A stretch of 49,157 nt of DNA from assembly GCA_018816945.1 (NCBI GenBank), contig JAHIVC010000064.1:1-49157 (forward strand), given 5' to 3'. The position numbers and the translations under genes are program-made. Under the pieces are notes generated by a model. That model had not been told where the DNA came from and ran no database searches. It saw nothing but the letters and a program-made list of their open reading frames with translations. Shown here one piece after another: positions 1 through 49,157 of this stretch (the first letter of the stretch is position 1; every line of letters begins with the position of its first letter). Source of the DNA: Bacteroidota bacterium (GTDB taxonomy: Bacteria; Bacteroidota; Bacteroidia; Bacteroidales; GCA-2711565).

Positions 1-1
1 T

Positions 2-574
2 GGGAAAAGCTATGGTCTGGAAATATTGATGCAACAAAAATTAAGTAATACCATATACGGTATCATATCATACACCTGGGTAAGAAGTGAATTTCAGGAT
101 AAAACCGGTAAATACATTCCTTCCGCCTGGGACAATCAACATATTTTAAATATAGCTGCAGGTAAAAAACTCAAAAGAAACTGGGAGGCAGGCATGAAAT
201 TCCGATTACTTGGAGGTGCTCCCTATACACCATATAATATTGAATTATCCTCTTTAAAAACGGTTTGGGACGTTACCCGCACCGGAATTCTGGATTGGAA
301 CCGTTTAAATACTTTGCGTAATCAGGTTAGTCATGGATTAGATATCAGAGTTGACAAGCGCTGGTATTTTAGAAAATGGGCTTTAGATTTATATCTGGAT
401 ATCCAAAATATTTATAATTTCAAATCAAAAGGATTAGGATACCTGGATGTTCAAAGGGATATCAACGGCAATCTGATAGAAAACCCGAATAATCCTGATG
501 CATATCTTACCAAAGAAATTGAAAATACAAATGGGACAATTCTTCCATCAATTGGCATAATGATCGAATTCTAA
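2..574 (+). CDS. TonB-dependent outer-membrane receptor, C-terminal part (5' end outside window)
   Basis: The reading frame is open from the first bases of the window, so this is the end of a longer gene and the first internal ATG at 26 is not its start. The visible 190 residues have the alternating aromatic/polar pattern of outer-membrane beta-strands (YGIISYTWVRS near the start, KRWYFRKWALDLYLDIQNIYN in the middle). The protein ends in a terminal Phe (IGIMIEF), the usual C-terminal signal for BAM-dependent barrel insertion. The phrase 'WDNQHILNIAAGKK' matches the last strands of Bacteroidota TonB receptors, where a similar 'D..H.lnl..gykl' stretch recurs. The substrate cannot be told. It is followed by about 240 non-coding bases, so it probably ends its operon. 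Confidence 0.8.
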   Translation, partial: GKSYGLEILMQQKLSNTIYGIISYTWVRSEFQDKTGKYIPSAWDNQHILNIAAGKKLKRNWEAGMKFRLLGGAPYTPYNIELSSLKTVWDVTRTGILDWNRLNTLRNQVSHGLDIRVDKRWYFRKWALDLYLDIQNIYNFKSKGLGYLDVQRDINGNLIENPNNPDAYLTKEIENTNGTILPSIGIMIEF

Positions 575-815
575 ACCAACTGTCAAATTGTAATAAACAT
601 TTAAATAATAACACCAAATTGTAATTGATAGTTATTTATTACTACCAATCACATCTTTTATACATATTAATAAGTAATATTCTATCCTTAAATCCGTAAC
701 AAGGAGAACAATAAATCTTACTTAAAATCTAAAAAATTACAATATATTTATAAATTCTAATGATTATTGGTTGAGTATTTTCCCAATAAAAGTATAAATC
801 AAAACAAATAGAACT

Positions 816-3800
816 ATGATCAGTGCATACCTTACTATAGCCAGACAAAAATTGTCTGAGTTTTGTCTTCTTTCTTTTAATAAACCGAAGAAGTTATTTC
901 TATTATCAATTTTTGTTTTCTCACTTATTTCTTCAACACAAGCTCAGGGAACAAGATTATTGCGCCAACCGAACATCAGTTCAAGCCATGTGGTTTATAC
1001 CTATGGTGGCGACATTTGGATCAGTTCATTAAATAGCCATAATGCCGTACGACTTACAAGTACGCAGGCAGTTGAAAAAGATCCATTTCTATCCCCAGAT
1101 GGGAAATTTGTAGCCTTTACCTCAAACCGTTCAGGAATGGATGCAATTTATTCCGTTTCAATTGATGGAGGCACTCCTACCCGACTCACATGGCATCCAA
1201 GTCCGTCCAGGGTGCGCGGTTGGACACCCGATGGAAAACATATCCTCTATTCTTCAACCAGAGAAACAGCTCCATCCGCTTATGATCGGCTTTGGACAGT
1301 TTCAGTGAATGGTGGCCCAAGTGAAATGCTAACAGCTCAATGGGGTACCAGTGGATCATTTTCACCGGATGGTAAACAAATTGTTATTGACCGCGTCAGG
1401 CGTTGGGATGTGGAATGGCGTAATTATCGCGGAGGACAAAATTCCCCTCTAGAAATTATCAATCTTAAAGATTTATCGGAAACCTTTATTCCAAACGAAA
1501 GTACTTTTGACATTCTTCCTGTATGGATGGGCGAAACAATTTACTTTTTATCCGATCGTGATTGGACCTCGAATATTTGGGCCTATTCTCCAAAATCCGG
1601 TGATTTAAAACAAATCACAAAATACACCGACATTGATATCAAATGGTTAGCTGCAAGCAATGGCAAACTGTCTTTTGAGCGCGATGGTTATCTACATATT
1701 TTAGATCCAAAATCGGATGAAACAACCCAATTAAATATAACTGTTACAGGAGATTTCCCCTGGGCCGAAACTAAATGGGAAGATGTGAGCAAAAACGCGA
1801 GATCAGCATCAATCTCGCCCAATGGGAAACGTGCGATTATGGAATCAAGAGGAGAAATTTTTACTATTCCGGTTGAATTTGGAGATGCAAGAAACTTAAC
1901 ACAAAGTTCGGATGCAGCAGATCGTACTCCAATCTGGTCTCCTAAAGGCGATCAAATTGCCTGGTTCTCGGATGCGAATGGTACAGGATATTCGTTGATG
2001 ATTTCAACTCAAGATGGATTAAGTCCGACAAAAAGCATCTCTATTGGAGAATCAAAATTGGGATGGGAACCTGATTGGTCGCCAGATGGAAAATTTATTG
2101 CTTTTGTCGATGATGATGTTCGCATGAGAGTTGTAAATATTGCCGCAGGAACAATCCAAACCATTGATGTGGGAGGAAACAACCTTGAACGTGGTTCGGT
2201 TGGATTAAGCTGGTCGCCTGATTCGCAATGGTTGGCTTATGCAAAATCCGGGTCAAATAATTTTAGGCAAATAAAACTCTGGTCGTTAAAAGACAATAAA
2301 ATTACTGCCATTACCGACCCATTTGCTGATTCATTTTCACCAAGCTGGGATCTCGACAAAAAGCATCTTTACTTTTTAGCCAGTACCGACGTTGCCTTGG
2401 GTTCAGGTTGGGCCAACACCAGTGCCATGACCGCAAATCCTGTTTATGCTGCTTATGTGGTTAATCTGCAAAAAGATGAACCTTCACCTTTTAAGGACAA
2501 GAGTGATGAAGAAGCAATAGAGAAGGAAGATTCGGAGAAAAAAGACACAGAAAAAGATGCTAAAAAACCTGAAACAAAAAAAGGAGAAAAGGAAGAAAAA
2601 GATGCCAAACCAGAAGCACCTAAAGTAATACAAATCGACTTTGATGGAATCGAACGCAGAACGATGGCTTTACCTATTCCATCACGTAATTATACGTTTA
2701 CCTTAAGCGGTCCATCTGGTATTTTATTCATAGCTGAAAGGATTCCAAACAGCAGAGGATTAACCATTCAAAAATTTGATCTTAAAGAATCTGAATCTAA
2801 AGAATTTGCGAGTGGGGTTAATCAAGCAACCGTTTCGGCTAATGGAAAACAGATGTTGCTTAACATGGCTGGCAGTTGGAAAATTGTTGAAACTTCAAAA
2901 CCAAATGCAAAGGATGCAAAATCCTTGAAAGTTGATTTAAAGATGAAACTTGACAGAACTGCTGAATGGAAGCAGATGTTCAATGAAGCGTGGCGTTATG
3001 AGGGTGATTATTTCTACGATCCAAATATGCATGGCAGGGACTGGAAAGTAGTTTATGAGCGTTACGCTCCATTAATTCCTTTCGTAAAACACCGTTCCGA
3101 TCTTACCTATATTTTGGATCAGGTAAACGGAGAACTTTCCGTTGGTCATAGCTTTGTTATGGGTGGCGACTTCCCTGAAGTAGAACCGGTTAGCGTCGGA
3201 TTACTCGGGGCCGATTTAGTTGCAGAAAACAATCGCTGGAAAATCAAACGTATTTACACAACCGAAAGCTGGAATCCTGAATTATCAAGTCCTCTCGATC
3301 AGCCCGGCACAAAAATTCAGGAAGGCTTTTTTATTGTTGGGATCAACGGGAAAGAGATTACCGCTAAGGATAATCCTTATGAATTTTTAGATGGAACCGT
3401 TGGAAAACAAACTGTTCTGCACTTGAATAAAAAAGCTGAATTTGAAGGTTCATGGAAGGAGATCGTAAAACCCATCAGAAGCGAAAACGCTTTACGTCAG
3501 AGAGCCTGGGTTGAAGATAACCGTCGTTTGGTTGATAAATTATCAAATGGCAGGTTAGGATATATCTGGGTTCCAAATACAGGAGGCCCCGGTTTTGTTT
3601 CCTTTAACCGATATTTCTTTGCTCAACAAGATAAAGAAGGTGCCGTGATTGATGAACGGTTCAATGGTGGTGGATCTTTGGATGATTATATGGTTGACCT
3701 GATGACTCGCAGTTTAAGGGCTGCATTGACCAATGAAGTTCCAAATGGCAAACCTTTACAATTACCTGCCGGAATACTCGGGCCAAAAGTTCTGTTGATT

Positions 3801-4166
3801 AATGAATTGGCAGGATCAGGTGGAGATTATTTTCCTTGGGCATTCCGTCAGCAAAAGATAGGACCATTAATTGGATCCAGAACCTGGGGCGGTCTTGTGA
3901 AATCATCAGTTCATTACAGTTTGGTTGATGGCGGTGCGCTTACAGCACCTGATAACGCTGTATTCGATCCAATCAATAACAAATGGGTTGCAGAAAACGA
4001 AGGAGTAGCCCCGGATATCGAGGTACGTCAGGATGCTAAATCGTTGGATAAAGGGATTGATCCACAACTTGAACGAGCTGTGAAGGAAGCTTTATTGTTA
4101 ATAAATAAGCATCCTAAAAAAGAAATCACCCCTCCTCCGTTCCCAACACCTGCAATTAAGAAATAA
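816..4166 (+). CDS. Tricorn-like protease (S41 family), exported
   Basis: The 1116-residue protein has the tricorn architecture. An N-terminal signal sequence (hydrophobic core around residues 28-42, cleavage after STQA) is followed by beta-propeller repeats with 'SPDGKxIAF/W' motifs (about residues 50-540). A highly charged Lys/Glu linker spans about 560-600. Then come a second propeller-like part, a PDZ-like segment and a C-terminal S41 serine protease domain. The nucleophile is Ser1001 in GSGGD; Asp1004 follows at the position that sets P1 preference in archaeal tricorn. His778 (GELSVGHS) and Glu1060 (AENEGVAPD) fit the rest of the catalytic set. Tricorn family enzymes degrade oligopeptides; the signal peptide suggests a periplasmic role here. 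Length is normal for Bacteroidota homologues. It is monocistronic between two intergenic gaps. Confidence 0.9.
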   Translation: MISAYLTIARQKLSEFCLLSFNKPKKLFLLSIFVFSLISSTQAQGTRLLRQPNISSSHVVYTYGGDIWISSLNSHNAVRLTSTQAVEKDPFLSPDGKFVAFTSNRSGMDAIYSVSIDGGTPTRLTWHPSPSRVRGWTPDGKHILYSSTRETAPSAYDRLWTVSVNGGPSEMLTAQWGTSGSFSPDGKQIVIDRVRRWDVEWRNYRGGQNSPLEIINLKDLSETFIPNESTFDILPVWMGETIYFLSDRDWTSNIWAYSPKSGDLKQITKYTDIDIKWLAASNGKLSFERDGYLHILDPKSDETTQLNITVTGDFPWAETKWEDVSKNARSASISPNGKRAIMESRGEIFTIPVEFGDARNLTQSSDAADRTPIWSPKGDQIAWFSDANGTGYSLMISTQDGLSPTKSISIGESKLGWEPDWSPDGKFIAFVDDDVRMRVVNIAAGTIQTIDVGGNNLERGSVGLSWSPDSQWLAYAKSGSNNFRQIKLWSLKDNKITAITDPFADSFSPSWDLDKKHLYFLASTDVALGSGWANTSAMTANPVYAAYVVNLQKDEPSPFKDKSDEEAIEKEDSEKKDTEKDAKKPETKKGEKEEKDAKPEAPKVIQIDFDGIERRTMALPIPSRNYTFTLSGPSGILFIAERIPNSRGLTIQKFDLKESESKEFASGVNQATVSANGKQMLLNMAGSWKIVETSKPNAKDAKSLKVDLKMKLDRTAEWKQMFNEAWRYEGDYFYDPNMHGRDWKVVYERYAPLIPFVKHRSDLTYILDQVNGELSVGHSFVMGGDFPEVEPVSVGLLGADLVAENNRWKIKRIYTTESWNPELSSPLDQPGTKIQEGFFIVGINGKEITAKDNPYEFLDGTVGKQTVLHLNKKAEFEGSWKEIVKPIRSENALRQRAWVEDNRRLVDKLSNGRLGYIWVPNTGGPGFVSFNRYFFAQQDKEGAVIDERFNGGGSLDDYMVDLMTRSLRAALTNEVPNGKPLQLPAGILGPKVLLINELAGSGGDYFPWAFRQQKIGPLIGSRTWGGLVKSSVHYSLVDGGALTAPDNAVFDPINNKWVAENEGVAPDIEVRQDAKSLDKGIDPQLERAVKEALLLINKHPKKEITPPPFPTPAIKK

Positions 4167-4192
4167 GAAAGACTAAATTAATTTTATTTCCA

Positions 4193-4236
4193 GCCCTTCT
4201 GATACTTTTGCTGAAAAGCAATTGAATTAGAAGGGC
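4193..4236. other. Hairpin with GNRA-type tetraloop between two genes
   Basis: An 8-bp outer stem (4193-4200 with 4229-4236) encloses an inner 5-bp stem TTGCT/AGCAA (4208-4212 with 4217-4221) capped by GAAA. It lies 26 bases after the tricorn gene and 27 bases before the ATP-grasp gene. No T-run follows, so it is not a standard intrinsic terminator. It may stabilise or attenuate the transcript. Confidence 0.35.
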
Positions 4237-4263
4237 ATATTAATCTATCGAATTCATTATTAT

Positions 4264-5436
4264 ATGATTCTCATCGATCAACCCTATATCTCAGATTTTC
4301 TGATAAAAACTATTAAAGAAAATAATATTGAAATTATTTCGACCTCGGCAGCCAGAGAAATGGTTTCGGACAACTCCCTAAACTGGATTTCAGAAGAGGA
4401 TGCAATTAACAACTTTAAAACCGATGCAAATAGTTTATTGCTTTCCATCTCAGAAAATGCAATTAGTTGGATCGAAAAGAATCTTGGATTTACGAATCTC
4501 CCGAATCAAATTAATCTTTTTAAAAACAAAATAAGGTTTAGAGAACTATTAAAGGACGCATATCCAAACTACTTCTTTAAAGGAATAAAATTTGAAGAAC
4601 TTAAGCAATTCAAAAGTGATGACTTTAAATTTCCTTTCATCCTTAAACCGGCGGTTGGATTTTTTAGTGTTGGGGTATACAAAGTTGACTCGTTCGACGA
4701 ATGGAATCAAACCATTGATAAAATTGAATTGGATATTGAAAAGATCAAAGGCTCTTATCCGAAAGAAGTTGTGGATGTTTCCGAATTTATCATTGAAGAA
4801 ATAATTGGTGGTGAAGAATATGCCATCGATTGTTACTTTGATCATCATGGCGAGCCGATTATACTCAATATTTTTCATCATATTTTTTCATCAAACGATG
4901 ATTTAAGCGATCGAATTTACAGTTCATCAAAAGAAATTATCGAATCTTTAAAAGATAAATCTGAAGAATTTTTGAAACTGATCAGTGCGAAAACAAATCT
5001 AAAAAATTTCCCTGCCCATATTGAAATTAGAATTGACAATGATGGAAATATCAATCCCATTGAAGTTAATCCTTTGCGATTTGGAGGATGGTGCACAACA
5101 GGAGATCTATCCTGGTTTGCTTATGGGTTCAATTCTTATGAGTACTTTTTGAAAGGTAAAAAGCCTGATTGGGATTCCATCTTTAAAACAAGAAAAGGCA
5201 AAAAGTACAGTATTGTAGTTCTGGATAATACTTCGGGATATAGTGCAGATGAAATTGAATTCTTTAATTACGATCTTTTATTGAAAGATTTTGATAAGCC
5301 TTTGGATTTAAGAAAAGTGAATATGAAAGGATATCCGATTTTTGGTTTTCTATTCACCGAAACGAGTGCTGATAAAGAAGCAGAATTAGTTCAAATACTA
5401 AATTCAAACCTCAGAAAGTATATCAAACTAAAGTAG
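4264..5436 (+). CDS. ATP-grasp domain protein
   Basis: A 390-residue protein with an ATP-grasp fold, the family that makes C-N bonds through an acyl-phosphate. Recognisable pieces are the ATP-binding lysine strand 'FPFILKPAVGFFSVGV' (about residues 122-137), the 'FIIEEIIGGEEYAIDCYFD' strand (about 178-196), and the Mg-binding C-terminal segment 'HIEIRIDNDGNINPIEVNPLRF' around 255-278, where Glu and Asn (EVN) are the metal ligands. The roughly 80 N-terminal residues look like the usual pre-ATP-grasp domain. There is no signal peptide, so it is cytoplasmic. The substrate is unknown. Two other ATP-grasp genes lie 2.5-4.5 kb away on the other strand, which suggests a shared theme, but this gene is transcribed separately. 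Confidence 0.75.
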   Translation: MILIDQPYISDFLIKTIKENNIEIISTSAAREMVSDNSLNWISEEDAINNFKTDANSLLLSISENAISWIEKNLGFTNLPNQINLFKNKIRFRELLKDAYPNYFFKGIKFEELKQFKSDDFKFPFILKPAVGFFSVGVYKVDSFDEWNQTIDKIELDIEKIKGSYPKEVVDVSEFIIEEIIGGEEYAIDCYFDHHGEPIILNIFHHIFSSNDDLSDRIYSSSKEIIESLKDKSEEFLKLISAKTNLKNFPAHIEIRIDNDGNINPIEVNPLRFGGWCTTGDLSWFAYGFNSYEYFLKGKKPDWDSIFKTRKGKKYSIVVLDNTSGYSADEIEFFNYDLLLKDFDKPLDLRKVNMKGYPIFGFLFTETSADKEAELVQILNSNLRKYIKLK

Positions 5437-5522
5437 CTGAATTTCACAATACGAATTAATACTTTGCATATTGTAAATTTTGTTATATTTTCATTCCTTA
5501 AATGTTAATCCAATCCCAAAAA

Positions 5523-6341
5523 ATGAAAAAGATATTTAAATATAGCTTCTTATCAATTGCATTTACCGTAGTTTTATTCTCGTGTAATTATTCAGTCAAA
5601 ACAGAAAAAACCTCAGATTCAGAAACACACCAAACAAGTGCTGGAATTAAAACAGATTGCAATGAAGTCCATTGGTCGCATGCCGCTGGAGAAAGTGGTC
5701 CGGAAAATTGGAAAAATTTGTGCGATGGTTTTACAGCCTGCGGTGGAGTAGCTCAATCGCCGATTAATATTGTCACGAGTACTATAGAGGAAATAGGTGG
5801 ATTAAGTCCACTTAATATTATTTACAAGTCATCTAAAACTGATATTATTAATAATGGACATACGGTACAATTTAACACCTCGGGAGATAACATCCTGCTC
5901 ATTGGAAATAAAGAATATGAGTTAGAGCAATTTCATTTTCATGCCTTGAGTGAACATACCATTAATGGGTATCATTACCCCATCGAGGTCCATTTTGTTC
6001 ACAGGCATTCGGATACAGATTATGTGGTGCTCGGAATCATGTATGAAGAAGGTGAAGAAGATCCGCTCTTAACAGAATATTTAAATAATTTCCCGGTAAG
6101 CAAAGGGGAATTCACTTCCGATAAGTCCATTGATTTGAGTAAGCTGTATCCGGCTGAATTAAGCTATTATTATTATTCCGGTTCTTTGACCACACCACCA
6201 TGTTCGGAAATTGTGAGCTGGTATGTTTTAAAAACCCCACTTCAGGCTTCAAAAGCGCAGGTGGATAAATTTTCGAAAATATTAAACAATAATTATCGGC
6301 CCGTTATGCCACTGAATGACAGGAAAGTATACGGATTCTAG
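5523..6341 (+). CDS. Alpha-class carbonic anhydrase, lipoprotein
   Basis: Interconverts CO2 and bicarbonate. The three zinc-binding histidines of the alpha class are visible: His138 and His140 in QFHFH, and His157 in EVHFVH. The family signatures 'QSPINI' and 'GSLTTPPCSE' are also present. The N-terminus is a lipoprotein signal (MKKIFKYSFLSIAFTVVLFSC), with the lipobox Cys followed by Asn and Tyr. It is therefore probably anchored to a membrane in the periplasm or at the cell surface. An ATG seven codons upstream (5502) would add MLIQSQK before the signal; I chose 5523 because it gives a normal lipoprotein signal. The length of 272 residues is typical. It stands alone between an ATP-grasp gene and convergent minus-strand genes. 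Confidence 0.9.
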   Translation: MKKIFKYSFLSIAFTVVLFSCNYSVKTEKTSDSETHQTSAGIKTDCNEVHWSHAAGESGPENWKNLCDGFTACGGVAQSPINIVTSTIEEIGGLSPLNIIYKSSKTDIINNGHTVQFNTSGDNILLIGNKEYELEQFHFHALSEHTINGYHYPIEVHFVHRHSDTDYVVLGIMYEEGEEDPLLTEYLNNFPVSKGEFTSDKSIDLSKLYPAELSYYYYSGSLTTPPCSEIVSWYVLKTPLQASKAQVDKFSKILNNNYRPVMPLNDRKVYGF

Positions 6342-6395
6342 AACTTAATAGAATAGAAAATCAGAATTTGATTGGTAAGAAACAAGTTGGAGAAT

Positions 6396-6872
6396 TCACA
6401 CTTTCCTTAGATATACTACTTTACTATCGTTTACTCCATAATAATCAGGTAACTCAGCGACTTTCTCACAATCAGTATTTTCATAAAAGGCCCTTGTTGG
6501 CTCATAAAGCTGTCGTGAGGATGTCTCAATCCAGATATTTTTGCCCCCTAATCGGGCTACATCCTCGTCAACCATTTTAAGCATCATTTTTCCAATTCCT
6601 TTTCCTTTTTCATCCTGGTGAACGACCATCCAGTATAAATCGTAACTATGAAATGTACAGGTATTCTTCCCGTAACAAGCGTAGGCAAGCACCCTATTGT
6701 CATGTTCTACAATGATAAAAATATATCCACTCTTTTCTTCACCTTTAGTTAAATTCTCTTGTGCCAATTCCAGTGCAACTTCTACTTCAAAATCATAAAA
6801 AAAACCGGTAGATACTAGTATTCCGCGCAAATCGTTAATATCGCTTTCTTTCAATTCCCTTCTAAATTCCAT
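6396..6872 (-). CDS. GNAT family N-acetyltransferase
   Basis: A 158-residue protein with the GNAT fold. Strand 4 is 'DLYWMVVHQDEKGKGIGKMML', where the Q-x-x-x-G-x-G type loop (HQDEKGKGIG) binds the pyrophosphate of acetyl-CoA. The later segment 'TRAFYENTDCEKVAELPDYY' is the usual C-terminal helix and strand. The acceptor substrate is unknown. It begins 4 bases after the stop of the upstream ATP-grasp gene and is the last gene of the five-gene minus-strand operon. An amine or amino-acid acceptor made by that pathway is likely; by analogy, beta-lysine acetyltransferase partners lysine 2,3-aminomutase in methanogens. That link is inference. Confidence 0.8.
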   Translation of the reverse strand: MEFRRELKESDINDLRGILVSTGFFYDFEVEVALELAQENLTKGEEKSGYIFIIVEHDNRVLAYACYGKNTCTFHSYDLYWMVVHQDEKGKGIGKMMLKMVDEDVARLGGKNIWIETSSRQLYEPTRAFYENTDCEKVAELPDYYGVNDSKVVYLRKV

Positions 6873-6876
6873 AATC

Positions 6877-7842
6877 TCAGTTTAAATCATTTAAAATCCT
6901 GCTAATCATCATTTCAATCGTATATCCGGCATAGTCATTCGCCGCAACAAAACCACTATCGGGAGCGATGCAAGGATTTCCATTTATTTCGAGTATAAAT
7001 ATATTTTCATTCTGATCTACTCTAAAATCTACCCGGGCATAGCCTTTTAAGTTAAAAGCCGTCCATGATTTTTGGCAAATTTCGATGAGCTCAGACTTAA
7101 GCTTTGGATTGTTTTCCAAAGTTCCGAAAGCACGGTTCGTTTGTTTGTATTCTTCGCTACTCTCATCCCACTTGGCTTTATAACCAACAATTTTGTGTTT
7201 GTCGTTAAAGAATTTATCAAAAACAATTTCGGCAGGAGGTAAAACCTCGGCTCCGGTTTTACTTGCTAAAATACTTACATTAAATTCTCTTCCTTCAATA
7301 AACTCTTCAATAAAATAATGAGAATCCGGGAATTTTTTGACCTTTTCAAATTTCTCTTTTTCAGCAACTTTAAAAATAAAATCTTCGGAAATACCTACCG
7401 ATGCTTCTTCCCATATAGGCTTTGCGATATAGGTTTTTTCCGGATTTAATTTATTATGCTCATTGATAGCAAAAAAATCAGCCGTTGGCAACTGGTTAAA
7501 GCGCATCATTTTTTTTGCCAAAACTTTATTGGTCGTAACAAATAGTGCATCCAACGGAACACCTGTATAAGGGATTTTAAATGAATTTAAGATGGCTGGT
7601 GCAAAATAAATAAGCTCTCCTTTTCCCCAGGTTGCTTCCACCAAATTAAAAACCACATCAGCCTCCTCATCTTTTACTTTTAACAAATCGTCCATCAGAT
7701 CATTACCGACTGTGAGGCATGCAACTTCACTATTCAGATTTTCACACGCTCTCTTAACCAAATTTCTTTGACTGATGACGTCCACTTCATCAGGGTTGTT
7801 GGTTAAAACCTGATTATGAACTATTACGATTTTCTTTTTCAT
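6877..7842 (-). CDS. D-alanine-D-alanine ligase-like ATP-grasp enzyme (second copy)
   Basis: A 321-residue ATP-grasp ligase. The N-terminal domain has the Ddl-like 'VVFNLVEATWGKGE' and 'IPYTGVPLDALFVTTNKVLAK' segments (about residues 63-112). The ATP-binding 'YIAKPIWEEASVGI' and 'FIEEFIEGREFNVSI' strands follow. The C-terminal metal-binding segment is 'YARVDFRVDQNENIFILEINGNPC', with Asp, Glu and Asn ligands. This is the D-Ala-D-Ala ligase family, but the genomic setting (aminomutase, deacetylase-like and acetyltransferase genes) argues against a cell-wall role. It probably joins an amino acid or beta-amino acid to another carboxylate. It lies 106 bases downstream of the other ligase gene, with a dispersed palindrome between, and 4 bases before the GNAT gene. 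Confidence 0.8.
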   Translation of the reverse strand: MKKKIVIVHNQVLTNNPDEVDVISQRNLVKRACENLNSEVACLTVGNDLMDDLLKVKDEEADVVFNLVEATWGKGELIYFAPAILNSFKIPYTGVPLDALFVTTNKVLAKKMMRFNQLPTADFFAINEHNKLNPEKTYIAKPIWEEASVGISEDFIFKVAEKEKFEKVKKFPDSHYFIEEFIEGREFNVSILASKTGAEVLPPAEIVFDKFFNDKHKIVGYKAKWDESSEEYKQTNRAFGTLENNPKLKSELIEICQKSWTAFNLKGYARVDFRVDQNENIFILEINGNPCIAPDSGFVAANDYAGYTIEMMISRILNDLN

Positions 7843-7874
7843 CTGTTTATAATTTGTCTTTTATTTGCCAGATG

Positions 7875-7894
7875 CCTGCCTGTCGGCAGACAGG
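7875..7894. repeat. Dispersed palindrome inside the operon
   Basis: A GC-rich palindrome (CCTGTC, loop GGCA, GACAGG, 7879-7894) preceded by a further CCTG. It sits in the only sizeable gap of the minus-strand operon. Similar 'CCTGCCTG..CGGCAGGCAGG' palindromes are scattered through many Bacteroidota genomes. It could modulate expression of the two downstream genes, but most likely it is a passive repeat. Confidence 0.45.
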
Positions 7895-7948
7895 GAACTC
7901 GCCATTGATAACGATTCGCATGTGTGAGAATATCTCTCATGGCTCGTT

Positions 7949-8926
7949 TCATTTATGAAAATTTCTTTTTATGGCCGAATCTAATATTTCATCTATTATT
8001 TCCTGATATGAAATTCCATTCAAGCGACAAAGAATGGGCAAATCGGAGGTTACAGGATTAAGTCCTGCCAAAGGATTTACTTCGATAAAACTCACCTTAC
8101 CAAAACGATCGATCTTGACATCAACCCTTCCACCATCCAAACAATTCAACGATCTCCATGCCGCAAGAGCCACCAATTTGCATTGTTCAAGCATTTCTCC
8201 TTCAACAGCAATATAATCAACAAGATCTTCATAATTTTCTTTAGTGTCGTATGAATATACCTCTTGTATATTTTCCCGATACACGATTTCCATTGCTCCC
8301 GGTACGTAAGCATCTTCACCACAACCAAGCACCCCAACCGTAAATTCCCTTCCCGGCAGGTATTCCTCTACCAAAACCGGCTGGTTAAAAGTTCGAAGCA
8401 AATGAACACAAACCATTTCTAATTCGGCTTTTGAATTGATCACTGATTTTGAATCAATACCTTTACCAGTTCCTTCAGAAATAGGTTTAGCAAAAAGTGG
8501 ATATTCAAGATTAAGCTTTTTTAAATCAGAAATTTGAGAAACAACATGGAATAAAGGTGTATTTACGCCACTATCGCGAACAATTTGTTTAGCAAAGGCC
8601 TTATTTAATGAAACACCTAATGTTACAGGTCCTGAAAAAACATACGGAATTTTATGAGCATCAAGCAAGGCAGGAACTAAGGATTCACGTCCTTCACCAT
8701 AAAGCCCTTCAGCAATATTGAAAACCATATCCCATCTTTTACCAACAAGCATTGCGTTCATTAAACTAATAGCATGACCGATTCGCTCGGTTTGGTGGCC
8801 GGCATTTTGAATCGCTTGCTCAATTCCTTCAATGGTGCTTTCCTTATCGAATTCGGCAGTTTCTTCTAAGGTATAACCTTGCTTTAAATAATCGGATCTA
8901 AGGTCGTAAGTAAGTCCTATTTTCAT
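7949..8926 (-). CDS. D-alanine-D-alanine ligase-like ATP-grasp enzyme (first copy)
   Basis: A 325-residue Ddl-family ATP-grasp ligase. It shows 'DMVFNIAEGLYGEGRES' and 'IPYVFSGPVTLGVSLNKAFAK' in the N-terminal half. The ATP lysine strand 'YPLFAKPISEGTGKGI' and the 'VLVEEYLPGREFTVGVLG' strand follow. The C-terminal segment is 'GGRVDVKIDRFGKVSFIEVNPLAGL', with Asp/Glu/Asn metal ligands. Its start codon overlaps the stop of the GNAT-HDAC gene by the ATGA tetranucleotide (8923-8926), so translation is coupled. It is only distantly similar to the second ligase of the same operon, so the two probably act on different substrates or steps. The product is unknown. Confidence 0.8.
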   Translation of the reverse strand: MKIGLTYDLRSDYLKQGYTLEETAEFDKESTIEGIEQAIQNAGHQTERIGHAISLMNAMLVGKRWDMVFNIAEGLYGEGRESLVPALLDAHKIPYVFSGPVTLGVSLNKAFAKQIVRDSGVNTPLFHVVSQISDLKKLNLEYPLFAKPISEGTGKGIDSKSVINSKAELEMVCVHLLRTFNQPVLVEEYLPGREFTVGVLGCGEDAYVPGAMEIVYRENIQEVYSYDTKENYEDLVDYIAVEGEMLEQCKLVALAAWRSLNCLDGGRVDVKIDRFGKVSFIEVNPLAGLNPVTSDLPILCRLNGISYQEIIDEILDSAIKRNFHK

Positions 8927-10674
8927 TTTCCATTATTAATTCTTGTTGACAAATATCCTTCAAAAAAATTGCGTGCATTAATTCCGAGTGAGCGGTTTTT
9001 ATACCCGCCTTCCTGAGCGAACAACATTGGAAACGGTAATTTACCCAATTCAGTTCCATTATTTTTGAAGTCGGTGGCTGTAAGCGACCAGGTGCCAGTC
9101 GGATCACCTTTTGCCGGGTCAAAACCAAGGCTGACAATTAAATATGCAGGTATGAATGAAATGATTTCTTTGATCGCTTTTTTCAAATGATGTAAGTATT
9201 CCTCTCCTGACAATAGTTCTTTCAAAGGATGATTTATATTAAATCCTTCACCAATCCCCTCACCTTTTTCATCCGCAAAACCTGTAAAATAAGGATATGC
9301 AAAGGAAGGATTCCCATGAATGGAAATGGTTAGGACATCCTTACGATCATAAAATATTTGCTGATGACCGTTGCCATGATGATAATCAATGTCTAAAATT
9401 GCCACTTTGCCATATTTTGACAGGAAATTAGCAGCGATTGAAGCATTGTTAAAATAGCAAAAACCTCCAAAAACACTTCTTTCCGCATGATGGCCAGGAG
9501 GTCTGATCAATGCATAAACTGTATGATATCCTTCCAATAATAATTCAGCTCCGGTCAAAGCACAGTTCACTCCCGAACGGGCTGCTAAATATGCATTTTT
9601 ATTAATTGGTGTAAAAGTATCCATACAATAATAACCTGCAAGTACCGAATAATCATGTGGTGGTCGTGTTGCATTACGAACAGGGAAAACATAAGGATAA
9701 ATAGATTTCCCTTCAGGCAATTTGTCGCAAACTGTTTTTATATAATTAAAATATTTGGCGTCGTGCACATCCGTAATATGTTTATCAGGAAATCCTCTTG
9801 TTGGTTTTGTTTTAAATACATTTAATTTTTCAATTTCCTTTAAAATACTTCGTATCCGTATGGGTGATTCAATATAGCCCACCTCTTTAATATGGTGAAT
9901 ATCATGTTTGTCGTTAATGATCAGTGCGATCTCATCTTTTACGGCGTGTTTTTTTTCATAAGGGCGTTCCTTAATGATATATTTAAAATCCCTTAGTTTA
10001 ACGGGATCGTCCTTTACCGAAGACAATACCATTTTAATATAATCTTCGGGACAATAATCAGGATATTTCCGCTCTAATATAGCTCGGATTATTTTTTTCA
10101 TCTGAACAGATGAAATCCGGATATCATTACCCAAATCATCATAAACTAGATATGGTGGGCAATCGTCAGTTTCTGTATCGACTAAGGTTTCATATTTTGT
10201 ACCTATTATCGGTCTGGCTCCATATCTTTCATAGAATGCCAGCCTACCTTTATTTTGTTTTATGAAACTCTTATCCTTACAAAGTTTTTCATCATCCGGT
10301 AAGCATTCCATAAAGATTCCGATAGATTTCAGCATTTGTGCCTCTTCTCTTAACCTTTCGTAAATTGCACCGCCAACCCCCGATGAAGTCTTACCTGGTT
10401 TAACTGCAATGTAGTCCAGGAAACAAAAATTTTTATCGGGCATAAAAAACATGATGGCAAATCCTTTAACATTTGACCTGCCATCTTCGGCAACGAATAA
10501 AATAGATGCAAACTTAAATTTTAAGGGGTCTTTCATCTGTTCGAGAATTTCATTTACTTTTCCTTCCTTTACCGAAGGGAAATGCATTCTCAAGATGCTG
10601 AATACCTGTTCAATTGAAGCAGCATTTGATGGAAGATAAGCGTCTGTAATCTTCCTGATTTTAAACATGGCCAT
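8923..10674 (-). CDS. GNAT acetyltransferase fused to histone-deacetylase-family amidohydrolase
   Basis: A 583-residue fusion. Residues about 1-160 are GNAT-like, with 'FCFLDYIAVKPGKTSSGVGG' as the acetyl-CoA loop at 83-102. Residues about 290-575 form a class II-like histone deacetylase/acetylpolyamine amidohydrolase domain. The active-site pair His395-His396 (RPPGHHAE), zinc ligands Asp430 and His432 (DIDYHHGNG), third ligand Asp519 (SLGFDPA) and the transition-state Tyr558 (EGGY) are all present, so deacetylation should work. Acetyl-transfer and deacetylation halves on one chain suggest protection and deprotection of an amine, or polyamine-like substrates. Its ATG overlaps the stop of the aminomutase gene (TAATG at 10674), and its stop overlaps the next start, so all three are translationally coupled. 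Confidence 0.88.
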   Translation of the reverse strand: MAMFKIRKITDAYLPSNAASIEQVFSILRMHFPSVKEGKVNEILEQMKDPLKFKFASILFVAEDGRSNVKGFAIMFFMPDKNFCFLDYIAVKPGKTSSGVGGAIYERLREEAQMLKSIGIFMECLPDDEKLCKDKSFIKQNKGRLAFYERYGARPIIGTKYETLVDTETDDCPPYLVYDDLGNDIRISSVQMKKIIRAILERKYPDYCPEDYIKMVLSSVKDDPVKLRDFKYIIKERPYEKKHAVKDEIALIINDKHDIHHIKEVGYIESPIRIRSILKEIEKLNVFKTKPTRGFPDKHITDVHDAKYFNYIKTVCDKLPEGKSIYPYVFPVRNATRPPHDYSVLAGYYCMDTFTPINKNAYLAARSGVNCALTGAELLLEGYHTVYALIRPPGHHAERSVFGGFCYFNNASIAANFLSKYGKVAILDIDYHHGNGHQQIFYDRKDVLTISIHGNPSFAYPYFTGFADEKGEGIGEGFNINHPLKELLSGEEYLHHLKKAIKEIISFIPAYLIVSLGFDPAKGDPTGTWSLTATDFKNNGTELGKLPFPMLFAQEGGYKNRSLGINARNFFEGYLSTRINNGK

Positions 10675-11936
10675 TATTTTATGGGATCGTAGTATTTAAA
10701 GGTCTTTCCTTCAAAATTTTTCAAGACGACATTATCTCCTTCCCTGCCCTGATAATATTCGGGAAGGATAGGTATTTTACCACCTCCGCCGGGAGCATCG
10801 ATAACATAATGCGGAATGGCATAACCACTTGTAAATCCTCGTAATCCTTTAATAATTTCAAGACCTTTTGAAACCGGTGTTCTGAAATGTGATGAACCCG
10901 GAATAGGATCGCATTGATAAATATAATAAGGCCTCACCCTGACTTTTAAGAGTTTATGCATGAGTTCTTTCATCGTGTCAACATTATCGTTCACATCTTT
11001 AAGCAGAACCGTCTGGCTCCCCATAACAATTCCTGCATCAGCAATACGATTGCAAGCCTCAGTAACTTCAGGGGTAATTTCATCAGGATGGGTGAAATGA
11101 ATGCTCATGTATAGCGGATGAAATTTCTTCAACATTTTCACCAGCTTGGTCGTAATTCTTTGAGGCATAACAACCGGAACTTTCGTACCGATACGAATAA
11201 TATCCAGATGCGGTATTGCCCTCAATGATGATAATAGAAACTCAAGATGCCGATCTGGTAATGTTAGTGGATCACCTCCTGAAAGAATGACGTCCCTGAC
11301 ATTTGGATTGTTGCGGATATATTCAATTGATGTTTCCCAAGCTTTCACACCAAAATGCTTCTTATCTTTTGATATCATATGCGAGCGCGTACAATATCGG
11401 CAATAAACAGAACAAAATCCTGTAGATAGCATTAAAACCCTGTCTGGATAACGATGTATCAGGTTTTCAACCGGACACATAGAATCCTCGTGCAAGGGAT
11501 CACTCTCTTCACCGGGTGAAGTAATGAGTTCGAGCTTATTGGGAACTACCGCCTTGTTTAAGGCATAACCCTTTGGTTTACCATATAAAAGGCTTGCATA
11601 ATATGGTGTTATCCTTAGTGGCAATTTTCTTGATTTTGATAAAAAATCGAAATCATCTATATTGCTGATATCAAACAATTCAGAAAGCTTTTTGAAATTT
11701 GTATAACTGTTTTGGATTTGCCATCTCCAACTGCTCCATTGTTTTTCGGTTGCTTGAGGGAAGAATGTTTCGCGAAATTTTACTGCTTCGGGGCTGGTAA
11801 CTTTGAAATCGGAAGGAGAAATTTCGGTTTTACCGAATAATAAATCTTCTGAGGTTGTGGTTTCAAGGATTACTTCAATTGAAGATAAATCCTCCACAAG
11901 GGGAGGTTCGTAATCCATCTGTGAAATTTCATTCAT
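10674..11936 (-). CDS. Lysine 2,3-aminomutase-like radical SAM enzyme (KamA family)
   Basis: A 420-residue KamA-family protein. The radical SAM cluster cysteines are Cys175, Cys179 and Cys182 (CSVYCRYC). SGGDPL follows at 219-224, and the PLP lysine is Lys387 in GGGGK. Asp343 and Asp380 occupy the positions of Asp293 and Asp330 of the clostridial enzyme, which bind the side-chain amine of lysine; the 37- and 7-residue spacings to the PLP lysine match exactly. This favours lysine-to-beta-lysine chemistry over the glutamate 2,3-aminomutase variant, which changes these residues. The N-terminal 'WSSWRWQIQN' is typical of the family. It is the first gene of a five-gene minus-strand operon with a GNAT-HDAC fusion, two ligases and a GNAT protein. 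Confidence 0.88.
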   Translation of the reverse strand: MNEISQMDYEPPLVEDLSSIEVILETTTSEDLLFGKTEISPSDFKVTSPEAVKFRETFFPQATEKQWSSWRWQIQNSYTNFKKLSELFDISNIDDFDFLSKSRKLPLRITPYYASLLYGKPKGYALNKAVVPNKLELITSPGEESDPLHEDSMCPVENLIHRYPDRVLMLSTGFCSVYCRYCTRSHMISKDKKHFGVKAWETSIEYIRNNPNVRDVILSGGDPLTLPDRHLEFLLSSLRAIPHLDIIRIGTKVPVVMPQRITTKLVKMLKKFHPLYMSIHFTHPDEITPEVTEACNRIADAGIVMGSQTVLLKDVNDNVDTMKELMHKLLKVRVRPYYIYQCDPIPGSSHFRTPVSKGLEIIKGLRGFTSGYAIPHYVIDAPGGGGKIPILPEYYQGREGDNVVLKNFEGKTFKYYDPIK

Positions 11937-12742
11937 AATATTATATCTTTAAATAGTTATTTCTATGTTAATTTTCTGCTTTATTAAAATTTTAAAACCT
12001 ATATAAAAACCGAAACGAAATTACATTTTTTATACACTAAAAAACATTCATATTCGCATCTCAAAATTATTCAAATTAGCAGTAAATTATTTTTTTAAAA
12101 AAAATAAAATATGAACAAGTAATTACCACACACAACACTGATAATCTGATACTTTACAGAATTGAAAGATAATTGCTATCAAAAAATATTAAATAAAATT
12201 TAATAATAAAGATTGTTAGAAATAAAAGGTACTTAAACCTGTAAAAATAATGATCTGGTAAGAACCCATCCGATTTAACTTATTTTTATAGAATTACGTT
12301 TTATCAAAAAAAAAAACGAAAGAAGGCCAATTATACCATTTTATATAAAATTTTCTCAAGAGATTGGTGATCATTTTTCGTACTTATTTTTTTTTCGATA
12401 GAACCGGATAAATAATTTTCTGACATCAGTGGTATAGGGTTTACAACTTCTCTTCAATTTTTGTTGTATTGAAATCAGCTAAAATTACTACACTCATTAT
12501 TCCCATTTTAGGAATATGTTCTTAAAGTTGTCCATTTTTAATAAGTACATTTAATTTATCAAACTACTATTCAGCATCTTACACAACTTGTACAATTCTT
12601 GATCTGATTATAAAAGTATGAATAGATAAAAAGGTAATTTAGAGTAGGATTGAAATCCCAAACAGTTATCGGATACATAATTGGCAATAGAAATGACATC
12701 AACATTTAACAATTACCTTTCTAGTGTAGTCTTGTTTCATGA
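11937..12742. other. Long AT-rich intergenic region without a recognisable gene
   Basis: About 800 bases between the start of the aminomutase operon and the terminator of the M28 peptidase gene. I see long A and T runs, no convincing open frame on either strand and no RNA gene I recognise. It must hold the promoter of the minus-strand operon; one candidate -7 box is listed separately. Confidence 0.5.
12062..12069 (-). promoter_or_regulatory. Candidate -7 box for the aminomutase operon
   Basis: Read on the minus strand this is TAATTTTG, an exact match to the Bacteroidota TAnnTTTG box. It lies about 126 bases before the aminomutase start. No TTTG -33 element is visible at a sensible distance, and the region is AT-rich, so chance is possible. 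Confidence 0.25.
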
Positions 12743-12781
12743 AGAAAAAAAACGCTGCCCTTGAACTAGGCAGCGTTTTTT
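12743..12781. terminator. Intrinsic terminator after the M28 peptidase gene
   Basis: Stem ACGCTGCC/GGCAGCGT with loop CTTGAACTA (arms about 12752-12759 and 12769-12776), flanked by A-runs on one side and T-runs on the other. It works as a Rho-independent terminator in either direction. It lies just past the stop of the minus-strand M28 gene, which it most probably terminates. Confidence 0.85.
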
Positions 12782-12798
12782 GTTTAAAACATTATCAA

Positions 12799-14355
12799 CT
12801 AGAACATTCTTCGTTCACCTTCAGCCGGAGCTTTATATGGCTTACGCGGCAATTGATTATCTCTCATCGCTGCATTATATATAAATGATGCAACTACAAT
12901 TGCATTATGTGTTAAATCACCCATCACTAATCGTTCGTAAGTATCCATATTGGTATGATAACCCCTATCATATTCGATTTCGTCTTGAATAAACTGAAAT
13001 GCAGGCAACCCTAAAGGATCGAATGATTGATGGTCGGTACCGCCTGTATTTCCTATTGCAATTATGCTCATTCCCATAGGATTAAATGGTTTCATCCATG
13101 CTTCAAAAATGGGTCGAACCATTTCGTTTTGTTGTAAATAAATACCTCTGAACTTACCTGTACCATTATCCATATTAAAATAAACATCAAATTTTTCAAA
13201 ACCGGATTTCAATTTATTACTTTTTGGATCACGTATGTATTTTTCAACATAACCTCTTGATCCATGCAATCCTTGTTCCTCTCCTCCCCATAATGCAATA
13301 CGGATGGTACGTTTAGGTTTTACATCAAGTGCTTTCAAAATACGCATTGCTTCCATCATTACGATACAACCAGATGCATTATCAGCAGCACCGGTTCCCC
13401 CGTGCCATGAATCAAAATGCCCGCCAATTAAAACAATTTCATCTTTTAATTTTGGATCAGTTCCTATTATTTCGCCCATTACGTTGGTTACTTGCGGACT
13501 AGTACTAAACTCGTTTTGTATATCAATTTCCAGTTTAACCGCAACTTTATGCTGTAGTAACCTTGTGATGCGCCCATGTGCTTCAATTGGTAGATTTACT
13601 TGAGGAATTGGTTGTGGATCGCCACTTTTGTAATTGGCACCACTTGATCGTGGTACATTAAACTCACCAGATCCATTCAAAATGACAGCAGCTCCTTCAC
13701 TGATTAAAAACTCAGATATTTTTTGTCGGAGTAGCCTCATTTTCATATAATCCTCCATATTGAAATTGCCTCTTCTCCTTCGGGCTTCTGTACTTTCCTC
13801 CTGAATCTTTAATAAATCAGACTCAGTATACCTTGTCGCAAGCGGTTCAAAACTTAATTCATAAGTCTCAGTTGATGGCATCAGAATTATTTTACCCTTA
13901 AGCTGTCCCTTATATTTTTCTAAATCTTTCTCATCTTTAACATCTATTAAGACTGCTTCTCCGCTTATTTCACCAGTTGTACTGCCGGTCCATGCAATTG
14001 GAGTGGCAGAAAAATTAGCATAATATGGCGCAGTCATTGCAACATATGTTCTGATATTATCCCAACCTCCTCTATCAAAAGCCCTAACTTCATCAATCAT
14101 AACATTTTCGAAGCCATATTCGATCATTTTATTTTTAACCCAAACATTTGCATTGAGTTTGGCTTTAGAGGCTGTCAATCTAGGTCCCAGAAAATCCGTC
14201 ATCCAAAACGACAGGTCTTCAATTTTTGAATTCGCCTTTCCTTCTTGCTTAATTTGATAAACGATATTCAGGTCAACTTGCTCCGTTTGGGCAATAATAT
14301 AGATTGGAAGAAACAAGAAAAGAATGATAGCACTAATTAAATTTTTATTCTTCAT
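12799..14355 (-). CDS. M28 family zinc aminopeptidase/carboxypeptidase, secreted
   Basis: A 518-residue exported peptidase. The signal peptide is MKNKNLISAIILFLFLPIYI with probable cleavage after IIAQ. A PA-like insert lies around residues 120-270 (STTGEISGEAVLIDV, KGKIILM). The M28 zinc site is complete: His313 (GGHFDSW), bridging Asp325 (AADNASG), the Glu359-Glu360 pair (GGEEQG) that gives the catalytic base and a zinc ligand, Asp396 (NMDNG) and His467 (GYHTNMDT). The family removes N-terminal residues or cleaves dipeptides, here in the periplasm or outside the cell, for peptide nutrition. It is monocistronic, with a TAnnTTTG box 24 bases upstream and a strong terminator downstream. Confidence 0.92.
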   Translation of the reverse strand: MKNKNLISAIILFLFLPIYIIAQTEQVDLNIVYQIKQEGKANSKIEDLSFWMTDFLGPRLTASKAKLNANVWVKNKMIEYGFENVMIDEVRAFDRGGWDNIRTYVAMTAPYYANFSATPIAWTGSTTGEISGEAVLIDVKDEKDLEKYKGQLKGKIILMPSTETYELSFEPLATRYTESDLLKIQEESTEARRRRGNFNMEDYMKMRLLRQKISEFLISEGAAVILNGSGEFNVPRSSGANYKSGDPQPIPQVNLPIEAHGRITRLLQHKVAVKLEIDIQNEFSTSPQVTNVMGEIIGTDPKLKDEIVLIGGHFDSWHGGTGAADNASGCIVMMEAMRILKALDVKPKRTIRIALWGGEEQGLHGSRGYVEKYIRDPKSNKLKSGFEKFDVYFNMDNGTGKFRGIYLQQNEMVRPIFEAWMKPFNPMGMSIIAIGNTGGTDHQSFDPLGLPAFQFIQDEIEYDRGYHTNMDTYERLVMGDLTHNAIVVASFIYNAAMRDNQLPRKPYKAPAEGERRMF

Positions 14356-14378
14356 AATAATACTGTTTAGGTTTTGGT

Positions 14379-14386
14379 CAAATCTA
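14379..14386 (-). promoter_or_regulatory. Candidate -7 box of the M28 peptidase gene
   Basis: On the minus strand this reads TAGATTTG, an exact TAnnTTTG match, 24 bases upstream of the ATG at 14355. That gives a short 5' leader. No clear TTTG is seen at the -33 distance. Confidence 0.45.
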
Positions 14387-14562
14387 AGAAATAAATAAAG
14401 CAGCGTTTGACCTACTTATAAATAATATATAAATCGAAATTATTTAGCTACGTATATACAAGAATGAAGTATGAGAAGATTAAAATTATCATAAATTATG
14501 ATGATTTTTTTGATTTGTTCATTTTTAAAATTATTTTTACCCGATAAACAAAAAAAAACTCA

Positions 14563-15060
14563 ATGAAAAACGCTATTCTACTTATTTTTATGCTATTATG
14601 TGGTAATTTATTTGCATTCAATATTAATTGCAATGTCGATGATGAATCTATACTTATTCAAGAACTCAATTTAGCTAAAGTTACTGAAGATGTTGATGCA
14701 AAAGTTAAATCTATTCGTAGAGTAATTAATAAAAAAGTACAAAGAACTTTATTTAGTTTCACTGAAGATCTTATTGCAGATTTGGTTCGTACTTCTAGTG
14801 GTGTTTATTACGAGGAAATGGGCAAAAAAGTAGTTACTAATAATTTTGAGAAATTAACACCTGAACAAATCGATGTTTTGAATTTTTTCTTACTTGCAGA
14901 AGCTGCAAGTGAACTTGACAGAAAAAATTTTCTCGCCGAAGAAGATTCATTGCGCCTTGAATTATATAGGGATCGCAGAGATAAGCTATACGGTGCATTG
15001 GAAAAAATTTTGGAAAAAATTTCAGGCATCTCAGATTCAGTAATAGAAGATATTAAATAA
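14563..15060 (+). CDS. Small secreted helical protein of unknown function
   Basis: A 165-residue protein I do not recognise. It starts with a signal peptide (MKNAILLIFMLLCGNLFAF) and probable cleavage after LFA. The mature part is rich in Lys, Glu, Asp and Leu with heptad-like spacing, so it is probably mostly helical; the last third (RDRRDKLYGALEKILEKIS) could be a coiled coil. Only one Cys follows the signal. It is flanked by gaps of about 200 and 290 bases, so it is probably transcribed alone. The ATG at 14563 is supported by the signal peptide beginning there. Confidence 0.65.
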   Translation: MKNAILLIFMLLCGNLFAFNINCNVDDESILIQELNLAKVTEDVDAKVKSIRRVINKKVQRTLFSFTEDLIADLVRTSSGVYYEEMGKKVVTNNFEKLTPEQIDVLNFFLLAEAASELDRKNFLAEEDSLRLELYRDRRDKLYGALEKILEKISGISDSVIEDIK

Positions 15061-15311
15061 TTATCGCATTAATTTCAGCTCAACAATTTAAGAACAAGTA
15101 ATCTTTTAATGAATTTGATAAAGAAAAGCATTAAAATTTACGCCTTATCTTAGATTTTGTTTATAAATATCTGCTATATCTATTTCAATCTATAAGATAT
15201 CGAAATGTTTTTTCGTTAAATAGTAGATTTTTATAACATATTCTACTCTTATCATTATTTATATTTATATTGATATTATCTAAGACCATATTTTAGATCA
15301 TTTTTTATATT

Positions 15312-15319
15312 TATATTTG
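15312..15319 (+). promoter_or_regulatory. Candidate -7 box of the envelope operon
   Basis: TATATTTG matches the Bacteroidota TAnnTTTG box exactly and lies 34 bases before the ATG at 15354. A near-match to the -33 TTTG (TTTA, about 15292-15295) lies 17 bases upstream. It would drive the four genes from 15354 to 22460. Confidence 0.5.
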
Positions 15320-15353
15320 ACCATATTTAACTAACCACCAAGCTGACCCATCG

Positions 15354-16097
15354 ATGACAAGAAGATTATTATTCAAGTTATTTTTTATTGTTATAATTTG
15401 TGTTCTATTTCCATTCAAATCTTATCTTCAAACGAATTCGAAAAATGATATCATCCTCATAAATCTAAAAATTCATACTGATAACATTTACAGGCTTAAC
15501 GACCTGCTTGTTAATGGCAAACTTTATCGCCCACTGAATGCCAATGCCAATGGATCGCCATATTTTCAAAATGACAAGCTTTGGAGAAAGAGTAAATTAT
15601 TTATTAAAGGAACCGAATTTTCGGACCAAAATATTTTATATAACATTGAAAATGATGAATTAATTGCAAATATTATTTATCCTGATGGCAATACCAAAAA
15701 TATTGTTCTTGATCAAGAGTTAATTGATTCATTATGGATTGAGGATCATTTCTTTATTAACATAACATCTTTTACAAAGGAAAATATTAAAGGTATTTAT
15801 GAGCAGGTATATAACGGTCGTTTTAAAGCTCTTATAAAGCATCACGTTACCTATAAGCGCGTGATTGATTATAATGCTCCTAATGGTTATTACGATGATC
15901 CTGAAAAATCTATTTTTATTCTCACAGAGGATAGACTTGTTAAAATATCAAATAAACGAACCCTTTTAAGTTATTTTAAATCCGATAAAAAAGAAATAGG
16001 ACGTTTCATAAGAAGAAACAAAATCAATTTAAAAACCGCATCTATTATCGAATACTTCACCCTGTTTAAAATTTGTGATGACCTTTCCAACGAATAA
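15354..16097 (+). CDS. Secreted protein of unknown function, first gene of envelope operon
   Basis: A 247-residue protein I do not recognise as a named family. It has an N-terminal signal or anchor (RRLLFKLFFIVIICVLFPF). The mature part holds beta-rich segments (KLWRKSKLFIKGTEF, LYNIENDELIANIIYPDG) and ends in a basic helix-rich region. Its 3' end overlaps the start of the TonB-dependent receptor by 20 bases, so the two are co-translated and probably work together. A periplasmic or cell-surface accessory of the receptor is the simplest reading, from context only. Confidence 0.65.
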   Translation: MTRRLLFKLFFIVIICVLFPFKSYLQTNSKNDIILINLKIHTDNIYRLNDLLVNGKLYRPLNANANGSPYFQNDKLWRKSKLFIKGTEFSDQNILYNIENDELIANIIYPDGNTKNIVLDQELIDSLWIEDHFFINITSFTKENIKGIYEQVYNGRFKALIKHHVTYKRVIDYNAPNGYYDDPEKSIFILTEDRLVKISNKRTLLSYFKSDKKEIGRFIRRNKINLKTASIIEYFTLFKICDDLSNE

Positions 16098-18885
16098 AAT
16101 ATATTTTTTAAAGCTGTTTAGTATAATCTTCTTTGCATTTTTTGCAAATTGCCCAATCTTTTCTCAAAGTAGAGACGTAATAGTAACAAAAGACTATAAT
16201 AATTTGTCTTGGGAAGCTTTTGTTCAAAAAGCAGAACTTGAATTACAGATAAAGATTTACTACAAAATTGCGGAATTTCCTTCATTGACAGTGCACATTT
16301 CGGAAAATATGCTGTTGAGTTCACTTTTAGCTGATCATCTCAATAAATTTGGCTATCAAATTGCCATTGATAAATACAATAACGTTTTTATTTCAAAAGA
16401 GTCAATTATCACCACTATGATTTCTGATTTTTTCAAAGACTTTAATGATGATCAAAGCAACCTAAAGTTAGTAGATGAAGTGCAAGTAAAATCAAATTTT
16501 ATCCAAACAAATGATGAATTCATAGCTAAAGAAATAACCGTTGGATCTAAGAAACAAGGTCTTAATAAAAGCAAAGCTGTGGTGAGTGGATATATTAAAG
16601 ATGCCATTTCAAAAAAACCAATTTCAGGGGCAACTATTGCATTATCAGACTTAAGTTTCGGTGCGGTTACTGATGATGAAGGACATTTTAGTTTCCAGAT
16701 AGATAAAGGGAAACACAATATGACAGTAAGCTATATAGGCAGCAAAAAAGAAAAAATTGAAGTCAACGTATTATCGGATGGATCATTTGAGCTGTTTCTG
16801 GAAGATGAAGCCATTCTTCTAAATGAAGCCGTAATCAGTGCAAATAAATATGATAAGGTCAAAGGTACCGAAATGGGTATTGAAAAAATAACCACAAAAA
16901 GCATAAAAGAAATCCCGCTTGTAATGGGTGAAAAGGATATCATAAAGGTTGCTTTATTACTACCTGGAATACAAACAGTTGGAGAAGGCTCATCAGGGTT
17001 TAACGTCAGGGGTAGTCCTACGGATCAAAATTTATTTTACATAAATAATTTACCCATCTATAACACCTCCCATTTAGCAGGATTTTTCTCTTCATTTAAT
17101 TCGGATGTGATTGATGAGTTTACACTTTATAAGAGCAACATCCCTGTTAAATTTGGCGGGCGTTTATCTTCTATTTTTGAAATTACAGCAAAACAAGGTA
17201 ACAAAGAAAGATATACGGCAAGTGGCGGGATTAGCCCTATAACCGGCAGGGTTTTATTTGAAGGCCCAATTAAAAAGAATACGAGTAGTTTCATTATTGG
17301 GTTAAGATCGACTTATTCAGACTGGTTACTTAAATTAGCAAAAAACCCTGACATAAAAGAAAGCTCCGCAAATTTTGGTGATGCAATCGCAAATTTCACA
17401 TTCAATTTAGGGAATAAGAATCAAATCAATCTATTTTCATATTATAGTTATGATCAAATGGATCTTGCAAAGAGAACGAATTATAATTATAAGAATATTG
17501 GCTCCTCGTTGGTTTGGAAACACATATTTAACAATGTTAACAGTCATGATTTAAGTTTTGTACACAGTATTTATAATTTTTCGGAAGAAAGTAAGGATAT
17601 TGCCGTTGCTTCTTATACCCATTCAAATAAATTAGAACATACGGAGATAAAATCCAGTTTTAACATCAATAATATTAAGGATCATAAAATCAATTTTGGA
17701 TTAAATAGTATCCTTTATCAGGTTTACAGAGGGAAATACGAACCGTTGAGTTTGGAAAGTTTAATTGATTCGAAGGACCTGGGAAAAGAGAAAGGAATCG
17801 AATCTGCCTTATTTTTTAGCGATGAATGGACATTATCTCCTAAATTATCGGTGAGTGCAGGGCTACGTTACAATTTATTTGCATATATAGGAGCCCAGGA
17901 TGTAAACGTATATCTCGATAATTTACCAAAAATTAGTGCAAACATTATTGACACACTACATTTTAAGAATAATGAAATCATAAAATCCTATGGAGGTTTA
18001 GATTATAGAATTGCAGCAAATTACATGTTCAGTAATGATTTTTCAATAAAACTTTCCTATAACCGACAGCATCAATACATCTATATGTTATCAAACAGCA
18101 TCGCCATATCTCCTGATTATAAGTGGAAACTTTCTGATTATAATACCAAACCTATTGTTGGCGATCAGTATGCCGCAGGATTATATTTTAATACTTATTG
18201 GGGAGGCCACACTTACGATCTTTCAATCGAAGGATATTATAAAAATGCTAAAAACATTGTAGAAATTAAAGATGGGGCAAACCTGATCATGAACGAATTT
18301 TCGGAGCAATCAACGCTACAAGGCAAAATGGATGCGTATGGAGTCGAATTTATGCTTAAGAAGAACACCGGAAAATTAAATGGTTGGTTTAATTATACTT
18401 ATTCGAAAACCAGTGTGAAAGTTGACAGTGAATTTCCTGAAAACAAGATCAATTTTGGTTATTCATATCCATCAAACTATGATAAACCACATGCTTTAAA
18501 TCTGGTTGCCAGTTATCGTATTAAAAGACGATTAAGTGTTTCAGGCAATGTTGTTTATTCTATAGGAAGACCGATTACATACCCAACTGCGATATATTAT
18601 CAAAATGGATTTAAAACACTACATTATTCCAAACGCAATGAATATCGAATTCCTGATTACTTCAGGGTTGATCTTTCGGTTTCGATAGAAGGCAATTTAA
18701 AGAAAAATAAACTTGCTCATGGTTCCTGGACTTTCTCAGTATATAATCTTACCGGACGAAATAATGCATATTCGGTATATTTCAGATATGAAGAAGGTAA
18801 AATCAACGGATATAAATTATCCATTTTTGGAAGTCCTATCGTATCATTAACTTATAATTTCAAACTTGGGAATTATGCAAATTAG
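16078..18885 (+). CDS. TonB-dependent receptor with STN and carboxypeptidase-regulatory domains
   Basis: An outer-membrane receptor of about 935 residues. After a signal peptide (LFSIIFFAFFANCPIFSQ) come an STN-like domain (about residues 38-105), a CarbopepD-regulatory-like domain (VSGYIKDAISKKPISGATI through LLNEAVISA, about 165-260), a plug (IPLVMGEKDIIKVALLLPGIQ; 'GFNVRGSPTDQNLFYINN') and a 22-strand-type barrel ending in TYNFKLGNYAN. STN domains often relay signals to anti-sigma factors, but no sigma/anti-sigma pair is next to this gene. A GTG three bases earlier is an alternative start. It overlaps the upstream gene by 20 bases and the downstream DUF4249 gene by 11. The substrate is unknown. 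Confidence 0.9.
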   Translation: MTFPTNKIYFLKLFSIIFFAFFANCPIFSQSRDVIVTKDYNNLSWEAFVQKAELELQIKIYYKIAEFPSLTVHISENMLLSSLLADHLNKFGYQIAIDKYNNVFISKESIITTMISDFFKDFNDDQSNLKLVDEVQVKSNFIQTNDEFIAKEITVGSKKQGLNKSKAVVSGYIKDAISKKPISGATIALSDLSFGAVTDDEGHFSFQIDKGKHNMTVSYIGSKKEKIEVNVLSDGSFELFLEDEAILLNEAVISANKYDKVKGTEMGIEKITTKSIKEIPLVMGEKDIIKVALLLPGIQTVGEGSSGFNVRGSPTDQNLFYINNLPIYNTSHLAGFFSSFNSDVIDEFTLYKSNIPVKFGGRLSSIFEITAKQGNKERYTASGGISPITGRVLFEGPIKKNTSSFIIGLRSTYSDWLLKLAKNPDIKESSANFGDAIANFTFNLGNKNQINLFSYYSYDQMDLAKRTNYNYKNIGSSLVWKHIFNNVNSHDLSFVHSIYNFSEESKDIAVASYTHSNKLEHTEIKSSFNINNIKDHKINFGLNSILYQVYRGKYEPLSLESLIDSKDLGKEKGIESALFFSDEWTLSPKLSVSAGLRYNLFAYIGAQDVNVYLDNLPKISANIIDTLHFKNNEIIKSYGGLDYRIAANYMFSNDFSIKLSYNRQHQYIYMLSNSIAISPDYKWKLSDYNTKPIVGDQYAAGLYFNTYWGGHTYDLSIEGYYKNAKNIVEIKDGANLIMNEFSEQSTLQGKMDAYGVEFMLKKNTGKLNGWFNYTYSKTSVKVDSEFPENKINFGYSYPSNYDKPHALNLVASYRIKRRLSVSGNVVYSIGRPITYPTAIYYQNGFKTLHYSKRNEYRIPDYFRVDLSVSIEGNLKKNKLAHGSWTFSVYNLTGRNNAYSVYFRYEEGKINGYKLSIFGSPIVSLTYNFKLGNYAN

Positions 18886-20128
18886 AAAATCAGGCAGAAA
18901 CAAACTATTGATTATATTTTTAATCATTGCTTTAGGGTTGGGGCTCTCATGTAGTGAAAAATATTGGCCTGAATTGAATCCTGCTTACGAAAATCTACTG
19001 GTCATTGATGGTAAAATCACCAATGAACCAGGACCATATACCATTAATTTATCAACCAGTTCTTCGATCGAGGAAAATAGTTTCAATCCCTTATCAAATG
19101 CTCAAGTTGTGCTTAGCGATGATTTTGGCAATAGTGAATTACTTCTTGAAACAAGTTCTGGTAAATATCAGACTGCCATAAATGGGCTCCAGGGAATTAT
19201 TGGGCGAAAATATAAAATTTCAATCATAGCAAACGGAAAATCCTATGAATCTTCATTTGAAGAACTTAAAAACCCGATTGAAGTTGAAAAGTTAAATGCT
19301 GAATGGGTAAAACATACAGGAGCATCAGATGAGGAAGATGAATACGGGTATCAATTTTATCTGAGCACAGAAACAGCCAGCGAAGCATTGAATTATTATT
19401 ACTGGGAACTGACCGAAACGTATCAGTATACTTCCTATTATTTTGCGCACTCAATTTACTGGGGTAAAAACCTTCCGGGGAAAAATGGGTTTGAATTCTT
19501 TCTTCATCCGGATACGCTATTTATTTGCTGGAATTCAAGACAAATAGATGAACGTTTCAGTTATACCACCAAAAATCTTAAAATCCCCAAATTAAATAGG
19601 TTTGTGATCAATTTTGTTCCAAATAGTGAAAAATTAAATTTCAAATATGCATTACAGGTGAAACAATACACAATTTCTGAGAATGCATATATATTTTTAA
19701 ATAGTTTACAAAAGCAAAACGATATTGAAAATTCATTATATACCACACAGCCATTTCAGATATTAGGAAATGTGCAAAATGTTGATGATCCTGAGGAACC
19801 TGTTTTAGGTTACTTTCTGACTGCAGGAGTTAATGAAAGCAAACCTCTATTGGTTAATAGACCGATAGGTTTTTATATTCCGTCCGACTGGGGCGAATGC
19901 AGCGTACTTACAGCTGATAATATTTTTAACGTAATGCAGAGAGTACAAGCATTGCCTTCGCGATACTGGCCAGTTATACTTGCTGTTGATCCAAATCCTG
20001 AAAACACAAATCCCATTCTTGTTGATGCGGAATGCGTTGATTGTCGAGTAAAAGGAGGAGTTCCGGTTAGACCAGCTTTTTGGGATGACAATTCATTGTT
20101 AAATACTCCGGATGGAAAAATTAAATAA
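18875..20128 (+). CDS. DUF4249 lipoprotein partner of the TonB receptor
   Basis: A 417-residue lipoprotein. The signal ends in LGLSC with Cys26 as the lipidated residue. The mature start 'YENLLVIDGKITNEPGPYTINLS' and the 'PLSNAQVVLSDDFGN' stretch are characteristic of DUF4249, a family nearly always encoded right after TonB-dependent receptors with carboxypeptidase-regulatory domains in Bacteroidota. It probably sits on the outer membrane and helps substrate capture. The Cys pair in AECVDCRVKGG near the C-terminus is a common feature of the group. A TTG at 18866 is a possible earlier start, but the ATG at 18875 gives a standard lipoprotein signal. It overlaps the receptor by 11 bases. Confidence 0.85.
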   Translation: MQIRKSGRNKLLIIFLIIALGLGLSCSEKYWPELNPAYENLLVIDGKITNEPGPYTINLSTSSSIEENSFNPLSNAQVVLSDDFGNSELLLETSSGKYQTAINGLQGIIGRKYKISIIANGKSYESSFEELKNPIEVEKLNAEWVKHTGASDEEDEYGYQFYLSTETASEALNYYYWELTETYQYTSYYFAHSIYWGKNLPGKNGFEFFLHPDTLFICWNSRQIDERFSYTTKNLKIPKLNRFVINFVPNSEKLNFKYALQVKQYTISENAYIFLNSLQKQNDIENSLYTTQPFQILGNVQNVDDPEEPVLGYFLTAGVNESKPLLVNRPIGFYIPSDWGECSVLTADNIFNVMQRVQALPSRYWPVILAVDPNPENTNPILVDAECVDCRVKGGVPVRPAFWDDNSLLNTPDGKIK

Positions 20129-20132
20129 TTGA

Positions 20133-22460
20133 ATGAAAAAGATTTTTATCATATATTTCGTTTTTTTGGGATGGCTATCCAATGCTTATCCTCAATCAGA
20201 TTTTAGCAGACTGACCAATAATTTGACTGAAAACATTGTTTTGACAACAGATAGGGATATTTATATCAGTGGTGAAAAAGTATGGTTTAAAGCACAAGGA
20301 TTCATCGCATTAGATGTTCCAAATAATCAACTTAGTAATATTTTATATGTCGAACTTTTCAATGCCTCTAATCAATCCTATGTAAGAAAAAAGTTCAAAA
20401 TTATAAATGGGATGGTTTCTGGAATGTTTATCATTCCACAAGAACTGAATTCAGGAAATTATTTTATAAGGGCATATACGCAATATCAACGAAACAGTTT
20501 ACCCGAAACATTTTTCACTCAAGTCATTACCATCATAAACCCCGCTATCAAATTATCCAAAGAGATTTCGGAATATAAAGGAATTGAAATCTTTCCTGAA
20601 TTTGGCCTGATCATGAATAATTTGACCAATAGAATAGCAATAAATTTTGGTCAAAGAGATGAGAACAAAACTTTAACCGCCTGGTTAACAGATGAAAATC
20701 AAAACAGGGTTTCCGATGTATCAATCAATAACGGACTGGGACTCATGCAGTTTATCCCTACTGAAAACAAGCAGTACACACTCCACACGTTTAATATTCA
20801 GGATACATTGCTTACTAAACTACCCAAAGCCTCAAATGAAGGAATAGTAATGAATGTTTTAAAAAGCAATTTTTCAGATCAAATAGATCTGCAAATCATT
20901 AGCCGGCAAGCATTAAATCAGGAACTTAAGCTGGAATTATTATCCTCTCATTTAAATAAAAAAACTGAACAGCAAATTTATTTACAAAATCATGAAACGC
21001 ATTTATCGATTCCGACTAGCTCCTTTGATCCGGGATTTAATTATTTTATCCTGCGAAACAATAAAAATGAAATATTAAGTATTTATTGTCATCTTAAACC
21101 CTTCGACAATCCTATCGCAATTAAAATTACGCCCGACAAACAAAGCTATAAGCGACGCGAAAAGATTGAATTGGAAATTGAACCGACCGTGAAAAGTGAA
21201 GAATTTATCGACTTATCAATCACTGTAGCAAAAAAAGGTACCATAAACGGTTATAATGATAAAATGCCAAGACAAATCATCGAAAACCCTGTCCTGTTAA
21301 ATTCATACCTGAGCTCAAATAGTGGAATAAATGCAGAAACTAAAGAATTAGATGCGCTATTAGTTGCATATAATAGCAAACTTGCAAACGATGTTGTTTT
21401 TAGAAATAATTTGACAAAATTTAAATACAATCTTGAATGGATTCCTGAAATAAGAGATGTTTCACTAAGTGGGTTCGTGATAAACAAAGAAACAAGAATG
21501 CCTACTGCTAATGCAGAAGTATATGCTTCTGTATTCAAAAATAATCCTCAAGTTCATATGTATAAAACTGATAAAGATGGTTTTTTTATTTTCTCTCTCA
21601 ATAAATTAACTGAGTTACATGATGTTTATTTAAGTGTCAAAAAAAATAATATTACTGATAATCAAGAATTTGAACTGCTTGTAAATCATGATTTTTTAAG
21701 ATCGTACCCCACACTTAATTCAACTTCAATAGATATTGATTCTACCCAAATTCCTTTTATTGAGGAACTTTACATTAATACTCAAGCTTCTAAAGTCTTT
21801 AATACTGAGACCGGAAACCGGGCCAAACCAACTGATAATCTACCTTTTATTTTTTCAAATCCCGAATTTAGCCTTGATTTGGATAACTATGTTGAGAATC
21901 CTTCACTCGAAGTTATTTTCAGAGAATTGGTTCCAAGTGTTAAAGTTAAAAATGATGGTGGAAAATATTCATTAACGGTTACCGATCCGGATAGAAGATT
22001 AGCACAAAGTGATCCCTTAATTATGGTTGATTTCATAGCTATTTTTGATGTGAACGAACTGATGAAGATTGACCCCGCAGACATTAAAAAAATTGATATA
22101 TATACCACTCCATTCATATTGGGCAACACACAAATTGAAGGAGTTATTTTGATTACCACTAATACCGATAATTTCGGGGGAATAAAAATGTCTGCCGAAT
22201 CTGCATTTTTCGAATATACTACCGTATCCGATTCATATTATTTTGATCCGCCAACTTATGAATCAGTTGAAACAGCCAATAGTCATGATGCCGATTTCAG
22301 AAATTTACTTCATTGGCATGCCTCCTTAAAAGTCAAAGATTTCAAAAAAGTTACATTTTATGCATCTGATCATTGTTCCGAATATGATATCATCATCAGA
22401 GGAGTAACAAAAGATGGAAAAAAGTATTATGGAAAGAGCAGTATTGAAATATCAAGATAA
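20133..22460 (+). CDS. Large secreted MG2-like (macroglobulin-type) protein
   Basis: A 775-residue exported protein (signal MKKIFIIYFVFLGWLSNAYPQS). The N-terminal segment 'IVLTTDRDIYISGEKVWFKA' and 'ELNSGNYFIRAYTQYQRN' resemble the MG2 domains of alpha-2-macroglobulins and a group of Bacteroidota proteins found with TonB receptors. A carboxypeptidase-regulatory-like segment (VSLSGFVINKETRMPTANAEV) lies around residue 440. The C-terminal part resembles a TonB-plug-like domain (IDIYTTPFILGNTQIEGVILITT). No thioester motif is visible. It starts 4 bases after the DUF4249 gene, ends the four-gene operon, and is followed at once by a strong terminator. It is likely part of a surface complex, with function unknown. 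Confidence 0.78.
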   Translation: MKKIFIIYFVFLGWLSNAYPQSDFSRLTNNLTENIVLTTDRDIYISGEKVWFKAQGFIALDVPNNQLSNILYVELFNASNQSYVRKKFKIINGMVSGMFIIPQELNSGNYFIRAYTQYQRNSLPETFFTQVITIINPAIKLSKEISEYKGIEIFPEFGLIMNNLTNRIAINFGQRDENKTLTAWLTDENQNRVSDVSINNGLGLMQFIPTENKQYTLHTFNIQDTLLTKLPKASNEGIVMNVLKSNFSDQIDLQIISRQALNQELKLELLSSHLNKKTEQQIYLQNHETHLSIPTSSFDPGFNYFILRNNKNEILSIYCHLKPFDNPIAIKITPDKQSYKRREKIELEIEPTVKSEEFIDLSITVAKKGTINGYNDKMPRQIIENPVLLNSYLSSNSGINAETKELDALLVAYNSKLANDVVFRNNLTKFKYNLEWIPEIRDVSLSGFVINKETRMPTANAEVYASVFKNNPQVHMYKTDKDGFFIFSLNKLTELHDVYLSVKKNNITDNQEFELLVNHDFLRSYPTLNSTSIDIDSTQIPFIEELYINTQASKVFNTETGNRAKPTDNLPFIFSNPEFSLDLDNYVENPSLEVIFRELVPSVKVKNDGGKYSLTVTDPDRRLAQSDPLIMVDFIAIFDVNELMKIDPADIKKIDIYTTPFILGNTQIEGVILITTNTDNFGGIKMSAESAFFEYTTVSDSYYFDPPTYESVETANSHDADFRNLLHWHASLKVKDFKKVTFYASDHCSEYDIIIRGVTKDGKKYYGKSSIEISR

Positions 22461-22490
22461 AAAAAGGACCCGAAATCGGGTCCTTTTTTT
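22461..22490. terminator. Bidirectional intrinsic terminator
   Basis: Perfect stem GGACCCG/CGGGTCC with loop AAAT, with an A-run before and seven T after. It lies between the convergent MG2-like gene (+) and M16 peptidase gene (-) and can terminate both. Confidence 0.92.
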
Positions 22491-22509
22491 ATCTGTCCAT
22501 TCGTATTTT

Positions 22510-25308
22510 CTATTGATATAAAACAGGTTTTCCGAATCCCACTTTCTCCAACTCTTTCAATTGTGTTTCGGCATCCCCTACTACAACATAATACATTTTA
22601 TCAGGATGAATGTATTTTACAGCCAATTCCTTGAGTTGTTCGAGGGTTAAATTCTTAACCGCATTTTCCTCATTTCTGATGTAATCGGCCGGAAGATTAT
22701 AAGTTCCCATATCTCTTAACATTCCATTCAAGGCCCAGAGCGTCTCAAAATTCCTTGCATTGGATTTTATTAATGCATCCTTTGTAAATCTAAGGTCCTC
22801 ATCCGAAACCACATCTTTGTACGTTTCCATCAGATTTTTAAAAATTTCGACCGACTCAAGTGTTGCAGTTGATCGCACACTTGATGATGCTATAAAGGTA
22901 CCGGGTATAAAACTTCCGTTAAAACTGCTGCGGGCACCATAGGTAAATCCTTTTTCTTCACGTAAAACTGTATTAATAAAGCTATTAAAGGATCCGCCCA
23001 GCTTGTAATTCATTACGGTGGTCAAATAGTAATCCGGGTCGGTTCTAGCAAGCCCTAAGTTGCCTATACTAATAACCGATTGTTTGGCACCCGGAACATC
23101 GATAAAATATATCTTTGATTCGCTTGGTTGCTCCGGTAAGCTATATTCAGGAAAAACAACCTCTTTTTCGGTCCACTTTTCGGCCAACTTACTTAATGAT
23201 GCCATTACTTTTTGCTGGTTGATTTGTCCCGCAACGGTAAAAAAGGCTACACTCGGTGATATATTGGAATTGTAATAATCTTTTAGGTCATCAATTGTGA
23301 TCGATGAAACTGTTTCTACTGTTCCCTGTCGATCGATCGATAAGATATGCCCATCCCCGTAAATAAGCTTATTGAATGCCTGACTTGCCAAAGAATTTGG
23401 ATTCGCTTTTTGTCTCATCAATCCGTTCTGAATGGCTGTTTTTGCAAGTGCAAATTCTTCCTCATCCCAACGTGGCTCAAGCAAGATCTCTTCGACCAGG
23501 GCCAAAACGGCATCATAATTTCTTTCAAGCGTATTAGCACTGATAGACATTCCATCCGCTCCTGCAAATACATTGATTGACGCACCTAAATTATCAATAG
23601 CTTCTTCTAATTCAAGCGGGGTTTTGTTCTTTGTTCCTTGCGTCATCAGATTGGCCATTAAAGAAGCAGTGCCGGCTTTATCAATCTTATCGAGATAATG
23701 CCCGCCTTTTAGGATAATATTGAATTGAACCAATGGCAGTTCATTTTGCTCGATACCAAATACCTCCATGTTATTGCTAAGTTTAGCTTGCCAAACTACC
23801 GGTAAGTTTAAAGCCGGTTCAGGACCAAATGAAGGGCGAACAGAACGATCAAAAGCTGTTTTTGTTTTGATAATTTCTTCTTCGGCCTCATCCGTAATTT
23901 CAACCTGAGTGGCGTTCAAAATATTTTCTTCTACAACATCGGCTTTTACTGAGCCTTCAGCAACCATATCAACCTGTCCTTTAGGGACAAAACTAACTGC
24001 CAGGTATGGTTTGTCTTTGATGTATTTATTGTAAACCCTCAAGATATCATCTTTGGTCACTGCTTTTAACATTTCGATGTCTTTCTTAAAATAAGAAGGA
24101 TCTCCAGCATATTCATTATAGGTAGCTAATTGGCGCGATTTTCCAAGAATGCTGCTCATTCCATTATAAAAGTCAGTTTCTAAACTGGCTTTGATCCTTT
24201 CCACATCACCTTCTGTAAAGCCCTCATCTTCAAACTTTTTAAATGCTTCAAAAACTGAAGATTCGACTTCACTTAAACTTACGCCCCTGTTGGCAGTTAC
24301 CATTACGTTAAAGGTTCCTGCAATTTCAATAGATCTGTTTGATGCCCTCGGGCCAGAGGCTAGCTTCTTCTCTTTCTCCAATACCGTATAGAAAGGAGCT
24401 TTTTTACCCTGAGATAATAAACTTCCTAGATATGAAAGGGCATAAGAGTCAGGTGTATACTCTTCGATGGTTGGCCATACCATGCGTAATTGCGAAGCTC
24501 TGGCAAAATTATCTTCGTGATAAACTTTTTTGATTTTGTCCAATTTCACAGGTTGTGGTTTTGAATCCTCCACTTTATTTCCTGAAGGGATTTCTCCAAA
24601 ATATTTCTCAACCCATTCTTTAGTTTGAGCAATATCGAAATCACCTGCTATTACAATGGTTGCATTATTTGGAACATAAAACCGACCATGGAATTCTTTT
24701 ACATCCTCTACAGTAGCATTTAGCAAATCTTCCATTTCCCCTATCACGGTCCAGCTATAAGGATGACCATCAGGATATAAATTTTTTGCTGTTACCCATC
24801 CTGCATGCCCATAAGGAGCATTATCGACAGATTGTCTTTTTTCATTTTGCACCACATTCTGCTGAATGTTGAATGCTTTTTTGGTCACTGTATTGATCAT
24901 GTATCCCATACGGTCAGATTCCATCCAAAGAACCATTTCCAGCGCATTTTTAGGCACAACTTCGAAGTAAGTAGTAGCATCGTTACCTGTACCACCGTTC
25001 AATGTACCACCGGCACTTTGAATCAATTTAAAGTACTCGTCTTCACCAACGTTTTCCGATTTTTGAAACATCATGTGTTCGAATAAATGGGCGAATCCGG
25101 TTCGACCGGTAACTTCACGGTTTGAACCTACATGGTACTGTACCGAAAAAGATACGATCGGATCCGAACGATCAACATGCAGTATAACGTCCAGTCCGTT
25201 ACCGAGTGTGTATTTTTCGTAATCAATTGTTAATTGGTCCTTTTGCGTACTGCACGAAAACGAAATCAGTAAAAATAACGCGATCAGGACATTCATAAAT
25301 TTTTTCAT
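22510..25308 (-). CDS. M16 family zinc metallopeptidase with two insulinase-type halves, lipoprotein
   Basis: A 932-residue protein with two M16 halves. The active half comes first: the inverted zinc motif HxxEH is His74-Leu-Phe-Glu77-His78, and the second-half substrate-binding 'R..Y' type region is near the C-terminus (EKGFTYGARSSF). The second half (about 520-930) lacks the zinc motif, as is usual. The start at 25308 gives a lipoprotein signal (MKKFMNVLIALFLLISFSC, Cys19). An ATG at 25353 is possible, but it would lie only a few bases from the transcription start implied by the promoter boxes. It probably degrades peptides in the periplasm or at the outer membrane. It is convergent with the MG2-like gene. 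Confidence 0.9.
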   Translation of the reverse strand: MKKFMNVLIALFLLISFSCSTQKDQLTIDYEKYTLGNGLDVILHVDRSDPIVSFSVQYHVGSNREVTGRTGFAHLFEHMMFQKSENVGEDEYFKLIQSAGGTLNGGTGNDATTYFEVVPKNALEMVLWMESDRMGYMINTVTKKAFNIQQNVVQNEKRQSVDNAPYGHAGWVTAKNLYPDGHPYSWTVIGEMEDLLNATVEDVKEFHGRFYVPNNATIVIAGDFDIAQTKEWVEKYFGEIPSGNKVEDSKPQPVKLDKIKKVYHEDNFARASQLRMVWPTIEEYTPDSYALSYLGSLLSQGKKAPFYTVLEKEKKLASGPRASNRSIEIAGTFNVMVTANRGVSLSEVESSVFEAFKKFEDEGFTEGDVERIKASLETDFYNGMSSILGKSRQLATYNEYAGDPSYFKKDIEMLKAVTKDDILRVYNKYIKDKPYLAVSFVPKGQVDMVAEGSVKADVVEENILNATQVEITDEAEEEIIKTKTAFDRSVRPSFGPEPALNLPVVWQAKLSNNMEVFGIEQNELPLVQFNIILKGGHYLDKIDKAGTASLMANLMTQGTKNKTPLELEEAIDNLGASINVFAGADGMSISANTLERNYDAVLALVEEILLEPRWDEEEFALAKTAIQNGLMRQKANPNSLASQAFNKLIYGDGHILSIDRQGTVETVSSITIDDLKDYYNSNISPSVAFFTVAGQINQQKVMASLSKLAEKWTEKEVVFPEYSLPEQPSESKIYFIDVPGAKQSVISIGNLGLARTDPDYYLTTVMNYKLGGSFNSFINTVLREEKGFTYGARSSFNGSFIPGTFIASSSVRSTATLESVEIFKNLMETYKDVVSDEDLRFTKDALIKSNARNFETLWALNGMLRDMGTYNLPADYIRNEENAVKNLTLEQLKELAVKYIHPDKMYYVVVGDAETQLKELEKVGFGKPVLYQ

Positions 25309-25363
25309 AATTAAAGTTATTAGGTTAATATTTGTGGTTTTAAGGTATTTCAATCTCAGAACT

Positions 25364-25390
25364 CAAATTTAATGATAAATTAATGCCAAA
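25364..25390 (-). promoter_or_regulatory. Promoter of the M16 peptidase gene
   Basis: On the minus strand TTTG (25390-25387) is followed after 15 bases by TAAATTTG (25371-25364), a full Bacteroidota -33/-7 pair. It lies 55 bases before the ATG at 25308, supporting that start over the ATG at 25353. Confidence 0.55.
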
Positions 25391-25612
25391 AACAACTTAT
25401 AATCCTGTTTTAAAGCCATAATATACATACCATGAATTAGTTACTATTAACGAGGTGATAGATCAGGCAAATAATACACATGAATACAAACTTCTGAATT
25501 TAAAAAACAGAGGAAGATTTGCCCGGATTGAAACTTTCCAAATAAAAATATAAGAAATAAAGAATTAAAATAACGTTGGTTATTTCAAAATTCAGAAAAT
25601 GAAAATACTGTT

Positions 25613-25640
25613 TTTGATATTGGATATTTTTTTATCTTTG
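25613..25640 (+). promoter_or_regulatory. Promoter of tRNA-Arg
   Basis: TTTG (25613-25616), 16 bases, then TATCTTTG (25633-25640), an exact Bacteroidota -33/-7 pair. The tRNA starts 14 bases after the -7 box. Confidence 0.65.
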
Positions 25641-25653
25641 CAGCTCGAAAAAT

Positions 25654-25727
25654 GGTCGCATAGCTCAGTTGGATAGAGCAACAGCCTTCTAAGCTGTGGG
25701 TCGAAGGTTCGAATCCTTCTGCGATCA
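25654..25727 (+). tRNA. tRNA-Arg (anticodon TCT)
   Basis: A full cloverleaf can be folded. The acceptor stem is GGTCGCA/TGCGATC with one G-T pair; the D-stem is GCTC/GAGC. The anticodon stem is ACAGC/GCTGT with loop CTTCTAA, giving anticodon TCT that reads AGA. The T-stem is GAAGG/CCTTC with loop TTCGAAT, and A is the discriminator base. CCA is not encoded. A good promoter precedes it, and an integrase gene begins 233 bases downstream, so its 3' end is the probable insertion site of the element to the right. Confidence 0.96.
25701..25727 (+). other. Probable attachment site (attL core) at the tRNA-Arg 3' end
   Basis: Tyrosine-recombinase islands usually recombine within the T-arm and acceptor end of a tRNA and rebuild it on insertion. 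Here the integrase lies just downstream, in the same direction, and cargo genes follow. I found no second copy of this 27-base segment in the window, so the other end (attR) must lie beyond 49157 if this reading is right. Confidence 0.45.
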
Positions 25728-25734
25728 CTTGAGT

Positions 25735-25825
25735 GTATAGAATAAAAACGCAAAGCCCTGTAAATCACAAAACTACAGGTCTTTTTTGTTTTCAGCCTTC
25801 TGCGTTTTTACCCCCTTTTCTATAC
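25735..25825. repeat. Long imperfect inverted repeat between tRNA-Arg and the integrase gene
   Basis: The left arm 25735-25752 (GTATAGAATAAAAACGCA) is the reverse complement of the right arm 25801-25825, apart from a seven-base insertion, CCCCCTT, in the right arm. The terminator hairpin at 25757-25790 lies in the loop. It could be an integrase or accessory-protein binding region of the attachment site, or an extended transcriptional barrier. Confidence 0.6.
25757..25790 (+). terminator. Intrinsic terminator downstream of tRNA-Arg
   Basis: Stem CCTGTA/TACAGG (25757-25762 and 25774-25779), loop AATCACAAAAC, followed by TCTTTTTTG. It would end the tRNA transcript before the element's genes. 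Confidence 0.7.
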
Positions 25826-25832
25826 CTTGCTG

Positions 25833-25878
25833 TTGGACTTACTATTGGACTTGAAATTTTTCAAAAAAGTCCAATAGT
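25833..25878. repeat. Direct and inverted repeats upstream of the integrase gene
   Basis: TTGGACTT occurs twice in direct orientation (25833-25840 and 25845-25852). A perfect 12-bp inverted repeat (ACTATTGGACTT at 25841-25852, complement at 25867-25878) surrounds a 14-base loop. The set sits 83 bases before the integrase start. It fits arm-type binding sites for the integrase or excisionase, or an operator; no experiment supports either. Confidence 0.55.
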
Positions 25879-25960
25879 GATACACCTTAGATGCTGATAA
25901 TCATTGCTTTATTTTGCTTGAACTTTCTAAATTAAGTTAAACATTTAAACAATTTCTGTC

Positions 25961-27181
25961 ATGGGCCGTTGGACATCTTACAATCTGTTATTTTTCATCA
26001 AAAGAAAAAAACTTCTTAAATCAGGAAAAGCAGCATTATTTGCTAAGATTACTGTCAATAAAAGGAGTGCTGAATTCGTATTAAAATGCACTGTAAATCC
26101 TGAGCACTGGAGCAAGGAAATGGGCGCAGCTAAAGGAAATTCACAGGAAGCCAAGTTAGTTAATGAATTTATTAATTCCGTTAAATTCAGGTTTCAATCC
26201 AACATCAATAAGATGATCAGTGGAGGTATTGAGATAACTGCTGAAAATCTTAAAAATAAGTACCTTGGATTCGAACCAAAAGCTAAAACTGTTCTGGAAA
26301 TTTTCCAAGAACACAATCAAAAATTAAAGGCATTGGTAGGCAATGAATTTGCTTATGGAACATATCAGAATTACCTCACTTCATACCGGCACATCAGGGA
26401 TTTTATTCTTTTTAAATTTAAAAAGGATGATTTGGAAATCTCTAAGGTAAATCATGAATTCATTTCCTCTTACGCATTCTACCTCAAGAGTGAGAAAAGC
26501 TGTAATCATAATACTGCAATGAAGCAGCTTAATAACTTCAAAAAAATTACCCGTACTGCGCTTTATAGTGATTTATTGCCAAAGGATCCTTTTTTAAATT
26601 ATAAACTCTCAGTGAAGAAAGTCGATCGCGATTTCTTAACAGATCATGAATTATCTAAACTTATTAATAAGAAGTTCACTATTTATAGACTTCAGGTTGT
26701 AAAGGACTGTTTCCTTTTCGCCTGTTATACCGGCCTGGCTCATGCTGACCTACAAAGACTGACTTCTGAAAATCTCATCATTGGTGTTGACAATAAACTC
26801 TGGATAAGCATAAAAAGAAAAAAAACCAATGTCCAAAGTAATATTCCACTCTTACCGGTTGCAAAAGCAATCCTGGATGAATACAAAGAACACCCAATAG
26901 TCATCGAAAAGGGGTTACTTCTACCAATTCTATCCAACCAAAAAATGAATGCATACCTGAAGGAAATTGCAGATATTTGTGGCATAACTAAAACACTTAC
27001 AAGTCACATAGCCAGATATACTTTTGCAACCACAATCACACTTAATAATGATGTGCCAATTGAAAGCGTTTCAAAAATGTTAGGGCACAGTTCCCTGGAA
27101 ATGACTAAAATTTATGCCAGATTACTAGATAAAAAAGTCGGAAGGGACATGGAACACATCGCTGAAAAGTACTCGTCTTAA
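25961..27181 (+). CDS. Tyrosine recombinase (integrase) of a Bacteroidota mobile element
   Basis: A 406-residue integrase that should catalyse insertion and excision at tRNA-Arg. An arm-binding N-terminal region (residues 1-100) and a SAM-like core-binding domain (about 110-215) precede the catalytic domain. Catalytic residues seen are Lys in the RKKT turn (about 288), His349 and Arg352 (SHIARYTFAT), His376 (LGHSSLEMT) and the nucleophile Tyr385 (KIYARL). The usual first Arg (TGLR) is Ala260 in CYTGLAHADL; loss of this Arg is known in Bacteroides conjugative-transposon integrases such as IntDOT. It reads away from the tRNA, as expected for an element lying to its right. The ATG at 25961 fits the start of the arm-binding domain. 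Confidence 0.93.
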   Translation: MGRWTSYNLLFFIKRKKLLKSGKAALFAKITVNKRSAEFVLKCTVNPEHWSKEMGAAKGNSQEAKLVNEFINSVKFRFQSNINKMISGGIEITAENLKNKYLGFEPKAKTVLEIFQEHNQKLKALVGNEFAYGTYQNYLTSYRHIRDFILFKFKKDDLEISKVNHEFISSYAFYLKSEKSCNHNTAMKQLNNFKKITRTALYSDLLPKDPFLNYKLSVKKVDRDFLTDHELSKLINKKFTIYRLQVVKDCFLFACYTGLAHADLQRLTSENLIIGVDNKLWISIKRKKTNVQSNIPLLPVAKAILDEYKEHPIVIEKGLLLPILSNQKMNAYLKEIADICGITKTLTSHIARYTFATTITLNNDVPIESVSKMLGHSSLEMTKIYARLLDKKVGRDMEHIAEKYSS

Positions 27182-27289
27182 AATTATTTTTACTTTTTAG
27201 GTGCGACAAATTTGATTTAGAGGTATAAAGTAATTTATCCTATTATCTTTTTTAGCAAAATTCTTTTGAATCACTTTTAAGCTTAAGAT

Positions 27290-28453
27290 TTGAATTCAAT
27301 TATAATTAAGGAAGAGCAGGAATTTAGAGTTTATGGAGATATCTTGCAAGGACGCCTGCAACCATTTAAACCTCAATTTAATGATCGGGATCTATTATCC
27401 GGATTAATTGAGTATGCCAATACCCGGGAAGTTGTTATAAAAGTGACTGATCTTGACTTAAACAAAGACCTTGATACCATTGAATTTTCCAAATTGGGTT
27501 ATAGGGACAAAGACGATTTTTCTGCCAATATCCGATCAGGTGAAAAACCCGGGACCGCTATTATTACCATCGTTCCAATCAGTCACTACCTTCTGGGAGA
27601 TAAAATGGACAATGATATCGAGCAGCCTCCCTGTTTTAAATCTAAATGCTATCTGCGTTTAATCATCGATGAATTCGAAAGAATAAAGATCAGGGCATGT
27701 AAACTTTTGAATACTCCACAAGATCCTGAACAATTAAAATTTATTGCATTAAAAAATCTCCGTACAGCGGAGTTCCTGCTTCGTGAATCTTCAGCCGTAA
27801 GTCATTTCCTGTTTGTTCCGGAAGATGATACTCAAAAACGATCCTTATACTACATAACTGTTTGCTTGAAAAAGTTCCTGATTAAATCCATCCGTTTCTA
27901 TCATAAACTTTTTGATCCTTTAATTACTGAATTCTTTGAGCAATCCGAGAACCTAATTAAAAATATTGATTGTATCACTAATTCCGATTGTATTAAATAT
28001 CTGTACCCCGATGAACTCGATAACAACCTGAAAGAGCAAACAGAAAATTATTTTCGATATCCGATAAATCCTAATAGAGGCAAGGACGACTTTTTAAATA
28101 TTTTAAAGAGTAACCCGGCACCCATCTCAAAAATAAAGTTCAAACAAAATGGAACACCGGTTCTAAGATGGACCGGCAAAATTAATTTACTTATCACCCT
28201 ATTTTATGATCTGATGGAAAATGGTCAAATTACCTCCTCCGATGGAAAACATATCAAGGAAAATTCAAACATATCCGATATGTTTAAGAACACTGATACA
28301 AATATGAAACTCGTAGAATTTTTATATGATAACTTTCTGGATAACAGTGGTCAAAGGCTATCAAAAAATACGCTTAGAACCTACCTGAATCCCAACCGTC
28401 CCGACAAAAGGTCCAAAAGGTCTCAAAACTTAAATCTGGACAAATACAAATAG
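27290..28453 (+). CDS. RteC-like element protein
   Basis: A 387-residue protein with no recognised catalytic motif. The C-terminal 90 residues ('LRWTGKINLLITLFYDLMENGQI', then 'LSKNTLRTYLNPNRPDKRSK') resemble the C-terminus of RteC, a regulator of excision in Bacteroides conjugative transposons, and of related proteins in Bacteroidota elements. The middle is helical and Cys-containing (CFKSKCYLRLIIDEFERIKIRACK). The start is TTG at 27290; an in-frame stop lies two codons upstream and no ATG occurs for the first hundred residues, so TTG is the only likely start. It follows the integrase by 108 bases and probably takes part in control of excision or transfer. Confidence 0.68.
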   Translation: MNSIIIKEEQEFRVYGDILQGRLQPFKPQFNDRDLLSGLIEYANTREVVIKVTDLDLNKDLDTIEFSKLGYRDKDDFSANIRSGEKPGTAIITIVPISHYLLGDKMDNDIEQPPCFKSKCYLRLIIDEFERIKIRACKLLNTPQDPEQLKFIALKNLRTAEFLLRESSAVSHFLFVPEDDTQKRSLYYITVCLKKFLIKSIRFYHKLFDPLITEFFEQSENLIKNIDCITNSDCIKYLYPDELDNNLKEQTENYFRYPINPNRGKDDFLNILKSNPAPISKIKFKQNGTPVLRWTGKINLLITLFYDLMENGQITSSDGKHIKENSNISDMFKNTDTNMKLVEFLYDNFLDNSGQRLSKNTLRTYLNPNRPDKRSKRSQNLNLDKYK

Positions 28454-28572
28454 TTTTTACCAACCCACTGAATTTCAAAAACATATCAAATAAAATGGTA
28501 TCATGATACTATTTTATTGCTCTTGGACTTTTTTTTTCCTCTTACAATTGCTTTGATTTTCATAAGCCCTGC

Positions 28573-28701
28573 ATGAAAATCGTGAAACACCTTGAGCTGT
28601 TCATCGAACTGTTCATCGAGCGGAGCCGAGATGAACGAGATGAACAAGATGGCCAAGATGAATCCACACCCAAGGTGAAGGGCATAACCAAAACAATTTA
28701 A
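28573..28701 (+). CDS. Possible small protein (42 residues) overlapping a palindromic repeat
   Basis: An ATG-initiated frame of 42 codons ends 3 bases before the HTH gene. The product begins MKIVKHLELFIELFIERSRD and continues Asp/Glu/Gln-rich. Most of its middle is the translated dispersed palindrome (28591-28660), which tends to stay open in frame, so this may be chance. Its position directly before the HTH gene is the only support. Confidence 0.22.
   Translation: MKIVKHLELFIELFIERSRDERDEQDGQDESTPKVKGITKTI
28591..28635. repeat. Dispersed palindromic repeat, copy shared with 32318-32344
   Basis: The 27 bases at 28609-28635 are identical to 32318-32344 inside the replication gene. The repeat is partly palindromic (TTCATC ... 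GATGAA around a GCGGAGCC centre) and here is preceded by a second CTGTTCATCGA unit. It belongs to the family of short GC-rich palindromes scattered over Bacteroidota genomes. Confidence 0.6.
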
Positions 28702-28704
28702 ATC

Positions 28705-29004
28705 ATGGAAGTAATTACAATCGAAAGTGAAACTTTTAAAAAATTGATTAAGAGTTTAGAGGAATTAAAAACTGTTGTTTCCGAAAACTTCAATCATTCC
28801 TCAAATCCGGGAAACCTGAACAATAAAACCTGGCTAAACAAAAAAGAAGCCTGTCAAAAGCTGAGGGTATCCGAAAGAACCCTGCAGACATACCGCAATA
28901 CTGGTATCATTCCATTTTCAAGGATACAGGGCAAAATCTATTACAAAGCCGAAGACTTACAAGCATTTTTTAACGACCATTATCAAAAAGGTAATTCGCA
29001 TTAG
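28705..29004 (+). CDS. Excisionase-type helix-turn-helix DNA-binding protein
   Basis: A 99-residue protein with a MerR/HTH_17-type winged helix at residues about 44-92. 'WLNKKEACQKLRVSERTLQTYRN' gives the two helices, and 'GIIPFSRIQGKIYYKAEDLQAFF' gives the wing and last helix. The N-terminal 35 residues form a predicted helix, probably for dimerisation. Proteins of this size and fold lie beside integrases in Bacteroidota elements and act as recombination directionality factors or regulators. It probably binds near the att repeats or its own promoter. It is followed by the first copy of the structured repeat. Confidence 0.85.
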   Translation: MEVITIESETFKKLIKSLEELKTVVSENFNHSSNPGNLNNKTWLNKKEACQKLRVSERTLQTYRNTGIIPFSRIQGKIYYKAEDLQAFFNDHYQKGNSH

Positions 29005-29015
29005 TAAAACAATTT

Positions 29016-29280
29016 AAAAGCGTTGGCCCGGAAGAACGGCGGGGATTAGGTATGGCCTTGCGCGTAGAAGCATCGTTCTTCCTTGATTTTTTGCTTCGTT
29101 TTGTATCAAGACAAAATGAAGATTAGAATCTACCATTAATTAACAAAAAGTAAACATGGCAACCTTACCTGAATTTATATCAGGATTTCTTTCCTGCCCG
29201 CCCTGTTTGGTCTCACTATGGCAGGCGGGTGGACAAGCAAAAGAAACGTAGCGAAGCGAATTTCGGCATAGCCAAATGAA
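29016..29280. repeat. Structured repeat element, copy 1
   Basis: Shares two blocks with 29778-29943: a 5' block of about 70 bases beginning AAAAGCGTTGGCC, and a 3' block of 49 bases (29232-29280) with one mismatch. The 5' block folds into a 9-bp stem (29030-29038 with 29074-29082) around a 35-base loop containing GGCGGGGATTAGGTA. A second hairpin follows (29094-29104 with 29111-29121). A third palindrome (CCCGCC ... GGCGGG, about 29198-29229) looks inserted. The frame starting ATG at 29158 runs only about 25 codons and may be a gene remnant. It fills most of the 407-base gap between the HTH gene and the next ORF. It may be a non-coding RNA, a MITE or a REP-like element. Confidence 0.7.
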
Positions 29281-29322
29281 CGAATAAATCGAACACTTTT
29301 TATTGCTTAAACATTATACAAC

Positions 29323-29415
29323 ATGAAACGAGCATGTTCGTTGAACGCAAACAAGGATGAAAATCTCATATGCGAGTTCCATCCGACCTATTTTATTAAA
29401 ATTATTTACGGATGA
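29323..29415 (+). CDS. Possible 30-residue peptide, coupled to the next gene
   Basis: An ATG-started frame of 30 codons (begins MKRACSLNANKDENLICEFH) whose TGA overlaps the ATG of the next gene as ATGA (29412-29415). The coupling pattern matches other joints of this element. The composition is not obviously repeat-derived. No family is recognised. Confidence 0.3.
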   Translation: MKRACSLNANKDENLICEFHPTYFIKIIYG

Positions 29416-29645
29416 AAAAACAAGATAATATCAATAAGCTTAGAACAAAACTAGCCTACTTCAAAATCCTATACCGGATATTTTGTTTTCACAATTTCCA
29501 ATTAAAATTGATAGACCTGATCCTTCGTGTTTATGACAAAAAAGATGCTTTTCTCGATACCGAAATCAGCTCTAACGAACTTATCATCAATTCACTCCAT
29601 CAGGACATCAGGCATCTAAAGAAAAAACTGAAGGTCAATGGCTAA
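29412..29645 (+). CDS. Small hypothetical protein of the replication module
   Basis: A 77-residue basic protein I do not recognise. It looks all-helical, with an N-terminal Lys-rich stretch, a central 'ILYRIFCFHNFQLKLIDLILRV' amphipathic helix and a basic C-terminus (RHLKKKLKVNG). Its stop overlaps the ATG of the truncated duplicate of the replication gene at 29638, so originally it was probably co-translated with an intact replication protein. That position suggests an accessory replication or regulatory role, by inference only. Confidence 0.5.
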   Translation: MKKQDNINKLRTKLAYFKILYRIFCFHNFQLKLIDLILRVYDKKDAFLDTEISSNELIINSLHQDIRHLKKKLKVNG

Positions 29646-29793
29646 ACTCGATGAACCAAAATACGGTGCTTACTATTCAAAAAGAATCATTGAAGAACTG
29701 GGTATCGACGACCACTTGAATAGCATCTGGCTTTATGGTTTCTTGAACCGTAAATATCAGGATCAAATATTTTCTAAAAAAGCGTTGGCCTGA
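29638..29793 (+). pseudogene. Truncated duplicate of the replication protein gene (N-terminus only)
   Basis: The 51-codon frame (MAKLDEPKYGAYYSKRIIEE ... ) is clearly homologous to the first about 48 residues of the 805-residue protein at 29976. Both share Y-G-x-Y-Y-x-K-R-I-I-x-E-L-x-I-D-D and, further on, NSIWLYGF and NRKY. Homology stops at the exact point where structured repeat copy 2 begins (29778), and a TGA in the repeat ends the frame. It is a remnant cut off by the repeat, or created when a second replication gene was joined downstream of it. Confidence 0.8.
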
Positions 29794-29943
29794 AAAAACG
29801 GCGGGGATTAGGTAGGCTTGTGTGGTGGGAGCTTCGTTTTTTCTGTCTTTTTCTTTGGTTCGTTGATACTTGCCCCGAGCATGGTCGAGGGGTTGACAAG
29901 CAAAAGAAACGTAGCGAAGCGAAGTTCGGCATAGCCAAATGAA
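29778..29943. repeat. Structured repeat element, copy 2
   Basis: Same element as 29016-29280 but shorter. The 9-bp stem (29792-29800 with 29835-29843) differs from copy 1 by two compensatory pair changes, G-C to A-T in both cases, while much of the loop (GCGGGGATTAGGTA) is kept. The 3' block 29895-29943 has one mismatch to copy 1. A different palindrome (CCCCGAGC ... GGTCGAGGGG, about 29873-29892) sits where copy 1 carries its own. It abuts the truncated gene on the left and ends 32 bases before the intact replication gene. Confidence 0.72.
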
Positions 29944-29975
29944 TAAAAAAACATTGATAAACCACCATCAAATAA

Positions 29976-32393
29976 ATGAGCAAAACAAAAAACACATATG
30001 GCCATTACTACACAAAACGCATAATCAAAGAACTGGCTATTGATGACAGTCAAAATAGCATCTGGCTTTATGGTTTTATGAACCGTAAATACACACAAAA
30101 TATCTTCTCTGAAGATGAGCATGGCAACATTCGGATATTGGTTTACTCATTGCATCGTCATCCAATACAGTATGATCACAACAAGGCGACGCCTTTTAAA
30201 CCAAACATCAATAACAATCGCGAACAAACCTATTATATCACAAGGCTCAAGGATCCGGTTGCTGATAAAGACGGGAAAGTAAAAAAGTACCACATCCCAA
30301 AAGGAGCCGGTACTTTTCCTTTTTTCCCTCCCCTGCTGCTCGAAAAGTTTGAAAACAAAACCCCGATTAAAACCCTGGTGCTGACCGAAGGTTTCTTTAA
30401 AGCCTTCAAAGGTTGTATGCATGACATGGATGTGGTCGGATTATCTTCAATTACGCACTATCGTGATAAAAAAACCAAAACTTTGCATCCAGAAATATTA
30501 GAACTGATCACAGAATGTAAAGTTGAAAATGTCATTATTCTATACGATGGTGATTGCCTTGATATTTCTGCAAAAGCCCTTGAAAACCACGACGACCTCT
30601 ACAAACGCCCCGGCGGTTTCTATTCTTCAGCTCATAACATTCAGGAGTTGCTAAAAGATTACGATTTAAACATCTATTTCTCCCATATAATAAGCGATTG
30701 CCACCCCGAACACCCAAAAGGTCTGGACGACATCATGATCGCTTTTAAGGCAGAAGAATGGAAACTGGCCAAAGATTTATCTTTATTCAGCAAACCCGGA
30801 AAGTATTTTTTCAAACTTAACATATCGCATTCAACGCATAAATTGCGAAAATACTTTCACATCAATTCCCCTGAAGAATTCTATACCTTCCACGCTGAGT
30901 TCATAAAAGATCAAAAATTTGTTTACAATGGAACTCAATACAATTGGGATGAGGAAGCCGGAAAACTGAATGTCATCATACCGGCAGCAGCGCGCGACTA
31001 TTTTAGGGTAGGCGATTCATATTACGAATTTGTGGAGGTCCCAAATAAATTCCATAACCTCGAGCGTAGATTCGAACGACGCCTAAAAGGAACCATTATC
31101 GACGACCACAGCAAAAGCTTTTTAGATCATGTACCTAAATATAAATCCTTTTGCAATGTCCCCGATCACAATAACTTTCACCAGGTCACCAGCAATTGCT
31201 TTAACATCTATGCACCATTCGATCACGAGCCCGAAGAAGGGAATTGCGAATTGACATTGGATTTTATCCGGCACATCTTTGGTGAACAATTAAATCTAGG
31301 TCTTGATTACATTCAACTGTTATTTCAAAAGCCAACGCAGATCCTTCCAATACTTTGTTTAGTATCAAAGGAAAATCACACGGGTAAAACCACTTTTGCC
31401 AAATTCCTCAAAGAGATTTTTACCCAAAATGTGACCGTAGTTGGCAATGATGAACTTTCTGCCAGTTTCAATACTACTTATGCAAATAAACTCATTATTA
31501 TTTCCGAAGAAACATTCCTGGATAAAAAGCAGATCATTGAGAAAATCAAGGCGCTATCTACTGCCGATAAAATTTTGATGAATGCAAAGGGAAAGGACCA
31601 CATTGAAATTGATTTCTTTGGCAAGTTCATACTTCTATCCAACAATGAGGATAATTTCATTTATGCCTCTAAAAACGATATTCGTTATTGGGTCCGTAAA
31701 ATCCCAATTCCTGAAAAAGTAAATGTTGACATACTCGAAGATCTCAAATTCGAAATACCGGCCTTTCTCGATTACCTCAACAAACGCAAATTAAGCACCG
31801 GGCATGAAAGCCGTATGTGGTTTCATCCCGATTTGTTAAAAACCGATGCCTTAAAAATCATTCAGGAAAACAGTCAGCCCTGGGCCGAACAGGAAATAAA
31901 ATCCCGCATCACCGAATTACTCTACGACACCGGTGAAGATCATATCATGATGTCTGCTTCAATCATCAATAAAGAATTCTTTAAAGGCCGTTATAATGAA
32001 AACTATATCAGCAAAATTGTAAAAGAAAATCTGGGCATCGACAACATAAAAAATGAAGATGGTCAATATTTGGTGAGAGTTTATAAATACCCTCATCCCT
32101 ATCAAACCTGGGATGAAGGCGAACCGGTTGAAAAGATGAATTATATAAAACACCGTGGCCGCCCATTCCAATTCAAACGCGAACTCTTCATCAACCCCGA
32201 AGAAGAAAAAAATATTCAATACATCCCCGATCCCGATGTCACAACGAGCTGTTCATTGAGCGCCTGCCCTGAGCGTAGTCGAAGGGAAGTCGAAACGAAG
32301 TCGAGTGTCACATCGAGCTGTTCATCGAGCGGAGCCGAGATGAAGTCGAGATGCCTTCACGAACCCAATCACCAGGAAGACCTCCCATTCTGA
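29976..32393 (+). CDS. Replication protein: TOPRIM-like primase region plus SF3-type helicase
   Basis: An 805-residue protein. Residues about 110-250 contain a TOPRIM-like pattern (TLVLTEGFFKAFKG with the acidic Glu; VIILYDGDCLD; HPKGLDD). Residues about 440-600 form an SF3/DUF5906-like ATPase with Walker A 'ENHTGKTTFAKF', Walker B 'KLIIISEE' and a sensor 'KFILLSNNEDN'. It resembles primase-helicases that replicate Bacteroidota mobile elements after excision. The extreme C-terminus (QEDLPF) looks like the acidic tip of single-strand DNA-binding protein. Just before that tip, about 40 residues come from dispersed palindromes (ACPERSRR). It starts 32 bases after structured repeat copy 2. Confidence 0.82.
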   Translation: MSKTKNTYGHYYTKRIIKELAIDDSQNSIWLYGFMNRKYTQNIFSEDEHGNIRILVYSLHRHPIQYDHNKATPFKPNINNNREQTYYITRLKDPVADKDGKVKKYHIPKGAGTFPFFPPLLLEKFENKTPIKTLVLTEGFFKAFKGCMHDMDVVGLSSITHYRDKKTKTLHPEILELITECKVENVIILYDGDCLDISAKALENHDDLYKRPGGFYSSAHNIQELLKDYDLNIYFSHIISDCHPEHPKGLDDIMIAFKAEEWKLAKDLSLFSKPGKYFFKLNISHSTHKLRKYFHINSPEEFYTFHAEFIKDQKFVYNGTQYNWDEEAGKLNVIIPAAARDYFRVGDSYYEFVEVPNKFHNLERRFERRLKGTIIDDHSKSFLDHVPKYKSFCNVPDHNNFHQVTSNCFNIYAPFDHEPEEGNCELTLDFIRHIFGEQLNLGLDYIQLLFQKPTQILPILCLVSKENHTGKTTFAKFLKEIFTQNVTVVGNDELSASFNTTYANKLIIISEETFLDKKQIIEKIKALSTADKILMNAKGKDHIEIDFFGKFILLSNNEDNFIYASKNDIRYWVRKIPIPEKVNVDILEDLKFEIPAFLDYLNKRKLSTGHESRMWFHPDLLKTDALKIIQENSQPWAEQEIKSRITELLYDTGEDHIMMSASIINKEFFKGRYNENYISKIVKENLGIDNIKNEDGQYLVRVYKYPHPYQTWDEGEPVEKMNYIKHRGRPFQFKRELFINPEEEKNIQYIPDPDVTTSCSLSACPERSRREVETKSSVTSSCSSSGAEMKSRCLHEPNHQEDLPF
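32250..32360. repeat. Palindromic repeats inserted in frame at the 3' end of the replication gene
   Basis: A block of GC-rich short palindromes: GCCTGCCCTGAGCGTAGTC-type sequence, GTCGAAACGAAGTCGAG, and the 27-base unit also found at 28609-28635. All three are read through in frame and give the SACPERSRR-like peptide. The DNA is unlike its AT-rich surroundings. The reading frame is kept, and the original C-terminus reappears after it. Confidence 0.75.
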
Positions 32394-32541
32394 TCTTATT
32401 CTCCCCTTTGGGGTGATCACTTGCTTACCTGTTCAAAGCGAGGCAAAGGTGGGAAACTGCTGTGTGGTTTTAATAAAAATAAAAAACTTATAGGTATTGA
32501 AAAGTATTTATATTTAGATTTCTGTCTTGTAATAATTATTC

Positions 32542-32549
32542 TATTTTTG
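32542..32549 (+). promoter_or_regulatory. Candidate promoter -7 box of the RiPP-like cluster
   Basis: TATTTTTG matches TAnnTTTG exactly, 23 bases before the radical SAM ATG at 32573. The -33 region has no perfect TTTG. The gap from 32394 to here also separates the cluster from the replication gene, so the cluster is probably its own transcription unit. Confidence 0.45.
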
Positions 32550-32572
32550 TAAAATTAATTTTCAATACAATA

Positions 32573-33595
32573 ATGTCTAACAATCATTTGCTTGAAACAG
32601 CATACGAAGAGGAATTCTATTTCCAGTGGCATATAACAAATGAATGCAATCTGCGTTGTAAACACTGTTATCATGATAATTATCTTGATGATTCCTTAAA
32701 ATTGGATCAATTAATAAAAATTGGGAATCATTTATGTGATGCAGCAAAAAAATGGGGTAAGAAAGCATCATTTAGTCTTACCGGAGGAGAACCATTTACT
32801 AATCCGGAAAATCTATTCGCAATACTTGAACTCCTAGAAACACGTAATGTCGACAGGATTGACATCCTTACCAATGGATTTTTAATAGATGAAGAAATTA
32901 TTAATAGGCTCAAAAAATTTAAAAAACTTAGGAGGATTCAGCTTTCACTTGAAGGGCTGAAAGAAACAAATGATAGGATACGTGGTGATGGTTCTTTTGA
33001 CAAAACGATTAAAATTATAAAACTATTAAAAGATCATTCATTCACAATAAGTATAATGATGACCATTGGGAAGCATAATAAAGATGAAGTAATTCCCCTT
33101 GCAAAAGAACTTAAAGTTTTAAATGTTGATACATTTATTCTTGACCGTTTTATCCCCGAAGGCCAAAGCCAGAATAAGAAAGACTGGTTGTTATCACCTG
33201 AAGAAATTAAAAATGTATATTCAGAAGCATATAATTATTTTCAAAATTGTTTAAAACCTCGCTTCTTACTTTATAGAACGTTATTTTGTCTTTTAAATCC
33301 TGATGATCCCCATATTGGTGCAATCTGTTCTGTAGGTAATAATGCAGTGACAATTATGCCAAATGGTGATGTTTTGCCCTGTAGAAGACTACCTATTAAA
33401 ATTGGAAACTTATTAGAAGAAACAATTTATAAAATTTGGTATACCTCTCCTTTACTTTGGGAAATGAGAAATCCTAAAAACTTAAAGGGTAAATGTAATA
33501 ATTGTGAACATATTCCTATTTGTAGGGGGTGCAGAGCAATGGCATATGCAATAACGGATGATTATTTTGAAACCGATCCTCAATGTTGGAAATAA
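32573..33595 (+). CDS. Radical SAM/SPASM peptide maturase
   Basis: A 340-residue radical SAM enzyme. The SAM-cluster cysteines are Cys25, Cys29 and Cys32 (ECNLRCKHC), and SLTGGEPF follows. The C-terminal SPASM domain is complete: Cys252-x12-Gly-x4-Cys270, then Cys308-x2-Cys311-x5-Cys317-x2-Cys320, and Cys338, enough for two auxiliary iron-sulfur clusters. SPASM enzymes of this size (PqqE, sactipeptide and ranthipeptide synthases) form C-C or thioether bonds in ribosomal peptides. The next genes are a PqqD-like protein and a small Cys-rich peptide, so thioether formation on those cysteines is the leading hypothesis. It is the first gene of the cluster. Confidence 0.92.
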   Translation: MSNNHLLETAYEEEFYFQWHITNECNLRCKHCYHDNYLDDSLKLDQLIKIGNHLCDAAKKWGKKASFSLTGGEPFTNPENLFAILELLETRNVDRIDILTNGFLIDEEIINRLKKFKKLRRIQLSLEGLKETNDRIRGDGSFDKTIKIIKLLKDHSFTISIMMTIGKHNKDEVIPLAKELKVLNVDTFILDRFIPEGQSQNKKDWLLSPEEIKNVYSEAYNYFQNCLKPRFLLYRTLFCLLNPDDPHIGAICSVGNNAVTIMPNGDVLPCRRLPIKIGNLLEETIYKIWYTSPLLWEMRNPKNLKGKCNNCEHIPICRGCRAMAYAITDDYFETDPQCWK

Positions 33596-33597
33596 AA

Positions 33598-33903
33598 ATG
33601 AAAAAATATATCCTTGTCGAAAACATTATCCTTAAATTTGATGAAGTATCAAATAGATATTACGCTTTCTGTATTTCAACTGGTGATCATTTTATTTTAA
33701 CCAAAAGTGGATATTTTATTTTAGAGTTCCTTGAGATGGGCAAAGATATTAATGAAATTATTAGCTTTGTTCATAAAAATGAAAATATTGACCTTGACAC
33801 ATGCAAAAGAGACACATTAAATTTTATTAATAAATCTGAAAAAATTGGTATAATTTCTATTCTTAAAGAGGAGCAAAAAAATGATAAAAAAGAGCACAAT
33901 TAA
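33598..33903 (+). CDS. PqqD-like RiPP recognition element (RRE) protein
   Basis: A 101-residue PqqD-like protein. 'ILKFDEVSNRYYAFCISTGDHFILTKSGYFILEFL' is the three-strand/first-helix part of the RRE fold, and 'INEIISFVHKN' plus the following helices form the winged-helix rest. RRE proteins bind leader peptides and present them to the modifying enzyme. It starts 2 bases after the radical SAM stop; an ATG at 33583 overlapping that stop is an alternative. Its 3' end overlaps the start of the precursor gene by 23 bases. The tight order maturase-RRE-precursor supports a PqqE/PqqD-like division of labour. Confidence 0.85.
   Translation: MKKYILVENIILKFDEVSNRYYAFCISTGDHFILTKSGYFILEFLEMGKDINEIISFVHKNENIDLDTCKRDTLNFINKSEKIGIISILKEEQKNDKKEHN
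33868..33873 (+). promoter_or_regulatory. Strong Shine-Dalgarno sequence of the precursor gene
   Basis: GAGGAG lies 7 bases before the ATG at 33881. Most genes here have no visible Shine-Dalgarno sequence, as usual in Bacteroidota, so this one supports the small gene and suggests high translation of the precursor peptide. Confidence 0.6.
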
Positions 33904-34039
33904 AGGACAATCGGTACAGAGCTACACAAAACCCGATATTACTAAGGTTGACAAAATGACTTTTATGTTTGAACCTTATAAAAGTAGTTACTCAAAAGTT
34001 GCATGCAGGCAATGTTCTTCTTGCCATGGATGCAGATAA
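33881..34039 (+). CDS. Probable RiPP precursor peptide with CX2CX2CX2C core
   Basis: A 52-codon gene. The leader (residues 1-40) carries Tyr15-x-x-Pro18-x-Ile20, close to the YxxPxL motif that RRE domains bind in lasso and related leaders. The C-terminus is a short Cys-rich core, ACRQCSSCHGCR, with Cys42, Cys45, Cys48 and Cys51 at exact three-residue spacing. A GAGGAG ribosome site precedes it. Its start overlaps the RRE gene by 23 bases, and its end overlaps the next gene by 14. There is no signal peptide. The maturase beside it suggests thioether or C-C crosslinks at the cysteines. The spacing differs from the CXXX-repeat peptides known in Bacteroides. A tRNA-like or random Cys stretch is unlikely given the coupling and leader motif. 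Confidence 0.85.
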   Translation: MIKKSTIKGQSVQSYTKPDITKVDKMTFMFEPYKSSYSKVACRQCSSCHGCR

Positions 34040-34865
34040 TAACAATAAGCTAAATAAATTAAAAGATTCATTAGAAGCTATTTTAATTGATTATCTGGAA
34101 AGGAAATTGCCTTTAAGAAGGATTGTTTTTCTCTCATCAATTTTAAAAATGGCCTCGCACGAATTAGATTCATTCAAAAAAGTCACTAAACGAATTATTA
34201 CCGAACAAAAAACTGACGGTGGCTGGGTTGATTGCGAAGATACCGCCTGGAACATATTTTTTCTCTCCTCACAAGATAATTATTCTGTTAATAGATCAAA
34301 AGCTATTGAATGGCTTAATAGTGAACGTCCTTCAAAATTTGGATGGGGTTTTTGCAAACGCGATTACTCAAACATACCAATTACATCTCAGGTATTACTT
34401 TTAGTTCCTGAGTTAAGAAATCTCCCAGAGTTCAAATGGATATTTAATGAATGGAATAAAGATATTAACTCACCAATTAATTTGAACTATAAAGGAGCTT
34501 GGTACTTACTTTTAATGAGCACTCAGAATTTATCTCTTGATTATGAAGCATTCAATATAAAACAAACAGAAGCATATCTTATTCAGGAGCAAAGAGATGA
34601 TGGAGGTTGGGGTCCATGGAAAAATCATCCAGCTATCTCAGATCCTTTTATTACTGGTTTATGTAGTTTAGCCCTTTCAAATTCATTTAAAATTACTCAC
34701 ACAAAAGAAATTCTAGTCAGTTTATATAAGAGCATTAAATGGTTTGAAAGTAATCAGCTTGAAAATGGATTATTCCCAACACATTATATTGAAGAAGGAT
34801 CTGCATGGTGTTACTTTGGTTGGCAAATGGCATTAAATACTGTATATGAAGGATATTCATCGTAA
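34026..34865 (+). CDS. Terpene-cyclase/prenyltransferase-like alpha-toroid protein
   Basis: A 279-residue protein with squalene-cyclase/prenyltransferase-type repeats: QKTDGGW (61-67), QRDDGGWG (189-196) and NQLENGLFP (243-251). These Q..DGGW elements cap the helices of an alpha/alpha toroid. Residues 69-74 read DCEDTA, resembling the DxDDTA general-acid motif of class II terpene cyclases, but with Glu in the key middle position. The length is about half a full squalene-hopene cyclase, so it may be a single barrel. In this cluster it could modify or bind the peptide or a lipid. The ATG at 34026 is chosen because the earlier ATG at 33969 lies inside the precursor gene. It overlaps the next gene by 20 bases. 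Confidence 0.75.
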   Translation: MDADNNNKLNKLKDSLEAILIDYLERKLPLRRIVFLSSILKMASHELDSFKKVTKRIITEQKTDGGWVDCEDTAWNIFFLSSQDNYSVNRSKAIEWLNSERPSKFGWGFCKRDYSNIPITSQVLLLVPELRNLPEFKWIFNEWNKDINSPINLNYKGAWYLLLMSTQNLSLDYEAFNIKQTEAYLIQEQRDDGGWGPWKNHPAISDPFITGLCSLALSNSFKITHTKEILVSLYKSIKWFESNQLENGLFPTHYIEEGSAWCYFGWQMALNTVYEGYSS

Positions 34866-35949
34866 AAATGTTTTGTTAATCGGGAAATATCCTCCCATGC
34901 AAGGTGGTATTGCTGCCAAAACATTTTGGTTATACAAGAGATTAGCCAAAAATGGGTATAATTTTCGCGTTGTCACTATTGAGATTGAAAATTATTCTGT
35001 GCCGGTAATTAAGGACGACATAAAGGTTTTCTCAGTCGACAAAGCATCCACACCATGGCATATACCCGACTCAAGCCTTTATTTTGACAGAATACTGAAC
35101 AAATGTTTTGAAGCTCTGGCTAATTTTACACCTGATATAATTGAAACAAATTATTTATGGCCATTTTGCAGTGTTGCAATTCACTTATCAAAAATATTAA
35201 ACAAACCTCTTCTTATAAGACATGCTGGTAGTGATATTTTAAAATTCTACACATCCAATGAATTCAGAGATATTATAAAAAGATATTTTGAGCAAGCCTC
35301 TATAATTGTTACAAATAATACCAGTATCGAGATTGTAAGTGAATTATGCAATGATAAAACAAAAATCAGATTAACAGACAGGTATATACCTGATCCTGAT
35401 TATTTTCACGATCTGAAACACCCGAAACAATACGATATTTTATTCGCTGGAAAAATCAATTACTATTGGAAACATAAAGGGATCAGTTATCTTCTTGAAT
35501 ATATTAAGGCTTATAATCTTCATGCCCTTTTATTGTGTGATGGTAATTACATAGATGAAATTTATTCTCTCGTTGATAAGCAGAAATTGGAAAATAATAT
35601 TGAAATAAAAAAATTCGTGCATCCCTATGAAATGCCAGCAATAATTAACAAGTCCAATACTGTATGGTGTTGGGATGAAGAAGGTAGTATTGATGATTTT
35701 TCAAATATTATTTGGGAAGCTTGTTATTGCAATGTTGAATGTCTAATAAATGAGAAAATAGAAAAAACTACAGACTTAAAAAAAATGAAAGAACTTTTTT
35801 CTGAGAATCTTTTGGAGTTCAAGAAAGTAGAATCAATGAGTTATTTTAACAATGAAATTAGTTTTAGTAATTCAATAAATCTTGAGGCGATAATAAAAGA
35901 GTTCAAATTATATATTGATCAGAATGTTTCAATATATAATAATATTTAA
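34846..35949 (+). CDS. GT4-like glycosyltransferase
   Basis: A 367-residue GT-B fold glycosyltransferase. The N-terminal Rossmann start 'VLLIGKYPPMQGGIAAKTFWL' is typical of GT4 enzymes, with Gly-Gly in the acceptor loop. 'LLIRHAGSDIL' (about residues 122-132) and 'DILFAGKINYYWKHKGISYLLEYI' (about 199-222) mark the second domain start. The donor-binding region is near 'NIIWEACYCNVECLI' (about 287-301), where Glu binds the nucleotide-sugar ribose. The substrate is unknown. It overlaps the toroid gene by 20 bases, so it belongs to the same operon. It may glycosylate the modified peptide, a Ser/Thr/Cys side chain, or a carrier. Confidence 0.85.
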   Translation: MKDIHRKNVLLIGKYPPMQGGIAAKTFWLYKRLAKNGYNFRVVTIEIENYSVPVIKDDIKVFSVDKASTPWHIPDSSLYFDRILNKCFEALANFTPDIIETNYLWPFCSVAIHLSKILNKPLLIRHAGSDILKFYTSNEFRDIIKRYFEQASIIVTNNTSIEIVSELCNDKTKIRLTDRYIPDPDYFHDLKHPKQYDILFAGKINYYWKHKGISYLLEYIKAYNLHALLLCDGNYIDEIYSLVDKQKLENNIEIKKFVHPYEMPAIINKSNTVWCWDEEGSIDDFSNIIWEACYCNVECLINEKIEKTTDLKKMKELFSENLLEFKKVESMSYFNNEISFSNSINLEAIIKEFKLYIDQNVSIYNNI

Positions 35950-36125
35950 ACCCATTTACTTGAAATGCAACTAGTATTAGCATAAAAATGATGATGAATA
36001 TGAACTCGTGTAAGTCTATAAAGACAATGATTTAACAGAGGTTACGGGTCAAGTATTGCAAGTTTGCAGACAGAATAGCGAAAAATGAATTTGAATAACT
36101 ATATTATAAAAATGAAAATATTCTA

Positions 36126-37820
36126 ATGTGTGGCATATGTGGTATATATGGTAAAAGAAGTCCTAATAAGGTCAAATTAATGGCCGATGCTATAAAACAC
36201 AGAGGACCAGACGGGGAATCTTTTGCTAATTTCCCATGGGGTTCTCTAGGTTTTCGCTGGCTTGATATTTTCGGACCGGAAACGAATCCACAACCTGCTG
36301 TTAACAATAAAAAGAATATTTCAATATTGTTTAATGGTGAAATCTATAATTTTAATGAACTCGTTCCACTAATACAGCCTAAGAAAATAGTTGACGAAGC
36401 TAATCTCATACTTGAATTATATCTTATATTTGGAGAAAAGGTCTTTGAAAAGCTTAAAGGAATGTTCGCTATTGCAATATTGAGTCCCGAAAAGCTGATT
36501 CTTGCTCGTGATTCATTTGGAATAAAACCGTTAGTATATTTCCAAAAAGGTTCAGAAATATATTTTGCTTCCGAAATAAAAGCACTATTAAGAGTTCACG
36601 AAAATGCAATTGAAATAAACAAAGATTCTCTTGCAGAAACTGCAGTTTTTGGATTTATATTTAACTTGGGAGAAACTATGTTTAAGGGAATAAAACAAGT
36701 GCTGCCTGGTTCATATATAGTATTTGAAGATGGTTTGTCAAAAACAGTAAAATACAATAATAATCCCAATTCGTTTTATAATCCTAATTCGGTCATTGAT
36801 AAAAAAACGATTTCACATTTTTCTGAATTAATGAACAGTACCGCTAAATTGCATCTCTCACATTCAAAGCACGACCATGCATTATATCTATCAGGTGGCC
36901 TTGATTCAAGTTTGATGGCTTATTATTTGCAGAATAATTCAAGTAATAATATTCATTCATATACTTTGTTCGACGATTTAAATAATGAAGATCGTTTATT
37001 TGCAAATAAAGTAGCTTCAGAAATTGGCACAATTCATACTGAAATTGAAACTGGATTTGATGAAACCCTGAATCTCTTGAAGCATTATCTTTATCATTAT
37101 GAGTCTCTTGTAACCAATGGTTTGTATGATGTTCTGGGAAGTGTTGCGTTTCATATTTTATCTGCAAAAATTGCAAAAAAACACAAAGTTGCATATTGTG
37201 GTGAGGGTGCTGATGAACTCTTTGGTGGTTATTACTGGTTACATGCACATCCGTTAGGTGTAGGGGATAGATTAAGAGCAAAATCGTTTAAAGTAAATAA
37301 TGGAAGTACACAAATTCATGATTACATCATGCAGCATTTTCCTGACGATGATACTAAGAAACTGGAAATGCAAAAAGAGATTTTTGATTTTCTTAATGGC
37401 CCCGGTCTTACTAATTGCCATCTTTGGAGCGTTGATAGGTCAAGTTCTGCTTTTTCTTTCGAAGCACGTCCTTTCTATTTGTACAACGATATTGCTGAGT
37501 GGGCTTTAACTTTCTCAATTAATAATAAAGTCACTGAAAGCAAGGAAACTAAATTAATCATGAAACAATACGCTTCATCAAGACTTAGTCCTTTGTTTCA
37601 GGATATTTCAAAAAGAAAAAAAATAGCAATGTCAGCAGCTTTAAATAACTCATTGAGGATGCTTATTGAACATTCAACTAGGAGATTTCAATCATCGAAT
37701 AAGAAAGATTTACCACATTATGACTTCTCAACTTATCTTAATACAGATCTTGATAAATTTATGTTTGACAACTTTTATAAAATGTTTGTTATTAATAGGG
37801 GGGATTTTTCAATAGATTAA
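36126..37820 (+). CDS. Asparagine-synthetase-like amidotransferase
   Basis: A 564-residue AsnB homologue. The N-terminal class II glutaminase has the nucleophile Cys2 (MCGICGIYG), 'HRGPDGE' and 'FNGEIYNF', so ammonia release from glutamine should work. The synthetase domain has the PP-loop SGGLDSS (256-262) and 'CGEGADELFGGY'. Housekeeping AsnB makes asparagine; in RiPP and glycan clusters such proteins amidate carboxylates, and in lasso systems they close the macrolactam, often with a dead glutaminase. The intact Cys2 here favours amidation. It lies 176 bases after the glycosyltransferase and ends the cluster in the same direction. A free-standing asparagine synthetase cannot be excluded. 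Confidence 0.85.
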   Translation: MCGICGIYGKRSPNKVKLMADAIKHRGPDGESFANFPWGSLGFRWLDIFGPETNPQPAVNNKKNISILFNGEIYNFNELVPLIQPKKIVDEANLILELYLIFGEKVFEKLKGMFAIAILSPEKLILARDSFGIKPLVYFQKGSEIYFASEIKALLRVHENAIEINKDSLAETAVFGFIFNLGETMFKGIKQVLPGSYIVFEDGLSKTVKYNNNPNSFYNPNSVIDKKTISHFSELMNSTAKLHLSHSKHDHALYLSGGLDSSLMAYYLQNNSSNNIHSYTLFDDLNNEDRLFANKVASEIGTIHTEIETGFDETLNLLKHYLYHYESLVTNGLYDVLGSVAFHILSAKIAKKHKVAYCGEGADELFGGYYWLHAHPLGVGDRLRAKSFKVNNGSTQIHDYIMQHFPDDDTKKLEMQKEIFDFLNGPGLTNCHLWSVDRSSSAFSFEARPFYLYNDIAEWALTFSINNKVTESKETKLIMKQYASSRLSPLFQDISKRKKIAMSAALNNSLRMLIEHSTRRFQSSNKKDLPHYDFSTYLNTDLDKFMFDNFYKMFVINRGDFSID

Positions 37821-37942
37821 GAAAGTAATAGGTTGATAAAACAATAATAATAAAATATATGATAAGCCCCATAAATTATTTATTCGATTAATAAAGGATT
37901 GCATATTCTGATAAGCAATTGATTTAATTTAATTATTATAAT

Positions 37943-39949
37943 ATGAATAGAATTGAAAAATATACAACAGAAGTTATGCTAAATTGGCTGACTGAACATT
38001 TTAAATATAGAGGTTATGATACAGAGCATTATTCAGAGCGTTTTCTGCCAGCCAGAGTTCCACTATATTGCAGAATGGAAGGTAATCTTGAATGGTCCAA
38101 GATTCCAGGTATCGGAAATGCTAAATTAAAGGAATTTCTAAGTAAGATCCCGGATTCTAATTGGATAGAAAATGCTACTATTAACAAATCTGATGATGGT
38201 AATAGCATTAATGTTACTTATGAGCAAAACAGTATTATAGTCTCTCTTAAAGACAAAAGATTATTTATCAAAAAAAACCAATTAAATCTATATGAATTTG
38301 TTGTGGAGGAGGAGGGTGATGAAATTGATTTTTATGATGAGATAGTTGTTGAAATAACAACAGATAAGTATATATTAAAAGATGACTTTTTCCCTTTACT
38401 AGCAATAGGTAGAAAAAAAATTCCTGAAGCCTCACCTGTGAGATTTTACAAACACTATTTCCCGAAAGCAAGAATATATTATTCCTTTCCACAATATGTC
38501 GAAGAAAATGATGGATTTAAAGAATTTAAGGAAGTTTGCCTTGAAAGAGGTATAGGCTTACTTAAAACATCAGAAACAAAAATTGAAGAAGTGTGTAAAT
38601 CTGTCTCGTTGTTTGATGAGATATGTAGTAATCTTTATGAAAAAAAGAATTCTCGAAAAAGTATTGAAACAATTATTGGAAATTATTTTGAAGATAATCT
38701 AGATCAGCTTGTTTTCTACCCTGAACCAGATTATAAAAGAAGAGCCATAGTCAGAAGATTAACGGAGGATAATCGAATTAGTTTACTGTTGTTAAAAAAA
38801 CTACAAAACCCCAAAAATATTCAATACAAAGACAAACTTAAGAAATTAACATCTGACTATTTATTAAAAGAAACTAGAGATGATTTCAATATCGCATCTG
38901 AATATGTTAAGGAACTATGGACTGAATATCTTGGAATGGAATATCCAAATCCAGATATTCAAATAAAATTTGAAGAAATCTTTCAAAAAGATAAAGGTTA
39001 TAGAGAACATTTCGTCCATCAATTTCAGGTGTTCTTATTAGGATCATATATTATTGATAAATTATATGAATCAAGAAATGAAATCTTAGAATCATTTAAA
39101 AAATCATATGGAGTTCCAATAGAAATTGGTTGGTTAGCTGCTTCAACTTATCATGATTTTAACTATAGTACACAAAAATATCAGACTTGGCTTATTGAAT
39201 ACTTGACAGAAGTGTTGAGGTTTGAAAATGAAGAAGTAAAAGGGGAACTAAGCAAGTTGAATCTTGATACGGCAATTGTTCGAGAAAGTTTTCTTTTAAC
39301 TTCAGAAAAACTAATTAATATTATCTGTAAAAAATATATTGAAGTAAATAGCTCAATAAAGCAAAAGATCAATTTATTTCTTTATGAAACAATAGTAAGA
39401 AAAAAGAATCATGGGCTTCTGAGTAGTTTAACATTGATGAAAATATTTAATACTACGAAGAATAGAAAATTAATTTCTGAGAAAGGAATTGAACAAGCAG
39501 CCTTGGCTATTGCTTTGCACGATGAAAAAATGTGGGAATTCTTTTGTGGATGTAAAGGGTACTTACTTGAAGAAAAAAATTGCGAAAAAGGATGTTCCAT
39601 AAAACACAATTGCTCCCCTTGGGATAAAGATCTTATGGAATGTGGAATATTAAGAACAATTAGCTTTGAAACCGATCCTTTAATATACCTACTAATCCTA
39701 TGTGACTCTGTTCAAGATGAAGGAAGAGTTGAAGAGCAATCAGAATTTATTAAATCTCATATAAAGGACGTAGAAGTTACTATTGATAAAAAAGTTGTAA
39801 TCACCTTAGTTTCTGGTGATTCTAATTCTCACAGAATTAAACAAACAGAATTTAGCAGGGTTGAACAATTTCTCGATGATGGAGGTTTTGAAATAGTGCT
39901 CAAACCAAATAAACCAAGTTATGGTAAGGAGAAAAAAATTATTTTTTAA
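37943..39949 (+). CDS. HD-type phosphohydrolase-like protein with Cys cluster
   Basis: A 668-residue protein without a named family that I can recognise. The C-terminal half has an HD-like pattern: His356 and His359 (REHFVHQF), His404-Asp405 (STYHDFNY), His526-Asp527 (LHDEKMW) and Asp588 (CDSVQDEGR). That is consistent with a metal phosphohydrolase acting on nucleotides. Six cysteines between about residues 532 and 568 (FFCGC; CEKGCSIKHNC; MECG) may bind a metal. The N-terminal 250 residues are beta-rich and unfamiliar. There is no signal peptide. It lies between the RiPP-like cluster and the restriction genes; which unit it belongs to is open, but large HD proteins in such islands often serve anti-phage roles. 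Confidence 0.6.
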   Translation: MNRIEKYTTEVMLNWLTEHFKYRGYDTEHYSERFLPARVPLYCRMEGNLEWSKIPGIGNAKLKEFLSKIPDSNWIENATINKSDDGNSINVTYEQNSIIVSLKDKRLFIKKNQLNLYEFVVEEEGDEIDFYDEIVVEITTDKYILKDDFFPLLAIGRKKIPEASPVRFYKHYFPKARIYYSFPQYVEENDGFKEFKEVCLERGIGLLKTSETKIEEVCKSVSLFDEICSNLYEKKNSRKSIETIIGNYFEDNLDQLVFYPEPDYKRRAIVRRLTEDNRISLLLLKKLQNPKNIQYKDKLKKLTSDYLLKETRDDFNIASEYVKELWTEYLGMEYPNPDIQIKFEEIFQKDKGYREHFVHQFQVFLLGSYIIDKLYESRNEILESFKKSYGVPIEIGWLAASTYHDFNYSTQKYQTWLIEYLTEVLRFENEEVKGELSKLNLDTAIVRESFLLTSEKLINIICKKYIEVNSSIKQKINLFLYETIVRKKNHGLLSSLTLMKIFNTTKNRKLISEKGIEQAALAIALHDEKMWEFFCGCKGYLLEEKNCEKGCSIKHNCSPWDKDLMECGILRTISFETDPLIYLLILCDSVQDEGRVEEQSEFIKSHIKDVEVTIDKKVVITLVSGDSNSHRIKQTEFSRVEQFLDDGGFEIVLKPNKPSYGKEKKIIF

Positions 39950-40677
39950 GAATAGTAAATAATATAATTTTTTTCAGCAGAAAAGATACTTGAATCCTTA
40001 AATTGTAAAATTCATTATACCATTTTTCTAATAGATATTTTTAGCATTTGATAAAATATATCATAACATTGCATCTTAGAGCCGAAATATTCAATCTCTA
40101 ATACATCATAATGTTCCTCAATTCTATCTGAAGGGAATTACGGCAAAGAATGGGAAAGATTTTGCCCTGAATCATATTCCTATGTGAGTACTGCAAATAC
40201 TCTAGTTTCTCCTTTGAGTAAGGGCGAGTCTTTAGATTTTACTGTAATAAATTCATTTTTAGTTATTTATTTCAATCGCTAACTTTTTTCTCACAAATCA
40301 GGATCAAAATTCAGGGCTTGTAAGGAATTACATTCAACCCTTCGAGGATATCCCAATTTCATTATGTGGAGTTGAAGGAAATCTCATATAAGGAGTCTAA
40401 TCAGCCTTGTAATTGTAAATTTCCCAACAGCCAAAAAGTGCGTGCATTCTGTTCATATTAAATATATATTATTAATAATCAAATAAATATAACGAACACA
40501 TTAAACGAACATAGTTCAAATCAGAGCTTTCAATGTTCACCTGCTGTTCGATCCAAAACATGCTTTACGAAAATATGTGTGCGTAATCCTTCACGCTATA
40601 ACAAGTACAATATCAGCATTATACACAAATCGCACACAAACCACCCCCTTTAAAATCATTATATTCTTCAATTTTTA

Positions 40678-40793
40678 GTGTAAACCTATATCAGGACGTT
40701 ACAACTTAAACTCGCAGGGGTGGGTCTTAATCCTAAATTAACTTTACTTTCTTGTTCCATTTTACACTTTTTTGTGTAAACCTATATCAGGAC
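40678..40793 (+). repeat. Pair of perfect 20-base direct repeats
   Basis: GTGTAAACCTATATCAGGAC occurs at 40678-40697 and again at 40774-40793, 76 bases apart. The second copy is part of a hairpin (TTTACAC, T-run, GTGTAAA). Two copies with no further periodicity do not make a CRISPR array. They may be remnants of a duplicated insertion. Confidence 0.6.
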
Positions 40794-40802
40794 AAGACAT
40801 CT

Positions 40803-40825
40803 CCCCTCCCTAAAATAGGGAGGGG
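40803..40825. repeat. GC-rich dispersed palindrome
   Basis: Perfect 10-bp arms CCCCTCCCTA/TAGGGAGGGG around AAA, followed by GTCAGGGGTGGGT. This type of palindrome is scattered in many Bacteroidota genomes and contrasts with the AT-rich surroundings. Confidence 0.6.
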
Positions 40826-41087
40826 TCAGGGGTGGGTTACGTTATTAAATTCTTTCCTTTTCCCTAGATTGCATATTCAAACTATTTCCATATATTTGAT
40901 TTGAATAAAAGCAAAGTGCTATTTTTTAATAATTAATTCAACTAAAAATGCTCCCCCCTCTGTTTTTATTCATTTGAGAACGATTGAATTGGATGTTGGA
41001 TTAATTGATTTCATTACAAATTGGATACAATGAATCAATGTACTAACAGTTTATATTTATTGGGTTATTCCAAAAAAAACATTAAGT

Positions 41088-42821
41088 ATGCCAACAATAT
41101 TTGATAACATTGATGCAGTACTAGCAGATGATCTAAGGGAAACCTTAGCCAAATCATACCGATCTGATTTTTGTGTTGGATATTTCAATTTAAGGGGTTG
41201 GAAAAACGTTTCAGCTTTTATTGATAAATATACAGGCAAAGATGAAAACTATTGCCGTTTAATTGTTGGTATGCAACGTTCTTCCGAAGACCTATTAAAA
41301 CAAATTTTGTCTAACCAAAAACCAGGGCTTGTTGACCAAGCGCAAGTTGTTGCTCTAAAGAAACGTATGGCAAAGGAGTTCAGAGATCAACTAATGTTTG
41401 GTATTCCTAAAGCTGGTGATGAAATAACTTTAAGGCAGCTCTCAACTCAATTAAAAAATCAAAAAGTTAAAGTTAAACTCTATTTGAGTCATCCACTTCA
41501 CGCAAAACTTTATTTAGGATTTAGGTATGATAAAAAGGCACCAACTATCGGATATGTTGGAAGCAGCAATCTTACAATGGCCGGTCTTGAAAAGCAAGGA
41601 GAATTAAATGTTGATGTTATTGAGCAAGATGCTGCAAAGAAGTTGGCAGATTGGTTCGAGGACCGTTGGAACGATAGATTTGCAATTGAAATTTCAGCCG
41701 AGCTAATTGAAATTATTGATGAAAGCTGGGCGGGAGAAAAGATCATTTTACCATATTATATATATCTTAAAATAGCCTATCACTTATCTCAAGAGGCTCA
41801 AACAGGTGAAGATACTTATGAAATTCCAAAAGAATTTGAACATCTTTTAACATTCCAAAAAAAAGCAGTAACCTTAGCTGCTCAGCATTTAAAAAACAGA
41901 AATGGTGTAATCATTGGGGATGTAGTTGGCCTTGGTAAAACCATGACAGCTTCTGCTTTAGCAAAACTTTTTGAAGAAACTTTTATTTTAGAAACATTAA
42001 TAATTTGTCCTAAGAACCTTGTTGAAATGTGGAAAGACTATAAACACAATTATAGGCTGCGGGCAGATGTCGTTAGTATCTCTAGGATAAACGAAGCATG
42101 GCTTGAAAGAGAAAGGAGATATCGACTGATAATAATCGATGAAAGTCATAATTTGAGGAATAAGGAGGGTAAACGCTACGGTTTGTTAAAGGATTACATC
42201 AACAGGAATGAACCTAAAGTGATCATGTTAACAGCCACCCCCTACAATAAAACTTATTTCGATCTTTCCAATCAGTTACGCCTTTTTGTCCCAGAAGACT
42301 TAGATTTAGGGATTGGCCCAGAGCGTTACCTTGAGTCAATTGGAGGCCAGCATGAATATGTGGCTGAACACCAAACAAGCCCATTTAGTATTGCAGCTTT
42401 CGAGAAAAGCAACTTTTCAGACGACTGGCGTGATTTACTCAAAATGTTCATGGTAAGAAGAACTCGTTCTTTTATCCGTGATAATTATGCTGAAACAGAC
42501 CTATCTAATAATAGAAAATATTTAACATTTGATGATGGAAGTAAATTTTATTTTCCTGAGCGGATTCCTAAAAAAATTGAATATGATTTCAATGCAGATG
42601 ACAAAGAAGATATTTATGCCAGGTTATTTTCACCAAATATTGTTAATACAATAAATAAAATGTCATTACCAAGGTATGGGCTTGGAAATTATATTGATGA
42701 ATCAGAATTACCAAATGCATCTAGTTCAGAACAAACTCAACTTGAAAATCTAACGCGAGCTGGAAAAAGATTGATGGGATTTTGCCGCACTAATTTATTT
42801 AAAAGACTTGAAAGCTGCTGA
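41088..42821 (+). CDS. PLD-type nuclease/SNF2 helicase, N-terminal part (gene broken by in-frame TGA)
   Basis: A 577-residue frame. An N-terminal phospholipase-D-type nuclease half-site is visible: His138-x-Lys140 (LHAKLYLG), then GSSN with Asn161. An SF2/SNF2-like ATPase follows: Walker A GDVVGLGKT (277-285), DESH (351-354) and LTATP (381-385). The frame ends at TGA (42819-42821) in the middle of the helicase. The same frame continues with a fitting sequence (YSFLLSLARH...) into the next feature, so the full protein would have been about 1108 residues, ending at 44414. Together with the methyltransferase at 44418 it looks like the nuclease-translocase of a restriction-modification-like defence system. 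A truncated product would lack the second RecA lobe. Confidence 0.85.
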   Translation: MPTIFDNIDAVLADDLRETLAKSYRSDFCVGYFNLRGWKNVSAFIDKYTGKDENYCRLIVGMQRSSEDLLKQILSNQKPGLVDQAQVVALKKRMAKEFRDQLMFGIPKAGDEITLRQLSTQLKNQKVKVKLYLSHPLHAKLYLGFRYDKKAPTIGYVGSSNLTMAGLEKQGELNVDVIEQDAAKKLADWFEDRWNDRFAIEISAELIEIIDESWAGEKIILPYYIYLKIAYHLSQEAQTGEDTYEIPKEFEHLLTFQKKAVTLAAQHLKNRNGVIIGDVVGLGKTMTASALAKLFEETFILETLIICPKNLVEMWKDYKHNYRLRADVVSISRINEAWLERERRYRLIIIDESHNLRNKEGKRYGLLKDYINRNEPKVIMLTATPYNKTYFDLSNQLRLFVPEDLDLGIGPERYLESIGGQHEYVAEHQTSPFSIAAFEKSNFSDDWRDLLKMFMVRRTRSFIRDNYAETDLSNNRKYLTFDDGSKFYFPERIPKKIEYDFNADDKEDIYARLFSPNIVNTINKMSLPRYGLGNYIDESELPNASSSEQTQLENLTRAGKRLMGFCRTNLFKRLESC

Positions 42822-42854
42822 TATTCTTTTCTCCTGTCTCTTGCACGACATGCT

Positions 42855-44414
42855 ATGCGTAATTATGTTTATGTATATGCCATCGAAAACAATCTTACAC
42901 TCCCTATTGGATCTCAAGAAACCCAATTAATGGATGAGTTTATTGAAGAACATGACGAGGATCTTGACGAATTGGGATTGATTAGAATTCACAACGATAT
43001 AGACGAATATAAGAATGGAGCTGCTAATATTTATAAAATAATGGCAGCACATCCCCGAAAATATAAATGGATTGCATCAAAGTTCTTTAAATCATCTTTG
43101 AAAATTAAATTGAAAAAAGATGCTCAACTCATCATGGACATTTTAGAAAAGGGAAAAGACTGGGATGCAACAATGGATAAACAAATTGATTCATTCGAAC
43201 ATCTATGTAAAATTGAACATAAAGGAGAAAAGATTTTACTGTTCACTCAGTTCGCTGACACTGCAAGATATCTTGAAAAGGAGCTTAGAAGACGTGGATT
43301 AAAAGATTTATTATGTGTAACAGGAAACACAGAAAACCCAACCGAAGCAGCTCATCGTTTTAGTCCAAAAAGCAATGAATCGAAACTTAAAAAAGATGAG
43401 GTGAGGGTGTTGATTACAACAGATGTTTTAAGTGAAGGTCAAAATCTTCAGGATGCACATATCATTGTGAATTTTGACCTTCCCTGGGCTTTGATTCGCT
43501 TAATTCAAAGAGCGGGTCGTGTGGATCGAATTGGTCAACAATCCGAAGTGATTTATTGTTATTCCTTCCTTCCAACTGATGGGGTTGAAAATATCATCAG
43601 ATTACGTCATAGGTTACAACAAAGAATTAAAGAAAATTCAGAGGTTGTTGGTTCAGACGAAGTATTTTTTGATGGTGATCCAGTGAATATTCGTGATTTA
43701 TATAATGAAAAAGCTGGCATTTTAGATGAGGATGATTCAGATGATGATGTAGATTTAACCTCAAAGGCATTTGAAATTTGGAATCAAGCCACTAAAGCAA
43801 ATCCTGAGTTACGAAAAACAATTATTAATCTACCCAATGTAATTTATTCCACAAAACCCAAGCCTGATGAAGCAATACATAACGGCGTAATTACTTACCA
43901 CAAAACAGCAGCAGGTACAGATGTATTAACATGGTTGGATGAACATAAAAACATTCGTTCGAGAAGTCAAAATAGGATTTTAAAAATACTGGAGTGCTCA
44001 CTGGATACTCCTGCTCTTGAAAAATTAGAAGATCACCACTTGTTAGTAGCACGAGCTGTAGAAATTGCTCAACAAGCGCAAAAATCTACAGGTGGTCATC
44101 TTGGTAAAAAAAGCAGTGTTCGATACAAAACCTACATGCGTTTACATCGATATTATGAAGAAAGCAAAAATACCTTGTTCGAAAACGATAATTTGAAAAA
44201 GGCTATCGATGACATTTATAAATATCCAATGCAGGAAAGCAGCAAAACCTTATTAAACAGAAGACTGCGTTTGGGCATTTCTGAACAGGACTTATCTCAA
44301 GTAGCAATCATATTAAGAAATGAAGGACGACTTTGTATCATCGACGACCATAATTCATCACAGTTAAATGCACCACAGGTGATATGTTCTATGGGTTTAA
44401 AAGAAGAAATTTAG
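42855..44414 (+). pseudogene. SNF2 helicase C-terminal part, separated by the nonsense codon
   Basis: The 519-residue frame is in the same reading frame as the upstream part (offset 1767 bases, a multiple of 3) and supplies the second RecA lobe of the helicase. 'KILLFTQFADTARYLEKEL' is motif IV, 'VLITTDVLSEGQNLQDA' is motif V and 'LIRLIQRAGRVDRIGQQ' is motif VI with its arginine fingers. An independent start at the ATG 42855 is unlikely to be natural, as the codons between the TGA and this ATG also read as protein. Either the gene is inactivated, the two halves are made separately, or the TGA is a sequence error. It ends 3 bases before the methyltransferase ATG, so both belong to one operon. 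Confidence 0.75.
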
Positions 44415-44417
44415 AAT

Positions 44418-47400
44418 ATGGTATCAATTAATAGAAAGAACTTCAATCGCTACATCCGGCAATTTGAATTCGACCAATTATTCAATCAATTAGGTTGGAA
44501 TTATGTTGACAATAGTTTTCCGAAAAAAGCAGCCGATCAAACCTTTAATTTTCAGCAAATTGCTGAAAAAGCTGGATTTGCTATTTTAATTTGCAAACCC
44601 AATTCTGTGGGGCATATTCCCGATGCACAGACCAGAAAGCGCATTCATACCGAAATCACAAAGTTGCATCATGAGCACCTGATTATTTTTGTTGACGAAA
44701 GGAAATCATGCCAACAATGGGAACTATTGATAAGAGAACCCAATAAACCTACTCGAACAATCAGTCATAAGTGGATCAATACTCAAGCTCCCGAATTGCT
44801 TTATCAAAAACTTTCAGGTGCATTTTTTAGTATTGAGGAAGATGAAAAAGGGGAATTAACGATTGTGGATGTAGTTCAGCGCCTAAGAGAAAATTTTGGA
44901 GCCAATGCCGAAAAAGTCACCAAAAAATTCTATACCGAATTTAAAAATCAGCATAAGTCCTTTATGGATTTTATAGAAGGGATTGATGATCATATAAAAA
45001 GTAAGGAGAATAAAAACAAGCAGTGGTACACCTCTTTGATGTTAAACCGCTTGATGTTCTGCTATTTTATACAGAAGAAGGGATTCTTAGATCAGGATAA
45101 AAACTACTTAAAGAATAAGCTGGCAGCATGTTCTACACTTAACGGAAAAGGCAATTTTTATAATTTTTATCGTAATTTTTTACTGGAACTCTTTCATGAT
45201 GGATTAGGCAAACCAGAAAGAGAAAGAAACATTAAATGCGTCATTGAATTAGGAAAAATCCCTTACCTCAACGGTGGTTTATTTGATGTGCATGAATTAG
45301 AACGACAATTCGACGCTATCCATATTGATGATGAAGCTTTCAAAGGAATTTTTGATTTTTTCGATAAATGGGAATGGCATCTCGACACCCGCGACCATGC
45401 CGCAGGAAACACAATTAATCCGGATGTGATTGGATATATATTTGAAAAGTATATCAATGAAAGGGCTGCTATGGGTGCCTATTATACCAAGGAAGATATC
45501 ACCGATTATATCGGCAAAAACACCATCATTCCTTTTCTTTTTGATGAAACAAAACGGAATTATAACAATGCTTTTAAATCTAACGGAACACTAAGCGGAG
45601 CCGAAGTGTGGGATATGCTTAAACATAGTGGCGCCACCTATATCTATGAAGCTGTAAAAAAAGGCATTCCGACTGAAGGGGGTTTATTTGACGACTTGCC
45701 TCATGAGGTAAAAGCCGGATTTATCCCTGAAATGGAACTAGAAATTGTTGAAGAAAAGACTTCGCCACACTTATGGGAACTTCGCCAGGCATGGAACCAA
45801 AAAGCTCCTGAAGAGATAGCGTTACCTACTGAAATATATCGCGAACTTATTGAACGCCGTAAACGCTACGCCGATCTGAAACAAAAAATCGAAAAGGGCG
45901 AAATAACAGAGATTAACGATTTTATTACTTATAACCTCAACATACGCCAGTTTACACAGGATTTAATTGAAACTTCGGAAGATGCTGAATTTATCCGCCA
46001 CTTTTATAAGGCCATACAAAAAATTACTATCCTTGATCCTACATGTGGTTCCGGAGCTTTTTTGTTTGCAGCTTTAAATATCCTGGAACCTCTTTACGAA
46101 ACTTGCATCAAGCGTATGGAAGAGTTTGTGGAAGAGGCTCCGGGTAAGCATAAGTTTTTTGAAGATACACTGGCCGATATCAATTCGGCACACCACCACA
46201 ATCTGCAATACTTTATTTACAAAAATATCATCCTGAACAATCTTTACGGAGTTGATATTATGAAGGAGGCAGTTGAAATTGCCAAACTTAGGCTATTTCT
46301 GAAACTGGTTGGAACAGTGGATGTGGATCCTAAAAAGGATAATTTTGGATTGGAACCCTTGCCTGATATCGATTTTAATATTCGAGCTGGCAATACTTTG
46401 GTAGGATTTACCACCGAAAAAGAACTATTTGAAACCATTGTAAAAAAGGATGCATTGTTTGCTCAGGATAAGCTGGACTTTTTTAACGAAGAATCGCGAC
46501 TAACGGCCCAATTATTTGAACGTTTTCAAGATACTCAATTAATTAATGATGGAGGAACAGGCAATTTCAGAAAAGCAAAGAAGGCATTAAGCGAGAAGCT
46601 TGCCTCTCTCAACGAAAACCTAAACGAATACCTGGCAACCAATTATGGAATTGACAAATCTTTAAATAGACAGATAGATATTGATGTGACTAATGATGAT
46701 GGTAAAAACGAAAAAAAGAAAGTGAACCAGTACCTAAATTGGCTCGAAACTCACCAGCCTTTTCATTGGTTTGCTGAGTTTTATCAAATTGTGGCAGGAA
46801 ATGGTGGGTTTAATTGTATTATTGGAAATCCTCCTTATGTTGAGTATAGTTCAATTAGAAATAATTATTCCCTTCAAAATCTCAATACAATCAGTTGTGG
46901 CAATCTATATGCAATGGTTATAGAGCAGTCCATAAAATTAAATTCTATTAAAGGTTGTTTAGGAATGATCTTACCTATAAGCTTGACCTGCACAAAAAGA
47001 ATGGAAGCACTTCAAGATTTAATTATAGAAAATTTTGATTTAAATCTTAACAGTAGCTTTGCTGAAAGACCATCTAAACTCTTTTCAGGTGCGGAAACCC
47101 TAGTAACTATTTCAATTAATATTAGGAAAAGTAAGGAAAATGAAAAGTATTCGACAAATCTAATTAAATGGAAATCTGAATGTAGAAATACCCTATTTGA
47201 AACATTATCTTACGTGAAAAACAATGAAAAAATACGACACTATCTGCTTCCAAAATTCATTAGTAACCTTGAAATATCAATAGTTGAGAAGTTCTTTTTT
47301 AATAACAATAAATTAGGAAAACTTCATATAATTAATAAAACAAAGCCAAAACTATATTATAGATATGCAGGCGGCAGATATTGGAAAGTTTTCACAGATT

Positions 47401-47882
47401 TTCAACCAATTTTTACTTCTAACGGTGATAAAAGTGTGTCTCACAGCGAAAGGTATTTGTACTTTGAAAGCAAAGAAATACGAAATCTAAGTATAATATC
47501 TCTTAGTGCAAATTTATTCTATTGGTATTTTGTTATTTCAACAGATGGACGGAATCTAAATCCATTTGACTTAAATGAGTATCCAATACCAGTTTCTCTG
47601 CCAAACGAGAAAGATTCATTAGAAATAGTAAACGAGTTAATGGAAGACTATAAGCTTAATAAGAAGGTTAAAAGGAAAGCAACTAAAAAAAGTGGAGAAG
47701 TTGAATATGAAGAAATTTATCCTCGTAGATCAAAACAATTCATTGACCAAATAGACACTGTGTTAGCTCAACACTATTGTTTTACAGAAGAAGAGTTGGA
47801 CTTTATAATTAATTATGACATAAAGTACCGCATGGGCAAGACTTTGTTTGGTGAGGAGGATAATGATGAGGAGGAGGAATAA
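44418..47882 (+). CDS. Large N6-adenine DNA methyltransferase (Eco57I/type IIG-like)
   Basis: A 1154-residue protein. The methyltransferase core has motif I DPTCGSGAF (540-548), where SAM binds, and the catalytic motif IV NPPY (804-807), the arrangement of gamma-class N6-adenine enzymes. An N-terminal region (about 1-500) of unknown fold and a C-terminal region with a TRD-like part (after about 830) complete it; the C-terminus is acidic. No PD-(D/E)xK nuclease motif is obvious, so cleavage probably depends on the PLD-helicase encoded just upstream, 3 bases away. Paired helicase-nuclease and big methylase genes act as restriction-modification-type phage defence. The size resembles BREX PglX, but no other BREX gene is present. 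Confidence 0.9.
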   Translation: MVSINRKNFNRYIRQFEFDQLFNQLGWNYVDNSFPKKAADQTFNFQQIAEKAGFAILICKPNSVGHIPDAQTRKRIHTEITKLHHEHLIIFVDERKSCQQWELLIREPNKPTRTISHKWINTQAPELLYQKLSGAFFSIEEDEKGELTIVDVVQRLRENFGANAEKVTKKFYTEFKNQHKSFMDFIEGIDDHIKSKENKNKQWYTSLMLNRLMFCYFIQKKGFLDQDKNYLKNKLAACSTLNGKGNFYNFYRNFLLELFHDGLGKPERERNIKCVIELGKIPYLNGGLFDVHELERQFDAIHIDDEAFKGIFDFFDKWEWHLDTRDHAAGNTINPDVIGYIFEKYINERAAMGAYYTKEDITDYIGKNTIIPFLFDETKRNYNNAFKSNGTLSGAEVWDMLKHSGATYIYEAVKKGIPTEGGLFDDLPHEVKAGFIPEMELEIVEEKTSPHLWELRQAWNQKAPEEIALPTEIYRELIERRKRYADLKQKIEKGEITEINDFITYNLNIRQFTQDLIETSEDAEFIRHFYKAIQKITILDPTCGSGAFLFAALNILEPLYETCIKRMEEFVEEAPGKHKFFEDTLADINSAHHHNLQYFIYKNIILNNLYGVDIMKEAVEIAKLRLFLKLVGTVDVDPKKDNFGLEPLPDIDFNIRAGNTLVGFTTEKELFETIVKKDALFAQDKLDFFNEESRLTAQLFERFQDTQLINDGGTGNFRKAKKALSEKLASLNENLNEYLATNYGIDKSLNRQIDIDVTNDDGKNEKKKVNQYLNWLETHQPFHWFAEFYQIVAGNGGFNCIIGNPPYVEYSSIRNNYSLQNLNTISCGNLYAMVIEQSIKLNSIKGCLGMILPISLTCTKRMEALQDLIIENFDLNLNSSFAERPSKLFSGAETLVTISINIRKSKENEKYSTNLIKWKSECRNTLFETLSYVKNNEKIRHYLLPKFISNLEISIVEKFFFNNNKLGKLHIINKTKPKLYYRYAGGRYWKVFTDFQPIFTSNGDKSVSHSERYLYFESKEIRNLSIISLSANLFYWYFVISTDGRNLNPFDLNEYPIPVSLPNEKDSLEIVNELMEDYKLNKKVKRKATKKSGEVEYEEIYPRRSKQFIDQIDTVLAQHYCFTEEELDFIINYDIKYRMGKTLFGEEDNDEEEE

Positions 47883-47889
47883 AAGAGAA

Positions 47890-47907
47890 ACGCTCCTTGC
47901 GGAGCGT
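47890..47907 (+). other. GC-rich hairpin after the methyltransferase gene
   Basis: Perfect 7-bp stem ACGCTCC/GGAGCGT with loop TTGC, 8 bases after the stop codon. No T-run follows, so termination would be weak. It may protect the mRNA 3' end or be a dispersed palindrome. Confidence 0.4.
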
Positions 47908-47981
47908 CGGACTGAAGATACTATCTCCAGCGATGTTTGTGCTACAAATATAATACAATTAAAACTAATAATGCAAGAAAT

Positions 47982-48596
47982 ATGACAAAAAAAGAACGAG
48001 TTATAGTTTTTGTAGATGGTTTCAATCTTTATTTTGGTATGGTTGATGCAGGATTTACAAATAGTAAATGGCTTAATATAGACGCATTAATTAGAAATCT
48101 AATTCAACCTAATCAAGAATTGATAGCAATAAAATATTTTACTAGCAGAGTTAGCAATGATCCTGATAAACAAAAGAGACAAACAACTTATTTAGAGGCA
48201 TTGGAATCGGTGGGTATTAAAATATATTATGGTCATTATCAACGAGATACCATTAAATGTCATCGTTGTGATAACATATGGGCCTCTTATAATGAAAAAA
48301 TGACAGATGTTAATATTGCTACTCAAATGATAATTGATGCTTATCAGGATAAATATGACATGGCAATGTTAATATCCGGAGATAGTGATCTCGTTCCACC
48401 AATAAAGGAAATTCACGAAAATTTTCATAATAAACGGGTATTTGTAGCATTCCCGCCAAAAAGAAGTAATAGTTCTGTTAGTATAGTAGCAAAAGGTTCT
48501 ATAACGATAGGTCGTAAGAAATTAGCTGATAGTCAATTTGCTGAAGAAGTCACAAAAAAGGATGGATATATTCTCAAGAAACCTAACGATTGGTAA
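47982..48596 (+). CDS. NYN-domain (PIN-like) ribonuclease family protein
   Basis: A 204-residue protein of the LabA/DUF88 NYN family. The first acidic residue is in VFVDGFNLYFGM (Asp12), the second in EKMTDVNIAT, and the third in LISGDSDLVPPI. These line the metal site of NYN nucleases, which cut RNA or occasionally DNA. A short CHRC pair near the middle (IKCHRCDNIW) may bind a metal. An alternative TTG start at 47937 would add 15 unlikely residues. It lies 99 bases after the methyltransferase and 3 bases before the DprA/LOG-like gene, so it is probably co-transcribed with both. A toxin or effector role in the defence region is possible. Confidence 0.85.
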   Translation: MTKKERVIVFVDGFNLYFGMVDAGFTNSKWLNIDALIRNLIQPNQELIAIKYFTSRVSNDPDKQKRQTTYLEALESVGIKIYYGHYQRDTIKCHRCDNIWASYNEKMTDVNIATQMIIDAYQDKYDMAMLISGDSDLVPPIKEIHENFHNKRVFVAFPPKRSNSSVSIVAKGSITIGRKKLADSQFAEEVTKKDGYILKKPNDW

Positions 48597-48599
48597 TAA

Positions 48600-49052
48600 A
48601 TGGAATATATAGGTAATAAAGATATTCTGAAACAAAACAAAATAGCATTTCTCTGTTCTCAGAAATGCCCTGCAGAAGTTATTCTCAGAAGCTATGATTG
48701 GGCAAAAGAACAACGAGAACAGGGAAATTGCATCATCTGTGGTAATCACTCACAAATAGAAAAAGATGTTTTTCAAATATTACTCAAAGGCAAACAGCCA
48801 CTAATATTGGTGCTTGCCAGAGCCATAAAAAAACGGTGGGAACCTGAGTACCTTAAAGCAATTGTAGAAGATCGTTTGCTCATAATCTCTCCATTCACCA
48901 ATAACGAAAAAAGAATTACCCGCGATAAGGCTGAAATCAGAAACAAATTGATTGTTGAGGTTGCCGATAAAATCATTGTTGGCAGCATAACAAAAGGAGG
49001 GCAATTGGAGCAAATTTTCAAACAAACTAATAAGAGAATCGAAAATATTTAA
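48600..49052 (+). CDS. DprA/LOG-like Rossmann protein
   Basis: A 150-residue Rossmann-type protein. The start 'KIAFLCSQKCPAEVILRSYDWAKEQREQGN' followed by 'CIICGNHSQIEKDVFQILL' matches the first half of the SMF/DprA fold, with the glycine/His turn near the nucleotide site. 'DKIIVGSITKGGQLEQIF' closes the fold, as in DprA and LOG proteins. It is too short for full DprA, having no SAM or winged-helix domains. Small stand-alone members occur in defence islands, where they may sense a nucleotide or DNA. It starts 3 bases after the NYN gene. Confidence 0.68.
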   Translation: MEYIGNKDILKQNKIAFLCSQKCPAEVILRSYDWAKEQREQGNCIICGNHSQIEKDVFQILLKGKQPLILVLARAIKKRWEPEYLKAIVEDRLLIISPFTNNEKRITRDKAEIRNKLIVEVADKIIVGSITKGGQLEQIFKQTNKRIENI

Positions 49053-49062
49053 TTGAGTAGTT

Positions 49063-49157
49063 ATGGATAGTAAACTAAATTTTTTAACAAAAGAACTAGT
49101 TGTTAGCGCTGCCAATATTATTGATAAAACTGGAATCCCAGGAAAAAGAAGTGGCAA
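49063..49157 (+). CDS. Start of a further gene, cut by the window end
   Basis: An ATG 10 bases after the DprA-like gene opens a frame that runs to the last base (begins MDSKLNFLTKELVVSAANII). It is too short to identify. The close spacing suggests it belongs to the same operon as the methyltransferase, NYN and DprA-like genes. Confidence 0.5.
   Translation, partial: MDSKLNFLTKELVVSAANIIDKTGIPGKRSG

Follow-up and report, generated by a model that had tools for sequence, protein, structure and literature searches.

Organization of the cassette

The window, by which we mean the whole 49,157-nucleotide stretch of Bacteroidota DNA analyzed here, encodes a radical SAM/SPASM peptide maturase, a PqqD-like stand-alone RiPP recognition element (RRE), a short cysteine-rich precursor, an alpha/alpha toroid protein, a GT4-like glycosyltransferase (GT) and an AsnB-type enzyme (Table 1). 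All six ORFs lie on the + strand at the coordinates of the window's ORF list, and the toroid start at 34029 is the first ATG within an ORF listed from 33969. The four junctions among the first five genes all overlap (by 13, 23, 11 and 20 nt), sharpening an earlier description of these genes as overlapping or abutting, and 176 nt separate the GT gene from the AsnB gene. No Pfam or NCBIfam family was matched by the 52-aa precursor. Coordinates and family matches bear out the first-pass annotation's account of a RiPP-like set of six genes in one direction. That account closed the set at 37820; 122 nt further on begins a seventh gene, and two other cassettes contain or end in a homologue of it. 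The RiPP-like cassette was recognized correctly, whereas the seventh gene, the exchangeable metal-dependent hydrolases, a second form of the cassette and the defense genes near some loci had all been missed.

Table 1. Genes and other features of the window within and around the cassette
Feature	Position	Strand	Supporting match or property
tRNA-Arg (TCT), probable attachment site	25654-25728	+	Adjoins integrase
Tyrosine integrase	25961-27181	+	Arm-DNA-bind_5, Phage_int_SAM_5, Phage_integrase
Primase-type/DUF5906 protein of the element	29976-32393	+	PF19263, 66.6 bits
Radical SAM/SPASM peptide maturase, 340 aa	32573-33595	+	Radical_SAM 90.9 bits, SPASM 40.6 bits
PqqD-like stand-alone RiPP recognition element, 106 aa	33583-33903	+	PF05402 25.3 bits, cut-off 23.4
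Precursor peptide, 52 aa	33881-34039	+	YTKP leader motif; C-terminal core CRQCSSCHGCR
Alpha/alpha toroid protein, 278 aa	34029-34865	+	SQHop_cyclase_C 26.6 bits, cut-off 26.1
GT4-like glycosyltransferase, 367 aa, divergent	34846-35949	+	GT4 models below cut-off, E about 0.002
AsnB-type glutamine-dependent amidotransferase/synthetase, 564 aa	36126-37820	+	Asn_synthase 115.1 bits, GATase_7 90.6 bits
Seventh gene, 668 aa, HD-hydrolase-like residue pattern	37943-39949	+	Homologues in two other cassettes
HKD+Snf2-like protein, helicase C-terminal part, type IIG restriction-methyltransferase	41088-47882	+	PADLOC 88, 85, 930 bits

Recurrence in two forms

Maturase relatives came from a pattern scan that covered 84,980 genomes and took an alignment of two maturase sequences as query; as a single query the maturase gave no match in the genome scan, and the toroid gave none in 148 other related genomes, plasmids or viral contigs. 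The toroid is encoded at seven of the nine closest maturase loci (L024-L032), and the contigs of the other two end 577 and 147 bases past the maturase match. Among the next 71 maturase loci it was found only in L046, a degraded or chimeric contig that was excluded from the complete cassettes. Cassette-bearing relatives of the window maturase are 64, 53, 52, 49, 49 and 46% identical to it. Across sets of related genomes the toroid is patchy (3 of 96, 1 of 199, 1 of 194, 2 of 195 and 1 of 149, center genomes counted).

Form A comprises the maturase, PqqD-like protein, cysteine-rich precursor, toroid, GT4 and AsnB. Complete A cassettes are present in the window, L024, L025 and L108 (two contigs of one genome), L028, L114 and L135; beside the Bacteroidota window, the hosts of this form are Deltaproteobacteria-type genomes and a Methanoperedens archaeon (L028). 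Every one of the six complete A-type cassettes has an AsnB homologue, as does L026, whose contig ends inside that gene. Form B, from Firmicutes, Hydrogenedens and one virus-catalogued contig, retains the maturase, PqqD-like protein, precursor and toroid; neither AsnB nor a GT was found at its six loci, five of which encode an AsnRS/AsnA-like protein. AsnB in form A and the AsnRS/AsnA-like protein in form B point to one shared acyl-adenylate/amide step. Conjugation- and recombinase-type genes adjoin form B. In a maturase tree computed without L046 and L077 (too short) and without the later-found L135, with L122 and L127 denoting one locus and the cassette label wrong at four places, the L034 maturase falls within the form B clade. 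Maturase-like stretches were present on 43 viral contigs; the only good match was in the L104/L139 contig (39% over 326 residues), and the rest reached at most 34%, most of them over part of their length.

Seven A loci and six B loci keep a small leader/core precursor next to genes for a peptide-modifying enzyme and a recognition element. The six genes make up a RiPP-like system beyond chance, as the same set recurs in other genomes, which was the check proposed for it at first pass. The cassette appears to be rare, horizontally moving and common to unrelated bacteria and an archaeon. It can be recognized across domains of life by a signature of maturase, PqqD-like protein, precursor of the type YxxP...CxQCSSCHxCx, toroid, and AsnB or (in most of form B) an AsnRS/AsnA-like protein. 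The set had been called undescribed, and the literature search returned no published description of it, a weak negative given that most subscription journals and all preprints lay outside its scope.

Precursor, recognition element and maturase

The window precursor ends in CRQCSSCHGCR, a C-x2-C-x2-C-x2-C core that is identical in three relatives. By tblastn the precursor matched five bacterial A-type loci (E 4e-7 to 3e-11) and the archaeon (E 3e-4), and seven A loci share the leader YxxP...MxF and the core CxQCSSCHxCx; YxxP is present in all 12 aligned precursors. Codon differences among the A cores are 83 synonymous to 19 non-synonymous (15 pairs of six cores, L135 not included). With near-invariant residues and drifting codons, the core peptide is under selection.

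All 13 cassettes examined, the form B locus L104 included, have an ORF alignable to the PqqD-like protein after the maturase and before the precursor, and the window protein has weak similarity to lasso PqqD (21.7 bits). PMC12710340 records W/Y/LxxP/L/I recognition sequences for several groups of RREs, including PqqD. A PF05402-type domain combined with a leader motif of this class argues for a recognition element, predicted to bind the leader. In the maturase, the cluster motif CNLRCKHC and the SPASM cysteines C252, C270, C308, C311, C317, C320 and C338 are invariant in nine aligned cassette maturases; its best match among solved structures is SkfB (E 1e-12).

Toroid, glycosyltransferase and AsnB homologue

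The toroid is predicted to adopt the alpha/alpha barrel fold of class II terpene cyclases (model pLDDT 89; Foldseek E 1e-5 to MstE, TM-score 0.70 normalized by query), a fold shared by MstE, squalene-hopene cyclase and drimenyl-diphosphate synthase. At the position that we assigned by eye to DxDD, which we take to be the catalytic motif of these cyclases, the window has DCEDT, the archaeon GVVDT and the Roseburia form GNTDT, and the motif is not conserved across seven toroids. This weakens the lipid modification once proposed for the product, notwithstanding the fitting fold; the toroid is likely to bind the peptide or an intermediate, or to have an activity of another kind. In the GT4-like protein, E291 of what is presumably the E-x7-E region, placed by eye, is invariant in five sequences, and the first glutamate of that region is aspartate in the window. 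AsnB keeps its C2 nucleophile and the SGGLDSS loop. Judged from these sequences, the cassette enzymes would crosslink, glycosylate and amidate the peptide.

Seventh gene and exchangeable metal-dependent partners

Homologues of the seventh protein are encoded inside the Methanoperedens cassette, between AsnB and GT (L028 7519-9297; 30% identity, E 5e-52), and in L108, immediately downstream of the GT gene and a small gene of P-loop-like type (7277-9013; 34% identity, E 3e-85). Residues H356, H359, H404-D405, H490, H526 and D588 are invariant in five sequences and form an H...HD...H...H...D pattern, the basis of a putative HD-like assignment. The protein matched no Pfam or NCBIfam family, its profile matched no relevant solved structure, hhalign found no similarity to the dGTPase-like HD protein of L114, and its AlphaFold model (pLDDT 36) was not used. 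It had no match in plasmids or, used as an alignment, in viral contigs.

This HD-like partner accompanies three of the six complete A loci (window, L028, L108); its profile had no match in the L024 genome, and L118, after a response-regulator receiver, and L119 encode a homologous domain with no cassette. An MBL-fold (Lactamase_B) protein is the partner in L024, L026, L108 and L135, so that L108 has both. L114 encodes PHP and dGTPase-like HD (HD/HD_assoc) proteins, and L135 an adenosine deaminase (A_deaminase) in addition. Because the hydrolase slot is mixed across the A loci, some of these partners may be passengers.

Mobile element and defense neighborhood

The tRNA-Arg gene adjoining the integrase upholds the proposal that a probable mobile element carries the cassette. 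The genome holds one further copy of 24 bases from the 3' end of this tRNA, at C87:49383-49406, and ARAGORN predicts no tRNA there. Defense genes at 41088-47882 are neighbors, outside the cassette, and some relatives adjoin BREX, type III or AAA-type defense genes.

All complete flanking ORFs of at least 150 aa within 8 kb were compared between ten A loci and a control group, made up of 16 of the 21 loci L033-L053 and including L034, of the form B clade. The 41 flank proteins of the A loci matched 80 PADLOC families at E<=1e-15 and the 144 control proteins matched nine, a comparison that counts families, not proteins, and in which generic helicase and ABC matches inflate both sides. Best on the A side were type IIG (4e-280), type III methyltransferase (2e-157), BrxC (1e-133), HEC-09 (2e-93) and AbiEi (4e-76); the best control match was dGTPase (3e-76), followed by one at 4e-33. 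With flank genes picked by eye, in a smaller comparison, 6 of 10 proteins had a PADLOC match as against 0 of 10 control proteins. The strong matches that could be placed, HEC-09 and AbiEi not among them, come from four of the ten A loci (window, L026, L027, L127), whereas L025, L028 and L108 are flanked by ordinary genes, and the defense link is not universal. The neighbors of the cassette suggest a role inside the cell, possibly in defense against viruses.

Comparison with known systems

The nearest curated maturase model is ACGX (TIGR04340, acgA/acgM), which likewise pairs a radical SAM/SPASM enzyme with a small precursor; it was rejected as an assignment at 206 bits against a cut-off of 400, the window precursor having no ACG repeats. 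In the gene table of an ACGX locus on a Roseburia plasmid, incomplete by design, genes for nitroreductase, 4Fe-4S, ADP-ribose hydrolase and Sir2 proteins appear, and none for PqqD, toroid, GT or AsnB. Mycofactocin pathways combine a maturase, a PqqD-like protein, a small precursor and a glycosyltransferase. The window maturase scores 97.4 bits against the 265 of TIGR03962, and the window cassette differs in having AsnB and the toroid and no visible creatininase-type peptidase or MftD-like gene.

Lasso pathways resemble the cassette in the PqqD-like leader binder, the YxxP leader and an AsnB-family enzyme, but the window cassette has a radical SAM maturase and a cysteine-rich core and, among its ORFs, no leader peptidase or other protease gene; its AsnB reaches 120 of 525 bits with the lasso cyclase model, and this assignment was rejected. 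A SPASM maturase and a cysteine-rich core recall sactipeptides and ranthipeptides (SkfB, AlbA and PapB types), peptides defined by Cys-to-alpha or Cys-to-beta/gamma thioethers; among the best 25 models AlbA scored 85 of 850 bits and StsB and PapB fell far below cut-off, and the accessory set and hydrolase partners of the window differ. Viperin-type radical SAM enzymes are without a SPASM domain, which the window maturase has, and the pVip match (PADLOC 72 bits, residues 18-174 only, the radical SAM core) was discarded.

Effectors of anti-phage systems include dGTPase, adenosine deaminase and MBL proteins. The HD/HD_assoc, A_deaminase and Lactamase_B domains of sister cassettes resemble these effectors, and the residue pattern of the seventh protein recalls HD-superfamily phosphohydrolases, although profile comparisons detected no similarity between it and known HD families. 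We know of no earlier case of such proteins linked to a RiPP cassette.

Proposed function

Neither an exporter nor a leader peptidase was found inside any complete cassette, the cassettes being the regions examined; the first-pass annotation had noted this absence for the window. The product is therefore most likely intracellular. We tentatively favor, at somewhat less than even confidence, a RiPP-maturation cassette on a mobile element whose modified peptide works inside the cell with a metal hydrolase, most likely in conflict or defense. The PqqD-like protein would bind the leader, as its homology and the YxxP motif suggest, and present the peptide; the radical SAM/SPASM enzyme would then crosslink or otherwise oxidize the C-x2-C-x2-C core. 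GT4 may add a sugar and AsnB an amide, with the toroid as holder of the peptide or an intermediate, or as an enzyme. The product would act in the cell as ligand, sensor or cofactor of the linked metal-dependent hydrolase, which would be the HD-like protein in the window and an MBL-fold, PHP, dGTPase-like HD or adenosine deaminase protein elsewhere. That the system is a new intracellular conflict system of bacteria and archaea, in which a conserved ribosomal peptide, once crosslinked, glycosylated and amidated, would arm, gate or act as sensor for a metal-dependent hydrolase of nucleotides or nucleic acids that can be exchanged (HD-like, dGTPase, adenosine deaminase, MBL or PHP), is a possibility that we hold doubtful. 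If the product is intracellular, it would be a rare RiPP serving as cofactor or effector, not a secreted antibiotic. A constant peptide with swapped metal hydrolases is an unusual architecture and opens peptide-controlled defense to experiment.

We consider it unlikely that the product is instead a peptide-derived cofactor or electron carrier of the mycofactocin or PQQ kind, serving the linked hydrolase or other enzymes of the cell. The logic of maturase, PqqD-like chaperone and small precursor, the GT known from mycofactocin and a core nearly invariant across distant groups, unlike that of a diversifying toxin, would suit such a role; a rare, patchy distribution on mobile elements fits metabolism poorly, no dehydrogenase-type partner was seen among the A-form loci viewed, and the maturase scores far below the mycofactocin cut-off.

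A secreted bacteriocin-like peptide, with the metal hydrolase as immunity or resistance factor and export through a general or neighboring pump, is likewise improbable. Glycosylated and radical SAM-modified peptides are frequently antimicrobial, mobile carriage and partner swapping suit toxin and immunity cargo, form B occurs next to genes of conjugation and recombinase type and once on a contig catalogued as viral, and behind the archaeal cassette, 251 bases after the GT gene, a gene read by eye as an ABC-transporter ATPase (L028 10803-11963) could be part of an exporter. Inside the complete cassettes, nevertheless, no ABC exporter or leader peptidase was seen, the core barely differs between the archaeon and several bacterial groups, and HD-, ADA-, PHP- and MBL-type enzymes are unusual as immunity proteins.

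The incomplete distribution of the HD-like protein and its cassette-free homologues would fit hydrolases, the seventh gene included, that are accidental island neighbors of a unit of six genes; its placement within the archaeal cassette and directly after the cassette genes in L108, where MBL-fold and HD-like partners occur together, makes this quite unlikely. Very improbable, finally, is a metallopeptide or chelator with uncrosslinked cysteines, whose metal or Fe-S binding the enzymes tune for the metal-dependent hydrolase: a SPASM maturase with RRE and precursor normally means altered residues and the cassettes are without a visible metal transport gene, even though the core, with its four spaced cysteines and a histidine, looks like metal-binding loops and the MBL, PHP, HD and adenosine deaminase partners are metal enzymes.

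Recurrence of the cassette in other genomes

All six open reading frames described by the first-pass annotation (maturase, PqqD-like protein, precursor, toroid, glycosyltransferase and AsnB; 32573-37820, forward strand) are present in the window, and its account of the first five genes as tightly packed holds, the first four junctions being overlaps. By Pfam, the window maturase exceeds the cut-offs for both its radical SAM and SPASM domains, the second protein passes the PqqD cut-off, the toroid barely passes a squalene-hopene-cyclase model, and assignment is clear for AsnB and weak for the glycosyltransferase (GT). The maturase fell below cut-off in all of the 25 best curated maturase models shown; the nearest of these, the ACGX maturase, gave the top score, yet this was 206 bits against a cut-off of 400.

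Few relatives were reached with single-protein queries; the search was instead run with a two-sequence alignment that paired the window maturase with a same-phylum relative at 37-38% identity. The stretches examined yielded at least 525 maturase relatives, of which the 80 best were retained and compared with all six window proteins. The nine closest maturases among the best 80 of at least 525 have identities of 41-53%, and in this set the toroid, whose co-occurrence had been proposed as a check, is also encoded in seven of the nine loci; the contigs of the other two stop 577 and 147 bases past the maturase match. One of the 71 remaining loci of the best 80 (L046) also encodes a toroid. Genome searches added L114, with 64% (maturase), 47% (toroid), 47% (GT) and 59% (AsnB) identity to the window, and two further cassette members, L135 and L108.

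Cassettes of the window type (form A) contain the maturase, PqqD-like protein, precursor, toroid, AsnB and GT, with variable gene order and insertions downstream of the precursor. Members are the window, L024 (Desulfobacterales), L025 together with L108 (on another contig of that genome and interpreted as the remaining half of the cassette), L026 (contig cut inside AsnB), L028 (Candidatus Methanoperedens), L114 and L135; L027 and L127 hold the maturase only, their contigs ending there. Form B (L029 Roseburia, L031 Ruminococcus, L032 Blautia, L030 Hydrogenedens, L113, and L104 on a 133-kb IMG/VR contig) contains the maturase, a PqqD-like ORF, precursor, amidohydrolase-GNAT fusion, toroid and B12-type radical SAM protein (cut in L113). 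Pfam/NCBIfam scores identify the fusion and B12-type protein in L029, L030 and L104; in the other loci both were recognized by eye. AsnB and GT were not found in form B loci by tblastn. An AsnRS/AsnA-like protein is encoded in L029, L031, L032, L104 and L113 (tRNA-synt_2 scores of 132, 134 and 95 bits in L029, L104 and L113, respectively) and was not seen in L030. All 13 cassettes that include the stretch from maturase to precursor have a PqqD-like ORF there, although tblastn with the window protein scores it in only some. L031 and L032 share 99.6% identity over 5,641 bases, a sign of either recent transfer or metagenome-contig misbinning.

Among other relatives, a 37%-identical same-phylum maturase at L017 (3251-4707) adjoins a membrane-like protein with the tail GGGGCGGCGGCGGG, possibly another CxxC-rich substrate. 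At L020 (364-4603) a maturase relative is followed by a toroid-like protein (recognized by eye; unscored by tblastn with the window toroid), and the opposite strand encodes several peptides that combine VSGG motifs with tails containing Cys; maturase-toroid pairs may thus occur in other RiPP families. On an Indioceanicola plasmid (L130, 3192-8914), TIR and SIR2 genes neighbour one PqqD gene and three radical SAM genes.

Maturase phylogeny

In a tree of 97 maturases, those of L114 and the window are sisters (100/100). Eight rows make up a form A clade that leaves out the archaeon (100/94; two of them, L122 and L127, represent one locus), and seven rows a form B clade (100/97). The latter includes L034 (6797-7840), where no toroid matched, the rest of the cassette is absent and two small YxIP...CxxCxxC peptides lie upstream. 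All rows of both forms fall within a 27-row clade (100/99), in eleven further rows of which (Omnitrophota, Atribacterota and others) tblastn found no toroid. The cassette label does not mark one clade: it requires four changes on this tree, which calls for gains or losses in addition to a single origin.

Precursor peptides

YxxP is present in all 12 aligned precursors and M-x-F in 11 (V-E-F in L104), followed by a Cys-rich tail: CRQCSSCHGCR in the window, L024, L025 and L114, CKQCSSCHSCR in L026 and L135 (the latter seen after the alignment), CVQCSSCHGCS in the archaeon and WCFGCTNC[NS]C[NS] in form B. Pairwise codon differences among six form A cores comprise 83 synonymous and 19 non-synonymous changes; conservation is thus at the level of the peptide, not of the DNA. 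W/Y/LxxP/L/I motifs are recorded in several RRE (RiPP recognition element) groups, PqqD included, in passages of PMC12710340.

Toroid

The predicted structure of the toroid is good (pLDDT 89) and resembles the class II terpene cyclase MstE (TM-score 0.70); its profile matches squalene-hopene cyclase (E 1e-18). Thioester domains of the alpha-2-macroglobulin/complement family are weaker matches, by structure and by profile. At the DxDD site, seven toroids read DCEDT, DVEET, DPEET, GVVDT, GNTDT, SIVDT and GNTDT, a variation that makes protonation-type cyclisation unlikely as a common activity. The toroid is more likely a holder or an enzyme of a different reaction.

Probable mobile element and defence neighbours

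Carriage on a probable mobile element, as first proposed, is supported by an integrase next to tRNA-Arg (region 25654-27181) and by repetition of the tRNA 3' end, as expected of a far attachment site: 24 bases recur once, at 49383-49406 of C87, another contig of the same genome, where there is no tRNA. These are probable att sites; the two contigs are not joined. The sequence TTGGACTTACTATTGGACTT lies near both. The type of integrase, together with DUF4249/CarbopepD_reg_2 proteins, makes a Bacteroidota host most likely. Across related genomes the toroid is sporadic (1/149, 3/96, 1/199, 1/194 and 2/195, centre genomes counted). Part of the start region of a primase-type gene (29016-30091) is duplicated; the repeats measure 96, 71 and 37 nt (77-92% identity), and a short ORF remains at 29638-29793. 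Outside the element, a GNAT-histone-deacetylase fusion adjoins a lysine 2,3-aminomutase-type protein (8923-11936), possibly for N-acetyl-beta-lysine metabolism with an unusual fused deacetylase.

Features flanking the window cassette
Feature	Position	Location	Score (bits)
tRNA-Arg	25654-25728	start of window element	
HKD/Snf2-type protein	41088-42821	downstream of cassette	
Helicase C-terminal part, separate ORF	42855-44414	downstream of cassette	
Type IIG restriction-methyltransferase	44418-47882	downstream of cassette	930
NYN-domain protein	47937-48596	downstream of cassette	

With a threshold of 1e-15, the 41 proteins from complete flank ORFs of ten form A loci matched 80 PADLOC families, the foremost being type IIG, type III methyltransferase, BrxC, HEC-09, AbiEi and HEC-01A; the control set, 144 flank proteins from 16 loci, matched nine, with a dGTPase at the top. 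Type IIG lies in the window, type III in L127, BrxC in L027 and HEC-01A in L026; the HEC-09 and AbiEi matches are given for the ten loci pooled. The L114 flank holds a type I restriction fragment (58 bits). No clear defence neighbour was seen by eye at L025, L028 or L108, and two antitoxin/toxin-like flank genes of L024 had no PADLOC match.

Seventh gene and metal enzymes of other cassettes

The ORF directly after AsnB (37943-39949) has no Pfam or NCBIfam family. Homologues lie between AsnB and GT of the archaeal cassette (30%, E 5e-52) and last in the L108 cassette (34%, E 3e-85), with two distant relatives in L118 and L119. Residues invariant throughout include YRxHFxHQ, H404-D405, H490-G491, H526 and C587-D588, in the ligand order of HD hydrolases, a pattern that suggests, and does not prove, such an enzyme. 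Structure prediction gave no usable model, the profile matched no relevant solved structure and nothing in the L024 genome, and hhalign against the dGTPase-like protein of L114 was negative. Elsewhere in form A the metal enzymes are MBL-fold proteins of about 1,050-1,180 aa (L024, L026 and L135, with two ORFs in L108), an HD/HD_assoc protein together with a PHP protein (L114), and an adenosine deaminase (L135, 195 bits). An N-terminal insert of the seventh protein (residues 51-136), missing from both cassette homologues, is 30% identical (E 3e-11, two-protein comparison) to L109 4832-5095, inside a Cas3-like helicase (by eye) of the Methanoperedens genome. In L118 (5149-7922) a response-regulator receiver domain precedes the HD-like domain, and a histidine-kinase-type protein is encoded alongside.

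Proposed working

The PqqD-like protein would recruit the precursor through its YxxP leader and the maturase would modify the Cys-rich core; GT and AsnB, or the AsnRS/AsnA-like enzyme in most form B loci, would act on the peptide. Since AsnB and AsnRS-type enzymes both make aspartyl adenylates, the two forms may share an amide-forming step.

A conflict function is the leading guess, given the exchangeable metal hydrolases and the defence neighbours seen at some of the loci. Rival readings take the product to be a cofactor or a secreted peptide. No complete cassette was seen to contain an exporter or a leader peptidase, and the core hardly varies between domains of life; both observations favour an intracellular role. 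An ABC-transporter ATPase gene 251 bases after the archaeal cassette (L028, 10803-11963) may count against this, if it is part of that cassette. The gene set was not found described in the literature searched (gene set, defence and mycofactocin topics; partial coverage), nor is it mentioned in the matching passages of PMC10352776, PMC12710340, PMC7159879 and PMC10853773. One FtsH ternary system, in which a radical SAM enzyme likely modifies a peptide effector (PMC7159879), provides a precedent for the idea of a radical SAM-modified peptide effector.
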